Positions 1 to 64,000 of a DNA stretch of 64,000 nt are shown here, piece by piece; positions within the stretch are counted from its first letter, which is position 1; the number at the start of each line of letters is the position of its first letter. The notes under the pieces were generated by a model, which made no database searches, was not told where the DNA came from, and was given only the letters and a program-made list of their open reading frames with translations. The stretch lies in assembly GCF_016695175.1 (NCBI RefSeq), contig NZ_CP068023.1, positions 1,476,501 to 1,540,500 of the forward strand. The letters are read 5' to 3'. The position numbers and the translations under genes are program-made. This DNA comes from Pseudoalteromonas sp. GCY. Its GTDB lineage: Bacteria; Pseudomonadota; Gammaproteobacteria; Enterobacterales; Alteromonadaceae.

Positions 1-176
1 TACGTCGCGTAGAAATCGACGAAAGCCTAATGGAAGACGACAAAGACATGATCGAAGACCTACTAGCCGCTGCGGTAAACGACGCAGTTCGTCGCGTAGG
101 TGAAGAAACGCAAAAGCGCATGTCAGAAGTCACCGGCGGCATGCAAATGCCTCCAGGCTTCAAAATGCCGTTCTAA
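1..176 (+). CDS. ybaB: YbaB/EbfC nucleoid-associated protein, 3' end only
   Basis: The window opens inside a reading frame whose first full codon is at position 3 and which ends at TAA 174-176. The visible 57 residues run from [14 protein letters not shown] to a C-terminus with [14 protein letters not shown]. The acidic helix followed by a Met/Pro/Gly-rich tail is typical of YbaB/EbfC, a small dimeric DNA-binding protein usually encoded between dnaX and recR. Here recR lies about 18.6 kb downstream, because a genomic island and further genes are in between. The last codons and the terminator are duplicated at 14281-14343, which marks the island boundary. The 5' part of the gene lies outside the window. 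Confidence 0.93.
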
Positions 177-217
177 TTTAGAATCCCATAAAAATAGCGC
201 CTTCAGGCGCTATTTTT
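155..217 (+). repeat. Island left boundary repeat (attL-like)
   Basis: This stretch begins AGGCTTCAAAAT, covers the last ybaB codons, the spacer and the terminator, and recurs at 14281-14343 with about four mismatches. Direct repeats made of a gene's 3' end are the usual footprint of site-specific integration. Because the repeat preserves the stop and terminator, ybaB stays intact. No recombinase gene is visible in the island, so the mechanism is inferred. Confidence 0.75.
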
Positions 218-220
218 TTG
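193..220 (+). terminator. Rho-independent terminator of ybaB
   Basis: A perfect 9-bp stem, AATAGCGCC / GGCGCTATT (193-201 and 206-214), with a 4-nt loop is followed by a run of T. It begins 16 nt after the ybaB stop. It forms the distal part of the direct repeat that bounds the island. Confidence 0.9.
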
Positions 221-763
221 TTTAAAAAACTCAATTGTATCTGTCATCATTGTTACACATATTTAGACGCACATTAGGTGTCCCATAACTCAAGCATTAC
301 TGAAGTCATCTTACAAATAAAAAATAAATTATGATTATGCTTCACCTACCAATCATCAAACCCGCCACAACTTGAATCATCAAAGGTATCCTAACTAGAA
401 AAATCATTATCAAAGCACGAGTTGTGATCAATACCATCGTCTGTGGACGTCACTCCATATGGGTTTCCATTGATATCAACACTGCAACACATTGGTGAGC
501 CATCTACATTTACAGTTGGCTCACTATTAGAAACTGAGTCGTCAGAACCAAACAAGAAGCTAAATAACCCAATGAAAATTACCTTTGTTAACGTCAGGTT
601 GCTGACAAATTACCTCAAAAATGCTAGCTTTTGAAAGCACTTACGTAGTTGTTAGACGTCTACTAGTGCTTGGATGCAAGATCATTAAAACATGTGCTCA
701 TGCTTAACTTCATGATAAAGAATACTTCTTCCCACATGATTTAAAAAGGAAGTAAAAACACGT
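221..763. other. Gap between ybaB terminator and hsdR
   Basis: About 540 bases without a convincing gene. The forward 63-codon frame at 443-634 has no family resemblance. On the minus strand, 391-609 is an open frame with a hydrophobic stretch and a Cys/Asp/Asn-rich tail, but no ATG, GTG or TTG at its head (listed separately). The hsdR promoter should lie near the right end. AAGGAAG about 11 nt before ATG 764 is the probable ribosome-binding site. Confidence 0.5.
391..609 (-). pseudogene. Possible degenerate small membrane or secreted protein
   Basis: The minus strand is open for 72 codons between TAA (612-610) and TAG (393-391). The translation has a hydrophobic segment, KVIFIGLFSFLFG, followed by an acidic, Ser/Asn-rich tail with CC and a further Cys. 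This looks like a signal or anchor sequence plus a small exported domain. GAGG sits just upstream, but no ATG, GTG or TTG stands at the expected place (the frame starts Phe-Val-Ser-Asn-Leu). It may have lost its start or be chance. No family is recognised. Confidence 0.3.
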
Positions 764-3217
764 ATGAACCCAATAAACAAAAAGTCACTCAGCGAAACCG
801 ATATCATCACTAAGTACATTATGCCTGCCATCAAAGAAGCTGGTTGGAATGATATGACGCAAATACGTCAAGAAGTGAAGCTTCGAGATGGCAAAGTGGT
901 TGTACGCGGCACTGTAGCTGGTCGAAAATCTGTTAAGTCAGCAGATATTGTTCTTTACCATAAACCTAGTATGCCGTTAGCTGTTATTGAAGCTAAAGCC
1001 AATAAACACGAAATTGGCAAAGGGATGCAGCAAGGTTTAGATTATGCCAATTTATTAGATGTGCCATTTATATTTGCCAGTAATGGCGACGGTTTCGTAT
1101 TTCACGATAAAACCAATCCAGCACAATTAGAGTCAGAAATAACTCTGAAAGACTTCCCAACACCCGCACAGCTGTGGGATAAATTCTGCACATACAAAGG
1201 CTACCAACCAGCTCAACTACCTATAATCACACAAGATTACTATGATGACGGTTCTGGAAAATCTCCACGCTACTATCAGCTGCAAGCAATAAACAAAACG
1301 GTTGAAGCTGTATCATCAGGCCAAGACCGTATTTTATTGGTCATGGCAACAGGCACGGGTAAAACCTATACGGCTTTTCAAATTATCTGGCGTTTATGGA
1401 AAGCAAAAGCCAAAAAACGAATTTTGTTTTTAGCCGATAGAAATGTATTAGTCGATCAAACTCGTATCAATGACTTTCAGCCTTTTGGTCAAGCGATGAC
1501 TAAAATCACAGGCAGAAAAGTAGACCCTGCATACGAAGTTTATTTAGCACTATACCAAGCACTAACAGGCCCTGAAGAAAGCCAAAAAGCATACAAGCAA
1601 GTTGACCCAAATTTCTTTGACCTCATCATCATCGACGAATGCCACAGAGGTAGTGCATCAGAAGATAGCGCCTGGCGAGAAATACTCGAATACTTCAACT
1701 CTGCGACCCAAGTCGGCCTTACGGCAACACCAAAAGAGACTGACGAAGTATCTAACATCGATTACTTTGGCGAGCCTGTTTATCAATATTCATTAAAACA
1801 AGGTATTGAAGATGGGTTTTTAGCGCCATATAAAGTGGTTCGTGTTGATATAGATGTCGATCTACAAGGTTGGCGACCAACTAAGGGTATGGTCGATAAA
1901 AACGGCCATGTAATTGAAGACCGTATCTATAACCAAAAAGATTTTGACCGTACAATGGTAATAGATGAGCGCACGCAGTTAGTGGCAGAAACCATCACCA
2001 ATTACCTCAAACGAACTGACCCTATGTCTAAAACCATCGTGTTTTGTAACGATATAGATCACGCTGAGCGAATGCGCCGAGCACTTGTTAACTGTAATCC
2101 AGAGCAAGTGGCTAAAAATGATAAGTATGTGATGAAAATCACAGGCGATGACGCAATTGGTAAAGCACAGCTAGACAACTTTATTAACCCTAAAAAGCCT
2201 TACCCTGTTATTGCTACTACCTCTGAATTAATGACAACAGGTGTTGATGCTAAAACCTGTAAGCTAGTTGTACTTGATCAAAACATTCAGTCTATGACTA
2301 AGTTCAAACAGATCATTGGGCGCGGCACTCGCATAGATGATCGATTTGGCAAGCTCTGGTTTACCATCTTAGATTTTAAGAAAGCCACTGAACTATTTGC
2401 CGACGCACGATTCGACGGTATTCCAGAAAAAGTAATAACAACAAAAGCTGATGATATTAACGATCCCGAATCAGACTTTGATGATGTGATTGAAGATACA
2501 GAACCAACCATTGGTGATGAACTTGACGGAATTGGAGAATCAGATGCCGATTATGATTCATCTTCAGATGACGTTGAAACCGATTATCCATCAGGTGAAA
2601 TCGACGGTGATGATTGGGGCGAAGAAGAACAAAAGGTCAATAAATATCACGTCAATGGCGTTTCGGTTAAAAAACTGGGTGAACGTGTTCAATATTACGA
2701 TGAAGACGGCAAGCTCGTTACCGAATCTTTTAAAGATTACACACGTAAAACTCTCACTAAAACCTTTAGTTCCCTTGATGAGTTTGTAAAACGCTGGGAT
2801 GAAGCCGAGCGCAAACAAGCTATTATCGACGAACTTGCAGCTGAAGGTATTATTTGGGAAGTTTTAGAGCAAGAAGTGGGGAAAGAATTAGACCCATTTG
2901 ATATGATCTGCCACGTCGTTTTCGACCAACCGCCTCTAACGCGCAAAGAACGCGCAAACAATGTTAAAAAGCGCAATTACTTCACCAAATATGGCGACCT
3001 AGCCCAAACCGTGCTTGACGAACTGTTAAACAAGTATAGTGATGAGGGCGTTGCAGCCATTGAAAGTAAAGATGCCCTTAAAACAGGAAAAGTGGTAGAG
3101 CTTGGCCGCCCGTTAGAACTAGCCAAAAAAGGCTTCGGCGGAGCAAAGCAATATGAAGCGGCAATTACCGAATTAGAAAAAGCAATTTACGAAGCTATAC
3201 CTGAAAAGCAAGCCTAA
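764..3217 (+). CDS. hsdR: Type I restriction enzyme, R subunit (HsdR)
   Basis: This 817-aa protein is the motor and nuclease subunit of a type I restriction-modification complex, which translocates and cuts DNA lacking the host methyl mark. The N-terminal nuclease domain shows the D...ExK pattern (D61, E76, K78 in AVIEAKA). The helicase core follows with Walker A ATGTGKT (195-201), Walker B DECH (291-294) and motif III GLTATP (318-323). The acidic stretch near residues 565-625 is probably a linker to the C-terminal domain that joins the methylase core. hsdM follows after 91 nt and hsdS overlaps hsdM by 1 nt, so the three form an operon. The frame is intact. Restriction needs a working HsdS, which is interrupted here. 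Confidence 0.96.
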
Positions 3218-3308
3218 CACTAAATATTAAAGTGTCGCCTTATAAAGGCTTAAAAGGAATTCAGTTAGCTAGTAGTACAAGAAGCTCAGAATTAGAGAAC
3301 ACAATTTA

Positions 3309-4784
3309 ATGTCAATTAGTACCGTTATAAAATCGATTCAAGACATCATGCGCAAAGATGCAGGTGTTGATGGTGATGCACAGCGTTTAGGCCAGTTATC
3401 CTGGTTACTCTTCTTAAAGATATTCGATGCACAAGAAGAAGAGCTTGAATTTGAATTAGATGACTATCGCAAGCCAATCCCAGAGCAGTACCTATGGCGT
3501 AACTGGGCAGCGGACTCTGAAGGGATCACAGGTGACGAACTACTTGAGTTTATTAATGACGATTTATTCCCAACGTTAAAAAACTTAATAGCACCAATTG
3601 ATAAAAATCCACGTGGTTTCGTTGTTAGAGAAGCATTTTCTGATGCATTTAACTACATGAAAAACGGTACGTTATTGCGTCAAGTTATCAATAAACTCAA
3701 TGAAGTAGATTTTACCGATTCTAAAGAGCGCCATTTATTTGGTGATATCTATGAGCAAATCTTACGAGACTTGCAAAGCGCGGGTAATGCAGGTGAATTC
3801 TATACCCCGCGTGCGGTAACACGCTTTATGGTAAACCGAATCGACCCTAAGTTAGGCGAACAAGTATTCGACCCTGCTTGTGGTACAGGCGGTTTTCTTG
3901 CTTGCTCGGTAGATCACGTAAAAAATAACTACGTGCAAACAGTTGCCGATCATAAAGCGCTGCAAAGCCAAATTCACGGAGTTGAAAAGAAACAACTACC
4001 GCATTTATTAGCCACGACTAACATGATGCTGCACGGTATTGAAGTACCTGTGCAAGTTAAACATGGCAACACCTTAAACAAACCACTATCCAGCTGGGAC
4101 AGCGACTTCGACGTTATTGTTACCAACCCACCATTCGGTGGTACGGAAGAAGACGGTATTGAAAAGAACTTCCCTGCGGAAATGCAAACCCGTGAAACGG
4201 CTGACTTATTCTTACAGCTCATTGTAGAAGTGTTAAAAGACGGTGGCCGCGCAGCAGTAGTATTACCAGACGGCACATTATTTGGTGAAGGTGTTAAAAC
4301 CAAAATCAAAAAGCTGTTAACCGAAGAGTGTAACCTTCACACTATATTAAGGTTACCTAATGGTGTTTTTAACCCGTATACGGGTATTAAAACTAACATC
4401 CTATTTTTCACTAAAGGCCAACCAACAAAAGATATCTGGTTCTACGAGCACCCATACCCAGAAGGTGTGAAAAACTACTCTAAAACCAAGCCAATGAAAT
4501 TTGAAGAATTTGAAACTGAAATTCAGTGGTGGGGTGAAGAGAGTGATGGTTTTGCCAGCCGCGTTGAAAATGAACAAGCCTGGAAAGTATCTGTTGAAGA
4601 AGTGATCGAACGAAACTTCAACTTAGACATCAAAAACCCACATATCGGTGAGCAAATAAGTCACGATCCAGATGAACTACTTGAGCAATATCAAACGCAG
4701 CAAAAAGATATTCAAAAGCTGCGCGACCAACTAAAAGGTATTCTTGCAGATGCACTTTCATCAAATGACGAGGGTAAAGCTTAA
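3309..4784 (+). CDS. hsdM: Type I modification methylase (HsdM)
   Basis: This 491-aa N6-adenine DNA methyltransferase subunit of the type I complex binds AdoMet and flips the target adenine, with specificity set by HsdS. Visible elements are the N-terminal helical domain (residues 1-155), EFYTPR (163-168), the AdoMet motif DPACGTGGF (188-196) and the catalytic NPPF (273-276). The C-terminal helix (about 455-485) is the usual contact with HsdS. The stop codon TAA overlaps the ATG of hsdS by one base (TTAATG), which suggests translational coupling. The gene looks intact and of normal length. Confidence 0.97.
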   Translation: MSISTVIKSIQDIMRKDAGVDGDAQRLGQLSWLLFLKIFDAQEEELEFELDDYRKPIPEQYLWRNWAADSEGITGDELLEFINDDLFPTLKNLIAPIDKNPRGFVVREAFSDAFNYMKNGTLLRQVINKLNEVDFTDSKERHLFGDIYEQILRDLQSAGNAGEFYTPRAVTRFMVNRIDPKLGEQVFDPACGTGGFLACSVDHVKNNYVQTVADHKALQSQIHGVEKKQLPHLLATTNMMLHGIEVPVQVKHGNTLNKPLSSWDSDFDVIVTNPPFGGTEEDGIEKNFPAEMQTRETADLFLQLIVEVLKDGGRAAVVLPDGTLFGEGVKTKIKKLLTEECNLHTILRLPNGVFNPYTGIKTNILFFTKGQPTKDIWFYEHPYPEGVKNYSKTKPMKFEEFETEIQWWGEESDGFASRVENEQAWKVSVEEVIERNFNLDIKNPHIGEQISHDPDELLEQYQTQQKDIQKLRDQLKGILADALSSNDEGKA

Positions 4785-6061
4785 TGTCTGTGGAAAGCGT
4801 TATTACCGAAAATCTTGATATTTGGACATCGGCAATTAAGACCAAATCTGCATCAGGCAGAGGTAGCTCAAATAAGCTTGAACTTTATGGCATTAAAAAA
4901 CTGAGAGAGCTTATTTTAGAGCTTGCTATTAGAGGAAGGCTTATTCCTCAAGATTCTGAAGATAAGTCAGCTCAAAGTTTGATAGACAGTTCAGTGAAAG
5001 AAAAAGAGCGCTTAATTCAAGAAAAGGTAATTAAAAAGTCCCGTTCGAAGAAACAGATTAATGATGAACATTTTTATGATTACCCAAAAACTTGGGGCAA
5101 GGCCAGAATAGAAGATCTGATAAACGTAATAAATGGCCGTGCTTACAAGAAACAAGAAATGCTTTCAGAGGGCGTACCTATCCTGAGAGTAGGAAACTTA
5201 TTTACTTCAAATGAGTGGTATTTTTCTGATTTACAATTAGAGCCTGAAAAGTATATCGACGATGGTGATTTGATTTACGCATGGTCAGCTTCTTTTGGGC
5301 CATTTATTTGGCAAGGTGGAAAAGTAATTTACCACTATCATATCTGGAAAATGGATATTTTTCTAAACAGTAGTTTGGATAAAAACTTCTCTCGGATATT
5401 TCTGCAAGCGATATCCGAGAGAATTAAAGCTAGTGGAAATGGAATTGCAATGATCCACATGACTAAGGAACGTATGGAAAAAGTAATTCATCCAGTTCCT
5501 CCCATTGAAGAGCAGAAAAACATTGTTGATAAAGTAAATGAACTAATGACTCTTTGCGATCAACTTGAATCTCAAACTGAATCAAGTATTGATGCGCATA
5601 AAACACTGGTTGAAACATTATTAGCGACGCTTACCAACGCCAAAGACGCTGATGAGCTAAACGAAAGCTGGCAACGCATCAGTGAACACTTCGACACCCT
5701 CTTCACCACCGAAGACAGCATCGACCAACTAAAACAAACCATCCTACAACTCGCTGTAATGGGTAAATTAGTAAAACAAGACCCCAACGACGAACCAGCA
5801 TCTGCACTTTTAGAGCGAATAGCAGAAGAAAAAGAACAGCTAATCAAAGATAAGAAAATCAAGAAGCAGAAGGCTCTTGAACCGATATCTGAAGATGACA
5901 AGCCATTCGAGCTACCTAAAGGTTGGGAGTGGTGTCGAGTTTGGGATATCTCTCATACGATTACATCGGGATCAAGAGATTGGGCAAAATATTATTCCGA
6001 TTCGGGTGCTATTTTTGTCACTATGGGGAACCTTTCAAGAGGTAGCTACCAACTAATGTAA
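4784..6061 (+). CDS. hsdS: Type I specificity subunit HsdS, N-terminal part (interrupted by IS)
   Basis: The residual 425-aa product carries the first target-recognition domain (about 100-270, with GVPILRVGNLF and PPIEEQKNIV), the central conserved helical region (about 310-385, DQLKQTILQLAVMGKLV) and the beginning of the second domain (LPKGWEWCRV onward). An IS inserted after codon 424 adds one Met codon and a TAA. The full gene would have been 4784-6056 joined to 7250-7701, about 574 aa, and the join is in frame (...SYQL-RLNNIRYV...). Loss of the second domain should abolish the original bipartite recognition. Truncated HsdS proteins that keep one recognition domain and the central helices can work as dimers in some type I systems, so residual activity is possible but unproven. 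Confidence 0.93.
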   Translation: MSVESVITENLDIWTSAIKTKSASGRGSSNKLELYGIKKLRELILELAIRGRLIPQDSEDKSAQSLIDSSVKEKERLIQEKVIKKSRSKKQINDEHFYDYPKTWGKARIEDLINVINGRAYKKQEMLSEGVPILRVGNLFTSNEWYFSDLQLEPEKYIDDGDLIYAWSASFGPFIWQGGKVIYHYHIWKMDIFLNSSLDKNFSRIFLQAISERIKASGNGIAMIHMTKERMEKVIHPVPPIEEQKNIVDKVNELMTLCDQLESQTESSIDAHKTLVETLLATLTNAKDADELNESWQRISEHFDTLFTTEDSIDQLKQTILQLAVMGKLVKQDPNDEPASALLERIAEEKEQLIKDKKIKKQKALEPISEDDKPFELPKGWEWCRVWDISHTITSGSRDWAKYYSDSGAIFVTMGNLSRGSYQLM

Positions 6062-6096
6062 CTCCACCCAATTTAGTACAGCTATTTCGTAGAATT

Positions 6097-6921
6097 TTAT
6101 GCAGCCTCAAGGTAACCAACCGGTGTCATATCACCTAGTGAATCATGAGGTCGCTCATAATTATAAATATCTAACCACTCATCAGTGATTTCACGTACTT
6201 CTTGCAGTGACTCAAACAAGTATAAATCTAGCACTTCTTCACGGTAACTCCGATTAAACCTTTCCACAAAACCATTTTGGTAAGGACTGCCTGGCTCTAT
6301 AAATTCCAACTTGATGTCATTTTTCATTGCCCAATCTTCGAGTGCCGTTGAAGTAAATTCTGGACCATTATCCACTCTAATCTGCTTTGGTTTTCCTCGC
6401 CAAGCAATAATTTGTTGTAGCGTTCTAATAACTCGTTCAGAAGTTAAGCTTGTATCGACCTCAATCGCCAGTGCTTGTCGGTTGAAATCATCCAGCACAT
6501 TCAGTGTTCTAAAACGATGTCCATAGCTTAATGCGTCACTCATAAAGTCCATTGACCACGATTCATTATATTGTGTCGGTGCACTTAATGGTTCAGGTGT
6601 TCTTGTTGGAACACGGCGCTTCCCCTTACGTCTCAAGTTTAGTTTTAGCATGTTGTAAACGCGTTCAACACGCTTTTTATTCCACGGCTTACCTTTATTG
6701 CGAAGCCTTTTGAATAGCTTAGGCAGCCCCCACCTAGGATGGCGCTCTACCAGCGCAAGTAATGCGTCGATAACTTCATCATCTGACGGCCGTTTATGTT
6801 TGTAATAAAAAACTGAGCGGCTTAGCCCTGCCACTTCACAAGCAAATGCGACGCTGACGTTAAATTGAGCTCTTAAATGCTCTACCCAAGCTCTGCGCCT
6901 ACTTGTTTTTACAGCTTTTTT
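6097..6921 (-). CDS. IS3-family transposase OrfB (DDE integrase)
   Basis: This is the catalytic part of the IS transposase. The independent frame from the ATG at 6834 gives 245 aa with a DDE triad: D96 (SWSMDF), D155 (RVDNGPEF) and E191 (NGFVERFNRSY), with 35 residues between the last two as in IS3 elements. The frame is open upstream to the A-run at 6916-6921, so the natural product is most likely an OrfAB fusion made by -1 slippage at AAAAAAG near the end of orfA. I place the start of the OrfB part at the slip site. Nothing in it appears broken, so the element may be active. Confidence 0.93.
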   Translation of the reverse strand, partial: KKAVKTSRRRAWVEHLRAQFNVSVAFACEVAGLSRSVFYYKHKRPSDDEVIDALLALVERHPRWGLPKLFKRLRNKGKPWNKKRVERVYNMLKLNLRRKGKRRVPTRTPEPLSAPTQYNESWSMDFMSDALSYGHRFRTLNVLDDFNRQALAIEVDTSLTSERVIRTLQQIIAWRGKPKQIRVDNGPEFTSTALEDWAMKNDIKLEFIEPGSPYQNGFVERFNRSYREEVLDLYLFESLQEVREITDEWLDIYNYERPHDSLGDMTPVGYLEAA

Positions 6922-7178
6922 GCGATGATATCCTCAAGCATCGAGTGCTTTAGGCTAAGCGTTGCAAACATATCTTTTAGCTTACGGTTTTCTTCTTCAA
7001 GCTCTTTAAGTCGCTTAACGTCTGAAGCTTCCATCCCGCCATATTTTGAGCGCCATTTATAAAACGTACTTTGGCCGATACCATGTTTGCGGCAGATTTC
7101 TGGAACAGGAATACCCGCCTCAGCTTCTTTGATCATGCTGACAATTTGGGTTTCGGTGAACTTGCTTTTTCTCATCAT
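6909..7178 (-). CDS. IS3-family transposase OrfA (helix-turn-helix)
   Basis: This 89-aa protein begins MMRKSKFTETQIVSMIKEAE and contains a helix-turn-helix (about 10-45, with ICRKHGIGQSTFYKWRSKYGGM) followed by a leucine-rich coiled coil (LKELEEENRKLKDMF). It binds the terminal repeats and dimerises. The sequence type (KYGGMEASDVKRLKELEEEN) is characteristic of IS407-group OrfA. The end of the gene, ...GCAAAAAAGCTGTAA on the minus strand, contains the slippery A-run used to make OrfAB. Met at 7178 or 7175 could be the start. Confidence 0.93.
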   Translation of the reverse strand: MMRKSKFTETQIVSMIKEAEAGIPVPEICRKHGIGQSTFYKWRSKYGGMEASDVKRLKELEEENRKLKDMFATLSLKHSMLEDIIAKKL

Positions 7179-7249
7179 AAATTTTCCTATTTTAGTTAAT
7201 GGAAAATTCTACTTATAAACTGTTTCATTTTTTGGGGGAGTTACACTAA

Positions 7250-7701
7250 GGCTTAATAATATACGTTATGTTTCACCGCCTTCTGAAGGTGAAGGTAAAA
7301 GAACTAAGCTTAAGGAGAATGACCTATTAATTTCTATTACGGGAGATGTTGGAAATCTAGGACGTATTCCGCGAAACTTTGGAGAAGCTTATATTAATCA
7401 GCATACAGCTATGCTCAGATTCATGAATGAATGTCAAAATAGGTTTTTCCCAGAGTTTATGAGGTCGCCTCTTGCAAAATATCAATTTGATGCACCTCAA
7501 AGAGGAATAAAGAATAGTTTCCGCTTAGGGGATGTTGGTGAAATGCTCGTTCCCGTTCCTCCAAAAGAAGAACAATTCCGGATTGTAAGACAAATAGAAC
7601 AGATGATGGATATTTGTTGCTTGTTGAAAGAAAAAATAAATAAAGGGCAAGCCATCAAAAACTATTTGTCGGATTCAATCTCATCTTCATTAGTAAACTA
7701 G
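7250..7701 (+). pseudogene. hsdS: HsdS C-terminal fragment, cut off by the IS
   Basis: The frame resumes right after the right CTAA duplication with RLNNIRYVSPPSEGEGKR and continues through the rest of the second target-recognition domain (DLLISITGDVGNLGRI, PRNFGEAYINQHTAMLRF) to the C-terminal conserved segment (VPPKEEQFRIVRQIEQMMDIC). It ends at TAG 7699-7701. The first internal ATG is at 7411, and a 96-aa product from there would lack most of the recognition domain. It is almost surely non-functional alone. It is the 3' exon-like remainder of the gene beginning at 4784. Confidence 0.92.
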
Positions 7702-7723
7702 CGGAATAGTAACAAGGACGTTA

Positions 7724-7838
7724 GATGAAACTTATTAACGAAAAATATCGCGCATTAAAACCTTCCTTGGATTATTTAACTGATGAAGTTGTTATTGCAT
7801 AAGTACGGAAGAAAACACAACAAAACAGAGAATAAGGA
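7724..7838 (+). pseudogene. Remnant start of a deleted gene (possibly a reverse-transcriptase-like protein)
   Basis: A good ribosome-binding site (AAGGAC) precedes ATG 7724, which begins a 25-codon frame, MKLINEKYRALKPSLDYLTD..., that stops at TAA 7799-7801. Reading on past the stop gives RKKTQQNRE and a TAA. The opening is protein-like, and I recall similar openings (EKYR.LKPS.D.LTDEVV..QAWKK) in large RT-domain proteins, but I could not verify this. The simplest reading is that a gene between hsdS and the DUF6361 gene lost nearly all of its body and kept its start and perhaps its last codons. It could also be a short peptide or chance. Confidence 0.4.
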
Positions 7839-7844
7839 TAAATA

Positions 7845-9083
7845 GTGAGTGATTTAGGATGGGTTGATTTTTCCTCAGAAGACAGGGAAAGGGTCAGGCA
7901 CGTGATGGCGATGATGCGAGAGCCTGGAACCTTAGATGAATTAGGTATAGGACAAATTAGAGACGCTTTTGCTGACTTGCTATTTCCTGGTATTTCTACC
8001 ATTCAAACCCGTGCCAAGTATTTTATTACGGTTCCACGTATTTTACGCGATTATTATGAGCAGTGCTCCGCCAATAAACGGAAAGCGCCTTCTATTGAGT
8101 CTTATTTGAAAGACGCAGAAAACAACGTAGCAAAGCGATTGACTGAAGTTCATGGTGATGACGAAACAGGCATTATTGGCCGCACCCAAATTGATAAGGG
8201 AGGCGTTGCCAGAAGACCGTCTTCTGTTTACTGGAACGGGTTACGGCAACTTGGCATTATCGACACACAAAGTTCTTTAGCTGAATTCTGCAGGCACTAT
8301 GGCAATGTTAAAACTAAACCAGATTCAGCGATAAGCGAGTTTGGTGAAGATGATACCAGCAGCCTTATTACCAAGCAGATAGTTCATTTACCCAAAGGCC
8401 ACTCAGGTAACTGGCAAGAAGACCTCACATTAAATTTAAGTGTCAATGAAGCTAGGTTTTTAGTTAATAAAATCAAGAATGCCAAAAATCTAGAACATAG
8501 CGTGCTTGGGCAACTTTACTTACATGGTTTAACGGATGAAGCCTTGAGTTTAAATGATAAATTTGTACGTGGGTTTACCCAGCTTCAAGCTTTTTTAAAA
8601 AAGCAGGGTGAGGTTTCTGCTATATGCAAATCAAGGCTTGAAGCCGCTGAAGCTTTCAGCTTAGCAATGGAAGGCGCTCACCTTCGATATAATATTGTGC
8701 TGGCTAGGAATAATGAGTTTGATGAAAAAGTAGCTGAGTACGAAAGTGATTATCATAATTGGGCTGAAATAGCTAAAAAGTCCTTACATGAAGACAGTGT
8801 AGATAAATGGTTAGATATCGCTGAAATTAAAGCAATCAATCCTAAGACAAAGACTTTTATTCAAGAGTTCATCAAGCAAGTACAAACAGGCGCTTCTCTC
8901 AAAGAAATAGATACTTTGGTTGAAAGTCAGGCTAAAAATAACAAAAAGAAACGCTCGTTATTATATAAAAAGCTTACTCATCAAGGTTGGGTTGGAATTC
9001 GCCGATTGGATTACAGGTGGAGCGCAGCGCGACCAATTTTAGCCGATATACAACAAGGATTAGAAAATGCTAAAAGCAGATGA
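7845..9083 (+). CDS. DUF6361-like protein, first gene of the three-gene cassette
   Basis: This 412-aa protein of unknown function starts at GTG 7845 behind AATAAGGATAA. Its N-terminus, LGWVDFSSEDRERV...LDELGIGQIRDAFADLLFPG, then STIQTRAKYF and PRILRDYY, fits what I recall of DUF6361. The pattern recalls a protein that meets DNA or a partner through its N-terminal domain, but no catalytic motif is visible. The rest is mainly charged helix. There is no signal peptide or membrane segment. The stop lies 17 nt inside the next gene, so the three genes are translationally coupled. The location beside a type I restriction system and the PLD and helicase partners suggest a role in DNA defence. This is inference. 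Confidence 0.7.
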   Translation: MSDLGWVDFSSEDRERVRHVMAMMREPGTLDELGIGQIRDAFADLLFPGISTIQTRAKYFITVPRILRDYYEQCSANKRKAPSIESYLKDAENNVAKRLTEVHGDDETGIIGRTQIDKGGVARRPSSVYWNGLRQLGIIDTQSSLAEFCRHYGNVKTKPDSAISEFGEDDTSSLITKQIVHLPKGHSGNWQEDLTLNLSVNEARFLVNKIKNAKNLEHSVLGQLYLHGLTDEALSLNDKFVRGFTQLQAFLKKQGEVSAICKSRLEAAEAFSLAMEGAHLRYNIVLARNNEFDEKVAEYESDYHNWAEIAKKSLHEDSVDKWLDIAEIKAINPKTKTFIQEFIKQVQTGASLKEIDTLVESQAKNNKKKRSLLYKKLTHQGWVGIRRLDYRWSAARPILADIQQGLENAKSR

Positions 9084-10905
9084 AAACCGCGTTGACTATG
9101 GTGAGCAGTTAACACCTCCCTTTATTGATGGTGTGCAATATGAGTTTGATGCCGCAATTGCGACAACATATTCACTAGATTTAGACACGTTATTAGCTGC
9201 CCCTATTGCGCTTTGTTTTAATGAAACACTTGAGGGCGATCTCCGAGGTGAGAAACTTGCTTTATTAGAAGCGTTTGGGCAATTAAAAGGACGACTTCGT
9301 GTTTTTTATCAAAAGGGCAATATTAAAGTTCCAACACAGTACAACAAGTTGTTCACACTATTGGAGCCGTGTTTAAGGGCGGTAGTGCCAAGTGGTGGAG
9401 AGCACGCTTCCTTTCACTCTAAAGTATGGTTAATTCGTTATAAGCAATCAGATGGGAAAAAGAGAGCTAATGTAATTTATCGACTTATTGTTTTATCTCG
9501 CAACCTTACCTTTGATAGAAGCTGGGATATAGCAGCTTCGCTTGATGGAAAATTAACGCAAGCTAAGGTAACGGAATTGGGCACCGAAAGCTGGGCTGAT
9601 TTTTTTCTTAACCTACTTGATGAACAGAATGATGCTGAACTAAAAAAGACCTTCAAAAAAGAGCTTCCTAAAATTAGCTGGTCGATAAGCTATGGGCGTA
9701 ATCCATTGTTATTACCAGGTGGCGGCAAGTTTAATAAACCACTTGATTTATACAATAGTAATGACTCAATGCTGGTTGTTTCACCGTTTATAAAAGATGC
9801 AGCTGGACAAGTGAAGGCACTTGATTGGTTGGCGACTAAAGCTGACACTAAAAGAATATTAGTCAGTCGCGCTACTGAGCTAAACGAGATTGGGCAAGAG
9901 AAGTTAAAGTCTTGGCAGTGTTACTCAATAAATGATGCCATTGTTGATGGTGCAGAAAGAGCTGGATTACCGGAGGAGTCCCATGATCTTCATGCCAAAC
10001 TGATTATCACTCAACGCGGTGGCACAAGCCATTGGCATTTAGGGTCAGCAAATGCGACAACCGCTGCACTTGGTACAGAGAAAAAACTACCTAGAAATGA
10101 AGAATTCATGCTGAGGTTTACGGGTAACACAGCTCAAATCGGCCCACAACGTATTTTAGATACATGGCTAAGTGATAAAGAAGGCGAAGGCTTAATTGTG
10201 CCGCATGAGTTTTCAGCCCTACAAAATGAAGCGGAATCGAAAGATTTTGATTTCAGGTCGGTATCTTTTCCCATTATTAATGCGGATTGGCAGTTGGAAG
10301 CTCGATACAATAGTAAAACCGAACTGTATGAGTTAACTCTGTCTCATAATATGGACGATGAGTCTTTGACTCGTATTCTAGCCCTTTGCGATATTGAGGT
10401 AGGCCAGCTAGGTATTGCTGGTGCAAATAAGTGTATATCGTCTGAGCTTCATTGGTCGGGTGTTGAGTTGAGCGCTATTAGCGCGTTGATACCTGTGTGT
10501 TTGACGTCTAAATGTGAAAGTGACTCACAGCAAAAGAGCTTAATTATACAAGCAAACCTTCATATTGAGGGTGGCGATACTCGCGATAAAAGGGTTTTGT
10601 CTGAGTTGCTAGATAATGAAGATAAATTACTGAACTACGTCCGGCTATTATTAAATCCTTATAGCACTAAAGAAGAGTGGCTTGATATTACAACAAGAGC
10701 AGCTGGATTAAGTGACGGTAGCGGTGCGAGCCTGTTTGAAAGTGCACCGATATATGAACAGTTAATGTTAGCCGCAGCTCGAAACCCGTCGGCACTCAAT
10801 AGAATTCAAGCTTTACTTGAGAGATTAGAACAAACAGAAGTTCAAATCCCAGAGCAATTTTTGTCACTATGGCAGCATTTTGAACAAGAGGTGATATATG
10901 AATGA
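9067..10905 (+). CDS. Phospholipase D-like protein, second gene of the cassette
   Basis: This 612-aa protein has two PLD-type active-site halves: H117-S-K119 (ASFHSKVWLIRY) with SRN 144-146, and H309-A-K311 (DLHAKLIITQ) with GSAN 326-329. The H-x-K...(S/G)-x-N pattern is that of the PLD superfamily, whose bacterial members include nucleases such as BfiI and Nuc and the DrmC component of DISARM. The C-terminal 280 residues are of unknown fold. There is no signal peptide, so it should act in the cytoplasm, most likely on nucleic acid. It overlaps the upstream gene by 17 nt and the downstream helicase by 8 nt. Nuclease activity is inferred from the motif. Confidence 0.82.
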   Translation: MLKADENRVDYGEQLTPPFIDGVQYEFDAAIATTYSLDLDTLLAAPIALCFNETLEGDLRGEKLALLEAFGQLKGRLRVFYQKGNIKVPTQYNKLFTLLEPCLRAVVPSGGEHASFHSKVWLIRYKQSDGKKRANVIYRLIVLSRNLTFDRSWDIAASLDGKLTQAKVTELGTESWADFFLNLLDEQNDAELKKTFKKELPKISWSISYGRNPLLLPGGGKFNKPLDLYNSNDSMLVVSPFIKDAAGQVKALDWLATKADTKRILVSRATELNEIGQEKLKSWQCYSINDAIVDGAERAGLPEESHDLHAKLIITQRGGTSHWHLGSANATTAALGTEKKLPRNEEFMLRFTGNTAQIGPQRILDTWLSDKEGEGLIVPHEFSALQNEAESKDFDFRSVSFPIINADWQLEARYNSKTELYELTLSHNMDDESLTRILALCDIEVGQLGIAGANKCISSELHWSGVELSAISALIPVCLTSKCESDSQQKSLIIQANLHIEGGDTRDKRVLSELLDNEDKLLNYVRLLLNPYSTKEEWLDITTRAAGLSDGSGASLFESAPIYEQLMLAAARNPSALNRIQALLERLEQTEVQIPEQFLSLWQHFEQEVIYE

Positions 10906-13900
10906 TGACGTAATAGCGTTATTGAACCAGTCGCTTTCGAAACTCAAAGATTTTCAATTAGCAACGGTACACCAAGTGATGAGCAATTTTGTCGATAGCC
11001 GTCACTCAGGGAGAGTATTAGTTGCCGATGAGGTTGGTTTAGGTAAAACCGTTGTTGCAAAAGGCGTAATAGCAGAAATGCTCAAGGCAAGGTTGAATCA
11101 ATCACCTTTTAAGCCTTTAAGGGTAACGTATATCTGCTCTAACCTAACACTTGCTAATGAGAACATAAGGAAACTAGCTGTATTTGAAGGGAATGAGCAC
11201 GAAGAGTATGTATCAGAGCCTTCATTTAGCCGTTTGACTGAATTAGCGATAAAGGATAACCAAAATGATAATGACACTGGTGAGTTATTAGAAGTCTGCT
11301 CCCTCACTCCTTCTACTTCATTTACTTTAACCCAAGGCGATGGCACTCACTGGGAACGCTTTATTATTTATCAATTGCTTTGTGAGCATGACAGTTTATC
11401 AAAGTATAAATGTAAGCTAAGTAAGTTGTTTCGTGGTAAATGTGGTAGAGATACTTGGAAGAATAATCAATATTGGTTCGACAAAAATAACTCTCTTGAT
11501 AAATGTATATTGCGCTCGTTTCATCAACAACTTAACGCTCAATCAGACTATATCGAAAGTGACTGGGAGATAGCGCAAGGCAGTAGCTGGCTTTCAATTA
11601 TTGAAATGGTATGCACTGATCAAGTTAAGTGTGAACACCCAAATAGATTACGCTCTTATTTAAGAAGAGTGCTTGCTAGGTGTTGTGTTCAAAACCTAAA
11701 GTCTGATTTATTTATATTAGATGAGTTTCAGAGGTTTAATAGCCTTCTCGACACCAATGAAGACAATGAATTATCAGTTATTGCCAGAGGGATTTTTTCT
11801 AAAGAGTCGGCAGCTAAATTGTTATTGCTCTCAGCTACGCCATTTAAAGCCATGTCTAAAGTTGATGAAGAAGAAACCCAAACGGCGCATGTTGATGAAT
11901 TAAGGTATTTACTTAATTTTTTAAGTAAAAAAGATCATAACTTTTTAAGTCAATATGAATACAACAGAGAGAAGCTTCATAGCGAAATTATTAGCCTGCG
12001 TGATCCGAGTAAATGCCCAAGCAGTTTGATTTCAACTCATAAGGACAGTATTGAAAACTCACTTAGTTCATACATTTGCCGCACAGAGCGAGCACAGATC
12101 GTCAATAAGGCAGACTCAATAGTTTGCTTTAGAAAAGGCAGTGAACAAGCTACCGAGTGTTTAGCAAAGTTTGATAGTAATGAAATTCTGGCATTTAAAG
12201 AGTTAGTTCAAATAGCAGAAGAGCTGAATAAGGTTAGTAAGAATAGCCACTCTAGCTATTTATTAGAGTATCAAAAGTCGGCCCCTTGGGCTTTATCATT
12301 TATGAATGGTTATCAATTTAAAAGTCATATTGATGATTCATTACAAAAACACGCACCTTTATCAAAGGTTATAAAGCAGTCGAAAATGAGTTGGCTGTCA
12401 CGAGATTTAATCCAGTCATATAAATTGAATTTGGCTAAACAAGGCTCGAACGCAAGGTTCAAGGCTGTGATTGATACTTTTTTTGACGGCAATGGTGAAG
12501 AGTTGCTGTGGGTTCCACCGTCAAACCCTTATTACCCTTTAGAAGGAAGTTTTAAAAATCAACAAGGCTTTAGTAAATCGCTGCTGTTTTCTGCATGGGC
12601 AATGGTGCCAAGGGCGCTAAGCGGTTTGATATCATATGAAGCTGAACGCAGGTTGCTTGAAGGTAGAAGAGGCGTAACTAAGGAGTATTACCGCTCTGAA
12701 AAGAAAAAACATGTACAAAAGATCAAGTTTGATGGTAAGTCAAACCTTGTTGCCTGGTCTTACATCTACCCTAGCAGAACACTTGCAAATATTGACTTTT
12801 TTGATGATGGCAAAACTCTCGATGAGCTTGTAAAGGATGTGAGCAAAAAGATTAAAAGCCTGTTTTGGTCAAAGCTCAAGCCCTATGAAAACAAAGGAAA
12901 GAAGTCTAACACACACTGGTATGCCGTAGCACCAATACTTTTAGATATGCTAAATGGATACACAGATGGCGTAGATGACTGGCAGCTTAAGTTTAAAAAT
13001 AGATTTTCGGATGGTAAAAATAAGGGTCGCCTTGAAAGTATTCGGCACTTATTCAATTTGATTCAAAAAGGTGAGTTAGGAAAGCTCCCTAAAGACCTTT
13101 TTAACTATTTAGCGCAACTTGCAATTTCAGGCCCTGCTGTATGTATCCTTCGTTCGTTAGCAGGACAAGATTCACATCATCACCTAGTTGATATAAGTGA
13201 AAGCGCATTAGGCTTTGTTAGTTTGTTTAATAAACCTGAGTCAGAAAGAGCCATTAAAAAACGCTATTACAAGGTCCCTTATTGGCAAGCTGTTATTAAT
13301 TATTGCGCAGACGGTAACTTACAAGCGGTGGTTGATGAGTATTTTCATTTATTAATTGGCTCTGGGCAAAATAGTAGCGAAGCGTTATCAAAATTACATA
13401 GTGTGTTAAATACCAATACAGTTTCTGTAGGTTGTCACTTTCACGAAGATATTGCCCTCAAGAAGAGTGAAGGTTCGTTAGAAGAAAAGTCCACATTAAG
13501 ATGTCATTATGCAGTTCCCTTGGGTAACCAAAAAATTACGGATGAAAAAGGCATGGTAAGGGTGTCTCACGTTCGAGATGCGTTCAACTCACCGTTTAGA
13601 CCCTTTGTGCTGAATTCAACATCTATTGGGCAGGAGGGGCTGGATTTTCATTGGTATTGCAGTCGTATAGTACATTGGAACTTGCCATCAAACCCAATTG
13701 ACCTTGAACAACGAGAAGGACGTGTAAACCGTTATAAGTCGTTAGTTGTTCGTAGGCGACTAGTCGAGAGGTTTAAAGATGAAGTTAACTCAAGCTATCA
13801 ACACTCTTGGGATAAGTTGTTTGAGTATGCTGATCAACACACAAAAAATGAAAGGCTTAGTGATTTGGAACCTTATTGGCACTTGTCTTCAGGTAGTGCT

Positions 13901-14143
13901 CAAATAGAGCGCATTGTGCCTTTGATGCCAATGAGCAAAGACTTAATTAAGTTAAATGAATCTTTGAAGGTGCTTTCGCTATATCGGTTAGCATTTGGGC
14001 AGCCAAGACAAGAAGAATTAATAGACAACCTTTTAGAACGAAGCTTTACAGATGAAGAAATTGAGAACATTAAGCATAAGTTGGTGGTAAATCTGTCACC
14101 TCTAGTTCATTCTAAGAAAACTAAGACAAAGCTTGCTTCATAA
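10898..14143 (+). CDS. SNF2/superfamily 2 helicase, third gene of the cassette
   Basis: This large helicase of 1081 aa has Walker A DEVGLGKT (44-51), Walker B DEFQ (near 275, LFILDEFQRF), motif III LLLSATPFK (near 309) and, far downstream, motif V/VI elements: STSIGQEGLDFH and LEQREGRVNRYKS (near 936). About 500 residues lie between the two RecA-like lobes, a large insertion. DEVGLGKT and the QREGRVNR box place it near SNF2-like helicases of the kind found in DISARM and other defence loci, with DEFQ replacing DEAH. It starts within the last codons of the PLD gene (ATGAATGA). It probably acts with that protein and the DUF6361 protein on invading DNA. The substrate is unknown. Confidence 0.85.
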   Translation: MNDDVIALLNQSLSKLKDFQLATVHQVMSNFVDSRHSGRVLVADEVGLGKTVVAKGVIAEMLKARLNQSPFKPLRVTYICSNLTLANENIRKLAVFEGNEHEEYVSEPSFSRLTELAIKDNQNDNDTGELLEVCSLTPSTSFTLTQGDGTHWERFIIYQLLCEHDSLSKYKCKLSKLFRGKCGRDTWKNNQYWFDKNNSLDKCILRSFHQQLNAQSDYIESDWEIAQGSSWLSIIEMVCTDQVKCEHPNRLRSYLRRVLARCCVQNLKSDLFILDEFQRFNSLLDTNEDNELSVIARGIFSKESAAKLLLLSATPFKAMSKVDEEETQTAHVDELRYLLNFLSKKDHNFLSQYEYNREKLHSEIISLRDPSKCPSSLISTHKDSIENSLSSYICRTERAQIVNKADSIVCFRKGSEQATECLAKFDSNEILAFKELVQIAEELNKVSKNSHSSYLLEYQKSAPWALSFMNGYQFKSHIDDSLQKHAPLSKVIKQSKMSWLSRDLIQSYKLNLAKQGSNARFKAVIDTFFDGNGEELLWVPPSNPYYPLEGSFKNQQGFSKSLLFSAWAMVPRALSGLISYEAERRLLEGRRGVTKEYYRSEKKKHVQKIKFDGKSNLVAWSYIYPSRTLANIDFFDDGKTLDELVKDVSKKIKSLFWSKLKPYENKGKKSNTHWYAVAPILLDMLNGYTDGVDDWQLKFKNRFSDGKNKGRLESIRHLFNLIQKGELGKLPKDLFNYLAQLAISGPAVCILRSLAGQDSHHHLVDISESALGFVSLFNKPESERAIKKRYYKVPYWQAVINYCADGNLQAVVDEYFHLLIGSGQNSSEALSKLHSVLNTNTVSVGCHFHEDIALKKSEGSLEEKSTLRCHYAVPLGNQKITDEKGMVRVSHVRDAFNSPFRPFVLNSTSIGQEGLDFHWYCSRIVHWNLPSNPIDLEQREGRVNRYKSLVVRRRLVERFKDEVNSSYQHSWDKLFEYADQHTKNERLSDLEPYWHLSSGSAQIERIVPLMPMSKDLIKLNESLKVLSLYRLAFGQPRQEELIDNLLERSFTDEEIENIKHKLVVNLSPLVHSKKTKTKLAS

Positions 14144-14158
14144 ATGCTCTAAAACAGG

Positions 14159-14177
14159 ATACCAAATAGATACCAAA
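14159..14177 (+). repeat. Two direct ATACCAAA repeats next to the right island boundary
   Basis: ATACCAAA occurs at 14159-14166 and 14170-14177, one helical turn apart, 16 nt after the helicase stop and about 105 nt before the right boundary repeat. Short, phased direct repeats beside an attachment site can be arm-type integrase sites. They could also be the end of a lost integrase gene. Both are inference. Confidence 0.3.
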
Positions 14178-14280
14178 AAATTAGAAATAAGGTACGTTTA
14201 TCAGTTATGAAATTTGTCGAAGAAACGAAAGAATACGGCTTTCATAACTCATCAGCACTTATAAGCAGCCTATGATCATT

Positions 14281-14343
14281 AGGCTTCAAAATTCCGTTTT
14301 AATTTAGAATCCCATAAAAATAGCGCCTGAAGGCGCTATTTTT
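14281..14343 (+). repeat. Island right boundary repeat (attR-like), second ybaB 3' end
   Basis: This copy reads GGC TTC AAA ATT CCG TTT TAA (ybaB C-terminus GFKIPF plus stop), then the same spacer and terminator as 155-217. Differences from the left copy are few: ATG to ATT, TTC to TTT, and the loop TTCA to TGAA. The terminator stem AATAGCGCC / GGCGCTATT is preserved. There is no ybaB sequence upstream of this point, so it is a duplicated fragment and not a gene. Confidence 0.75.
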
Positions 14344-15001
14344 TGTTGAACTCGAGCACGCCGAAATCAATAAGGCAGCTGCGAAACATGGGATTATATT
14401 ACGCTTTTTCATAAAGTTTCCTTTGAAAATTATCTAGATAACGCTATTAAGTAGCTACAAGTTCTGGCTAGCACTCTCATACAGTCAGAAATTAAATGTA
14501 ATTTTATAGTTAATTTTTCAAGGTGGTAATTACACTAAGTTACGCGCTATTACAGCAATGTTGAGTAGCTACATTTAGACCGCAAAAGTAAGCCCTAAAC
14601 TATGTGACAGGTGTTAAGCAGGCTCCCTTTAACCTAAATGTTTTGGGTTATCTTGAGACCGCATAATTTTACTAGCGAGCTGCATAACATGGCGGGATCA
14701 GTTACAGATATCGAAGTGAAGTTCACGAGTATGATCGAACTGAGCATCAAGAAAGTTGAAATAGATGATGAAAAACGGTCTAATAGGCCATAAAGGATAC
14801 GATGTTAGGTCAGGGAATGAGCGCAGCTGTAACGATATAGCTTGTAAATCAACGCAAGTGAAGTCGCTCGCCTTAACTTTCTCTCGCCGCTTAAATAACA
14901 TCTACATTCTAGGTCGAACTAGTTTAGTCTGATCCAACAACGCGTTATGCATACTACGCATATATAATTTATAAAATCATTCCAGCAAAAAGGAGTTGCT
15001 C
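14344..15001. other. Gap right of the island, no gene recognised
   Basis: About 650 bases between the right boundary repeat and the DUF3592-like gene. The only sizable frame (minus strand, 14698-14901, 67 codons) has no recognisable features and no supporting ribosome-binding site. No tRNA, repeat family or terminator stands out. The promoter of the next gene may lie around 14940-14985, where the DNA is AT-rich (TATATAATT). Confidence 0.4.
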
Positions 15002-15688
15002 GTGATAGTTAAATACATTTTCACTCTGATTGGGTCCGCACTGTTAATCGGATCGCTTTTTATGTACAACAGTACCCAAGACTTTCTGGACCGTGCAATC
15101 ATTACCGAAGGCACAGTGGTAGACCTTATTCGTTCCCAGTCTGAAGACTCGGATACCTATGCTCCTTTCGTTAAATTCCGCACCAAAAATGGCGAAATAG
15201 CGGAGTTTGTGTCCTCTACTGGGGGCGGTCCTAACAGATATTCAATAGGAGAGGTTGTAAGCGTCGTTTATCTAGAAGATTCAATCGAAAAAGCTGAAAT
15301 TAACGATACTTTCTCGCTTTGGGGCGGAGTTATGATCTTAGCTGGAATAGGCTCTGTATTTTTCCTTATTGGACTTTCAATTATCTTATTTGGCGCGTCA
15401 AAAAATAAGAAAGTGAAGTATCTAAAGGAAAAAGGGACACCAGTGGTGGCTAAGTTTCAGAGTGTTGAAGTTAACCGTAGAATAGAGTTTAACGGCAAAA
15501 ACCCTTACCAAATTTGTGCACAATGGAGAAACCCATCAACATCGCAATTGCATATTTTTAATAGTGATAATATATGGTTTGATCCAACCAATCACATAGA
15601 CCGAGAAGAGATAACGGTGTTAATTGAAGAAGGAAACCCGAGCAAATACCATGTGGATATTTCATTTCTCCCAAAGGTCGCGTCTTAA
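15002..15688 (+). CDS. DUF3592-like membrane protein
   Basis: This is a 228-aa protein with a hydrophobic N-terminal segment (MIVKYIFTLIGSALLIGSLFMY), a soluble domain of about 75 residues (GTVVDLIRSQSEDSDTYAPFVKFRTKNG...), a second membrane segment (GGVMILAGIGSVFFLIGLSIILFG) and a C-terminal soluble domain. The pattern 'GTV...Y.P.V.F...G' between two helices is that of DUF3592 proteins, of unknown function. I place the start at GTG 15002, six bases after AGGAG, because a TTG at 14996 overlaps the ribosome-binding site. It stands alone with a terminator-like hairpin at 15769. No substrate can be named. Confidence 0.75.
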   Translation: MIVKYIFTLIGSALLIGSLFMYNSTQDFLDRAIITEGTVVDLIRSQSEDSDTYAPFVKFRTKNGEIAEFVSSTGGGPNRYSIGEVVSVVYLEDSIEKAEINDTFSLWGGVMILAGIGSVFFLIGLSIILFGASKNKKVKYLKEKGTPVVAKFQSVEVNRRIEFNGKNPYQICAQWRNPSTSQLHIFNSDNIWFDPTNHIDREEITVLIEEGNPSKYHVDISFLPKVAS

Positions 15689-15767
15689 TCTTATGAAAGC
15701 GGGCGGTTCGTAACTACAACACTAAGTATGTAAAGTTCACGTGGGCTGAGTTTGCAAATCTATTCGA

Positions 15768-15795
15768 AATAGCGCTTAATAAGGCGCTATTTTTG
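15768..15795 (+). terminator. Terminator-like hairpin after the DUF3592 gene
   Basis: The stem AATAGCGC / GCGCTATT (15769-15776 and 15784-15791) with a T-run is nearly the same as the ybaB terminator and the right island repeat. It lies 80 nt after the DUF3592 stop and just before the rhomboid gene. Confidence 0.7.
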
Positions 15796-15813
15796 TCTGT
15801 ATACGGAAGTAAG

Positions 15814-16389
15814 ATGAGTAAACGTGCACTGGTTTTTCCGCCCAATTTTAAGTTGGTTTTGTACGCGATGGCGGTGATGTGTCTCGTACAGGTGTTAGGT
15901 GGTATTTTTGGCTTACCCGTCTATCGTTTTGGGATTGTACCGCATAACGTACATCATTTGAGTGGTGTGTTAACCGCGCCTTTTATACATGGTAGCTGGG
16001 GACATTTGCTGAGTAATTTGCTCGGCTTAAGTATTAGTGGCTATTTGGCAGCAAGATTACCGAGGTTTAAGCGAGCAACTTTTTTTATTGTGGTTGCTAC
16101 AGGACTGTTGGTGTGGCTGTTTGCTGGGCATGCAAATCACATTGGTGCATCAGGCATTGTAATGGGTTACTTTGGCTTACTGCTGGGTGCTGCGCTATTC
16201 AATCGCGATGTGCTTGGCATTGTTAGTTTTATAGCTCTGCTGGTATTGACTTACTATGCCAATATTAGCTTTTTAGCGACGTTATCTGATTTTTCGGCGC
16301 AGACGAGTAGTTCAAGTCATATTTTTGGGTTTTTAAGCGGATTAGGCGGGGCATACTTAACCAAGCAAAAGCGTATTGCTCGGCGTTAA
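15814..16389 (+). CDS. Rhomboid-family intramembrane serine protease
   Basis: This polytopic membrane protein of 191 aa carries the rhomboid signatures HGSWGHLLSNLLG (59-71), the catalytic serine motif GASG (111-114, Ser113) and the catalytic histidine in SHIFGFLSG (His169). It cuts membrane-embedded substrates in the inner membrane. About six helices are visible, with no cytosolic extension, so it is a minimal, short rhomboid. I choose ATG 15814, preceded by GGAAG, over an upstream TTG at 15793 that lies in the terminator T-run. It converges with the M13 peptidase gene. The substrate is unknown; a rhombosortase role for GlyGly-CTERM proteins cannot be excluded. Confidence 0.88.
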   Translation: MSKRALVFPPNFKLVLYAMAVMCLVQVLGGIFGLPVYRFGIVPHNVHHLSGVLTAPFIHGSWGHLLSNLLGLSISGYLAARLPRFKRATFFIVVATGLLVWLFAGHANHIGASGIVMGYFGLLLGAALFNRDVLGIVSFIALLVLTYYANISFLATLSDFSAQTSSSSHIFGFLSGLGGAYLTKQKRIARR

Positions 16390-16392
16390 AGC

Positions 16393-16424
16393 AGCATAAC
16401 CTACCAGTGACGGCAGGTTATGCT
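16393..16424. terminator. Bidirectional hairpin between rhomboid and M13 peptidase genes
   Basis: A perfect 10-bp stem, AGCATAACCT / AGGTTATGCT, sits between the two convergent genes (stops at 16389 and 16440). The T-run on either side is short, so termination strength is uncertain. Confidence 0.6.
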
Positions 16425-16439
16425 TTGGGATTTAAGTTA

Positions 16440-18515
16440 TTACCAAATACGTACGCGCTCTTCAGGTGCTAGGTATAGTTTGTCACCTGGTTTAACGTCA
16501 AACGCTTTGTACCATGCATCATGGTTGCGAGGCGCAAGCGCTCTAAATTGACCCGGTGCGTGTGTACCTGCGCGTAGCTGGTTTAGCATGCTTTGCTCAG
16601 TACGCTTTTCTTTCCATACTTGTGCCCAAGCAAGGAAGAAACGTTGGTCGCCAGTCAAGCCATCAATCACAGGTGCTTCTTTGCCGTTTAGGCTCAGTTT
16701 ATATGCATGATAAGCCATCGCAAGGCCACCTACATCACCGATGTTTTCGCCAAGGCTGTTACGACCGTTCACGAAGTTACCTTCAATAGGCTCATATTTG
16801 TTGTATTGTGCCGCGAGCTTGTCTGCTTTTTCTTCGAAAGCAGCGCGATCTGAATCGGTCCACCAATTACGTTGAATACCGTTGGCATCGGATTTAGAGC
16901 CTTGGTCGTCAAAGCCGTGGCCCATTTCGTGCCCTATCACCGCGCCAATACCGCCGTAGTTTACTGCAGGATCTGCATTTGGGTCGAAGAATGGCGGTTG
17001 TAAAATTGCCGCAGGGAAAACGATTTCATTAAACGAGCTGTTGTAGTAGGCGTTAACGCGTTGTGGTGTCATACCCCAGCGGTTACGATCGGTTTTTTCA
17101 AGCTCTTTGGCGATGCTGTCATTGCGGAAAAACTCACGTAGGTTTTTCACATTTGTCATTAAGTTATCGCGGGTTAAGGTTAACCCATCAAATGACTGCC
17201 ATTTATCAGGGTAGCCAATCTTAGGAGTAAATGCGGCAAGTTTTGCCTGAGCATTTACTTTCGTTTCTTCACCCATCCAGTCTAAGCCTTCAATCCTTTC
17301 ACCAAGCGCGGTGCGTAGGTTTTCAACCAATTCTGACATTTGCTTTTTAGAAGACTCTGGGAAGTAACGGGCAACGTAAACTTTACCAATTGCAAAGCCA
17401 AGCGAAGTGGTGCCAGACATTTCGCTGATTGCACGTTTCCAACGAGCACGTGGCTCTTGCTGACCACTTAAATGCTTGCCATAAAATTCAAAGTTAGTAT
17501 TGAAGATATCTTCAGACAACAGTGATGCATTGCCGCTAATGGCGTGATAAGTTAAGTAGTCTTTCCAAACGCTTAAGTCTTCAGAGTTGATTAGCGCAAT
17601 CATCGCTTTGATCGGCTCAGGCTGAGACATATTTAGCTGAGGCACCTTGTAGCCTGTTTCAGCAAAATATAAATCCCAATTAAAGCCTGGGTATTGTGTT
17701 GCTAGCTCGTCACGTTTAACTTGATTTAATGTCAGGTCGCGATTTCTGCGCTTTTCACGTGGCCAGTGGCCCTCAGCAATTTTAGTTTCAAGTGCCAGTA
17801 TGGCTTCTGCGCGCTCAGTCGGTTTGTCTTTACCGGCAAATTTAAGCATATCTGCAATATGTGCAACGTATGCTTCGCGAGTTTTAACAAAACGCTCAGC
17901 TTGTTCTAAATAATAAGAGCGATCTGGTAGTCCAAGTCCACCAGCACCCATCGACATCTCGTATTTATTTGGGTCTAGACGGTTAAACCACATACCGCCG
18001 CCTATCGGCGCATTTACACCAGTTAGCCAAGATTGTCCAAATGCTTTGGTGAGGCCGTCAGTGTTGTTAATGGCATCAATGTCAGCAAGTAGTGGTTGAA
18101 TAGGTTTGATACCAAGCTTATTTAGGGTTTCAACATCCATATAAGCATTGTAAAAATCGGCAATCAGTTGCTCTTCGGCATTTAGATTTTTGCCGTTAGC
18201 AATCTCTTCGATAATGGTTTTTACTTGTTCTTCACTGCGTTCAGCAAGTGCTGAGAATGCACCAAAACGCGTTTTGTCTGCTGGCATTTCGTAGTTTTTG
18301 TACCAAGTGCCGCTGGCGTACATAAAGAAGTCATCGCCAGGTTTTACACTTTCATCGCGTGCACTGAGGTCAACACCAAAACTACCAAGCTCAGCCTTAC
18401 CTGTTGCTACCGCCGCGTTTTCTGCTTGTTTGGTTTCACTTGTTGTGACTTGTGGCTCAGAGCAAGCCGTCAGCATGATGGCTGTAAGCGCACTCGCTAT
18501 TATCGTTTTTTTCAT
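16440..18515 (-). CDS. M13-family zinc metallopeptidase lipoprotein (neprilysin-like)
   Basis: This 691-aa protein starts at ATG 18515 (MKKTIIASALTAIMLTAC). The frame is open further upstream, but the lipoprotein signal fixes this start. The lipobox LTAC gives Cys18 as the lipidated residue. The M13 zinc site is complete: HEMGH (529-533) and ENIGD (590-594), with the third ligand in the latter, and the protein ends with the VRIW typical of the family. The N-terminal M13 domain begins at VKPGDDFFMYASGTW. It probably degrades peptides in the periplasm. It is divergent from recR and convergent with the rhomboid gene. Confidence 0.94.
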   Translation of the reverse strand: MKKTIIASALTAIMLTACSEPQVTTSETKQAENAAVATGKAELGSFGVDLSARDESVKPGDDFFMYASGTWYKNYEMPADKTRFGAFSALAERSEEQVKTIIEEIANGKNLNAEEQLIADFYNAYMDVETLNKLGIKPIQPLLADIDAINNTDGLTKAFGQSWLTGVNAPIGGGMWFNRLDPNKYEMSMGAGGLGLPDRSYYLEQAERFVKTREAYVAHIADMLKFAGKDKPTERAEAILALETKIAEGHWPREKRRNRDLTLNQVKRDELATQYPGFNWDLYFAETGYKVPQLNMSQPEPIKAMIALINSEDLSVWKDYLTYHAISGNASLLSEDIFNTNFEFYGKHLSGQQEPRARWKRAISEMSGTTSLGFAIGKVYVARYFPESSKKQMSELVENLRTALGERIEGLDWMGEETKVNAQAKLAAFTPKIGYPDKWQSFDGLTLTRDNLMTNVKNLREFFRNDSIAKELEKTDRNRWGMTPQRVNAYYNSSFNEIVFPAAILQPPFFDPNADPAVNYGGIGAVIGHEMGHGFDDQGSKSDANGIQRNWWTDSDRAAFEEKADKLAAQYNKYEPIEGNFVNGRNSLGENIGDVGGLAMAYHAYKLSLNGKEAPVIDGLTGDQRFFLAWAQVWKEKRTEQSMLNQLRAGTHAPGQFRALAPRNHDAWYKAFDVKPGDKLYLAPEERVRIW

Positions 18516-18785
18516 TATGTAGTCTCTATCTAGTTCGAGAAGTTGGCCCGACAGCTGTGTTATTGTACTTACTATCGGGAATGGAGCCATTGTCGAGCGA
18601 ATACGCTTTTGCTGCAAGCATTTGAGTCGAATTGTTGGGAAATTCGCGATGAATGCATTTTCAAACTGTAAAATGAGTGGAAGGGCATGAAATAGGATCA
18701 AGCTTTAAATCAACAACAATATCCCTTATCATTTCGGCATTGTTATCAGTGTTTTTGCACTGCATGGGCCACAAGAAACGAATTT

Positions 18786-19385
18786 ATGCAATTATCACCA
18801 AGTTTAACAGCGCTTATTGAAGCGCTGCGTTGTTTACCTGGCATTGGGCCTAAGTCTGCGCAGCGTATTGCCTTTCATTTACTAGAGCGAGACAGAGAGG
18901 GCGGCAGCCAGCTGGGGCAAAGCCTGACGCATGCGATGCAAGCCATTGGTCATTGCTCAAGCTGCCGAACATTTAGTGAGGTTGAGGTGTGTGATATCTG
19001 TCAAAGTATCAAGCGCCAAGACACAGGGCTGCTATGTGTGGTTGAATCACCAACGGATGTATTGGCGATAGAGCAAACGGGCCAATTTAATGGCTTGTAT
19101 TTTGTGCTGATGGGGCATTTATCGCCTTTGGATGGAATTGGCCCCAATGAAATCGGCCTAGATGTCCTTGAGCGTAAGCTAAGTGCTGGCAATATTAATG
19201 AGGTTATCTTAGCGACAAACCCAACGGTGGAAGGAGAGGCAACGGCACACTATATTTCTGAGTTATGTCATAAATATCAAGTTGAAGCGTCGCGTATTGC
19301 TCACGGTATGCCTGTTGGTGGTGAGCTTGACCTGGTAGACGGAATGACGTTAATGCATGCGTTTAGCGGGCGCAAGAAGCTTTAA
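18786..19385 (+). CDS. recR: Recombination mediator RecR
   Basis: This 199-aa protein works with RecF and RecO to load RecA on gapped DNA. The helix-hairpin-helix [18 protein letters not shown] is at 16-33, the four-cysteine zinc motif is C57, C60, C69, C72, and the Toprim domain follows ([17 protein letters not shown], then [17 protein letters not shown]). The length is normal for the family. In related genomes recR usually follows ybaB; here the two are separated by the island, the DUF3592 and rhomboid genes, and the M13 gene. htpG follows on the same strand but has its own heat-shock promoter. Confidence 0.98.
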
Positions 19386-19469
19386 TCTCACTTTTACTGA
19401 TGGAAGCCCTGTTTTATGGAGCGATTGATCCAAAAAGCAGGGCGGTTTGTTAAAAATTTTGTTCAGTCT

Positions 19470-19497
19470 CTTGAAAGTTTTTTCTCTTCCCCCATAT
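19470..19497 (+). promoter_or_regulatory. Sigma-32 heat-shock promoter of htpG
   Basis: CTTGAAA (19470-19476) is followed after 13 bases by CCCCATAT (19490-19497), a near-perfect match to the RpoH consensus CTTGAAA-N13-15-CCCCATNT. It lies 53 nt before the htpG ATG. Confidence 0.9.
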
Positions 19498-19550
19498 ACC
19501 TAGCATATTGATAAAGAACACTGCATTAATTGCTTATATTGGAGAGAACA

Positions 19551-21464
19551 ATGTCCGCAGCTCAAAAAGAAACATTAGGCTTTCAAACAGAAGTCAAACA
19601 ATTATTAAACCTAATGATCCACTCTTTGTACTCAAACAAAGAGATCTTTTTACGCGAATTAGTATCTAACGCTTCAGACGCGGCTGACAAACTACGTTAT
19701 TTAGCTTTGCAAAATGGTGACCTTTACGAAGGTGACGCAGAGCTACGTGTCCGCTTAAGCGTAAACAAAGATGCAAAAACCATCACCATTTCTGACAATG
19801 GTATTGGTATGACGCGTGACGAAGTGATCAGCTCATTAGGTACCATCGCAAAATCTGGTACAGCTGATTTCTTTAAAAACCTAACTGGTGACCAAGCAAA
19901 AGATTCACAGCTGATTGGTCAGTTCGGTGTTGGTTTCTATTCCGCATTCATTGTTGCTGATAAAGTAACGGTTCGTACGCGTAAAGCGGGTGAGTCAGAA
20001 GCGGTTGAATGGGAATCGCAAGGTGAAGGCGACTTCACGATTGCTGAAATCGAAAAAGCAGAGCGCGGTACAGAGATCACACTGCATCTTCGTGAAGAAG
20101 AAAGTGAGTTCCTTGAAACTTATCGCCTTCGCGGTATTGTGACTAAATATTCAGATCACATTTCAATTCCTGTTGAACTTTATAAAGACCCAGTTCCTGA
20201 ATCTGAAGGCCCAGATGGCGAGAAAATTGAAGCGCAACCTGGCGAGTGGGAAGCGATCAACAAAGCCACAGCACTCTGGACTCGCGATAAATCAGAGATC
20301 AGCGACGAAGAATATAAAGAGTTTTATAAGCATGTCGGTCATGATTGGGAAGAGCCACTCACTTGGGCACACAATAAAGTAGAGGGTAAAACTGAATACA
20401 CCAGCCTACTTTATATCCCTAAAAAGGCACCTTTCGATTTGTATAATCGCGAGCGTCAAGCTGGCCTTAAGCTTTATGTACAACGCGTGTTCATTATGGA
20501 TGACGCAGAGCAGTTTATGCCAAGCTACCTGCGCTTCGTGAAAGGCTTATTAGATTCTAACGATTTACCTCTTAACGTATCTCGTGAGATCCTACAAGAC
20601 AACAAGATCACTCAAGCTATTCGTAAAGGCTGTACATCTCGTGTACTTAAAATGCTTGAGCGCATGGGCAAAAACAAACCAGAAGATTACCAAGCATTCT
20701 GGAATGAGTTTGGTAATGTGATAAAAGAAGGTCCTGCTGAAGATTTCGCAAACAAAGATGCCATCGCAAAACTATTGCGCTTTAGCTCTACACATACTGA
20801 CGAGAAAACACAAAATGTTTCTCTTGAGCAGTACATTGAGCGCATGAAAGAAGGCCAAGATAAGATTTACTATGTTGTGGCTGATAGCTTTGAGGCAGCG
20901 AAGAGCTCTCCGCACCTTGAAATTTTCCGTAAGAAAGGCATTGAAGTTCTGCTCCTGTCAGATCGTGTTGATGAGTGGATGATGAGTCACCTCACTGAAT
21001 TCAACGAGAAGCCACTTCAGTCAATCACGCGTGGTGATCTTGACTTAGGTGATATGGATGACGAAGAAACGAAGAAAGCACACGAAGAAAGTGAGAAAGA
21101 AGTTGAAGGCCTAGTTGAGCGAGTGAAAACAGCACTTGGCGATAAAGTGAAAGAAGTACGCTTTACGCACCGCTTAACAGATTCTCCAGCGTGTGTGGTT
21201 GCAGACGATCATGACATGAGCTCTCAAATGCAAAAGCTAATGGAGCAGGTGGGTCAAGCCGTGCCTGAGTCTAAGCCGGTATTTGAACTTAACCCAGAGC
21301 ACCAATTGGTTAAGCACTTGAATAACGAACAAGACGAAGACAAGTTTGGACAATGGGCAGAAGTACTACTAGACCAAGCAATGCTTGCAGAGCGTGGTAG
21401 CCTGAAAGACCCTGCGGGCTTTGTAAGCCGTCTTAACAAGCTAATGTTAGATCTACAAAAGTAA
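19551..21464 (+). CDS. htpG: Molecular chaperone HtpG (Hsp90)
   Basis: This 637-aa bacterial Hsp90 is an ATP-dependent chaperone dimer in the cytosol. GHKL ATPase motifs are visible: [19 protein letters not shown] and [11 protein letters not shown]. The middle domain includes [13 protein letters not shown] and the C-terminal dimerisation domain ends MLDLQK. I take ATG 19551 with GGAGAG upstream; the frame extends to a TTG at 19530 without support. It follows recR, as in many gammaproteobacteria, and has its own sigma-32 promoter. A strong terminator follows. The gene appears intact. Confidence 0.98.
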
Positions 21465-21496
21465 AATTAATTAAGTAAATTGGTATAACGAATTGA

Positions 21497-21532
21497 AAAA
21501 GCCGGTCATTGTTAAGTGACCGGCTTTTTTAT
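21497..21532 (+). terminator. Terminator of htpG
   Basis: The 10-bp stem AAGCCGGTCA / TGACCGGCTT (21499-21508 and 21517-21526) is followed by TTTT. On the opposite strand it could also end the tpx-like transcript. Confidence 0.9.
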
Positions 21533-21559
21533 GTTTATTGATGAGAGTATATAGTGAGG

Positions 21560-22141
21560 TTATAGACTCTTCAGTGCGCCAACGACTTCTTCGTAGTTTG
21601 GCTCTTTTGCTAAATTTTCTACCAGCTGCTTGTAAACAATCTTGTGTTCTTTATCTAGCACAAAAATCGCGCGACTGAGCAGGCCCATATCTTTAATCAA
21701 CAAACCATAATTTTCACCAAAAGAATGCCATACGGCGTCTGATAATGTTTTAACCTTGTCGATATTTTCTGCTTTGCAAAAGCGCTTTTGCGCAAACGGC
21801 AAGTCCGCACTAATCGTCAACATGGCAACATCAGGAAATTGGCTTGCTACTTTTTCATTAAAATGTTTTGTTTGTAGGCTGCAAGTGCCTGTATCTAAAC
21901 TTGGAACAACACTAATTAAAATTGCACGACTTTCAAAATCTTTCAGAGTAACTGGGCTGAAGTCAGCATCGGCAACCTTAAAATCCGGTGCAGCCTGACC
22001 TTGCTTTACGCCATTACCAAGCAATACCACCGCTTTACCTTGCGCTTTTACCTTGCCCATATCTACCGAGTTTTCAGGTAAATCATAAGCCAATGATATC
22101 GCACTAAACAGACCACTCGCTAAAACTAACGCTTTCAGCAT
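21560..22141 (-). CDS. tpx: Tpx-like thiol peroxidase, exported
   Basis: This 193-aa peroxiredoxin of the Tpx type reduces lipid and organic hydroperoxides. The peroxidatic cysteine is C87 in PSLDTGTCSLQT and the resolving cysteine is C122 in LPFAQKRFC, the hallmark pair of Tpx. Unlike cytosolic E. coli Tpx, it starts with an apparent signal peptide (MLKALVLASGLFSAISLAYD). The chain would begin near residue 19, which suggests a periplasmic enzyme. It stands alone, divergent from the receiver-CheC gene. Export is predicted from sequence only, and the electron donor in the periplasm is unknown. Confidence 0.9.
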   Translation of the reverse strand: MLKALVLASGLFSAISLAYDLPENSVDMGKVKAQGKAVVLLGNGVKQGQAAPDFKVADADFSPVTLKDFESRAILISVVPSLDTGTCSLQTKHFNEKVASQFPDVAMLTISADLPFAQKRFCKAENIDKVKTLSDAVWHSFGENYGLLIKDMGLLSRAIFVLDKEHKIVYKQLVENLAKEPNYEEVVGALKSL

Positions 22142-22342
22142 AAAGTATTCCTTTTGAAGTTAACTTAATTGATTTGAGTGTATTATACTGACAGTAACTA
22201 ACCAAGCTTAAGTGACATTTAGATTGTCAAGATGGCGTCATTTTATTAACATATGACGCAATTTTAAGCTTTAATCTCATAATTATAACTAAAACTTCCC
22301 GACATCGTGCCGATACGCATGGGAAACAGAAAGAGAGCTTGT

Positions 22343-23347
22343 ATGTCAACACTAGTCCTAATTTGTGACGATTCAAAACTTGCCCGTCGGCAGCTGGCGC
22401 GTTCATTGCCAGACGACTGGGACATTAAAGTAGAATTTGCAGAGAATGGACTCGACTGTATTAAACAAATCAAAGCACTCTCTCCTGAGATTCTATTCCT
22501 TGATCTAAATATGCCACAGATGGATGGCTATGAAGTGCTACAGGCTATTAGCGAGCAAGATTTATCAGTGCTTACTGTCGTTGTTTCCGGCGACATTCAA
22601 CCTAATGCGCACCAACGAGTGATAGAACTCGGCGCTATTGACTTTATCCGTAAGCCCTGTGACGCTGCTAAACTTGCTGAAATTATTGAGCATCATGGAA
22701 TAAAAGATAAAGCAATCAGAGAAAGCTTGGTTCATAAACTTGGTGAGCAGCTAGACCCTGAGATCCGTGATATCTATCAAGAGCTTACAAACGTTGCTAT
22801 GGGGCAGGCGGGTGATTTGTTGGCGCGATTGCTGAATGTATTCGTCGAACTACCTATTCCAAACGTTAATGTACTCGAAGTCAACGAGCTACATATGGCA
22901 CTGCAAGCGATTGATGCGAGCGCAACTACGTCGGGCGTTTGCCAAGGTTTTATTGGTGGCGGTGTTTCCGGAGAAGCGCTGCTACTGCTCAATGATTCTA
23001 GTTTCAAAGAGATCGCGTCCTTGATGAATTATCATGGCGATCTTAATACCAAAGTTGAGCTTGAGCTCTTAATGGATATTAGCAATATCTTGATTGGCGC
23101 AATTTTAACGGGACTATCTAAGCAGCTCGATATGTCGTTCAGCCAAGGCCACCCAGTGGTGCTTGGTCAACATTGTGATGTTGCTGAGCTTGTGAAAGCC
23201 AACAAAGCGAGATGGCAAAGAACGCTTGCTATCGAGATTAGCTATGGCATAGAGCATCACAACATTAACTGTGACCTTATGTTGTTATTCACAGAAGACT
23301 CACTTAAAACATTAAAATACAAAGTAGCCTATTTATTGGATGATTAA
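22343..23347 (+). CDS. Response regulator with C-terminal CheC-like domain
   Basis: This 334-aa protein has a receiver domain at residues 1-120 (acidic pair D9 D10 in LICDDSKLAR, phospho-acceptor D54 in LFLDLNMPQMDG). A region with CheC/CheX resemblance follows at about 145-330 (ELTNVAMGQAGDLLARLLN, then VLELLMDISNILIGAILTGLSKQLD). CheC-type proteins are phosphatases of phospho-CheY. The start is ATG 22343 with AAGAGAG upstream. The stop is two bases before the diguanylate cyclase ATG, so both are co-transcribed and probably act in one signalling route. Its own histidine kinase is not obvious nearby. Confidence 0.85.
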   Translation: MSTLVLICDDSKLARRQLARSLPDDWDIKVEFAENGLDCIKQIKALSPEILFLDLNMPQMDGYEVLQAISEQDLSVLTVVVSGDIQPNAHQRVIELGAIDFIRKPCDAAKLAEIIEHHGIKDKAIRESLVHKLGEQLDPEIRDIYQELTNVAMGQAGDLLARLLNVFVELPIPNVNVLEVNELHMALQAIDASATTSGVCQGFIGGGVSGEALLLLNDSSFKEIASLMNYHGDLNTKVELELLMDISNILIGAILTGLSKQLDMSFSQGHPVVLGQHCDVAELVKANKARWQRTLAIEISYGIEHHNINCDLMLLFTEDSLKTLKYKVAYLLDD

Positions 23348-23349
23348 CT

Positions 23350-24324
23350 ATGCCTGCAGCCGATTTTGATATGAATGAAATCCATTGGTTAATGGATATG
23401 TTTAACACCGTAGATGTTGGCTTGGTGGTACTCGATCGCGACTACAAGGTATGTATATGGAATGGTTTTATGGAAAATCATTCTGGTTTATTACCGAGTG
23501 CGGTTAAAGATAAAGACATTTTTGATTTGTTCCCAAGTATTGATGAGCAGTGGTTTAGATCAAAAGCTGAACCTGTGTTCGTGCTAAAAAATCGGTCGTT
23601 TACCATTTGGGAGCAGCAGCCTTATATTTTTCGATTCAAAAACTATCGGCCTATCACAGGCAAGGCTGATTATATGTATCAGAATGCGACTTTTATTCCG
23701 TTGACAACGGTGACGGGGGATGTAGGGCATATTTGTGTGATCATATACGATGTGACTGACGAAGCAATCAATAAGTTAGAGCTTGAGTCGTTGAATAAAC
23801 AATTAGAAAAAATTAGCCGTACAGACAGTTTAACCCAGTTGCATAATCGCGGTTTCTGGGAAGAGAGCCTAAAGCAAGAGTTTAAGCGCTTGAAACGTAA
23901 TCAAGGGCAAAGTGCATTGCTTATGTTTGATATTGACCACTTTAAGCGAATTAATGATGAATACGGTCATAGTGGTGGAGATGAGGCTATACGCCATATC
24001 TCAGACTTACTACGCAAAACACTGCGAGAAACAGATACTGCAGGCCGCTACGGCGGTGAAGAGTTTGCGGTGACTTTGCTTGACACTGACGTAAAAGGTG
24101 CAATCACTTTCGCCGAAAGACTGCGCTCGTTAATAGAAAATTCTTCGATTTACTACGATGAACAACAAATCAAGATTACGGTTAGTCTTGGTGTTGCCGT
24201 TTACGAAGAGTCTTTTGAAAAACATGAGCAATGGATTGAAGCGGCAGACAGCGCTTTGTATGATTCTAAAGAGGGCGGAAGAAATCGGGTAACTGTATAC
24301 TCTGAAGACATGGCCAGCGAGTAA
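23350..24324 (+). CDS. PAS-GGDEF diguanylate cyclase
   Basis: This 324-aa protein synthesises cyclic di-GMP. Residues 10-145 form a PAS-like sensor domain (DVGLVVLDRDYKVCIWNGFMENHSG...), followed by a short helix and the GGDEF domain (about 155-320). The active site is GGEEF (235-239). RETD at 226-229 stands five residues before it, which fits the RxxD inhibitory site, so product feedback is likely. There is no membrane segment or signal peptide. The gene lies two bases after the receiver-CheC gene. The ligand of the PAS domain is not known. Confidence 0.93.
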   Translation: MPAADFDMNEIHWLMDMFNTVDVGLVVLDRDYKVCIWNGFMENHSGLLPSAVKDKDIFDLFPSIDEQWFRSKAEPVFVLKNRSFTIWEQQPYIFRFKNYRPITGKADYMYQNATFIPLTTVTGDVGHICVIIYDVTDEAINKLELESLNKQLEKISRTDSLTQLHNRGFWEESLKQEFKRLKRNQGQSALLMFDIDHFKRINDEYGHSGGDEAIRHISDLLRKTLRETDTAGRYGGEEFAVTLLDTDVKGAITFAERLRSLIENSSIYYDEQQIKITVSLGVAVYEESFEKHEQWIEAADSALYDSKEGGRNRVTVYSEDMASE

Positions 24325-24475
24325 ATTTATCTTTATATAGTGGCTTTAGCGCGACGCGGCTTTACTCACGCGGCCAGCCTATATTCTTATCCCAATACCT
24401 TTTGTTTAGTATCAGTGTGGAATGAACAGCGGTCTGTTAGACAAATCAGCTGTATCGTTCGGTTATTTCTGCAAA

Positions 24476-24961
24476 TTAAAGTGATAAAAGTGGCATCTTA
24501 CTTACCGCTAAATACATCACAATAACGACTGAAACCGGTATGGTTAAGAGTGCAAGTTTAGTAAAAGGGCCGTGGTAGAGCGCTAACCAACGCCGTTGCT
24601 GAGCGCTTGCAATGCCCAGGTGGACACTTTTAGATGCCTTTGCTGCTAACCAATTTCCCAAGAAAATATCCACAATCTCTAACGGGATAATCACGAGACC
24701 GACCACAAGTAGCTTTTGCTGGAGCCATGGAGATGTAAACCATCCGGCTAAAAAAGCCATAGAAAAGCCTGTTAATAAGAGGACAATAAATGCCACATGT
24801 TCCAGTGTGACCATGAGAAAGAATACATGATCCACCTTCGCGGTCACCGGTCCTATATTTTCATTTTCTATTGCTTTTAACACAAGCCAAGCACCAAGGG
24901 CTGGGCCAAGCCAAAAAATCAAGGCACCTATGTGCACTAATTTTAAGATTGCGTATTCCAT
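24476..24961 (-). CDS. DUF2269-like integral membrane protein
   Basis: This 161-aa protein with about four membrane helices (AILKLVHIGALIFWLGPALGAW, VFFLMVTLEHVAFIVLLLTGFSMAF, LLVVGLVIIPLEIVDIFLG, LALLTIPVSVVIVMYLAV) resembles DUF2269 proteins of unknown role. I choose Met at 24961 because the frame upstream (to 25000) runs into the preceding gene and GAGG lies just before this codon. It overlaps the gene upstream by 19 nt, so the two form an operon. No catalytic residues are evident. A transport or sensory role is only a guess. Confidence 0.7.
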   Translation of the reverse strand: MEYAILKLVHIGALIFWLGPALGAWLVLKAIENENIGPVTAKVDHVFFLMVTLEHVAFIVLLLTGFSMAFLAGWFTSPWLQQKLLVVGLVIIPLEIVDIFLGNWLAAKASKSVHLGIASAQQRRWLALYHGPFTKLALLTIPVSVVIVMYLAVSKMPLLSL

Positions 24962-25602
24962 CTGGGCCTCAAAACTTGATGTGCAAAGATAATCATCCAA
25001 AGTGTACTAAGAGTCATGCTTGATGCAGTAAATATCTCAGCAGCTTTAAGTTGACCAACAGCGATAGAGACAGACAGCAATAAACCTAAAACCCAAGCAG
25101 TGATCCCCCACACTGACACCCATGTTTTAAATATACCTTGCTTAATGGCTAAACAGGTTAACGTAAGCCCTCCTAAATTATAAAGGCCATTACCTAAGTA
25201 ACCTGTTAGATGGGTTGCAATATGCTCAAGCAGTAAAAATACAGATTCTCCCATGGTCAAATGAACTACTTTTGGTAAAACAAAGGCATAAATCACTTCA
25301 GCAATTAGATCTGGGGCCACACCCAATGCGACTAATAGCAGGCCAACATGCTTTCTAAAGTCTGCTTTGAGCTCATCTGCTAAAATAACACTAAATACTA
25401 ATAGACCTAGTGCAGAGAACATCCAAGCTATCCAAGACCACTGCCACAACACAGAGTTTTCGGCAATAAACTCCATACGCATTATTACCGTGTTATCAAG
25501 AGGCAAGCCTGGACGCATCGGCCCATTCATTAAAAGACATGCCGTAGTAATTATTGCGGCAATCAGATAAACAACAACAAATTTGGTTTTGTATTGATCC
25601 AT
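24943..25602 (-). CDS. Hypothetical polytopic membrane protein
   Basis: This 219-aa protein has about six hydrophobic helices: FVVVYLIAAIITTACLLM, WSWIAWMFSALGLLVFSVILA, VGLLLVALGVAPDLIAEVIYAF, the region LLLEHIATHLTGYLGNGLYNLGGLTLTC, VWGITAWVLGLLLSVSIAV, and LSTLWMIIFAHQVL. The histidines of EHIATHL sit inside a helix region and could bind metal or haem, but I see no known family signature. It is translated first in a two-gene operon and overlaps the DUF2269-like gene by 19 nt. No function is assigned. Confidence 0.65.
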   Translation of the reverse strand: MDQYKTKFVVVYLIAAIITTACLLMNGPMRPGLPLDNTVIMRMEFIAENSVLWQWSWIAWMFSALGLLVFSVILADELKADFRKHVGLLLVALGVAPDLIAEVIYAFVLPKVVHLTMGESVFLLLEHIATHLTGYLGNGLYNLGGLTLTCLAIKQGIFKTWVSVWGITAWVLGLLLSVSIAVGQLKAAEIFTASSMTLSTLWMIIFAHQVLRPRWNTQS

Positions 25603-25983
25603 TGGTTTTACGTCTGGATTAGAGTCCTTTGGCTCATCTTAAATCTATACCCAAAATTGGTAAAGCCTTTGTCTGAATAGCCATTATTTATCTGGTGAAA
25701 ATTGAATAACCCTTGTCTTTAAATTATAGCGGTTAACCGGAATTGTTATGTTTACACTCATATTCTAGATATCAAAAGGCTTGTAAATCATGGCTTATCT
25801 AGCTTTAATGGAGGAGTGAGGAGTTGAGTTCTCATTGGAGGCCTTTAGCCTATGAGTACTGCCTAAAAATGGCTTTTATTCATTAACCTGAGATTTATTA
25901 GAAATACCTCTATAGACTTCAGTCAATATGAAACACCTGCTTGAAATGCGTAATCACTTACAACAATAAAAGGGAATGAAAAA
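25603..25983. other. Gap between divergent membrane-protein genes
   Basis: About 380 bases separate the two-gene minus-strand operon from the DUF4870 gene. It must hold both promoters. I see no RNA gene, repeat or frame worth naming. AAAGGG at 25970-25975 is the ribosome-binding region for the ATG at 25984. Confidence 0.4.
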
Positions 25984-26343
25984 ATGAACGATAATGATGA
26001 ATACTGGGGGATGCCGCTAAATACATACTGTATGTTATTACATTTGAGTCAACTGGCGAGCTTTGTTGCTCCGGGGCTAGGGCTTGTATTACCAGTAGTT
26101 ATGTGGGCAACCAATAAGGATAAAAGCGAAACAATCGACCAACACGGAAAAGCCACTATTAACTGGTTAATTAGCTTAATCATCTATTCCATAATTTGCG
26201 GTATTTTAGTTTTTGTCGCGGTTGGTATTTTAGGGTTCGTTGTGTTAGCTATTCTTAATATTATATTTGCTATCATTGCCGCGATGAAAGCCAATAATGG
26301 GGAAGTATGGATTTATCCACTTAGCTTCAATTTTTTTAAGTAA
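25984..26343 (+). CDS. DUF4870-type small membrane protein
   Basis: This 119-aa protein has a short charged N-terminus, a first hydrophobic helix (MLLHLSQLASFVAPGLGLVLPVVMWA), the conserved DQHGKATINWLIS segment and two more helices (ISLIIYSIICGILVFVAVGILGF, VVLAILNIIFAIIAAMKAN). This is the DUF4870 pattern, in which the loop 'hGK.alNfqi' is diagnostic. Function is unknown. It starts at ATG 25984, 12 nt after AAAGGG, and appears to be a single-gene unit. There is no visible terminator with a T-run behind it. Confidence 0.85.
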   Translation: MNDNDEYWGMPLNTYCMLLHLSQLASFVAPGLGLVLPVVMWATNKDKSETIDQHGKATINWLISLIIYSIICGILVFVAVGILGFVVLAILNIIFAIIAAMKANNGEVWIYPLSFNFFK

Positions 26344-26516
26344 CCGGCACTTTGAATAGCGAAGCTCTGCAGTTGGAAGTGTTTACGTGCAGTCTAGAGT
26401 TTAATAACACACCTCACTGTAGAGTAGCTGAAGCTAAGAGTCTAAGCATTAGAAAGGAGCCACGGCAAACACAGTAATCCAACCTGTTTGCCTGCTCCTA
26501 ATTCAAATCAATAGGG

Positions 26517-28022
26517 TTACGAGTCACTTTCTTCTTCAGGGCATTGAGCTATCTGCTCGATATTGCCATTTTCATCTACTTGTTCAAGTTTCACTTTAAA
26601 TCCCCATAAGCGATAGAGGTGCTTTATCACTTCTTGCTTTGAAGCGGCAAGTGGGATACCGCCTTGCGGTACATACCTTAGCGTAAGTGAACGATCTCCC
26701 CGTACATCGACGTCATAAACTTGAATATTAGGCTCATGGTTACTCAGGTTGTACTGCGCTGAAAGGGCACTGCGAAGTTGTTGATAACCCATTTCGTCGT
26801 GAATAGGGCCAACTTCCAAATGCGGAGATTTCTGCTTATCGACAATCGTGAAAAGTTTAAAATCGCGCATGAGCTTTGGAGATAAAAATTGGCTGATAAA
26901 GCTCTCGTCTTTAAAATTTTGCATCGCAAAATGCAGTGTATCTAGCCAGTTGCTCCCCGCAAATTCCGGGAACCACTGTTTGTCTTCTTCTGTCGGGTTT
27001 TCGCATATACGGCGAATATCGACCATCATATTAAAGCCGAGCGCATAGGGGTTTATCCCCGAATAAAATTTACTATTGTATGGTGGTTGATACACAACAT
27101 TAGTATGGCTTTGTAAAAACTCCAACATAAAGGAGTCGCTTAGTTTTCCCTCGTCATATAAGTGATTCAAAATAGTGTAGTGCCAAAATGTTGCCCAGCC
27201 TTCATTCATGACTTGAGTTTGTCTTTGCGGGTAGAAGTACTGAGATACTTTACGCACAATACGAATAATCTCGCGTTGCCAAGACTCCAACAATGGCGCG
27301 TTTTTCTCGATAAAATACAGTATGTTTTCCTGAGGTTCTGATGGGAAACGGGCACGGTTGTCGGTTTCTTCATCTTCACCTTTAGGAATGGTTCGCCATA
27401 ATTCATTAACTTGGGACTGCAAATAATCTTCCCGTTCTTTTTGGCGCTTTTGTTCCTCAAACATAGAGATCCGTTGCGGCCTTTTATATCGATCAACCCC
27501 GTAATTCATTAACGCATGACAAGAGTCAATCAGGTTTTCTACCTCATCAATACCGTACTTTTCTTCACATTTGGCGACATAATTTTTAGCGAATACCAAG
27601 TAATCAATAATAGATGATGCGTCTGTCCAGGTTTTGAATAGATAGTTACCCTTGAAGAAAGAGTTATGACCATAGCACGCATGCGCCATCACCAGCGCCT
27701 GCATAGGCATGGTATTTTCTTCCATTAAATAGGCAATACAAGGATTAGAGTTAATCACAATCTCATAGGCAAGGCCCATTTGACCACGTTTGTAGGTTTG
27801 CTCAGTCTGGATAAACTTTTTACCGTACGACCAATGTGCATAACCAATTGGCATGCCCACACTTGAGTAGGCATCCATCATCTGCTCAGCTGTGATCACC
27901 TCAATTTGATTTGGGTAAGTGTCAAGTCTGTAATGCTCAGCTACACGAGCAATTTCCTGATGATAAGTATCAAGTAAATCAAAGGTCCAATCTGGACCAT
28001 CGTCAATTGGCTGATATGTCAT
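26517..28022 (-). CDS. ycgB: SpoVR-family protein (YcgB)
   Basis: This 501-aa protein of the SpoVR family is widely conserved with yeaG and yeaH, and its biochemical role is unsettled. Typical features are the N-terminal WTFDLLDTYHQEIARVAEHYRLDTYPNQIEVI and the histidine-rich part MAHACYGHNSFFKGN, MNEGWATFWHYTILNHL, which looks like a metal or active-site region. The ATG at 28022 follows GGGAGG; the longer frame to 28037 is not needed. It is the last gene of a yeaG-yeaH-ycgB operon on the minus strand (18 nt after yeaH). In other gammaproteobacteria this operon is part of the general stress response. Confidence 0.95.
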   Translation of the reverse strand: MTYQPIDDGPDWTFDLLDTYHQEIARVAEHYRLDTYPNQIEVITAEQMMDAYSSVGMPIGYAHWSYGKKFIQTEQTYKRGQMGLAYEIVINSNPCIAYLMEENTMPMQALVMAHACYGHNSFFKGNYLFKTWTDASSIIDYLVFAKNYVAKCEEKYGIDEVENLIDSCHALMNYGVDRYKRPQRISMFEEQKRQKEREDYLQSQVNELWRTIPKGEDEETDNRARFPSEPQENILYFIEKNAPLLESWQREIIRIVRKVSQYFYPQRQTQVMNEGWATFWHYTILNHLYDEGKLSDSFMLEFLQSHTNVVYQPPYNSKFYSGINPYALGFNMMVDIRRICENPTEEDKQWFPEFAGSNWLDTLHFAMQNFKDESFISQFLSPKLMRDFKLFTIVDKQKSPHLEVGPIHDEMGYQQLRSALSAQYNLSNHEPNIQVYDVDVRGDRSLTLRYVPQGGIPLAASKQEVIKHLYRLWGFKVKLEQVDENGNIEQIAQCPEEESDS

Positions 28023-28040
28023 CGCGCAACCTCCCAAAAA

Positions 28041-29324
28041 TTATGCCGCACTTTGCTTATTTTTGTTCTTCTTGAACAATTCTCTAAAGATAGGATAAAT
28101 ATCTTCTACACCTCGAATGTGCTGCATAGCAAAGTTGTCAAATGAGTTGGCTACTCCTTGATACTCCCGCCACAGACTTTGGTGTGCACGGGTCGTTATC
28201 TCTATATACGCATAGTAGCGGACAATTTTAAGTAGTTTGTTAGAGAGTATCTGGGTGCATTGTGGAGAATCATCTGCCCAGTTATCGCCGTCAGAGGCTT
28301 GTGCGGCGTAAATATTCCAATCGCCTTGGGCATAACGCTCTTGAATGATTTCATCCATTAATTTCAGTGCACTTGAGACAATTGTGCCACCCGTCTCTTG
28401 CGAGTAGAAAAACTCTTGCTCGTCTACTTCTTTTGCTTGGGTATGGTGGCGGATATAGACTACCTCAATATCTTTATAAGTGCGGGTTAAGAACTGATAG
28501 AGCAAAATATAAAAACGTTTTGCCATGTCTTTTGTGGCTTGATCCATTGAGCCAGACACATCCATCAAGCAAAACATGACCGCTTTGCTTGTGGGGTGTG
28601 GACGCCTTTCGTAATTACGAAAGCGTAAGTCGTAATTGTCGATGAAAGGCACCGCGGCTATTTGCTCTTTTAGCACTTGGATCCGCAGTTCTATATCATT
28701 GATTTTCTGTTGAGGAGGAACAGGTTCAGAAAGCATACTCGCCAGTTCTTCCTCCAACTCCCTTAACTCCCGGCGTTTACTCGAGGTCATCGCAATACGG
28801 CGTGCCATTGAGCCTTTTAAACTGCGTACAATATCTAGGTTAGTAGGCATACCATCATTACAAAAGCCAGCTCGATGCGTTTTCATTTGCATTAATTTAT
28901 CTAACTGGCTTTGTTGTAAGTTGGGTAACTCCAAGTCTTCAAACAATAGGTCTAAGTATTCGTCTTTTGAGATAGAGAATACAAAGTCGTCTTGTCCTTC
29001 GCCTTGGTTGCTCGCCTCGCCATCACCTGACCCACCACCTTGCCCAGAAGGAGGGCGCTGGATCCGATCGCCCGTTGAAAATTGATCGTTACCTGGGTGA
29101 ATGAGCTCTCTGTCACCCCCTTTACCCTGATGGAAAGTGGGCTCGCTGATATCTCGTTGTGGGATAGAAATACTTTCTCCACTGGAGATATCAGTTACAC
29201 TACGTTTGTTGATGGCCTCTGAAACCGCTTTCTTTATCTGCTTTTTGTAGCGGCGGATAAAACGTTGGCGGTTCAGAGTGCTCTTATTTTTGCCGTTAAG
29301 ACGGCGGTCAATAAAATGCGCCAT
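28041..29324 (-). CDS. yeaH: DUF444/YeaH-YhbH family protein
   Basis: This 427-aa protein of the YeaH family has a basic N-terminus ([25 protein letters not shown]), a Gly/Ser-rich linker with GGDRE, then a von Willebrand A-like domain with [10 protein letters not shown] (a metal-ion-dependent adhesion-type motif, about 248-256) and [14 protein letters not shown] [15 protein letters not shown]. Proteins of this kind often pair with AAA+ proteins, and here YeaG is such a partner. It is the middle gene of the operon, 25 nt after yeaG. The frame is intact. Confidence 0.95.
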
Positions 29325-29349
29325 ATAACACCCTCTTCATACTAACAAG

Positions 29350-31272
29350 TTACTGTGACTTTCTAACTCTTAAATACCATTCTGAAAGTAGGCGAACTTG
29401 TTTTTGGGTATAGCCTTTATCAACCATACGATTGACAAAGTCCTCGTGCTTCTTCTGATCGTCAGCTGAGGTTTTTGCATTAAATGAAATTACAGGGAGT
29501 AAGTCTTCGGTATTAGAGAACATTTTCTTCTCGATAACCGTTCTTAGTTTTTCATAGCTGGTCCAAACTGGATTGTCACCATTGTGATGGGCTCTTGCTC
29601 TTAAAACAAAGTTGACTATCTCGTTACGGAAATCTTTTGGATTGGAAATACCGGCTGGCTTTTCAATCTTTTCCAGCTCGCCGTTAAGCGCGGCTCTATC
29701 AAACAGTTGACCAGTATCTGGGTCACGATATTCCTGATCTTGGATCCAAAAGTCTGCATAGGTAACATAGCGGTCGAAAATATTTTGGCCGTACTCAGAG
29801 TAAGACTCAAGGTAAGCTGTTTGTAGCTCTTTACCAATAAATTCGACATATTGTGGGATTAGATACCCTTTTAGATGGCTTAGGTAACGCTCTTGTACTT
29901 CAGCGTTAAATTGTTCGCGCTCAATTTGCTGCTCAAGTACATAGAACAAATGAACAGGGTTTGCTGCGACTTCACTATGGTCAAAGTTAAACACACGAGA
30001 GAGGATCTTAAAGGCAAAGCGAGTTGAAAGGCCGTTCATGCCTTCGTCCACGCCAGCATAATCTCTGTATTCTTGATAGGACTTAGCTTTTGGATCTGTG
30101 TCTTTTAAGCTTTCACCATCGTACACCCGCATTTTTGAATAGATACTGGAGTTCTCTGGCTCTTTAATCCGAGACAGTGCTGAAAACTTCGCTAAAGTTT
30201 CTAAAGTGCCAGGCGCACAGGGGGCTTCCCTGAGCTCACTATTTTCAATAAGCTTCTCGTAAATTTTGACCTCTTCAGACACGCGTAAACAATAGGGCAC
30301 TTTAACGATGTAAACACGGTCTAAAAATGCCTCGTTGTTTTTATTGTTCTTAAAAGTTTGCCATTCAGACTCGTTAGAGTGAGCAAGTATTAGCCCGCTA
30401 AATGGTAGGGCGGAAATACCCTCCGTACCATTGTAGTTGCCTTCTTGGGTTGCAGTTAGCAGCGGGTGTAGCACCTTAATGGGTGCTTTAAACATCTCGA
30501 CAAACTCCATCAAACCTTGGTTCGCAAGACATAGGGCCCCAGAATACGCATAGGCATCAGGGTCATTTTGAGCGAAATGCTCCAGTTTACGAATATCGAC
30601 TTTGCCCACCAGCGCTGAGATATCTTGGTTGTTCTCATCCCCAGGCTCTGTTTTAGCAATAGCAATTTGATCAAGAATGGAAGGGTAGCGTTTTACGACC
30701 TTAAACTGCGTAATATCCCCATTGTACTCATGTAAACGTTTGGTCGCCCATGGAGACATTATCGTTTTAATATAGCGCCCAGGAATGCCGTACTCTTTTT
30801 CAAGTAGATCAGCATCTTCTTGAGGGCTAAATAAGCAAAGCGGGTGGTCATTAACGGGTGAGCCTTTTAAAGAATAAACCGGCACCTTTTGCATCAAATA
30901 CTTGAGCTTTTCTGCGATAGACGATTTACCACCACCTACCGGGCCGAGTAAATAGAGTACTTGTTTGCACTCTTCAAGCCCCTGTGCGGCATGTTTGAGA
31001 TACGATACGATTTGTTCAATGGCATCCTCCATACCGTAAAACTCATTGAAGGCAGGGTATCGAGCTATTACTCTATTCGAAAATAGCCGACTAAGTCTGG
31101 CATCTTTCGACGTATCGATCATTTCTGGTTCGCCTATAGCCATCAGAAGTCGCTCAGGTGCGCTGGCATAGGCTGATTTGTCATTCTTACAAATTTCAAG
31201 AAATTCCGCGATGGTGTACTCTTCTTCTTGCGCGGCTTCATATCTGGCCTGATAATGTTCAAATATTGTCAT
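29350..31272 (-). CDS. yeaG: PrkA-family AAA+ serine kinase (YeaG)
   Basis: This 640-aa protein starts at ATG 31272, behind GGAGG, so the four residues upstream in the frame are not used. Walker A is GPVGGGKS (110-117). The family was named for homology to Bacillus PrkA and acts as an AAA+ protein with reported serine kinase activity. In enteric bacteria YeaG and YeaH are needed for survival of sustained nitrogen starvation. It opens the three-gene operon with yeaH and ycgB. The whole frame is present and of normal length. Confidence 0.95.
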   Translation of the reverse strand: MTIFEHYQARYEAAQEEEYTIAEFLEICKNDKSAYASAPERLLMAIGEPEMIDTSKDARLSRLFSNRVIARYPAFNEFYGMEDAIEQIVSYLKHAAQGLEECKQVLYLLGPVGGGKSSIAEKLKYLMQKVPVYSLKGSPVNDHPLCLFSPQEDADLLEKEYGIPGRYIKTIMSPWATKRLHEYNGDITQFKVVKRYPSILDQIAIAKTEPGDENNQDISALVGKVDIRKLEHFAQNDPDAYAYSGALCLANQGLMEFVEMFKAPIKVLHPLLTATQEGNYNGTEGISALPFSGLILAHSNESEWQTFKNNKNNEAFLDRVYIVKVPYCLRVSEEVKIYEKLIENSELREAPCAPGTLETLAKFSALSRIKEPENSSIYSKMRVYDGESLKDTDPKAKSYQEYRDYAGVDEGMNGLSTRFAFKILSRVFNFDHSEVAANPVHLFYVLEQQIEREQFNAEVQERYLSHLKGYLIPQYVEFIGKELQTAYLESYSEYGQNIFDRYVTYADFWIQDQEYRDPDTGQLFDRAALNGELEKIEKPAGISNPKDFRNEIVNFVLRARAHHNGDNPVWTSYEKLRTVIEKKMFSNTEDLLPVISFNAKTSADDQKKHEDFVNRMVDKGYTQKQVRLLSEWYLRVRKSQ

Positions 31273-31405
31273 AACGACCTCCAATAAGCTACTCGGTGTG
31301 GTTTGCGGATCACAGATTTGGAAAGGTTACTTAAAGCTTAGTCGCGATATGAAGAATACCCAAAAAAAACTAGATTTTTTATGTATTAATGTTGAGTTAC
31401 AGGCA

Positions 31406-31429
31406 TAAAAAAGGGCGCTTTTGCGCCCC
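31406..31429 (-). terminator. Terminator of sodB
   Basis: On the minus strand the hairpin GGGCGC-aaaa-GCGCCC is followed by six T residues, 29 nt after the sodB stop. Confidence 0.9.
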
Positions 31430-31457
31430 ATTGTTGCATCAATACTGATAGTTGATG

Positions 31458-32039
31458 TTAAGCTAGATTGCTGTTTGCGAAATCCCAGTTAACAAGTGCC
31501 CAGAAACCTTTAAGGTAATCAGGACGAACATTACGATAATCAATGTAGTAAGCGTGTTCCCACAGGTCAACTGTGATGATAGGGGTAACACCTTCTTCAG
31601 TCAGCGGAGTCGCTGCATTTGAAGTGTTAACGATATCTAGAGAGCCGTCAGCTAGTTGTACTAACCAAGTCCAGCTTGAACCAAAGTTGTTAACTGCTTT
31701 GTCGTTGAAAGCTTCTTGGAATGCTGCGAATGAGCCCCATTTTGCATTAATTAGTTCAGCAACTTTACCTGTTGGTTCGCCACCTGCATTTGGCGCAAGG
31801 CTGTGCCAGTAGAAAGTGTGGTTCCAGATTTGAGCAGCATTGTTGAAAACACCACCTTCTGAGCTACATACGATCTCTTCTAGTGATTTACCTTCAAAGT
31901 CAGTACCTTCGATAAGACCGTTAAGCTTTACAACGTATGTGTTGTGGTGCTTACCGTGGTGGAATTCTAGCGTCTCTTGAGAGATGTGCGGCTCAAGAGC
32001 ATTTAGTGCATAAGGTAGTGACGGTAGTTCAAATGCCAT
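31458..32039 (-). CDS. sodB: Iron superoxide dismutase
   Basis: This 193-aa cytosolic Fe-superoxide dismutase has metal ligands H27 (EFHHGKHH), H74 (WNHTFYW), D158 and H162 (DLWEHAYY). The Gln in NNAAQIWNH, as opposed to the Gly-rich loop of the Mn type, supports iron. I take ATG 32039, with GGAG 8 nt upstream, and not the longer frame. It is divergent from grxD, an arrangement seen in other marine gammaproteobacteria and linking iron handling with oxidative stress. In the 32040-32424 gap a TTGAGT/TAGTAT pair is a weak promoter candidate. Confidence 0.97.
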
Positions 32040-32424
32040 ATTAATCTCCATTTTTTGGTTGATTTGCCAATAACGCATACGAAAGGTAGCTAACATCAGC
32101 CCACTTTTCTATACCATTGGCCTATATAGTGATACTATAATTCCTGACTATTTTACTCAAGTTTTGGCAAACAGCAATGCGTGCCAGTGACTTAATGACT
32201 TATAATACACATTCTTTGTGAACATATGCCGAATAGCAGTCAAAGTGTAGAACATCAGAAAGGCGTCATGCTAAATTTTAGCCACGTCTCCCAAGATTCT
32301 AACACTGCTAAAAGCTAGGCATAATGAATGCAACAGGTGTTGTTAAAGTGAGTAGCAAGCTAAAACGCCGATGCTAAACTAAATATTGATAGGCATTGGA
32401 CGAAACGTCATTTTGAGGTAACTA
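32040..32424. other. Intergenic region between divergent sodB and grxD
   Basis: 385 bases that hold the two promoters. Minus-strand TTGAGT and TAGTAT 17 bases apart (about 32130-32160) are a weak sodB promoter candidate. No clear Fur or IscR site, no RNA gene and no long frame can be seen. GAGG lies just before the grxD ATG at 32425. Confidence 0.4.
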
Positions 32425-32769
32425 ATGGAAACTATTGACAAGATTAAACAGCAGATCGAAGAAAACCCAATCATTCTATATATGAAAGGGTCGCCAAAAC
32501 TACCTAACTGTGGTTTCTCTTCGCAAGCGTCTCAGGCTTTGATGGCGTGTGGTGAGCAGTTTGCTTATGTTGACATTTTATTAAATCCAGACATTCGTGC
32601 TGAACTACCGCATTATGCGAACTGGCCAACTTTCCCACAGCTTTGGGTAGAGGGTGAGTTAATCGGTGGTTGTGACATCATCATTGAGATGTTCCAAAAG
32701 GGTGAGCTTCAACCTCTTATTGCTGAAACAGCTGCTAAATATAAGAAAGACGAAGCAGCAGCGGAATAA
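32425..32769 (+). CDS. grxD: Monothiol glutaredoxin GrxD
   Basis: This 114-aa class II glutaredoxin has the monothiol site CGFS (29-32, PNCGFSSQA) and glutathione-binding elements WPTFPQLWVEGELIGGCDI. Such proteins carry and transfer [2Fe-2S] clusters with BolA partners. The start has GAGG 6 nt upstream. A terminator hairpin follows at 32781-32804. The gene is complete. Confidence 0.97.
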   Translation: METIDKIKQQIEENPIILYMKGSPKLPNCGFSSQASQALMACGEQFAYVDILLNPDIRAELPHYANWPTFPQLWVEGELIGGCDIIIEMFQKGELQPLIAETAAKYKKDEAAAE

Positions 32770-32780
32770 GCTAACCGCTT

Positions 32781-32812
32781 ATGGCAGAGTAGATACTCTG
32801 CCATGCTTTATT
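32781..32812 (+). terminator. Terminator of grxD
   Basis: The 11-bp stem ATGGCAGAGTA / TACTCTGCCAT (32781-32791 and 32794-32804) is followed by GCTTTATTTTC, with a broken T-run. Confidence 0.8.
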
Positions 32813-33289
32813 TTCTAAAAAATCTTCTAATATCTTCCTACCTACTTTTCTTAGCAAGTCTTTTTGTCTGATGTTTGGTTGAAAACCAGCAGGTTCATTG
32901 AATTTAGGGTATCTACACTTTCATTAACGCTATTTGCGTTTATCTAACTCAGAGCTACTCGCTTATTTTTATCAACTCAAGTTGACGTTAGCGTCAAGCT
33001 AAACACGCTCTCTGTTTTGCATACCTATATAAACAGTGTAATAGAACGTGCTCTGATATTGAGTTTTACAAAATTCTAAAGTGAATAATTATTCACTTTT
33101 ATTCTAATTTACGTTTACGTAAACGTTTGTCCTTGGTTGTGTCTTGTTGCATTTTTATTGGTGTGATACCGGTGTCATTTTACAAATTTATATTCACTAT
33201 TTTCAAAGTGGCAAATTTATTACGATTTTGGCTAACTTGTCTTACCAATGAGAAATATTCAAGTTTGTGAATATGTATTCATATTTGTG
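32813..33289. other. gltB upstream region with several palindromes
   Basis: No gene is present in this part of a 613-base gap. It holds a perfect 22-bp palindrome at 33079-33100 (half-site AAAGTGAATAA), a perfect 16-bp palindrome ACGTTTACGTAAACGT near 33111-33126, and a looser TGAATA-TG-TATTCA near 33268-33281. These look like operator sites for dimeric regulators acting on gltB. The proteins that bind are not known. Confidence 0.55.
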
Positions 33290-33318
33290 TTGACTCTACT
33301 TTCAATCAAGGCTAATTT
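33290..33318 (+). promoter_or_regulatory. Probable sigma-70 promoter of gltBD
   Basis: TTGACT (33290-33295) and TAATTT (33313-33318) are 17 bases apart, about 65 nt before the gltB ATG. The palindrome TGAATA-TG-TATTCA ends just upstream, in a place suited to activation or repression. Confidence 0.5.
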
Positions 33319-33382
33319 TGAATATCTGCCAGCATTTCGTCGTACCGTCATGGGCTGGCCGTTGTAGCAAGGGGAGGAGTCT

Positions 33383-36300
33383 ATGTTATACGACTCAAAA
33401 TTAGAAAAAGATAACTGTGGATTTGGCTTGATTGCGCATGTGAGCGGTCAGCCAAGTCACAAACTGATCCGTACAGCAATCACAGGTTTGGACCGCATGC
33501 AGCACCGAGGTGGTATTTCTGCAGATGGCAAAACCGGTGATGGTTGCGGACTGTTATTACAAAAACCGGATAGTTTTTTCCGTGCCGTCGCAGCTGAAAA
33601 CGATTGGCATGTGGGCAAAAACTATGCGGTAGGTATGATATTTTTAAATCAGAACCATGAGCTTGCAGCTGCGGCTGAAAAAGTGATCAGTGAAGAATTA
33701 GAAAAAGAAACACTGACGCTCATAGGTTGGCGTGAAGTACCCACCGATCCATCGATGTTGGGTCCTATCGCTAAAGCACAATTACCGCAGTTTAAACAGG
33801 TTTTTGTCGGTGCCCCAGAAGGGTGGCGTCCTAAAGATTTAGAGCGTCGTCTATATATAGCAAGACGACGCATCGAAAAGCGTTTAGAGCAAGATAAGCA
33901 GTTTTATATTTGTAGTTTGTCCGGTTTAGTGACTATCTACAAAGGCTTAATGATGCCGGCGGATCTACCGAATTTTTATACTGATCTTGCTGATATGCGG
34001 ATGACCAGTGCGATTTGTGTATTCCATCAGCGCTTTTCAACCAATACACAGCCTCGATGGCCGTTGGCGCAGCCATTCCGGTATTTAGCTCACAATGGTG
34101 AAATCAATACTATTGAAGGTAACCGTCAGTGGGCGAGAGCGCGTGCTTACAAGTTCGCGTCACCGTTGTTACCAGATTTGCAAAATGCGGCACCGTTTGT
34201 CAATGAAACAGGTTCTGACTCGTCTAGTTTAGATAACATGCTAGAGCTATTTTTAGCCGGTGGCATGGACTTATTCCGCGCTATGCGTATGTTAGTGCCA
34301 CCTGCATGGCAAAAAAATCGTGCCATGGATGAAGACTTACGCGCATTCTATGACTTTAACTCCATGCATATGGAACCGTGGGATGGACCTGCTGGCATCG
34401 TGATGTCTGATGGGCGCTTTGCTGCCTGTAATTTGGACCGTAACGGTCTTCGTCCTGCCCGTTATGTGATCACGCAAGACGGCTTTATTACGCTTGCCTC
34501 AGAAGTGGGCATTTGGGATTACGCGCCAGATGAAGTTATCGAAAAAGGTCGCGTGGGTCCAGGTGAATTACTGGTGGTTGATACCTTACATGGCAAGATT
34601 TGGCAGTCCGATGAAATCGATCAAGATTTGAAATCCAGACACCCATACAAAACTTGGCTTGAGCAAAACGTTAAGCGTTTAACGCCATTTGAAGCATTAG
34701 ATGAGAAAGCAGCTGGCAAGCGCGATCTTGATGATGAAACCTTGCTGACCTATCAGAAACAGTTTGGTTATACCAACGAAGAGCTCGACCAAGTTATCCG
34801 CGTGATGGGAGAAAACGGCCAAGAAGCAACTGGCTCAATGGGTGATGATACGCCATTTGCAGTGCTATCCGAAGGACACCGTTCGATATTTGACTACTTC
34901 CGCCAGAAGTTTGCTCAGGTAACGAACCCGCCTATCGATCCGTTACGGGAAAATCATGTAATGTCACTGGCGACTTGTATTGGTCGCGAGCAAAACGTTT
35001 TCAACGAAACCACAGGTCATGCTAAACGGTTGCAGTTTGCCTCGCCGGTACTGACTTATTCTGACATGCAACAGCTATTGAACGCAGATGATGACCATTA
35101 CTGTGCGTGTAAAATTTCATTGATTTACGGTTCTGAAGAGTCATTGCAAGATGCAATCAAGCGCATTTGTGATGAAGCCGTTGCAAAAGCAGGTTCTGGA
35201 TGCGTGATGTTAGTGCTCAGTGACCGAGAAATCGCTGCAGGCAAACAGGTGATCCCAGCGGCGATGGCTGTGGGTGCAGTGCAAAGACGACTGGTTGACG
35301 ACAATCTGCGTTGCGATGCCAATATTTTAGTTGAAACAGGTAGTGTTAGAGATCCACACCAGTTTGCCGTTCTGCTTGGTTTTGGCGCAACAGCGGTTTA
35401 TCCTTATCTAGCCTACGAAACCCTTGTTGCGATGTGTGATAAGAAGATCATTAAAAAGTCTTACCGCGAGGTGACTTTGTCTTACCGCGGCGCGATTAAC
35501 AAAGGTTTATACAAGATCATGTCGAAGATGGGGATCAGCACCATTGCTTCCTATCGCTGTTCGATGTTGTTTGAAGCAGTCGGTTTATCCGATGAGGTGG
35601 TTGAATTGTGCTTCAAAGGAGTTGCAAACCGTATTAAAGGTGCGTGTTTTGACGACTTTTCATTGGAACAACAACAGCTCAATAAGTTGGCATTTAGCAA
35701 GCGTAAACTACTATCACACGGTGGATTATTAAAGTATGTGCATGGTGGTGAATACCATGCGTATAACCCAGATGTCGTGCAAACTTTGCAGACCGCAGTT
35801 CGTTCGGGTAACTATCAAGACTACGTTAAATACGCGGAGCTGGTAAATAACCGCCCAATTACGAATCTGCGAGACATGCTTAAGCTTAATACGGCGCAAC
35901 AAGCAATCGACATCAACGATGTTGAGCCTGCGATTGAGCTATACAAACGTTTTGATTCGGCAGCGATGAGTATCGGGGCTTTATCACCAGAGGCACACGA
36001 GGCGTTAGCGATTGCAATGAATCGCCTCGGCGGTTGCTCTAATTCAGGTGAGGGTGGTGAGGATAAGCTACGTTTTGGTACAGAAAAGAATTCGCGTATT
36101 AAGCAAGTTGCTTCTGGCCGATTTGGTGTGACGCCACACTATTTACGTTCAGCTGACGTTATTCAAATCAAAGTTGCGCAAGGGGCAAAACCGGGCGAGG
36201 GTGGTCAGCTGCCGGGTGAAAAAGTCACCCCTTATATCGCGAAGCTACGCTATTCGGTTCCTGGTGTTACTTTGATTTCGCCGCCGCCGCATCACGATAT

Positions 36301-37840
36301 TTACTCGATTGAAGACTTAGCTCAGCTTATTTTTGACCTCAAACAGGTTAACCCCGAAGCGATGATCTCGGTCAAACTGGTTTCAGAGCCAGGTGTTGGC
36401 ACAATTGCGACTGGTGTTGCTAAAGCGTATGCCGATCTCATTACCATTGCCGGTTATGACGGTGGTACCGGGGCGAGTCCGCTGACATCGGTAAAGTATG
36501 CAGGTAGCCCATGGGAGCTTGGCCTTGCTGAAACGCAACAGGCGTTGGTCGAAAATGGTCTACGCCACCGCATTAGGTTGCAAACAGATGGCGGCTTAAA
36601 GACCGGATTAGATATCATTAAAGCTGCAATTTTGGGTGCCGAGAGCTTTGGTTTTGGCACTGGCCCTATGGTTGCGCTTGGCTGTAAATACCTGCGGATC
36701 TGTCACCTTAATAACTGTGCAACCGGTGTTGCGACGCAAGATGATACGCTGCGTCAAAAGCATTATCACGGATTGCCAGAAATGGCGATGAACTACTTTA
36801 AGTTTATTGCGCAAGAGGCCCGCGAACTGATGGCTGCTTTGGGAGTCACAAAACTCACCGATTTAATTGGCAGAACGGATTTACTTGAAGCCATAGAAGG
36901 TAATACCGCGAAGCAGAAAAAGCTCGACTTAAGTCCGCTTTTAGCGAAGCCGAACAATCCGTCAAATGAAGCGCTGTATTGCACGCATACTAATCCATCA
37001 CATTACAGTGGTGCGTTGAATGAAAGTTTACTTGCGAAAGCGAAGACGGCAATCGACGAAATGACCGGTATCTCGTTGGTGAGTCGTATTTCCAATACGG
37101 ATCGCTCTATCGGTGCAATGTTGTCTGGTTATATCGCGAGCAAGCATGGTAACCAAGGTATGGCAGCAGATCCAATCGCACTTGAGTTACATGGTACTGC
37201 TGGGCAGTCGTTTGGTGTATGGAACGCAGGCGGCCTTGACATGACATTAGTGGGTGATGCTAACGACTACGTTGGTAAAGGAATGGCTGGTGGAAGACTA
37301 GTGGTGCGTCCTCCTGTCGGCTCAAGCTTTGCCTCTCATCAGGCGGCTATCATTGGTAACACCTGTTTATATGGCGCGACCGGCGGCAAGTTGTTTGCAG
37401 CAGGTCGAGCTGGGGAGCGCTTTGCTGTGCGTAACTCGGGTGTACAAGCGGTTGTTGAAGGGCTTGGTGATAATGGCTGCGAATACATGACGGGAGGCGT
37501 GGTGTGTGTGCTTGGTCAAGTTGGCGTTAACTTTGGCGCAGGCATGACCGGTGGTTTTGCCTATGTACTTGATGAAGAAAGTGATTTTGATAAGCGGATC
37601 AACCCTGAGTTGGTCGAGCTGGTAGACCTCAAAGCGCTTGCATCGCACCAAGAACATTTACGCGGTTTAATTGCAGAGCATCTAGATTTAACGAGCTCAA
37701 CTCGAGCTGAGCAAATCTTAGCTAACTTTGAGTTGTATTTGCCAATGTTTAAATTGGTAAAGCCAAAGTCGAGTGATTTAAACAGTTTACTTGGCCATCG
37801 AGCGCGTAGTAGCGCAGAGCTAAGAATTCAGGCGCAGTAG
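33383..37840 (+). CDS. gltB: Glutamate synthase (NADPH) large subunit
   Basis: This 1485-aa GOGAT alpha subunit converts glutamine plus 2-oxoglutarate to two glutamates. The N-terminal nucleophile amidotransferase domain begins at Cys12 after an 11-residue propeptide ([15 protein letters not shown]). The central and FMN-binding domains follow (for example [12 protein letters not shown] and [14 protein letters not shown]), and the 3Fe-4S cysteines are C1101, C1107 and C1112 in [12 protein letters not shown]. The C-terminal beta-helix domain (GXXGG repeats, GGRLVVRPP and after) is present. GGGGAGGAG is 6 nt before the ATG. gltD follows after 9 nt. The gene looks complete. Confidence 0.98.
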
Positions 37841-39265
<1,425 letters not shown>

Positions 39266-39282
39266 TGCTTTTGTCGTTCACA

Positions 39283-39317
39283 AACCCCAACTACATTCGT
39301 TGTAGCTGGGGTTTTTT
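39283..39317 (+). terminator. Terminator of gltBD
   Basis: The 13-bp stem AACCCCAACTACA / TGTAGCTGGGGTT is followed by TTTTT, about 18 nt after the gltD stop. Confidence 0.9.
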
Positions 39318-39392
39318 ATTTGAATTTTGCTTAGTTAGCCGCTAACTTAGTTTCACTCAACATATATTTATCAATAGTATTAAGGAAAGATC

Positions 39393-39788
39393 ATGAATGA
39401 AACGATAAACTCAGGCGCTGATGCGGTCACTGCAAAGATAGCGAGTGTAAACGATTGGCGTGCAGTGGTATTGCAGCAGATCAGAAGTCTGATCTTAAGT
39501 GTTGATAAAGATGTAGAGGAAGATATCAAATGGCGTAAGCCAAGCAACCCCACAGGTGTGCCCGTCTGGTCAAAAGCTGGCATGATCTGCACGGGCGAAG
39601 TTTACAAAGATAAGGTCAAACTTACCTTTGCATATGGCGCAAAGTTTGAAGATGAACACCAGTTATTCAATACAGGGTTTGCTGGTAATACTCGAAGGGC
39701 GATTGATATTAAACAGCAGGACACCATCAATGAAGCCCATTTCTGTACACTGATCCGCGCAGCGATTCGGTATAACGCTGCGCGTTAA
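39393..39788 (+). CDS. DUF1801-family protein
   Basis: This 131-aa cytosolic protein has the YdhG/DUF1801 pattern: LQQIRSLILSVDKDVEEDIKWRKPSNPTGVPVWSKAGMICTGE and VKLTFAYGAKFEDEHQLFN. The fold is known from structural genomics to be alpha/beta, but the function is unknown. The gene stands alone after the gltBD terminator, starting at ATG 39393 with AAGGAAAG upstream. It converges with recN, and the two stops are 28 nt apart. Confidence 0.85.
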   Translation: MNETINSGADAVTAKIASVNDWRAVVLQQIRSLILSVDKDVEEDIKWRKPSNPTGVPVWSKAGMICTGEVYKDKVKLTFAYGAKFEDEHQLFNTGFAGNTRRAIDIKQQDTINEAHFCTLIRAAIRYNAAR

Positions 39789-39816
39789 TCAACAGGTGCA
39801 ATCAGCTTGATAACAG

Positions 39817-41493
39817 TTACGCACTTTGTACTTGTAATAACTCCTTTGCACTGGCTCTTGTCGTGTCGCTTATTTTATCACCGCCAATTAACCTTGCGAT
39901 TTCATCAATGCGCTGGCTTTCTGCCATTGGGGTCATTTTGGTAAAGGTTTCGCCATTTTCTACCCGTTTTGCGACAAAGAACTGGTTGTGACCACTGCAT
40001 GCCACTTGCGGTAAATGGGTAACACAAATAACTTGCGTAGACTGGCCAAGCTGGCGTAGCAATTTACCTACGGTTGCAGCCGTTGGACCTGAGATCCCAA
40101 CATCAACTTCATCGAAAATCAAAGTGGGTGTCGTAACGCGTGTTGCGATAATCACTTGAACGGCTAAGCTTATCCGAGATAGCTCACCACCTGAGGCAAC
40201 TTTGCCCATCGGTTGTAAAGGTTGGCCTGGGTTAGTAGAGACGTAAAATTCAATGTGGTCATACCCAAGTGGACTCGGTTTAGCGCCAAAGTTAGGCGTT
40301 AACTGGATCTCAAATTGACCATCACCCATCGCAAGCTCTTTCATACTTGCAGAAATACGTTCGTTAAGAGACTTACTGGCTTGCTGGCGGCTTTGACTTA
40401 ACCCTAGTGCAGCTTGGTTATAGGCGTTGATGGCTTCAGCAATTTCTTCCTCTAATGCATCCAGTCGTGCAGAGTCAGAGCTAATAGACTCAAGCTCATG
40501 TTGCAGTGCTTGATGGTGCTGATATAGCAATTCAGGCTGAACTTGATGTTTTCTAGCTAAATCTAGAGCTTGGGAGAGTCTATCTTCTAGCTCTTGTAGT
40601 CGCATCGGATCTTGTTCAACTGAATCGGAATAACTGCGGATCTCTCTACTTGCTTCTTCCACTTGTACTGCTGCCTCTTCAAGCACTTGCGCAATATTTT
40701 CAAGGGTTTTGTCAAAACTGGTGAGTTCAGAGAACACTTGTGCACTTTGTTGTAGTTGCGATAGCACAGTCTGCTCATCATTTTCATAAAGGCGAGAAAG
40801 CTCACGGTGGCATTGTTCTAAAATGGTCTGGCTATGGCTTAGGCGCGAATGTTCGGTCTCAATATCTTCATATTCGCCTTCTTGTAGGGCAAACTCATCA
40901 AGCTCTGCTACTTGGTACTCAAGAAGTTGTTTTTTTGCAGCTTGTGCCTGTTGTGACTTTTGTAGTTCGGCATATTCTTTTTGCAGTTTATGGTAGTGAT
41001 TATATTGGCCCTTAACTGCTTGTAACAAAGTCGTGTGGTTTGCGTAAGCATCAAGCAAGTGCAGTTGATATTCTGGCTTTAGCAGTAGCTGATGGGCATG
41101 TTGTCCATGGATCGCAATAAGATGTTGGCCTAACTCCTTTTGCTGGCCAGCAGTAACAGGGGAGCCATTGATGTAGCTTTTACTACGCCCACTTTTACTA
41201 ATAACACGACGAAGAATACATTCATTCTCTTCGTTATCTAGCATATGCTCCGTTAGAAAGCGTTTGGCAGCAGGGAGATTTGAAACATCAAACTGAGCAG
41301 AGATATCCGCCTTGTCGGTACCTGGACGAATAGCAGAAGGATCAGCACGCTCACCGAGACATAAAGAAAGCGCATCGATCGCAATGGACTTACCCGCGCC
41401 TGTTTCACCTGTAATTGCGGTCATGCCGCAATGCCAGTCAATATTTAGCGCACTAACAATAGCAAAATTTTGAACATTTAAAGCTAAAAGCAT
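39817..41493 (-). CDS. recN: DNA repair protein RecN
   Basis: This 558-aa SMC-like ATPase of double-strand break repair has Walker A GETGAGKS (29-36), a long coiled coil (about 150-380, EDIETEHSRLSHS and HQALQHELESISSD) and Walker B TLIFDEVDVGISG near 470. I choose ATG 41493 since GTG at 41502 overlaps the ribosome-binding region. Two LexA boxes precede or overlap the start, so it is an SOS gene, as in E. coli. The gene converges with the DUF1801 gene. Confidence 0.97.
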   Translation of the reverse strand: MLLALNVQNFAIVSALNIDWHCGMTAITGETGAGKSIAIDALSLCLGERADPSAIRPGTDKADISAQFDVSNLPAAKRFLTEHMLDNEENECILRRVISKSGRSKSYINGSPVTAGQQKELGQHLIAIHGQHAHQLLLKPEYQLHLLDAYANHTTLLQAVKGQYNHYHKLQKEYAELQKSQQAQAAKKQLLEYQVAELDEFALQEGEYEDIETEHSRLSHSQTILEQCHRELSRLYENDEQTVLSQLQQSAQVFSELTSFDKTLENIAQVLEEAAVQVEEASREIRSYSDSVEQDPMRLQELEDRLSQALDLARKHQVQPELLYQHHQALQHELESISSDSARLDALEEEIAEAINAYNQAALGLSQSRQQASKSLNERISASMKELAMGDGQFEIQLTPNFGAKPSPLGYDHIEFYVSTNPGQPLQPMGKVASGGELSRISLAVQVIIATRVTTPTLIFDEVDVGISGPTAATVGKLLRQLGQSTQVICVTHLPQVACSGHNQFFVAKRVENGETFTKMTPMAESQRIDEIARLIGGDKISDTTRASAKELLQVQSA

Positions 41494-41494
41494 A

Positions 41495-41510
41495 CTGTAC
41501 ACCCTAACAG
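41495..41510 (-). promoter_or_regulatory. LexA box at the recN start
   Basis: CTGTACACCCTAACAG has the CTGT-N8-ACAG pattern of the gammaproteobacterial SOS box. It ends one base before the recN ATG codon (41491-41493), so it overlaps the leader. It is the weaker of the two sites because the middle is not AT-rich. Confidence 0.65.
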
Positions 41511-41517
41511 AGAATTA

Positions 41518-41533
41518 CTGTTAATTTATACAG
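41518..41533 (-). promoter_or_regulatory. Canonical LexA box of recN
   Basis: CTGTTAATTTATACAG matches CTGT-N8-ACAG with an AT-rich centre. The likely -10 (TATAAA on the minus strand) lies inside the box, so LexA would block RNA polymerase directly. Confidence 0.85.
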
Positions 41534-41588
41534 TATTTTATTGTTTAGCAACTCAAATTAAAAAATTCTGCTAAAAATAATAGCAACA

Positions 41589-42170
41589 TTAACCAACAGC
41601 ATGCTCTTTTACTAAGGCTGCTGCTTGCATTTGTTGGTTGGATGGCTCTGAGCTACTTAGTTCTGGTGAGTCTAATACATCTTCATCTTGTTGTATTGCT
41701 GGTGTATCAGGTGTTTGAATGCGTGCAATGAGAGCTGGAAGCATCTCGCGATAGAAATCACGATTGTAGGCAATGCCCGTAGTAGGTAATTCGGCAACAA
41801 AATATTGTAGTTGCTCAGCAAGCAAATCCATATTGCCATTTGAACGACACTTATTGAGCTCGTTTGTCACTGAATAGATAAATAACTCTGACACTTTTTC
41901 CAGTTGCGCCAAGTTTTCTTCCGAATGCACTTGTACAACGAAAAAGTTGCCGACGATTGCATTGATCTGCGGTGCGTATTTTGGCCTTAAAATCTTCGCT
42001 TCGACGAATTCAGCAACCTTCAGCTTAAAGTTGCTACTAATTACTTTTAAACGATCATTAAAGGCTTTTTTTTCCGCTTCACGGGCTTTTCTTCTATTAT
42101 TTTCAATCACTAAATACACTGAAAGTATAGTGATAAGCAGCGCCAATGTGAAAAATACAACGTAAGCCAT
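41589..42170 (-). CDS. Membrane-anchored hypothetical protein
   Basis: This 193-aa protein has one N-terminal membrane helix (MAYVVFFTLALLITILSVYLVI) followed by a basic patch (ENNRRKAREAEKK) and a helical soluble domain facing the cytoplasm by the positive-inside rule. The C-terminus is acidic and Ser/Gln-rich. I do not recognise a family. It lies between recN and nadK on the same strand, with 62 nt to nadK and 95 nt to recN. Promoter and partner are unknown. Confidence 0.7.
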   Translation of the reverse strand: MAYVVFFTLALLITILSVYLVIENNRRKAREAEKKAFNDRLKVISSNFKLKVAEFVEAKILRPKYAPQINAIVGNFFVVQVHSEENLAQLEKVSELFIYSVTNELNKCRSNGNMDLLAEQLQYFVAELPTTGIAYNRDFYREMLPALIARIQTPDTPAIQQDEDVLDSPELSSSEPSNQQMQAAALVKEHAVG

Positions 42171-42232
42171 TTTATTGTTATTTACCTAAATTAGAGAATT
42201 TAACCAAGGCTATTTTGCGTAACTTTGCTTAC

Positions 42233-43117
42233 TTAGTAAAGCCTACTGCCCCAATTTAATTTTTGTCTAAGAACATTGTAGTAGGAGTAACATTTAGGAT
42301 GGATCAGTCTTAGTCTTTTCTCCGCTTTTTTGATTATAACTTCGTCACCAGGTAGCACTGCCAGTACGACATGACTGTCACAACTCACTTGTAAGCTGTC
42401 GGTATTTTCTAGACTTAACTTAAGTTTGACTTCTTTTTCTGCATCCACCACTAAAGGCCTGCTGGATAAGGTGTGCGGAAACATAGGCACCAGTGAAATA
42501 GCGTCGAGTTCTGGGGTCAAAATAGGACCACCACCTGAAAGCGAGTAAGCGGTTGACCCCGTTGGTGTCGAGACAATTAAACCGTCCGAGCGCTGTGAAA
42601 ATACGAAGTCGTCGTCGATAAAGGCCTCAAATTCAATCATATGAGCAACCTTATCAGCGTGTAATACGGCTTCGTTCATTGCTAAATTTGCGCTTTTAAG
42701 TTGGTGATGTCGGTATACCGCCACCTCCAATAGAAATCTCGATTCTTCAATAAATTGGCCGCTTAACACCGCTTCGAGCTGCGCTTCAAAGCCTTCGGGA
42801 TTCAAATCTGTCAAAAAGCCTAAGTTACCGCGGTTTACACCAATCACGGCGACATCAAAACGAGCCAGTACTCTTGCTGCACCAAGCATGTTACCGTCAC
42901 CCCCAACAACAATAGCAAGATCGCAGCGTTTACCTAGTTCAACTAACTCGACTACAGCGTCTTCGTCTAACGACTTTATTTGCTCCGCAACGCGATCTTC
43001 TACGAGTACTTCATATCCTAATGCTTGCAAAAATGTGTAGAGTCGTTGTAAGGTCGTCCCCGCGCCTTCGTGGTTGGGTTTGCCAATTAAGCCGATGGTG
43101 TTAAACGTGGTCGTCAT
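42233..43117 (-). CDS. nadK: NAD kinase
   Basis: This 294-aa enzyme phosphorylates NAD to NADP. The diagnostic GGDGN is at 72-76 ([17 protein letters not shown]), then [12 protein letters not shown] and the substrate loop [16 protein letters not shown]. The length is normal. It is divergent from the hrcA-grpE pair, an arrangement also seen in enteric bacteria, where nadK adjoins grpE and recN. The frame is intact and the ATG at 43117 has a plausible leader. Confidence 0.97.
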
Positions 43118-43170
43118 TCAGTCATTTGTCCTTGGTATCTTTGTTGCAAGATTATATTAAAAGCGTAGTG

Positions 43171-43198
43171 CTTGAAACTGGCAATTGACACCCATATT
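43171..43198 (+). promoter_or_regulatory. Sigma-32-like promoter at the hrcA start
   Basis: CTTGAAA (43171-43177) is followed after 12-13 bases by aCCCATAT (about 43190-43197), a close match to the RpoH consensus with one mismatch. The -10 ends only 10 bases before the proposed hrcA ATG at 43208, so the transcript would have almost no leader. Confidence 0.55.
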
Positions 43199-43207
43199 AA
43201 AATAATT

Positions 43208-44143
43208 ATGAAACTAAATCCCAGAGATGAACAAATTCTGTGTGCGGTCATGCGCCATTATTGTAATGGTGAAGGGCAGCCTGTTGCATCCAGCAAAATA
43301 GCAAAGCAGGACGGCCTTGCTATTTGTTCCGCAACCGTACGCAATGCAATGGCAAGACTTGAAAATCAAGGCTTATTGTATTCGCCGCACACGTCAGCTG
43401 GCCGCGTGCCCACCGACCAAGGTGTAAAATTCTGGCTACAGGAGTTTTTTCCTCTGGCTGATGTTGCCGTTCATTGGCAACCAGATCAATCCGCAATAGT
43501 CTCTTTTGCACATTTATTGAGTCAAAACTTTCAGGTCTGTTGCTGCGTGGGATTACCACAAGTTAGCAGCAAACAAATGTTCCGTGTGGAAGTGCTCGAT
43601 TTTGATCGTAAAAACTGGCTGGTCCTGCTGTTAGACAGAGCGGGGCAATCACACAATATTTGTATTGATAAACCCGTTGATGACTCCGACGCGTTGCGTT
43701 ACCAGTTCGCAGCTTGGATGAATACCGTATTCAGTCAACAAACTTTAGTTGAAGGGTTGCACCGAATGCGCGCCATGGCACACAGTGCACCGCCGAGTTG
43801 TCATCATATTTTGGCCCAGTGGACTAAGCAGTTAAGTCAGCAATTAGGCTCAGATAATGCAATTGTTGTCGGCGAGCGCTACTTATATAACCGCTTAGAG
43901 TTGGATAGAGAGATTAATCTTGGCGTCGGATTTTTGGACCAAGTTGAAGACCGTTTGGCGTTTAAAGACGGCGTATCCGTGTTACTTGGTGAAGAGCTAA
44001 GCATGCTCGGTTTACATCGCGTAGTGGTGCTCAGTGTGCCGTATTTCTCTAAAGGGGAATATCAAAGTCGCTTTTGCGTGATTTGCCCTGCGGATTCCAA
44101 GATCGAAGCTATCTTGTCGGAATTCAAAAAATTGCCGCAATAA
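43208..44143 (+). CDS. hrcA: HrcA-family heat-inducible repressor
   Basis: This 311-aa protein begins with a winged-helix domain: RDEQILCAVMRHYCNGEGQPVASSKIAKQ..LAICSATVRNAMARLENQGLLYSPHTSAGRVPTDQGVKFWL. This is the HrcA pattern (SATVRNAMARLE, HTSAGRVPT). The GAF-like C-terminal domain follows, ending KLPQ. HrcA normally represses heat-shock genes through the CIRCE operator TTAGCACTC-N9-GAGTGCTAA, which I do not find here. I start at ATG 43208 because the longer frame from TTG 43172 starts inside the sigma-32-like -35 box. There is no clear Shine-Dalgarno. grpE follows after 65 nt. Confidence 0.85.
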   Translation: MKLNPRDEQILCAVMRHYCNGEGQPVASSKIAKQDGLAICSATVRNAMARLENQGLLYSPHTSAGRVPTDQGVKFWLQEFFPLADVAVHWQPDQSAIVSFAHLLSQNFQVCCCVGLPQVSSKQMFRVEVLDFDRKNWLVLLLDRAGQSHNICIDKPVDDSDALRYQFAAWMNTVFSQQTLVEGLHRMRAMAHSAPPSCHHILAQWTKQLSQQLGSDNAIVVGERYLYNRLELDREINLGVGFLDQVEDRLAFKDGVSVLLGEELSMLGLHRVVVLSVPYFSKGEYQSRFCVICPADSKIEAILSEFKKLPQ

Positions 44144-44146
44144 AGG

Positions 44147-44175
44147 GTTGAAACTCTCATTTCAATCCCCATAAT
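44147..44175 (+). promoter_or_regulatory. Sigma-32 promoter of grpE
   Basis: GTTGAAA (44147-44153) and CCCCATAAT (44167-44175) are 13 bases apart, matching the RpoH consensus. It starts 3 nt after the hrcA stop codon and ends 33 nt before the grpE ATG. Confidence 0.85.
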
Positions 44176-44208
44176 TACCGCAGTTGTAAAGAATCGGAGA
44201 ATCACCAC

Positions 44209-44826
44209 ATGTCTGAGCAGACAAAAGCCCCAGAGCAAGAGCTTGAACAAGAACAAACACAAACGGAAGCAGAAGTTGTAGAAGCGCAAGCAGAACAACA
44301 AACTCAGGAAGAGCAGGCAGAAAATGCGGGTGAGTTGAGCCCAGAAGAAGAAATCGCTGGTCTGTACGCTGAGCTTGAAACCGCTAAGCAAACTATCGAC
44401 TCACAAAAAGATAGCGTTGTACGCGCTGCCGCTGAGCTTGAAAATGTTCGTCGCCGTGCAGCGCAGGACGTTGAAAAAGCACACAAATTTGCGTTAGAAA
44501 AGTTCTCAAACGAATTACTACCCGTAATCGATAACCTAGAGCGTGCTATTGAGTTTTCTGACAAAGAAAACGAAGCGCTAAAGCCTGTGCTTGAAGGTAT
44601 CGATATGACTATTAAGACATTTACAGATGCCCTTGCTAAATTTGGTGTTGAAGCAGTCAACCCACAAGGTGAGGCATTTAACCCAGAGCTACATCAAGCA
44701 ATGTCAATTCAGCCGAGCAATGATGTATCACCAAATACTGTGCTTGCTGTGATGCAAAAAGGGTATACCTTAAACGGCCGTCTATTGCGCCCTGCAATGG
44801 TGATGGTCTCTAAGGCTGCTGAATAA
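44209..44826 (+). CDS. grpE: Nucleotide exchange factor GrpE
   Basis: This 205-aa co-chaperone releases ADP from DnaK. A long Glu/Gln-rich N-terminal tail (about 1-45) precedes the coiled coil and dimerisation helices ([42 protein letters not shown]), and the beta-domain ([21 protein letters not shown]...[22 protein letters not shown]) is complete. ATG 44209 follows CGGAG. dnaK is not in the window, so the partner must be elsewhere. A strong terminator follows. Confidence 0.97.
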
Positions 44827-44840
44827 GCAGATTCAATTTG

Positions 44841-44867
44841 AAAAGCCGCTCATTGAGCGGCTTTTTT
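44841..44867 (+). terminator. Terminator of grpE
   Basis: The stem AAGCCGCTCA / TGAGCGGCTT is followed by TTTT, 15 nt after the grpE stop. Confidence 0.9.
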
Positions 44868-44891
44868 GCGTTTAGTAACGAGTGTATTCGC

Positions 44892-45932
44892 TTACCAACT
44901 ACACTGCTTCACTTTATCAAACCAAGGACTGGAAAAAGTCTTGGCTGTGATGGGGAGTGGAGCCGTTACTTCGACGCCTAACTCTTTTGCTAAATATCTA
45001 TGTACTAGTAGCTTTACTTTATCGCTTTCTAACTGGGTATATGCCAGTTGCAACGCTTGTTTGGTGCTTTGGTTGGGCATGTCTCCTTCGAGTTGTTTAT
45101 AGCGCGCCTCAAGCCATTGTAGCCAAGCTTGTTTTGATTCGTTTGGAAAAGCTGTAGTTAGGGTAGAGGTAGGCCCTTGTAAACGTTCGTAGTTGACGAT
45201 TTGTTTTTGAATAAGAAAGACAAACATCAAGTTAATTCCCGCTGAGATTTGACCCGAGCGTTTATCAATGGCTTGATAGCCCAACAAAGCATGGCGAAAA
45301 TACTGCTCTGCTTCAAATATTCGACCTTGATCAAGCGCGAGGCTACCCAAATTGCTTTCGATCATTGCAAGTACTGGGGTTTGTTTTAAATCCTCAGCCA
45401 ATTTGCGTGCTTTGGCATACAATGTTCTCGCTTTTTGATAGTCATCTTGGTTGCGGGCAACTAGCGCCATACTGTTAGTCAGCGTAAGCCGTTGGCGGTC
45501 ATTTTCTGCATATTTGTAGGCACACTTGAGGCTAGTATCAGCATCATCAAGGTACTCCTGTCGGCGTAACCAAATCCCAAGAGCACTCAAAATGGTCGGG
45601 AGGTTTGCTTTAAAAAACATATCATCTGGATACAAAAAGGTCGCGTTTATTGAGGTATAGAGCCTATCTACTTTATTTGTTGGTACAGATGCACGAGCGC
45701 TCAGCAAATGCCACTGAATAAATAACGGCACAGGTACATCTTGCAGCTGTTCTAAACTGTCGAGAATAATCAGTGATTGTGCTGGGTTTACTGTTAAATA
45801 GTCGCTGGCCTCGTCTAGCTTACTTTCAAAATATGAAAAGTCTTTCGCCAACGCGTGTTGGCAAAAATAAAATGTACAAGTTACAAAGAGTAAAAACCGA
45901 ACCAAGCAAACCCCAACCACATTTTGGCGCAT
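44892..45932 (-). CDS. Exported TPR-repeat protein
   Basis: This 346-aa protein has an N-terminal signal peptide (RFLLFVTCTFYFCQHALA-KD). It contains tetratricopeptide-like helices, for example LGIWLRRQEYLDDADTSLKCAYKYAE, MALVARNQDDYQKARTLYAKARKLAE and LGSLALDQGRIFEAEQYFRHALLGYQAI. This is a protein-binding scaffold in the periplasm. No enzyme or output domain is attached, although similar TPR regions occur in front of GGDEF domains in related bacteria. It is followed, on the same strand and upstream, by a solute-binding protein and the sensor kinase gene. The partner is unknown. Confidence 0.75.
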   Translation of the reverse strand: MRQNVVGVCLVRFLLFVTCTFYFCQHALAKDFSYFESKLDEASDYLTVNPAQSLIILDSLEQLQDVPVPLFIQWHLLSARASVPTNKVDRLYTSINATFLYPDDMFFKANLPTILSALGIWLRRQEYLDDADTSLKCAYKYAENDRQRLTLTNSMALVARNQDDYQKARTLYAKARKLAEDLKQTPVLAMIESNLGSLALDQGRIFEAEQYFRHALLGYQAIDKRSGQISAGINLMFVFLIQKQIVNYERLQGPTSTLTTAFPNESKQAWLQWLEARYKQLEGDMPNQSTKQALQLAYTQLESDKVKLLVHRYLAKELGVEVTAPLPITAKTFSSPWFDKVKQCSW

Positions 45933-46032
45933 CTACTAACTGTAGTCGGCAGTAACAAATAGTTCCAAATCAATTACGATAAACAGCACTATACAAAGAT
46001 AAGCAACAATGCAGAGGTCGCCTCTTCAGTTA

Positions 46033-46803
46033 TCAATTGGGATCGGAAACGTGATGAAAAGAAAACAAATTGCTGAGTTCGCTCTGATGCAATTCGATTA
46101 GTTGATTGATGTTTTCAAGATCTACAATAGTTAAACTGACTTTGCTAAGCATATAGCTAACAGGTGTTTTATTCGCGTCGATACCTGAATAGATAACATC
46201 GGTATACTCTTTGGTTTGAATAAAGTGTTCGCCCGCGAGCTTATCTTCAACAACATAGTCAACTCGCTGTTTACTCAACATTTTAAAGCGACGAGCGGCA
46301 TTGGGTAGGTGTACCAGCTGATCGTTATAAAAGTCTTGGATCAGTTTTTCAAAGGCAATACCGTAATAGCTGCCAGCATTCAGTGCAAAAGTGTTTCCTG
46401 CAAGGATCAACGACTCAACTTCGCCGCCAATTTTTGGTTTGTCTTTATGTTGGAATAATGCCATGACTTCTTGGCGGTAAGGTGTAGTGAAGTACGCAAA
46501 CTTAGCTCTAGTTGCCGTTTTGGTCGCGGCCACCAGTAAGTCTACTTTACCTGCTTTTAGCTCCGCTAGCATTCTTGCTGAAGTGGGATAAAAGACGTAT
46601 TTAAGACAATAAGGAGAATCTCTAAAAAGGGTGTTTAGAGCATTAATCTCTAAACCAGAGACATTACCTTCTTTACGGGAAATATAGGGGGGCCAAAGTG
46701 TTTCATTCATACCTACTCGTAAAGTTTTGCTACATTTTGCTAAAGTTTCAAAAGCCAAAAATGTGATGAGTAAACTAAGTAAAAGCGATCTAGAACATTT
46801 CAT
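46033..46803 (-). CDS. Periplasmic solute-binding protein, family 3
   Basis: This 256-aa protein has a signal peptide (MKCSRSLLLSLLITFLAFETLA) and the family 3 fold: TLRVGMNETLWPPYISRKEGNVSGLEINALN, MLAELKAGKVDLLVAATKTATRAKFAYFTTPYRQEVMALF. Members bind amino acids or polar ligands, and some serve as sensors. There is no transporter permease or ATPase gene nearby, so it may be a stand-alone sensor subunit. A hybrid kinase gene sits 129 nt away on the same strand, upstream, and a link to it is possible but unproven. Ligand residues cannot be assigned. Confidence 0.85.
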   Translation of the reverse strand: MKCSRSLLLSLLITFLAFETLAKCSKTLRVGMNETLWPPYISRKEGNVSGLEINALNTLFRDSPYCLKYVFYPTSARMLAELKAGKVDLLVAATKTATRAKFAYFTTPYRQEVMALFQHKDKPKIGGEVESLILAGNTFALNAGSYYGIAFEKLIQDFYNDQLVHLPNAARRFKMLSKQRVDYVVEDKLAGEHFIQTKEYTDVIYSGIDANKTPVSYMLSKVSLTIVDLENINQLIELHQSELSNLFSFHHVSDPN

Positions 46804-46931
46804 GGCGTAAATCTCTGAGCGTTATATGGAGCATGCTTACTTTATCAGCAAAAAAAGGCAGGCACACGCGCTCTGTTAAACGATTAAGAATGTTTAATGT
46901 ATCCGCAAAGTGTTTTTTGCTTCTTAATTTA

Positions 46932-49640
46932 TTATTGTACATTGCGGCTCTGTGCGAGTACGGTTGCTATGGTGTTGATAAGCTCAAGCTGCTCTATGGG
47001 CTTGGCAACATAGCCATCAAACCCCACGCGTTCATACAAGGCTTTGTCTTCCGGAAAGGCATTTGCAGTCAATGCGATTATTGGGATATTGGGATCTTTA
47101 CTTTTAAGACGTTTGCAGGCTTCAACGCCGTCCATTTCAGGCATTTGAATGTCCATAAGTATTAGATCCGGTTTGTTTAGATCGAATTGTTCAATGGACT
47201 CTTTACCGTTATTCGCAATCGCAATATCACCATTGGCTTTACTGATCATAGAACGAACTACCAGCTGATTCACTGGATTATCCTCAGCCAGCAATATGGA
47301 TGTGCCACTCAAGTCTGCTGCTTTTAGCTGATCGCTTTTAGGTTGATCTGACGTACACTCAGACTTTTGCATGGGCAGTTCGATGCTAAATAGGCTGCCT
47401 TCGCCGACGGTGCTTTTTACTTTAATTGTACCGCCCATCAGGTCAATTAGAGAACGGGTGATAGAAAGACCAAGCCCCGTACCACCAAATTTTCTGGTGG
47501 TGGACTTATCCGCCTGCTCAAATCGTGAAAAGAGTTTTTTAATTGTGGCTTCTGTCATCCCTATGCCGGTGTCGGCAACGGTGATAAGCATACCTGAATC
47601 ATTTTGAAGCGGTTTTATATGGGTAATAATACTGCCTGTTTCAGTAAACTTAATGGAGTTAGACAAGAGGTTAAGCAGCACTTGCCTGACCCTGACTTCG
47701 TCCCCAAGCCAAAATTTATGCTCAAGCTCAACGTGGATCTTAAGCTTCAGCCCCTTGTTTTTTGCCAATACCAAAAAATCAGAACGCAGATGCTCAACCA
47801 ACACCTCAATATTAAATGGTCGTTCTTCAAGCTCAATTCTACCGGCTTCAATTTTTGAGAAATCTAAAATATCGTTAATTATGGTGTTAAGTGCCTTAAC
47901 TGAGTAGGTGGCCTTCTCAAGCAGATTGGTGGCGGTGCTGTTAAGTGGCTCCGACTTTAATAGTTGTAATGTGCCGTATAAGCCGTTCATGGGGGTTCGT
48001 ATTTCATGACTCATATTAGCCAAAAAGGCGGCTTTGGCCTTAGCTGCTTGCTCGGCTGCTTCTTTAGCGTGCGAGAGTTCTCGTTCGTGCTTAAGCTGCT
48101 CTGTGAGATCCAATGCTATACCTAAAAAACCATCAACATTGCCACGTTCGTCGGTCAATGTCGTTACGTTAAGCTTAATTTGCACGTATTGATTTTGCTT
48201 AGTGACGTAAGTCCATCGGCTAGTATCTACCGCACCCTGTTTGGCTTTGGCGACAAAGACTTCAAATCCAGGTTCAATGACTCTGCCAAGCTCTTCAGTT
48301 AACGCTTTTGCTCTTGCTATGACCTCTTCCTCAAGATGGAAAATGGCAGGGGATGATTTACCAATGAGTTCATCTTTTTTGTACCCTAATAAACGCTCGG
48401 CTGCGGGGTTAAACTGGGTAATGATACCGTCAGGATCGGTGGCAACAATGGCATAACCCGAACCTTCAACAATGCTGGTGTGAAGTTGGCTGTATTTTAC
48501 GATTTCTTTAGTTCGTGCTTTGACTTCCTGTTCTAATGACGAGTTTAGTTTAGCAAGGGATTGTGCTCTTTCTTCTTCTGCAGCTAACTTTTCCTTTTCT
48601 GCTAGACGCTGACGTGTAAAACTTAAAAGCAAAATATAAGTGATGATTGCCAATAGCGCAGAGACCAGCTGCGCGACCTGTAAAATGGTATTAGGAGAGA
48701 CGAGATTGAGTGAACGGATAAACTGCGGAGTTGGCCAAATTTTTACTTCCCAAGTGCGACCGAACAAGTTGACCTGCTTAGCCACTGAGTTATCCAACTC
48801 TTTAACATCTTCTTTTAGCGCCTGATAAAATGGCGTGTTTTCATCGTTATTGGTTACATCGGAAATTTGAATCGAGACATCTTGTCGAAAAGACAGCAAA
48901 GTCGACAGGATCTCATCGATAAGTAACGGGGAATAAGTCCAACCAACTAAGTTGTCTAAGCGATTTTCTTCATTTGCTGCCATACCAATAGAGGTATAAA
49001 TTGGCGCGAGTATCAAAAAGCCATATTTAATTTTATTGTCGGCTTGCACTAAGGTAATTGGAGCGGTAAGTCTCGGCTCATTGGCAGTTGCTGCTTCTAT
49101 CGCCGCTGTTCGACGACTGTCTTCAGAGCCAATGTCCAAACCGACGGCTTGGTCATTATTTACTTCAGGCTCAATATACTGGATAACAAATTTGCTGGTG
49201 TTATGTGGGTTTAGCGTTTTGATAGAGAATATTCTGTCTGTACGCTCAGCTTGTGCTTGTTGCACAAAGCTGCTTACGTTATTGACGGGGACATATTTGA
49301 TGATCCCAACGCCACGAGCCCCAGAATATTCCGCTTGGAAATCAAATGAGCTGATATAACGCTGCATCGCCTGATAGTCAAAACTGTGTTGGTGGTTCGC
49401 ATAAATTGCAGTGCGAAGCCCCAAAATACCGTACCAATACAGCGTAACGCGCTCGTTTACCCCCTCAGTCACATGGTCAAGTCGTGAGGCAAGTGCCGCC
49501 GCTACCTTGTCAGCATGATGCTCCTTTTCTTGCTCATATAACACCAGCCCGTAAAGCATACTGCCAACTAACACGAGTAGTGCAGCAACAAGTGGCAAAA
49601 ATCGGCTCTGGCGAACTGTGTGAGCATTCGCTAACGACAC
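46932..49640 (-). CDS. Hybrid sensor histidine kinase with CHASE, PAS, HisKA, ATPase and receiver domains
   Basis: This 902-aa inner-membrane kinase has a first membrane helix (about 15-36), a CHASE-like periplasmic domain (about 60-300, ARGVGIIKYVPVN), a second helix (about 320-342), a coiled coil, and a PAS domain (388-515, with GYAIVATDPDGIITQFNPAAERLLGY). HisKA follows with H545 in MSHEIRTPMNG, then the ATPase motifs LLNLLSNSIKFTETG, DTGIGM and GGTGLGLSI. A C-terminal receiver has its phospho-acceptor at D830 (LILMDIQMPEMDG). No histidine phosphotransfer domain is present, so a separate HPt protein should continue the relay. The target is unknown. It lies next to a family 3 solute-binding protein. 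Confidence 0.95.
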   Translation of the reverse strand: MSLANAHTVRQSRFLPLVAALLVLVGSMLYGLVLYEQEKEHHADKVAAALASRLDHVTEGVNERVTLYWYGILGLRTAIYANHQHSFDYQAMQRYISSFDFQAEYSGARGVGIIKYVPVNNVSSFVQQAQAERTDRIFSIKTLNPHNTSKFVIQYIEPEVNNDQAVGLDIGSEDSRRTAAIEAATANEPRLTAPITLVQADNKIKYGFLILAPIYTSIGMAANEENRLDNLVGWTYSPLLIDEILSTLLSFRQDVSIQISDVTNNDENTPFYQALKEDVKELDNSVAKQVNLFGRTWEVKIWPTPQFIRSLNLVSPNTILQVAQLVSALLAIITYILLLSFTRQRLAEKEKLAAEEERAQSLAKLNSSLEQEVKARTKEIVKYSQLHTSIVEGSGYAIVATDPDGIITQFNPAAERLLGYKKDELIGKSSPAIFHLEEEVIARAKALTEELGRVIEPGFEVFVAKAKQGAVDTSRWTYVTKQNQYVQIKLNVTTLTDERGNVDGFLGIALDLTEQLKHERELSHAKEAAEQAAKAKAAFLANMSHEIRTPMNGLYGTLQLLKSEPLNSTATNLLEKATYSVKALNTIINDILDFSKIEAGRIELEERPFNIEVLVEHLRSDFLVLAKNKGLKLKIHVELEHKFWLGDEVRVRQVLLNLLSNSIKFTETGSIITHIKPLQNDSGMLITVADTGIGMTEATIKKLFSRFEQADKSTTRKFGGTGLGLSITRSLIDLMGGTIKVKSTVGEGSLFSIELPMQKSECTSDQPKSDQLKAADLSGTSILLAEDNPVNQLVVRSMISKANGDIAIANNGKESIEQFDLNKPDLILMDIQMPEMDGVEACKRLKSKDPNIPIIALTANAFPEDKALYERVGFDGYVAKPIEQLELINTIATVLAQSRNVQ

Positions 49641-49896
49641 GCTATATTCCTTACGCTTTAAATCTAACCAATATGTTAGTCCAGATTGTATTGAATTGAT
49701 AGTGATTACGGCGAAGTGACAATCCTGAATTTATGCCTAAAGTGGCTCATGAAAGACATATTATGAATTGTTATTTGGATAAATTGTAGATGAAAGCAGG
49801 CTAAATCCCGGAGCCTTAAAAGCAAAAAAATATGCGGATTTTGGACTTTATATAAATGTGGCCACTTTTTAGGATGAAATGTGGATGTTTGCCCCG

Positions 49897-49937
49897 AAAA
49901 AAAAAGCCAGTCAGAGCTTATTGCTCTAACTGGCTGT
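49897..49937 (-). terminator. Terminator of ssrA
   Basis: On the minus strand a 13-bp stem with one mismatch (AGCCAGTTAGAGC / GCTCTGACTGGCT) is followed by a run of T (the A-run at 49897-49905). It begins 20 nt after the tmRNA 3' end. Confidence 0.9.
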
Positions 49938-49954
49938 TTTAAAACGCTAAAATT

Positions 49955-50311
49955 TGGTGGAGCTGGGGGGATTTGAACCCCCGTCCGGAAAGCGTCGACC
50001 TTCGGTCCTACATGTTTAGTATCGTCTTTTGGTTAACCTTTAAATCTCGGACGAACACGATAAGTAAAGGCGAGGCCGCTTAGTTTTAGCCCTTCAACCC
50101 CGGCCTGGGTTTCCGTAGCGATCTTGTGTAGGGTGACACTCCAGAACCAGATCCACAAGAATATCATGGAGGAGTGCTAGCGGGCTATTATGCCGCTAGA
50201 GCGTAGTTATCGTCGTTTGCGATTACTTTAAATACGGCTTTTTTACGAGGCCAGCCGCACCTCGACATGCACCTTAGGCTTCTTGAATCCCGTCGAATCC
50301 TAATCAGCCCC
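49955..50311 (-). ncRNA. ssrA: Transfer-messenger RNA (tmRNA, SsrA)
   Basis: The gene is on the minus strand. The 5' end is GGGGCTGATTAGGATTCGAC (position 50311 inward) and the 3' end is CCCCCAGCTCCACCA (to 49955), forming the alanine-type acceptor stem with a T-loop GATTTGAACCCCC-like on the plus strand. The coding part encodes the degradation tag ANDDNYALAA followed by two stops (50220 down to 50185). Tag and ends match gammaproteobacterial tmRNAs. It releases stalled ribosomes. SmpB is not in this window. The length of 357 nt is normal. Confidence 0.97.
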
Positions 50312-50366
50312 TGAATAAATTCAGTACTGTTAGTGTCTATACATCTAACAACTAACTATGTCTCGC

Positions 50367-50394
50367 ATTATACATAGGATTAATGTCATTACAA
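50367..50394 (-). promoter_or_regulatory. Sigma-70 promoter of ssrA
   Basis: On the minus strand TTGTAA (50394-50389) and TATAAT (50372-50367) are 16 bases apart. The transcript would start around 50360, giving a leader of about 50 nt that is cut to make the mature 5' end at 50311. Confidence 0.75.
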
Positions 50395-50522
50395 TGGCTT
50401 ATCATGCCATTTGCTGATGATTTCACGAAGCAGAGGCGTGTTTGATTAATTACTCGCCGATTGTTGAACAAGACCGTAAGCGTTGATTATATGTATAACG
50501 GGTTGGCTTTTGATTTGTGCGA

Positions 50523-50990
50523 CTAGGCACTTGCGAAGAATCGTCCTTTGCCACCATATTGATAGTTCTCTAAAGTATTGAGCAGCTTTTCAGAGAATTT
50601 AATTTCTGTTTCTGAACGGCCACTCCGGCGGGCCTCTCTTAAGTTGGCTTTTTGCATGGCGATAACGTCGATTTTTTCATTCTCGGCTCGTGAAATATCG
50701 GCAGGAGAGGGGATTCCACTCCCCTGATTTAGGCCTTGCTCAACAGCAAAATAATGTAAAGAAAGCGAAGCATGTTGCCCTAAATCCAATATTCCTTCGT
50801 CATATAGTGCTTTAGATGCCACAGCCAGTTCTTTCTTGGTGATAAAGGTAAAGTCGAATTGTGCCTCTTTGATGTGGCTAGTTGTTGCCTCAGATGCTGG
50901 CAAAACGCTTCCCTTCGCTTCATTTTCGATTGATTGCGCGCGTCGCGCCTGAACTTGATTATATAGCATTGCTTGGTGTTGAACTTTCAT
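50523..50990 (-). CDS. Hypothetical protein
   Basis: This 155-aa cytosolic protein has no signal peptide or membrane segment. It is rich in charged and polar helices: MLYNQVQARRAQSIENEAKG, KEAQFDFTFITKKELAVASKALYDEGILDLGQHASLSLHYFAVEQ, and KANLREARRSGRSETEIKFSEKLLNTLENYQYG. I do not recognise a family. It lies between ssrA and the CARF-nuclease gene on the same strand, with 213 nt to the latter. No partner or function can be given. Confidence 0.7.
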   Translation of the reverse strand: MKVQHQAMLYNQVQARRAQSIENEAKGSVLPASEATTSHIKEAQFDFTFITKKELAVASKALYDEGILDLGQHASLSLHYFAVEQGLNQGSGIPSPADISRAENEKIDVIAMQKANLREARRSGRSETEIKFSEKLLNTLENYQYGGKGRFFASA

Positions 50991-51114
50991 TTAGCAAATC
51001 CTTCTGAAATATGTATAACAACTTCAGCAAGGTTTATGCCCAAAAGTGGCTCAACAAGATTATGGTTCCCAGCCAAGGCGGGCATTTTCATTATCTCGAT
51101 ATGGACGACGACAG

Positions 51115-51142
51115 AAAGCGGAGCACTAGCTACCGCTTTTTT
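51115..51142 (+). terminator. Orphan terminator-like hairpin on the plus strand
   Basis: AAAGCGG and CCGCTTT (51115-51121 and 51133-51139) with inner AGC/GCT pairs are followed by TTT. On the plus strand this has the shape of an intrinsic terminator, but both flanking genes run on the minus strand. It may end an unseen small RNA or be chance. Confidence 0.4.
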
Positions 51143-51203
51143 GTGTGTTTGTAGGGTTGATAAACGCAGCGCCAACAAACGCTGGGTATGTTGCCTTTTG
51201 TGT

Positions 51204-52355
51204 TTACGCTCCGCGCAACCAGTTGCGTAGTCTATCTTTAAGTTGGCTAAGGTCGTCTTCGCAGATCAGGCCAATTTCTAGCGCTTTGGCGCGTAGCCTT
51301 TCTGAGGTTCTAATGCCTTGATAGCTCACTAGTAGGCCTCTTGCTTGTACGCCGCCAAATAGCTCGCTGAGGGAATCAAGTTTATAAATCACTTGGTTGC
51401 CTTCCCCTTTACTAAACTTTTTGGTTTTGCATTCAATGAGGTGAAGCTTATTGTTGGCGAGCGCCACAATATCTAGCTCGTTATTGACATAGCCTTGCCC
51501 AACGCGACGTTTAATCGCAACGCCTTGGGCGACATCTTGTAAAATGGTGAGTTCTTTTTTTAGGCTGAGGAGCGTGGCGTAAACATATTCTTCTAGCCAG
51601 CCGCCGTTGGCAAAAAAGCGAGCGCCTTCATTAGCAAACTTTAATTTGTCGTCTTGTCTTGTGGCGACGTTAGCCTCTTCTAAATCGTCAATCAGTGTTT
51701 GCAAACTTGGGCTATTCATTTGGCTGCGACTCAAAGGCTCACTGATAAGTTCGTTATCTTCGCTACTGGCTGCGAGGTAGTTGAGCTGGGCGAGGGCATG
51801 GCTATAATCCGTTTGACTGGTTGCCCATTTTGCGCCGAGCTGGCGATAGCGAATATCAACGATACCCTCATTTGCAATTTCGGTGATATCGCCGTCGATG
51901 AGGTTAAAAAAGTCGCGTATCTTTAACTTATCGGCAAGGATGGTGTTAGCTCGCTCTGTTGGTACAAGCCAGTGAAGCTCGTCGCGTTCGGGTTCAATGA
52001 TAAAACATTCTATTGGATAGGCGCGGATCACCTCATACATCGCAAGTAAGTGTTGGCGGTCGCCGCAACTGGCATTAAACACAAATTGGGTATCTGGTTG
52101 TTCACTAATCAGGGTATCAATGAGCTGGTGGAAGCTGTCGATTAAGGTGTCGCTATCTCGGCTGGTGGGAATAAAGGCGTGATGTACTTTTACCCCTCTT
52201 GGCCCCAACACTCTTTTAATATCTTCAAGGTTTTGTTGTTGTTGAGATTCTATTAAATAGAGTATTTCATCCGAGTCGATATTGTGGTCGAGTACAGGCG
52301 TAAGCGTGTTAATAAAGTTAGTATCGATAAAACTAAGGTGTACGTGCTTTGTCAT
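51204..52355 (-). CDS. CARF-domain nuclease, DUF1887 (Card1/Can2-like)
   Basis: This 383-aa protein has an N-terminal CARF-like Rossmann domain (1-150), with the ligand-loop segment NASCGDRQ (94-101). A middle region follows, then a C-terminal PD-(D/E)XK nuclease: GGWLEEYV (251-258), D295 (NELDIVAL) and E308-C-K310 (HLIECKTKK). The same layout is known from Vibrio VC1899 and the CRISPR effector Card1/Can2, which bind cyclic tetra-adenylate and then cut nucleic acid. No CRISPR array, Cas10 or other cas gene is present, so its activating signal is unknown. The frame is complete. Confidence 0.85.
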   Translation of the reverse strand: MTKHVHLSFIDTNFINTLTPVLDHNIDSDEILYLIESQQQQNLEDIKRVLGPRGVKVHHAFIPTSRDSDTLIDSFHQLIDTLISEQPDTQFVFNASCGDRQHLLAMYEVIRAYPIECFIIEPERDELHWLVPTERANTILADKLKIRDFFNLIDGDITEIANEGIVDIRYRQLGAKWATSQTDYSHALAQLNYLAASSEDNELISEPLSRSQMNSPSLQTLIDDLEEANVATRQDDKLKFANEGARFFANGGWLEEYVYATLLSLKKELTILQDVAQGVAIKRRVGQGYVNNELDIVALANNKLHLIECKTKKFSKGEGNQVIYKLDSLSELFGGVQARGLLVSYQGIRTSERLRAKALEIGLICEDDLSQLKDRLRNWLRGA

Positions 52356-52686
52356 GGCTGTCCCTAAAAGTTATGTCCTTCATGAAAGATGAAATTACCC
52401 TATAAAGCGGCAAGTGTAAAACAGAGTAATACTTAGTTATGAATTTGCCGCCACTTGGCGTGAAATCCCAAAGTTTGTCTAAAGTTCTGCACTGTAAAGT
52501 CGATAAATCTAAGGAAAATAATAAGTTGTACTTTTAATGCATGGAATGATTTACATTCATTTATAATTTGTAGCAGTTCAGGTAATGTTAAGCTTAACAA
52601 TTTGGCGAAGTTATGCTCAAATGAGTTCGCTGCATTAAAAATAACAACATAACAATAAGATCGTGCATACTTTTCAGGGTTGATGA
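52356..52686. other. Gap between the CARF-nuclease gene and the DUF342 gene
   Basis: 331 bases between divergent genes. A minus-strand frame across it (52433-52693 from an internal ATG, or to 52804) would give an 86-residue Phe-rich product without a good ribosome-binding site and overlaps the DUF342 start. I see no RNA gene. The promoters of both neighbours should be here. Confidence 0.35.
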
Positions 52687-54339
52687 ATGTCATTATTTCG
52701 TTTTGATGAGGATGAGGGCTATGTCTACTTGCTCTCTCATCCAGTGGAATCCGGATTTCCGGCGAGCTCGTCTCAATTGATAGAGATGATTGAGGAGTCG
52801 CCATATGCGGATTTTGAAATCATTCATGCCAATATAGGTCAATTATTTGCCGCTAGTGAGACGCCCGAGCAGGACTCGCTGATTGTGGCTCGCGCTATTG
52901 ATGCGTCTATTTCTGTGCGTATTGAAGAAGGCAACATGCTTGCTGAAGCGAGAGTAACCACAGCCCGAGGCGGTAAGTTGGTTTGTATGAACAAAGCCAA
53001 ACACGCATTAAAACAAGCTGGTATTAAAAAAGGTGTCAGTGGCAAAGCCCTGGATAATCTCCTCGGTCAGCAGTTAGAACTCCCTCCCGGACACACTTAC
53101 AATGGTATTGTCGCGCATGGTCAACGAGCCAAAGATGGCAATGACGCACGTTTTGTACGCCTGTGTATGACAGCGCAGGACAGAGTGCTCAGCCCGCAAG
53201 AGTCGAGTGGTGGTAAGGTCGATATGCGCAACTTAGGTGCTATCATCACCGTAAAACCGGGCAGCCCATTAATGAAAAAAGTCCCGCCAACTGAAGGCGA
53301 GCCGGGTTATACCGTGTTTGGTGACGTGATTGACCCTAAACCAGGCAAAGATGCGCCACTTGAGGTGTCAGAAGGCACTAAGCTCGATCCCAATGATAAA
53401 AACCTGCTTATTGCCGATTCAAAGGGGGTGCCTGTAGCCGTTCCTCGTGGTATGCGCGTTGACGATGTGCTGTGCTATGAAAACATTGATGTGACGACAG
53501 GGCATGTTGAGTTTGATGGCAGCGTGATTGTGAGTGGTGATATTAAAGATGGAATGCGTGTTAAGGCTTCGGGCGATATTACTGTTATTGGTTTTGTGGA
53601 GTCGGCTATTCTTGAAAGTGGCAGCGCGGTCACGATAATGCTTGGCACGATAGGCCGCAAGCGCACAGAAGGTGAACCTTTTTCATGTTCAATTAAAGCA
53701 AAGCGCAGTGTTTCGTTAGGCTATGCGCAGTACTGTCGAATTGAAAGCGAACAAGATATTCTCATTGAACGTCAAGCTTTGCATTGTGACTTGGCTTCCA
53801 AGCGTTTAATCAAAATAGGTAAAGGTGAAACCCCCAGAGGCAAACTGATTGGCGGAAATGTATTGGATGCCATGCGTATTGAAACGGGTGAACTTGGGGC
53901 ACCTTCAGGCACAAGAACACGTATTTCATTAGCCCAAGATTGGGATAGTTTGCACGATAAGCACCGCGAATTAGTGGAGCTGGAAAAGGTGCTGGCGTCC
54001 AAAGTCATCGATATTAAACAAGCCATGAATAAAGCACAGGCGTCGCCACAATCGCAAAAACGAGATGCATATCTTGCCAAGTTGCAGCACAGCGAAGCGC
54101 AGATAAATAAGCATTACGGCCGTAACCAGCGTAATATCCGTTTAATACAGCAAAAAATACATCGATTAGCACGCTTGAGTCGAGTCACAGTCAATGAGCT
54201 AATGCACCCTGGAACCGAAGTAAAAATAGCGAAAGACACTAAGCTGTTTTCGCGAATTTACCCGCCTAATTTCGTTAAATTGCATGAAGGTAAGATCATG
54301 CAACAGTTTACGACGGCCAAAACCGCAGAAATAGCGTAA
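52687..54339 (+). CDS. FapA/DUF342-family protein
   Basis: This 550-aa protein has the DUF342 beta-helix core: GTKLDPNDKNLLIADSKGVPV, VTTGHVEFDGSVIVSGDIKDGMRVKASGDITVIG. A coiled coil follows (about 415-500, LVELEKVLASKVIDIKQAMNKA). The family is widespread in marine and sporulating bacteria and its role is unsettled; some members regulate morphology or adhesion, and others are named flagellar assembly A. The start is ATG 52687; another ATG at 52683 is out of frame. It stands alone and ends before a hairpin at 54356-54380 shared with the convergent rnt gene. Confidence 0.88.
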   Translation: MSLFRFDEDEGYVYLLSHPVESGFPASSSQLIEMIEESPYADFEIIHANIGQLFAASETPEQDSLIVARAIDASISVRIEEGNMLAEARVTTARGGKLVCMNKAKHALKQAGIKKGVSGKALDNLLGQQLELPPGHTYNGIVAHGQRAKDGNDARFVRLCMTAQDRVLSPQESSGGKVDMRNLGAIITVKPGSPLMKKVPPTEGEPGYTVFGDVIDPKPGKDAPLEVSEGTKLDPNDKNLLIADSKGVPVAVPRGMRVDDVLCYENIDVTTGHVEFDGSVIVSGDIKDGMRVKASGDITVIGFVESAILESGSAVTIMLGTIGRKRTEGEPFSCSIKAKRSVSLGYAQYCRIESEQDILIERQALHCDLASKRLIKIGKGETPRGKLIGGNVLDAMRIETGELGAPSGTRTRISLAQDWDSLHDKHRELVELEKVLASKVIDIKQAMNKAQASPQSQKRDAYLAKLQHSEAQINKHYGRNQRNIRLIQQKIHRLARLSRVTVNELMHPGTEVKIAKDTKLFSRIYPPNFVKLHEGKIMQQFTTAKTAEIA

Positions 54340-54355
54340 AAACGAACACCTATAA

Positions 54356-54380
54356 AAATGCCAGCTAAACTCGCTGGCAT
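54356..54380. terminator. Bidirectional hairpin between DUF342 and rnt genes
   Basis: The stem AATGCCAGC / GCTGGCATT with a 7-nt loop is located between the two convergent stops. There is only a weak T-run on either side. Confidence 0.7.
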
Positions 54381-54385
54381 TGTCG

Positions 54386-55060
54386 TTACTCCGTGTCGGT
54401 TTCGGTTGCTGACTCTGTTTCAGGCTCCGGCTCAGGTAATGGCCAGCCACCTAATGCTTGCCACTTGTTGACTATGTAGCAAAAGAGCTCTGCGGTGCGC
54501 TCAGTATCGTAAAGTGCGCTGTGTGCTTGGCTGTTATCGAACTCAATGCCTGCCGCACGACATGCTTTTGCAAGCACCGTTTGGCCTAGAGCAAGCCCTG
54601 CAAGTGATGTGGTATCAAAGCTGACAAAAGGGTGAAAAGGCGTACGCTTTATCTTGTTACGCTCAATAGCCGCATTTAAAAAGCCGTGATCAAAAGCGGC
54701 ATTATGGGCAACGACAACGGAGCGCTGACAGCCAGCGGCTTTTTGGGCTTTACGCACGGCTTTGCAAATTTCTTTCAGCACTTCATCTTCTGCAACTGCG
54801 CCTCTGAGTGGTGAAAATGGATCAATGCCATTAAAGTCAATCGCAGCTTGCTCAATATTTGCGCCTTCAAAAGGCGCAACATGAAAGTGTACTGTCTGAT
54901 CTAAGCTTAATACCCCGTCATCGTCCATTTTTAACATACTGACGGCAATTTCTAGTAGGGCGTCGGTATCTTTATTAAAGCCAGCGGTTTCCACGTCGAT
55001 AACTACAGGAAAGAAGCCGCGAAAGCGTTTTGAAAATAGCGTTTGCTCGGTATCAGACAT
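54386..55060 (-). CDS. rnt: Ribonuclease T
   Basis: This 224-aa DEDDh 3'-5' exonuclease trims tRNA and other stable RNA. Motif I is DVETAGF (D22, E24), motif [11 protein letters not shown] lies in [15 protein letters not shown], and motif III is [14 protein letters not shown]. The acidic C-terminal tail ([15 protein letters not shown]) is longer than usual. It is divergent from motY, an arrangement also seen in Vibrio. Length and frame are normal. Confidence 0.96.
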
Positions 55061-55248
55061 AATCTTCTTGGTTTGTGAAATTTAGCGGCCTATTATACTG
55101 ATACCTCGACAAGAAGCGAGCAGCTTGAGAGCGCTTAGTATGGTACATTTATTGCTTAACTCTAAATAGCGCGAATTGGTAGAGGCAAGCTCTAGTTTTT
55201 GGCGTGTTGAGCGAGTGTAGATTAATGGTTGATGTTGTGAGGTGTGGG

Positions 55249-56130
55249 GTGATCAAGTTATATAAATCAGTAGGTTGGGTTGGTATATCGTTATGCGCCA
55301 TTACCTTTAATAGCGAGGCTGCAATGCGGCAATACGCTGCCGAAGCTGATTCATCACATTGGAATGTTGACCAAAACAATCGTTTGAGTTGTGCGCTTAA
55401 TCATGAAGTCCCGTATTACGGTGAAGCTATATTCTCAAGTCATGCCAGTAAAAATAAAGACTTAACCTTTAACCTCGATATGATGGTACGTCCTGAAAGT
55501 TACGATTTTGCAGGACTTGAATCGGTGCCACCGCTTTGGCGAGCTGGCAAACCGGCAAGAAGTATCGGTCAAATGAAATTACTGAAAAAATTTGACGGTG
55601 AACTTGAAAATGACGTCGCGTGGCAGTTGCTGACTGAGCTTGAAAAGGGCTATTTTCCCACTTTTTATTATAAAGATTGGCACAACGACGTAGATAAAAT
55701 CTCGGTTTCTTTGTCTTCAGTAAACTTTAAACATGCGTATTGGGCGTTCTTACAATGTCGCGATAACTTGTTGCCATACAGCTTTGAAGACATTGCTTTT
55801 ACGGTGATGAATTACAAGAAAAATTCCAGCGAACTGACAAAGTCGTCACGCAAACGCTTAGATATGATCGGCGAATATCTTAAAAATGACCCGAAAATTG
55901 AGCAAATTTATATTTCGGCTTATAGCGATAGTTACGGTGGCCGTGATACTAACCTAAGATTGTCAAAGAAACGTGCCGAGGCGATTAAATCATATATGGC
56001 GAGCTTAGGGGTTGAAGAGAATAAGATTATGACCGACGGCTTTGGCGAAAAACGCCATATTGATACCAACGACAACGCTATTGGTCGTGGTAAGAACCGT
56101 CGAGTTGTGATCCAAATTTCGAGACCTTGA
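55249..56130 (+). CDS. motY: Sodium-type flagellar protein MotY
   Basis: This 293-aa protein belongs to the T-ring of the sodium-driven polar flagellar motor. The N-terminal domain shows MotY features (LSCALNHEVPYYGEAIFSS, FPTFYYKDW, LLPYSFEDIAFTVMNY). The OmpA-like C-terminal domain binds peptidoglycan (YSDSYGGRDTNLRLSKKRAEA..., GFGEKRHI, GRGKNRRVVIQI). I start at GTG 55249, since GAGG stands 6 nt upstream and a signal peptide (MIKLYKSVGWVGISLCAITFNSEA) begins there. ATG 55225 and TTG 55204 are alternatives. No other flagellar genes are nearby. Confidence 0.93.
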   Translation: MIKLYKSVGWVGISLCAITFNSEAAMRQYAAEADSSHWNVDQNNRLSCALNHEVPYYGEAIFSSHASKNKDLTFNLDMMVRPESYDFAGLESVPPLWRAGKPARSIGQMKLLKKFDGELENDVAWQLLTELEKGYFPTFYYKDWHNDVDKISVSLSSVNFKHAYWAFLQCRDNLLPYSFEDIAFTVMNYKKNSSELTKSSRKRLDMIGEYLKNDPKIEQIYISAYSDSYGGRDTNLRLSKKRAEAIKSYMASLGVEENKIMTDGFGEKRHIDTNDNAIGRGKNRRVVIQISRP

Positions 56131-56178
56131 TGTTGGGGTTGGGGTTGGGGTTTAGTAGTTGGTTGTGGGCTTTGGGTT
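56131..56178. repeat. TTGGGG repeats, G-rich on the plus strand
   Basis: Three consecutive TTGGGG units, 56134-56150, are followed by TTTAGTAGTTGGTTGTGGGC and TTTGGG. The four G-runs could fold a G-quadruplex on the plus strand. It lies right after motY. Confidence 0.6.
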
Positions 56179-56180
56179 AG

Positions 56181-56222
56181 TTGGGTTGTCGGGTTAAGTT
56201 GTCGGCTTAAAAGCCGACCTAC
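56181..56222. repeat. REP-like hairpin element
   Basis: GTCGGCTT-AA-AAGCCGAC at 56201-56218 forms a perfect 8-bp stem, preceded by GTTGTCGGGTTAAGTT and followed by CTACGG. Elements of this look (TCGGCTT..AAGCCGACCTACG) are, as I recall, frequent between genes in this group. It may also stop motY transcription. Confidence 0.5.
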
Positions 56223-56238
56223 GGTGCTGATATCGGTT

Positions 56239-56712
56239 TTATTCTAATACCGCACTACATGACGCTTTTAATGCATTGGCATGGCTTAGCTGATTTTGAT
56301 AGGTGATGGTAATGGGCTGTGCGGTGTTTATCTCATAAGCCAGTGCTAAATCTAACTCTACACTTTTACTTTGCCCGGCATTTAGGGTCATAAACTCATT
56401 GGCTGTCGGCGCGAGTCGTTTCGCCATGGGTCCTTGATAATTAAGCGACTTACCATTTTGTGTTACCTCTAAAAATTGGCTCCACCAGCCTTCAAAAGGG
56501 GTATGCCAAATTAGAAACTTTTCATCATTATGGCCTGCGTTGGTAAAAGTGAAATTAATGGGGTAGGTCATACCTGAGTCGGAGCCCTTACTTACACTGC
56601 ATTGGATGTTACTCTGTGCATTCATCGTTGCCTCTGATTTGGTGGTTGGGGCGGTGTCGTTGCAAGCTTGGAGCAGCATAGCAGCGGTGATCATCATTAG
56701 GGGTTTCAACAT
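56239..56712 (-). CDS. Small lipoprotein with protease-prodomain-like domain
   Basis: This 157-aa protein starts with a lipoprotein signal (MLKPLMMITAAMLLQAC, Cys17). The body, FTFTNAGHNDEKFLIWHTPFEG and GPMAKRLAPTANEFMTLNAGQSKSVELDLALAYEI, resembles the non-catalytic domain found in front of M35-type metallopeptidases ('W.TP.EG...V...G....Y.GP..KR..PT...f..l..G.S'). No zinc site is present, so it is a free-standing domain, perhaps an inhibitor or binding module. The link to M35 is from memory and should be tested. It is divergent from the DUF962 gene. Confidence 0.65.
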   Translation of the reverse strand: MLKPLMMITAAMLLQACNDTAPTTKSEATMNAQSNIQCSVSKGSDSGMTYPINFTFTNAGHNDEKFLIWHTPFEGWWSQFLEVTQNGKSLNYQGPMAKRLAPTANEFMTLNAGQSKSVELDLALAYEINTAQPITITYQNQLSHANALKASCSAVLE

Positions 56713-56815
56713 ACTGTTTTTGAGCTTGTTGCCGCGCTCATTCCTTTTTTATTTTCAACGTAAATACTTTGCACTATGCTGAGTATTACAGTCGAATAAC
56801 GAATCGCATACTCTC

Positions 56816-57133
56816 ATGACTAAAAATAATAACAAAGAGTTCAATTCTTTTGCATCGTTTTACCCTTATTACCTCGCTGAGCACAAAAACAAAACCTGTC
56901 GTCGCTTGCATTTTATCGGCTCAACCTTAGTGCTCTTGATTTTGCTCTTTGCGCTGGTTTTTGCACATTGGTCTTTATTATGGTTGTTGCCAATCGTGGG
57001 TTATGGTTTTGCTTGGGTGGGGCATTTCTTTTTTGAAAAAAATAAGCCTGCGACATTTCAATATCCGTTGTATAGCTTGATGGGTGACTGGGTCATGTAC
57101 AAGGACATTATCCGTGGTAAAGTACCTTGGTAA
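56816..57133 (+). CDS. DUF962/Mpo1-like membrane protein
   Basis: This 105-aa protein carries the Mpo1/YGL010w-like pattern: FNSFASFYPYYLAEHKNKTCRRLHFIGS with a membrane helix (LVLLILLFALVFAHWSLLWLLPIVGYGFAWVGHFFFEKNKPATF), then YSLMGDWVMYKDIIRGK. Yeast Mpo1 is a dioxygenase of 2-hydroxy fatty acids; the histidines (HFIGS, GHFFFE) that bind iron are preserved. Two membrane segments are expected. The neighbour 23 nt downstream encodes the amidohydrolase lipoprotein. Function in bacteria is not established. Confidence 0.88.
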   Translation: MTKNNNKEFNSFASFYPYYLAEHKNKTCRRLHFIGSTLVLLILLFALVFAHWSLLWLLPIVGYGFAWVGHFFFEKNKPATFQYPLYSLMGDWVMYKDIIRGKVPW

Positions 57134-57156
57134 AGGAGACTCAGTAGATAATAAAA

Positions 57157-58263
57157 ATGAATGTAAAACAAAGTGTTATTGCTATGAGCTGTGCTGTTTT
57201 ACTGGCAGGTTGCCAAAGTGTGTCAGCCACTGGCACACGCACGCTAGCAACTTTTAGTGTAGATAATACTCAGTGCTACGACCGCAAGGCGCAGCCTAGT
57301 TATTTTGCCGTTGATTCCCATCACCATTTTCAGCCATTTCGGGGAGATGCAGTCCCGTTTGATAAGCTCGTTACTTGGGCAGAGCGTGCGGGAGTGGTGT
57401 TTATCAACGTTTATGGCATTGGTCAAACCTACGAGCGAAAGCCTGATTGCTTTGGTGAGCGTGGGTGCTACAGCCAGTTGATTTCACCCAGCATTCAAAA
57501 TGACTTTAAAAATGCGAGCAATTATCTTAAATATGGCGCAGATAACGTGCATATTACCTTGTCTATGACCTTTGCTGACTTGCACAAACCAGAGACTATT
57601 TTGCCAAAAATGACACTACTTGAAGACGAGTTTGGTGACTTATTTCGTTGGATGGGAGAAGTGAATTTAGTCAAAGCGGCGCATTTTGGTAACGGCCATC
57701 AAGCGGTAGATAAAGAGACGATCGCCAAATGGCAGCCATTTATGGCTGTGCTAAAAGAAAAGCGTATTCCGCTAGCTCTGCACGCTGACTTAGGCGATAA
57801 CAACACGCCACTTAAATACTTACCTTTGCTTGATGAAGTGTTAAAGCGCTATCCTGATAACGATATCATTTGGATGCACATGGGAGTCTCAAAAGAGTTA
57901 AACCAAATTGATCCAGAGCTGCATATAAACACCATGGAGCGGTTATTCTCCCAATATAAAAATCTAAAGGCCGATCTGTCATGGCGGATTTTGTACGACT
58001 ATTACTTTAGCGACCCGAAAATTCAGGCGCAGTATGTTGAATTTATTAATGCCCATGCTGAGCGCTTTTTGCCGGGCAGTGATTTCGTCGCCAGTAAAAA
58101 TAAACGTTTTTTCGATTATTTAGAGGAAGTCGATATCAATAGTCGAATTCTCGCCGAACTTGACGACGATGCCTTTCGCCAGATCGCCTTAGGTCAAAAC
58201 TATTTTTCGCTGTTAGATTTACCTTATCGCGCGCCAGAGATCTGTGTTAAAGCGTCTCCTTGA
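57157..58263 (+). CDS. Amidohydrolase-family lipoprotein
   Basis: This 368-aa protein has a lipoprotein signal (CAVLLAGC, Cys19) and the amidohydrolase-2 fold: metal site VDSHHHFQPF (about 51-60), LALHADLGDN, and IIWMHMGVS near 250, then the catalytic-region sequence LPGSDFVASKN. Such enzymes act on carboxylates or esters. The lipid anchor places this one in the periplasm. The 3' end overlaps the convergent SNF2 gene by 17 nt. The substrate is unknown. ATG 57157 has GGAGAC at 57136-57141. Confidence 0.85.
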   Translation: MNVKQSVIAMSCAVLLAGCQSVSATGTRTLATFSVDNTQCYDRKAQPSYFAVDSHHHFQPFRGDAVPFDKLVTWAERAGVVFINVYGIGQTYERKPDCFGERGCYSQLISPSIQNDFKNASNYLKYGADNVHITLSMTFADLHKPETILPKMTLLEDEFGDLFRWMGEVNLVKAAHFGNGHQAVDKETIAKWQPFMAVLKEKRIPLALHADLGDNNTPLKYLPLLDEVLKRYPDNDIIWMHMGVSKELNQIDPELHINTMERLFSQYKNLKADLSWRILYDYYFSDPKIQAQYVEFINAHAERFLPGSDFVASKNKRFFDYLEEVDINSRILAELDDDAFRQIALGQNYFSLLDLPYRAPEICVKASP

Positions 58264-61200
58264 GCATGGATAGTACATCGTTTACGTCTAGCTTCATCAC
58301 TTTATCGGTGTTCGCGAGCAATTGATCCGCGAGGTCTTTTTTATGGTGATGGAGCTCAACAATTTGTTCTTCAATCGTGCCTTTGGCAATTAAGCGATAA
58401 ATAGTAACGGGGCGTGTTTGTCCCATTCTATGTGCGCGGTCTGACGCTTGCTCTTCAACCGCAGGATTCCACCAAGGATCCATGTGAATAACATAATCTG
58501 CTGCGGTAAGGTTCAAACCAGAGCCTCCGGCTTTGAGGCTAATCAAAAATACCTCGCCTTCACCTTTTTGAAAGGCATTCACGGCCTGCTGACGTGTTTT
58601 GCTTGGCGTGCTGCCATCTAAATATTGAAACCGGATCCCGCGTTTTTCCAAGCGACTTTTGATAAGTTGCAAATGGCCTACAAACTGACTGAATATAAGC
58701 GCCTTGTGATTGTTCTCTTGTAGCTCGGTCAGAAGCTCATCCAATGCCGCCAATTTCGAGCTGGTTATCTGACTTTCTGCCATTAACAGTTTTGGATGAC
58801 AACAGGCTTGGCGCAAGCGGGTTAATGCTGCCAACATTTTAAAGCGCTGTTCATTGGCACTGTCTTGCTGCGTGGACTGCGAAATTTCGTCAATGGCGTT
58901 TTGGCGCAGCGCTTCGTAAAAGGTTTGTTCTTCTTGGCTCAATTGAATTGGTACATTGATCTCAGTGCGTGGTGGCAATTCGGTTAATACCTGATGCTTC
59001 ATGCGGCGCAGAATAAAAGGCCGGATCAGGTGCTTGAGGCCTTTACGGGCACGGTGTGCCGCTAGTTTATCTTCATTGGCGTTTTCAATGGGAGCGGAAA
59101 ACTTTTCGCTAAAGCGTTTGAGGTTACCGAGCAACCCAGGGTTTACAAAACGAAAGAGTGACCAAAGCTCGGTGAGGTTATTTTCTATTGGGGTCCCTGT
59201 GGTGATCAGCTTAAACTTGCCTTTGAGCAAGCAGGCGGCTTGAGTACGTTTTGCTAAAGGATTTTTTAGCGCTTGGGCTTCATCGGCGACAATGGTTTCA
59301 AAAGCGATAGGTTTTAAGATATCAACTTCGCGCTGTAGCAGGCCATAGCTTAATATCACACAATCCAGTGGTTGCAAGTTGTTCAGCATCTCAGCTCTGG
59401 CATCAGAATGTGGATAGTCAGAAAAGAGTTTCACCGACAAGGTTGGAGCGAACTTTTGGATTTCTTGTTGCCAGTTGAAGCAGACCGATGTTGGCGCGAT
59501 GACAAGCGTCGGGCCAACATTGGCACGGGCCAATATCATCGCCAGCGCTTGGATGGTTTTACCCAATCCCATATCATCGGCAAGGCATGCACCTGCACCC
59601 CAATGGGCAAGTCGCATTGCCCAGTCAAATCCGGCCTGCTGATAGTCGCGCAGCTCGGCTTGTAATGTTGAAGGAAGCGTTGGAGTCAATGCAACGGCTT
59701 GCTGCATTTTTTCGTTTTGCTCTTCCCTGGCTGGCAAGGTTTTCATCCGCATTCCGGTGGTAGCTTCTGCAATTAAAGGTGCAGCTAGCGGGTGAAACTT
59801 TCCGCCCTCGGTCGCGTTATTGAGCTGGTCAAGTTGCGCTTTTAACTCACTTGAAAGGGCGAGTACTTGCTCACCGTCCAGCGCAATAAAGCGGCCATTG
59901 CTGGTGGCAACCATTTTGAGAAGCTGTTTAAGTTCGATAACTTGGTCATTACTTACTTGTAGCTCGCCGGTCATGTCGAACCATTCATTTTTCTTACTCA
60001 TGGCAAGTTGCAAATGTTGGCTCTCGAGCTTGCTACTGAGCTTAACCTTTTTGCCTTTAGGCCATCTGAGTTTGAGCGCCATAGGACAAGGCTCTTGATT
60101 AATCACCAGCTCAAGTTCTTGCAGTACCTCTAGCGCTTCATCCATTTCGGCTAAACTTAAGCGATTATCCGTCATCTCCAAAAATAGCGGGCAGTGTGTA
60201 TCTAACTCATCCAATCTTTGTTGCTCAAGTAACAAGTTCCGGGTGGTGGATAAACGCTTACCATCGATCTCGGCGCTGACAGTGGCAATACCGTGCCCGG
60301 GATGAAAAATCGGCCCTTTTTCGCCAAAGGGCATGACCACGCAGTGAAAGTCGAGGCCTTGATGATAAGGTTGAATGTTAATAACAAGCGCCGATTGCGC
60401 CTCAATACTATCCAGCCCAGTATCTATATCAGCTAAATCAGACTGTACATTAAGATAAGGTGCGATGGCTTTAATACTCGACAGCACTTTTTGTTTTGCA
60501 CTGGCAGGCACGGTTAATCCAGATTCACCAATAATATCAGCGACCTGTATATGTGACTGGTTAAACACAATAAACTCGTAGTGATGTTCAGCTTGCTGAA
60601 TAAATGAGTAGGTTTGCGGTTGACCAAAATAGCTGGGTAAATTAGGAATAGAGAGTAGCAGATCGTCGCCATGTTGACGGATGTGTAACTCGGGAGATTT
60701 CTCGGCAATGGTAATGGCTTGTTTTAAGTCGTCTTCATGGTATAGGTTGGTGGCGCCGACTGCGGCTTTTAACGCGGGAATTCCAGCAAGGGCGTAGTCC
60801 GCACGACTATTGTAGCCATAACCTGACTGTGGTGCGATGGCATCGATCAGCTTTTTATCAGACTGGCTGATATAACTAAATTGCTCAGGGTGCTGTTTCA
60901 GTTGTTTGCAGGAAATTGGCTTCCCTTTTCCCCAGCCTGTTTTACCCCGTTTTTGCTCGCGTGCTAAAAACTCAATATCAAAGCGACCTTGCCTAATTTG
61001 CCAAATCAGGCGAAATTGTTCGTCAACTTCTTGGCTGGTATTTGCGTTCGGGTTGAGCGCAATAAGCTTGTCCAGTGCCAGATCCCACGCCGTCTTTTTG
61101 GCAACAAGATGACTAACATTAAGCTCGGGATTAAACGCAAGCGGATATTGCTCACCGTGCATTGCCAGCATCAACTGCTTTGCGAGCCCAGCAAAAAGAG

Positions 61201-62452
61201 GTAAAGAGAGGCGCTCAAAAGTTGCGATGCAGTCGTCGAGACTGGCAAGCGCTTTGGCATCTAAGCTCTGATTACACCAGAAGTGTGCAAAGCAGTCGAG
61301 CAAGCGACCTAAGGAATAGTCAAAAACATGAGATTTCTTCAGACTTGAATAATTTAAATGGGCGCTGCTGTAGGTACTGTTTTGCGACAAGCTCTCTGCG
61401 CAGTATAACAGCACGTTATTGGCAAAGAAGTTATTATATGGCGCTTTGCTGTCTTGGCTTTCAAACTCAAGCTGTTGAGAGAGGGTGTCAAATAATGCGG
61501 CATCATGGCTGTTGGCTTGCTGCAATAACGCCAACTTATGAAACAAACCTAGTGTTCTACCTAGGTACTGTTTTTTACGTTTGGTGATTTTGTCTTTGGC
61601 TTTTAGTGCTTGTTCAAAACAAACGATAAGGTCGTCGTGTTGTTGTAAAAAAGCAATGCTCGCCATAATTTGTGCACTATAAGCGGTTTGGATATTGGCT
61701 ACCAACGCCTGAGCCTTATCCAATTGCAGGGTATAGATTTGATATTCTGCTAATAAACAGGTCAGTAGTGGGCTCTGTGTCTTTGCTTGAACCTGTGTGA
61801 GTATTTCAAGTGCATAGCTAATGCTGTGACCATTTTGTAGTAAGGTATAGAGCAAAGTTGCAAAAGCTTGATATTGCAAGTCATCAGCAAGCGCCGAAAA
61901 TCCTTCAACTGAAAAAGGATAAAAATACAGTGGTAACAGCACTTGGTTGGTCTTATGACACACCGCCTGTGGGTCTTTCGCCAGTCCTAAATAGTTGCGT
62001 GCTTTTGGCAGTTGATTGATAAATAAAAAGTCTCGAATGAGTCGCTGTTCGTCGGCAAATTGGCGTTCCCATTCATAAGCGTTCAGTACAGGGATAAACT
62101 CTTCAGCAGCGTTAAGGATTGCTAAAAACTGGCCGTCAGCCATGACTCGATGGCTTAAACTGGTCGCGAGCTTTAGATTTATTTGCACTCCATCTTCGTT
62201 AAAAGTCACGAACCCGTCCGAGCGCCACTTCATAATTTGGCTATGACTTACACCTTGTTCAAAGTCATTTTCGGGGATGATCTCTTTTGCCACGAGCGCT
62301 TGAACTAGGCGTTTGAGTTTGATTGCTGAAACTGGTTTATAGACGACCGCCAGCACACTCAACAGCATTTGCTCGTGCATAGGTAGGTTATGCACTTGAT
62401 TGATTAGCGCTGTGATTTCTTCGTTAATTGCTGGTGGAAAGTCAAAATTCAT
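58247..62452 (-). CDS. SNF2-family DEAD/DEAH helicase, 1401 aa
   Basis: A very long N-terminal region (about 1-930) of unknown fold precedes the SNF2 motor. The motor shows Walker A MGLGKT (961-966), Walker B DEAQ (TIVADEAQALKNP), GTPIENNLTELWSLF, the C-lobe LISLKAGGSGLNLTAADYVIHMDPWWNP and motif VI EQASDRAHRMGQTRPVTIYRLI. The family remodels protein-DNA complexes. The N-terminal part may contact substrate or partners, and I see no zinc-finger (SWIM) cysteines. It overlaps the amidohydrolase gene by 17 nt at the 3' ends. The gene is complete and intact. Confidence 0.93.
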   Translation of the reverse strand: MNFDFPPAINEEITALINQVHNLPMHEQMLLSVLAVVYKPVSAIKLKRLVQALVAKEIIPENDFEQGVSHSQIMKWRSDGFVTFNEDGVQINLKLATSLSHRVMADGQFLAILNAAEEFIPVLNAYEWERQFADEQRLIRDFLFINQLPKARNYLGLAKDPQAVCHKTNQVLLPLYFYPFSVEGFSALADDLQYQAFATLLYTLLQNGHSISYALEILTQVQAKTQSPLLTCLLAEYQIYTLQLDKAQALVANIQTAYSAQIMASIAFLQQHDDLIVCFEQALKAKDKITKRKKQYLGRTLGLFHKLALLQQANSHDAALFDTLSQQLEFESQDSKAPYNNFFANNVLLYCAESLSQNSTYSSAHLNYSSLKKSHVFDYSLGRLLDCFAHFWCNQSLDAKALASLDDCIATFERLSLPLFAGLAKQLMLAMHGEQYPLAFNPELNVSHLVAKKTAWDLALDKLIALNPNANTSQEVDEQFRLIWQIRQGRFDIEFLAREQKRGKTGWGKGKPISCKQLKQHPEQFSYISQSDKKLIDAIAPQSGYGYNSRADYALAGIPALKAAVGATNLYHEDDLKQAITIAEKSPELHIRQHGDDLLLSIPNLPSYFGQPQTYSFIQQAEHHYEFIVFNQSHIQVADIIGESGLTVPASAKQKVLSSIKAIAPYLNVQSDLADIDTGLDSIEAQSALVINIQPYHQGLDFHCVVMPFGEKGPIFHPGHGIATVSAEIDGKRLSTTRNLLLEQQRLDELDTHCPLFLEMTDNRLSLAEMDEALEVLQELELVINQEPCPMALKLRWPKGKKVKLSSKLESQHLQLAMSKKNEWFDMTGELQVSNDQVIELKQLLKMVATSNGRFIALDGEQVLALSSELKAQLDQLNNATEGGKFHPLAAPLIAEATTGMRMKTLPAREEQNEKMQQAVALTPTLPSTLQAELRDYQQAGFDWAMRLAHWGAGACLADDMGLGKTIQALAMILARANVGPTLVIAPTSVCFNWQQEIQKFAPTLSVKLFSDYPHSDARAEMLNNLQPLDCVILSYGLLQREVDILKPIAFETIVADEAQALKNPLAKRTQAACLLKGKFKLITTGTPIENNLTELWSLFRFVNPGLLGNLKRFSEKFSAPIENANEDKLAAHRARKGLKHLIRPFILRRMKHQVLTELPPRTEINVPIQLSQEEQTFYEALRQNAIDEISQSTQQDSANEQRFKMLAALTRLRQACCHPKLLMAESQITSSKLAALDELLTELQENNHKALIFSQFVGHLQLIKSRLEKRGIRFQYLDGSTPSKTRQQAVNAFQKGEGEVFLISLKAGGSGLNLTAADYVIHMDPWWNPAVEEQASDRAHRMGQTRPVTIYRLIAKGTIEEQIVELHHHKKDLADQLLANTDKVMKLDVNDVLSMLKETL

Positions 62453-62466
62453 TGTTTGGTCGTAGT

Positions 62467-62622
62467 ATTCAATTTAAGACACTGAAAACTACCATAATTT
62501 AGTCTGAACTGCCACGAAGACAAGCAAAGTCAAAGTCCGTCTTTGGGCTGTGGTGGTTCATTCAATGCACTGAAAACTAGTACTATATAATATAGGTTGA
62601 ACTGCCATGAGGGATAAGTAAC
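62467..62622. repeat. Two imperfect direct repeats upstream of the SNF2 gene
   Basis: TATTCAATTTAAGACACTGAAAACTA... (from 62467) recurs as CATTCAATGCACTGAAAACTA... (from 62559), both followed by a short AT-rich stretch, then TGAACTGCCA. The repeats are about 90 bases apart. The purpose is unknown. Confidence 0.5.
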
Positions 62623-62665
62623 AAGAAAGAAAAGAGAGGTGAGGGAGGCGATGCCTCCCTTTTGG

Positions 62666-63922
62666 TTAGCCTAGCATGTTATAGAGTAATGCAGAAACCG
62701 CCAGCAAGCCGACCAATAGCACAAAATAAGTGCCAATGTGGCTTTTATATTTTTGTAGTGCCGGTACTTTAAACACGGCAATGGTTGGCATGATAAACAA
62801 GATCATCGCAATAATCGGGCCTGAGATAGCCCCCATCATGTCCAAAATGCTTGGGTTTAATACGGCGCATACCCAAATAGCAACAAACATAAATACCACA
62901 CCTAGCTTGTCAGCAAACTTGTAGCTCATGCTCGTTTGCTTGGTTGCAAGGCCGTTAAAGCTTTCACGTGCACCAAGGAAGTGACCTAGGAAAGACGAAG
63001 TAATCGCGATAAATGCCACAAGAGGGCCAAGCATTTCAATAAATGGATTGTTATACACGTTAGCTAAATAGGATAAAACAGACACGTTCGCCGATTTTGC
63101 TTCTTCCATTTGCTCTGGTGTTAAAGAGAATACGCAGGAGAATACGAATAGCAAAACAAACACTATCAACATTATGGATGTCGTACGAAGAATCGCTTCT
63201 GATTTTTGAACTGCCTCACTTTTGTAGTGACGACGCTGCACGTTAGCAAAGCTAGAAATGGCCGCTGCATGGCTAAATGAAAATACTACGATAGGAACGG
63301 ATAGCCAAAGCAATTCGGTTAAGCTCGTAACATCTGGCGTGCTTACCACTGGCATTTGCCAGTTAGGCACTAAATAGAGTGACAAAAACAGTAATACCCC
63401 AACCAGCGGGTAAACCAAAATAGCAAAAGCACGCAGTAGCAGCTTTTCGCCGCCTAGCATAATGGCAATCATCCCGGCAACGAGCACACCAGAAAGTAAA
63501 ATACGAGATGGCGATTCAAAGCCAAGTTGATTGACGATAAAGCTGTCGACGGTATTGGTTAGGCCAACACCATAAATAAGCAAAATAGGAAAAATAGAGA
63601 AAAAGTAAAGTAAGGAAATTAAACGGCCAGCACCTGCGCCGAAGTGCTCTTCTACTACATCCGTAAAATCGGCATCTTTTTGCTTTGATGAAAGGACGAA
63701 CCGGGCCAATCCTCGGTGTGCTAAAAAGGTCATAGGGAAGGCAAGCACGGTCATGATTAGTAGTGGCCAAAAACCACCAATACCAATGTTAATTGGCAAG
63801 AATAAAATACCTGCGCCGACCGCAGTGCCAAATAAACTTAATACCCAATGGGTGTCGTGTTGGGTCCAGCGCCCATTGCCGACGGTATTCATCTCCATCG
63901 TCGCTTCAGAGGAATTACTCAT
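62666..63922 (-). CDS. HAAAP/SdaC-type amino-acid transporter
   Basis: This 418-aa integral membrane protein has about eleven helices and the N-terminal signature SLFGTAVGAGILFLPINIGIGGFWPLLIMTVL typical of the hydroxy- and aromatic amino acid permease family (SdaC, TdcC, Mtr, TyrP). Sequence such as AFPMTFLAHRGLARFVLSSKQKDADFTDVVEEHFGAGAGR and SVPIVVFSFSHAAAISSFANVQRR favours the serine/threonine group. It probably imports serine or a related amino acid with protons or sodium. It stands alone and ends with the minus-strand stop at 62666. Specificity is not fixed by sequence alone. Confidence 0.92.
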   Translation of the reverse strand: MSNSSEATMEMNTVGNGRWTQHDTHWVLSLFGTAVGAGILFLPINIGIGGFWPLLIMTVLAFPMTFLAHRGLARFVLSSKQKDADFTDVVEEHFGAGAGRLISLLYFFSIFPILLIYGVGLTNTVDSFIVNQLGFESPSRILLSGVLVAGMIAIMLGGEKLLLRAFAILVYPLVGVLLFLSLYLVPNWQMPVVSTPDVTSLTELLWLSVPIVVFSFSHAAAISSFANVQRRHYKSEAVQKSEAILRTTSIMLIVFVLLFVFSCVFSLTPEQMEEAKSANVSVLSYLANVYNNPFIEMLGPLVAFIAITSSFLGHFLGARESFNGLATKQTSMSYKFADKLGVVFMFVAIWVCAVLNPSILDMMGAISGPIIAMILFIMPTIAVFKVPALQKYKSHIGTYFVLLVGLLAVSALLYNMLG

Positions 63923-64000
63923 ATACTTGTTGTCCTGGATTTAGAATTATAATCGGGCGCATCATATAAAAAATGACGAAGTGTTGCATGTATAAACCGT
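63923..64000. promoter_or_regulatory. Upstream region of the amino-acid permease
   Basis: 78 bases remain at the end of the window. They should hold at least part of the permease leader. No motif can be named with confidence. Confidence 0.3.

Follow-up and report, generated by a model that had tools for sequence, protein, structure and literature searches.

Several papers count Azaca among the defence systems. It is credited to Millman et al. 2022, is listed with a PLD-like domain, and is filed under nuclease activity (PMC10855318); elsewhere its ZacC protein is counted among the SF1/SF2 defence helicases. The mechanism of Azaca is still given as unknown in a 2026 review. Mokosh, a helicase with a PLD-like domain, is listed beside Azaca for that domain in one paper, and PMC12458937 describes DISARM and Dpd as accompanied by PLD nucleases. 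With these systems we compared a three-gene operon of Pseudoalteromonas sp. GCY; the window is the whole stretch of 64,000 nucleotides that was analysed.

Identification of the trio as Azaca

Each of the three proteins is matched along almost its whole length by a PADLOC model for Azaca: ZacA at 8.2e-102 (residues 2-407 of 412), ZacB at 2.3e-142 (residues 1-608), and ZacC at 2.1e-283 (941.6 bits, residues 10-1069). Judged from sequence, the trio is very probably (about 0.95) Azaca, an anti-phage system of ZacA, ZacB, and ZacC, which here shares a strain-variable defence island with a type I restriction-modification (RM) locus. Gene order and the defence-island setting agree with Azaca, as do the overlaps between genes, which are like those in relatives, where ORF starts were taken as the first possible and overlaps are therefore upper bounds. 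Nothing substantial sets the locus apart from Azaca; the ZacA of the window is at most 48% identical to its aligned relatives.

An earlier note on this DNA had proposed an undescribed system whose first gene had no counterpart in any defence family. Both claims are wrong, since PADLOC models already cover all three genes as Azaca and the first gene is ZacA. The same note would have given up novelty for a trio that is "already a named system", and Azaca is one. The system is already known and an existing defence-gene library finds the trio, which removes the false claim of novelty. Literature searches by the names DUF6361 and ZacABC found nothing, no phage-defence work was among the matches listed for ZacA, ZacB, and ZacC, and the phrase "Zac system" was absent among the matches listed for it.

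The three proteins

The genes form an operon that looks intact; they lie on the forward strand in the order zacA-zacB-zacC and overlap by 17 and 8 nt in the ORF list, from which the coordinates, lengths, and overlaps reported earlier proved exact. zacA (7845..9083) starts with GTG and encodes a 412-aa DUF6361 protein, zacB (9067..10905) a 612-aa PLD-type nuclease, and zacC (10898..14143) a 1081-aa SF2 helicase/translocase that is RapA/SNF2-like. Their grouping as nuclease, helicase, and unknown protein in a single operon within a strain-variable defence island had been recognized correctly.

ZacA matches PF19888 (DUF6361) over residues 1-401 at 103 bits (cut-off, 25), which bears out the earlier description of it as DUF6361-like, and DUF6361 occurs in 77 of 77 aligned members. 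No other Pfam family was credible; 23 others each match one of the 77 members only (best E 0.013). Sequence comparison with solved structures in the PDB gave no credible match (best E 0.078). No relative of ZacA was found outside Azaca.

The two PLD-type halves claimed for ZacB are present as H117-x-K119 with N146 and H309-x-K311 with N329. The full set of six is present in all but one of the aligned proteins (67 of 68), and the exception (L053) is gapped in the second half. The ZacB of the window has no Pfam family match at E 0.01, so its PLD assignment rests on motifs and family. Across the 68 members, PLDc_2 was matched in 42 and RE_NgoFVII in 12. Solved PLD proteins are matched by the family profile over the second half: 7clg (a putative helicase) at 2.9e-6, NgoVII at 0.017, and BfiI-type 2c1l at 0.027.

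ZacC carries the helicase motifs that had been ascribed to the third gene, DEVGLGKT (44-51), DEFQ (275-278), and QREGRxxR (938-945), whose core positions are conserved in all or all but one of the 65 aligned proteins. Pfam helicase matches are weak (best, Helicase_C at 26.9 bits), and the nearest solved relative is RapA.

Joint inheritance and a proposed mechanism

The search of other genomes that had been suggested as a check found the genes kept together: in a set of 81 related loci, 80 of which ranked best among 418 from genome contigs (so that co-occurrence was measured on closer relatives), ZacB lies beside ZacA in 78 and ZacC in 72, in the order A-B-C. The DNA ends in seven of the nine loci that lack ZacC. 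Exceptions include a locus with room available and no ZacB (L026), one with room available, a partial ZacB, and no ZacC (L091), and one with a short ZacB and no ZacC within the remaining 1.0 kb (L052). ZacB is split or of odd length in L033, L094, and L042, and ZacC in L059, L094, and L046.

Alignments comprised 77 ZacA, 68 ZacB, and 65 ZacC proteins, with 5, 14, and 17, respectively, omitted from the 81 loci by length, score, and contig-end filters; they are useful for naming residues to mutate. Pairwise distances of the three proteins correlate at 0.968-0.982 across 59 loci, values that include host phylogeny, and the best of 1000 permutations of the A-B comparison reached 0.165. DUF6361 was matched in 5 of 398 phylum genomes, and the same five have a strong ZacB match. 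The trio is also found on a haloarchaeal plasmid. On this evidence, the three genes descend together as a single unit, across many bacterial phyla and as far as that plasmid. A megablast search against E. coli genomes gave no match, and phages were rejected as a common home after a scan of viral contigs with the ZacA alignment gave eight pattern matches and no confirmed relatives.

For the substrate, the sensing step, and the role of ZacA, we infer a working model to which we would give even odds and which is the most likely of those considered: the ZacC translocase would engage foreign nucleic acid, ZacB would cut it, and ZacA would act as adaptor or sensor. ZacC would load on or travel along invading DNA (or RNA). 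The two HxK...N halves of ZacB would form the active site that cleaves it, with ZacA directing the nuclease or restraining it. The zac unit has no methylase, and the cell's own nucleic acid is therefore probably spared through recognition of a nucleic-acid state, such as ends or intermediates of replication or repair, and not of a sequence mark.

A somewhat less favoured possibility is abortive infection, in which ZacC and ZacA would sense infection and unspecific cleavage by ZacB would kill or arrest the cell, in place of selective cutting of phage nucleic acid. The zac unit is without a self-marking enzyme, as this reading would have it, and Hachiman, a helicase-nuclease pair, is described in the abstract of PMC12278908 as releasing its nuclease upon sensing DNA damage. 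Against this, a table in PMC10855318 places Azaca under nucleic-acid degradation and not under abortive infection, a grouping made by its author. A bolder, tentative, and rather doubtful idea is that DUF6361/ZacA represents a distinct kind of sensor, which would enable a methylase-free translocase-nuclease to distinguish invading from own nucleic acid by structural state.

The island, its restriction genes, and other helicase systems

The operon lies in a strain-variable segment (228 to about 14333) that is missing at this site in two close relatives, G817 and G788. In blastn comparisons, synteny with these two is lost at 227 and regained at 14334 (G817) or 15810 (G788), as expected from the genomic island claimed before; both relatives have other ORFs at the site. 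The comparison with G817, G788, G811, and G792 was confined to this site.

The type I RM neighbour reported previously is real, with hsdR at 764..3217 (PADLOC REase_I, 1435 bits), hsdM at 3309..4784 (MTase_I, 5.6e-243), and the 5' part of an interrupted hsdS at 4784..6061 (Specificity_I, 2.2e-158), all on the forward strand. An IS on the reverse strand (about 6057..7246), missed in the earlier note, splits hsdS. It has two ORFs (6097-6834 and 6909-7178), an rve integrase core, inverted ends, and a flanking CTAA that by eye is a 4-bp target duplication; G811 has a 1190-bp copy that is 97% identical. Its position and look make the forward-strand ORF downstream of the IS (7411..7701) the presumed 3' portion of hsdS.

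It is very improbable that zacABC and the type I RM genes form one larger system. They are adjacent in the window, a Haliscomenobacter plasmid has the gene order hsdM-hsdS-zacABC-small ORF-hsdR, and hsdR, hsdM, and hsdS lie just upstream of zac in the same direction in L029. However, hsdS is interrupted here while the zacABC reading frames are open, and relatives of these RM proteins (E up to 1e-8) occur near zac in at least 9 of 81 loci, of which L029, L035, and L050 alone have two or more subunits; many contigs are short, so these counts are lower bounds. Type I RM was rejected as a constant partner of zac. A PADLOC test of neighbouring ORFs was qualitative, covering 85 of 296 ORFs (the first 85 in locus order of 120 sampled), and its control of 61 ORFs, which came from this genome and one relative and not from the hosts of the tested ORFs, itself includes a CARF nuclease.

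That the locus is a system resembling DISARM or Dpd, or what is left of such a system, is hardly credible. The pairing of a PLD nuclease with an SNF2-type helicase and a weak similarity of ZacC to PADLOC models PDC-M27C (61.4 bits), DrmD (53.7), and DpdE (49.2) would speak for it, but ZacC scores far higher on its own model, and the trio is conserved unaltered over many phyla. The earlier reading of the locus as not DISARM was right. Like DISARM, the Azaca trio has a PLD nuclease next to an SF2 helicase, but DrmB (MZB/DUF1998, PF09369) had no match in the whole genome, compared with matches in 8 of 14 control genomes, and Pfam found no methylase in the trio, the adjoining hsdM matching type I RM models. 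Membership in DISARM was rejected on both counts.

As in Mokosh, a helicase and a PLD-like domain are combined; no Mokosh model was among the matches listed for the trio (the best 25 of 27 for ZacC). No 7-deazaguanine genes were found by Pfam among nine scanned proteins of the window. In Dpd, DpdK is a PLD nuclease. Dpd thus shares with the trio a PLD nuclease and an SNF2-type helicase, but membership was rejected, since ZacC reaches 61.4 bits against the NCBIfam DpdE cut-off of 500. Scores on the NCBIfam DpdE and DrmD models are 61-62 bits (cut-off for DrmD, 610), and ZacC and the helicases of DISARM and Dpd may share a deep common ancestry.

Identity of the zac genes

ORF calling in the window reproduced exactly the three overlapping plus-strand genes described in the earlier note: zacA (7845–9083, 412 aa), zacB (9067–10905, 612 aa), and zacC (10898–14143, 1081 aa), with overlaps of 17 nt between the first and second and 8 nt between the second and third. 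The proposal that these genes form an undescribed defense system is refuted by PADLOC-DB, whose models recognize the trio as ZacA (8.2e-102, residues 2–407), ZacB (2.3e-142, residues 1–608), and ZacC (2.1e-283, residues 10–1069). In Pfam, ZacA matches DUF6361 (residues 1–401, 103 bits, cut-off 25), ZacB has no matches at E 0.01, and ZacC matches Helicase_C (26.9 bits, cut-off 23.5), with ResIII (23.2 bits, cut-off 22.5) and DEAD (23.2 bits, cut-off 26) near the cut-off. Searches of NCBIfam at E 0.1 yielded no matches for ZacA or ZacB and solely helicase models, all far below cut-off, for ZacC. HMM comparison of the DUF6361 protein, a step suggested in the earlier note, placed it with PADLOC ZacA and identified no credible relatives in other Pfam families (77 proteins) or, by sequence, in the PDB.

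The Zac protein names denote the Azaca system, as the literature confirms. Passages that name Azaca list it with Mokosh I and Mokosh II as having a PLD-like domain, citing Millman et al. 2022 (PMC10952713), include it through ZacC among SF1/SF2-helicase defense systems (PMC12278908), place it under nuclease activity (PMC10855318), and give its mechanism as unknown, with the group cited to Doron 2018 and Millman 2022 (PMC12926258). It also appears there among systems sought in E. coli (PMC10121019), in Pseudomonas island hotspots (PMC12629846), and in a Stenotrophomonas defense island (PMC11680222). The trio is a known system, Azaca, in an ordinary defense-island setting. The defensive function proposed for it is supported by family identity.

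Distribution and joint inheritance

Azaca is sporadic, since ZacA was identified in just two of 395 genomes at the family level (this genome and one of another genus) and was absent from the 20 same-genus genomes listed in that scan. Among 398 genomes of the phylum, the ZacA model was positive in five, including this one, as was the Pfam DUF6361 model; all five have, immediately beside ZacA, a protein that matches ZacB strongly (391 to 556 bits). Weak ZacB matches (41 to 55 bits) in five other genomes of this set, without ZacA, are taken as other PLD proteins.

A genome contig scan identified 418 ZacA relatives, and the best 80 (L015–L094), which span many bacterial phyla and include a locus in a Methanobrevibacter MAG, were compared together with one added locus, L095. 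ZacB is present at 78 and ZacC at 72 of these 81 ZacA loci. Seven of the nine loci without ZacC stop before zacC could be visible (L034, L041, L055, L056, L066, L086, and L095), two of them, L034 and L055, directly after zacA. L091 has room but only a partial ZacB and no ZacC, and at L052 ZacB is short and ZacC is missing from the 1.0 kb left. Azaca looks decayed in Shewanella frigidimarina (L026, 10001–12615), where a short ZacA is directly followed by a short ZacC, without ZacB despite room. Split or odd-length genes for ZacB (L033, L094, L042) and ZacC (L059, L094, L046) may reflect decay, frameshift, or assembly error. Pairwise distances at the 59 loci with all three proteins aligned, uncorrected for host phylogeny, correlate at 0.968 (A–B), 0.982 (A–C), and 0.970 (B–C), the A–B value comparing with 0.165 for the best of 1000 label permutations. 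The genes zacA, zacB, and zacC are one unit. ZacA matches also occur in 41 of 72,556 plasmid records, covering at least 80% of the query in 36, and two plasmids inspected (Bacteroidota and haloarchaeal) have the gene order DUF6361, phospholipase D family, helicase.

Conserved residues and a possible mechanism

ZacB residues H117, K119, R139, N146, W153, D154, N344, and E346 are present in all 68 proteins compared (window and 67 loci), and H309, K311, S327, and N329 in 67, L053 being gapped at those positions. PLDc_2 is matched by 42 of the 68 and RE_NgoFVII by 12. Against solved structures, the second half of the ZacB profile matched 7clg, a 'putative helicase' (2.9e-6), and weakly the NgoVII restriction endonuclease 4rct (0.017) and the restriction endonuclease 2c1l (0.027), presumably BfiI. 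In ZacC, 64 or 65 of 65 proteins retain the core positions of motifs I (DEVGLGKT), II (DEFQ), III (SATP), V (TSxGQEGLDFH), and VI (QREGRxxR), and RapA structures are the closest solved ones in sequence (best 1.9e-5). Columns invariant in 77 of 77 ZacA proteins include W6, D31, G34, R39, F47, P48, S51, T52, Y129, W130, K367, and R391. Because the window ZacB and ZacC retain all of their listed residues and motifs, the operon looks functional from its sequence.

These comparisons demonstrate the identity, conservation, and intact motifs of the Azaca proteins. We put the probability that Azaca attacks phage nucleic acid directly at about one half; ZacC would translocate on nucleic acid, ZacB would cut it, ZacA may serve as adaptor or sensor, and no methyl mark would protect self. 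An abortive outcome via the same proteins is a somewhat less likely reading.

Genomic setting

The zac site is variable, not cleanly empty, because the closely related genomes G817 and G788 carry different ORFs there. Synteny with G817 extends up to window position 227 and again from 14334, and with G788 it picks up again at 15810. A third relative, G811, matches on the right from 14749 and has no left match within the 39.9 kb examined, and a fourth, G792, matches around the peptidase only. To the left are a 775-aa ORF and a second ORF that we take to be dnaX-like and YbaB-like, and to the right are a rhomboid gene (Pfam) and what is presumably an M13-type peptidase.

The neighboring hsdS is broken at about 6057–7246 by an IS with inverted ends, whose flanking CTAA is read as a target duplication; G811 has a 1190 bp copy that is 97% identical. 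Between the hsdS remnant and zacA is a short plus-strand stub (7725–7801) that resembles the start of a further gene and may derive from a reverse transcriptase. Type I RM relatives were seen near zac at 9 of the 81 loci, and several subunits together only at L029, L035, and L050, so the window type I RM is a neighbor and not a constant part of Azaca. On the Haliscomenobacter plasmid pHALHY01 (L120, 5510–19134), zacABC lies within a type I RM operon (hsdM-hsdS-zacA-zacB-zacC-small ORF-hsdR), an arrangement that recalls the window and is a minority pattern over the 81 loci.

A PADLOC search at 1e-30 with 85 of the 296 neighbor ORFs of Azaca loci gave matches to 79 models, with Mokosh, BREX, Druantia, DISARM, Shango, Hma, AbiE, type I RM, and type IIG RM among the 25 listed. 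For a control set of 61 ORFs, drawn from this genome and one relative, 27 models were matched, the 25 listed being DpdE, ZorD, and DrmD (SNF2-type helicases), CARF nuclease/Csx1, and PDC-S35. The contrast is qualitative, and the control itself is not empty. A 1401-aa SNF2-type helicase (58247–62452, minus strand; SNF2-rel_dom, 220 bits) is probably the control protein that matches DpdE and ZorD.

A Card1-type CARF-PD-(D/E)xK nuclease is encoded on the minus strand (51204–52355; PADLOC 1.1e-111, Pfam Card1_endonuc 8.8e-36), with the tmRNA gene (49955–50311) about 0.9 kb away. A Cas1 model had no matches in the genome, and the nuclease is perhaps an orphan CRISPR-type effector. A stretch of G811 (L115, 5649–17411, minus strand) encodes TnsA, a Mu-type transposase (TnsB-like), TniB (TnsC-like), and TniQ, together with Csy2 (inside a 683-aa protein), Csy3, and Csy4 on the same strand. 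This is a type I-F CRISPR-associated transposon of a known kind, some 23–35 kb from the G811 peptidase gene.
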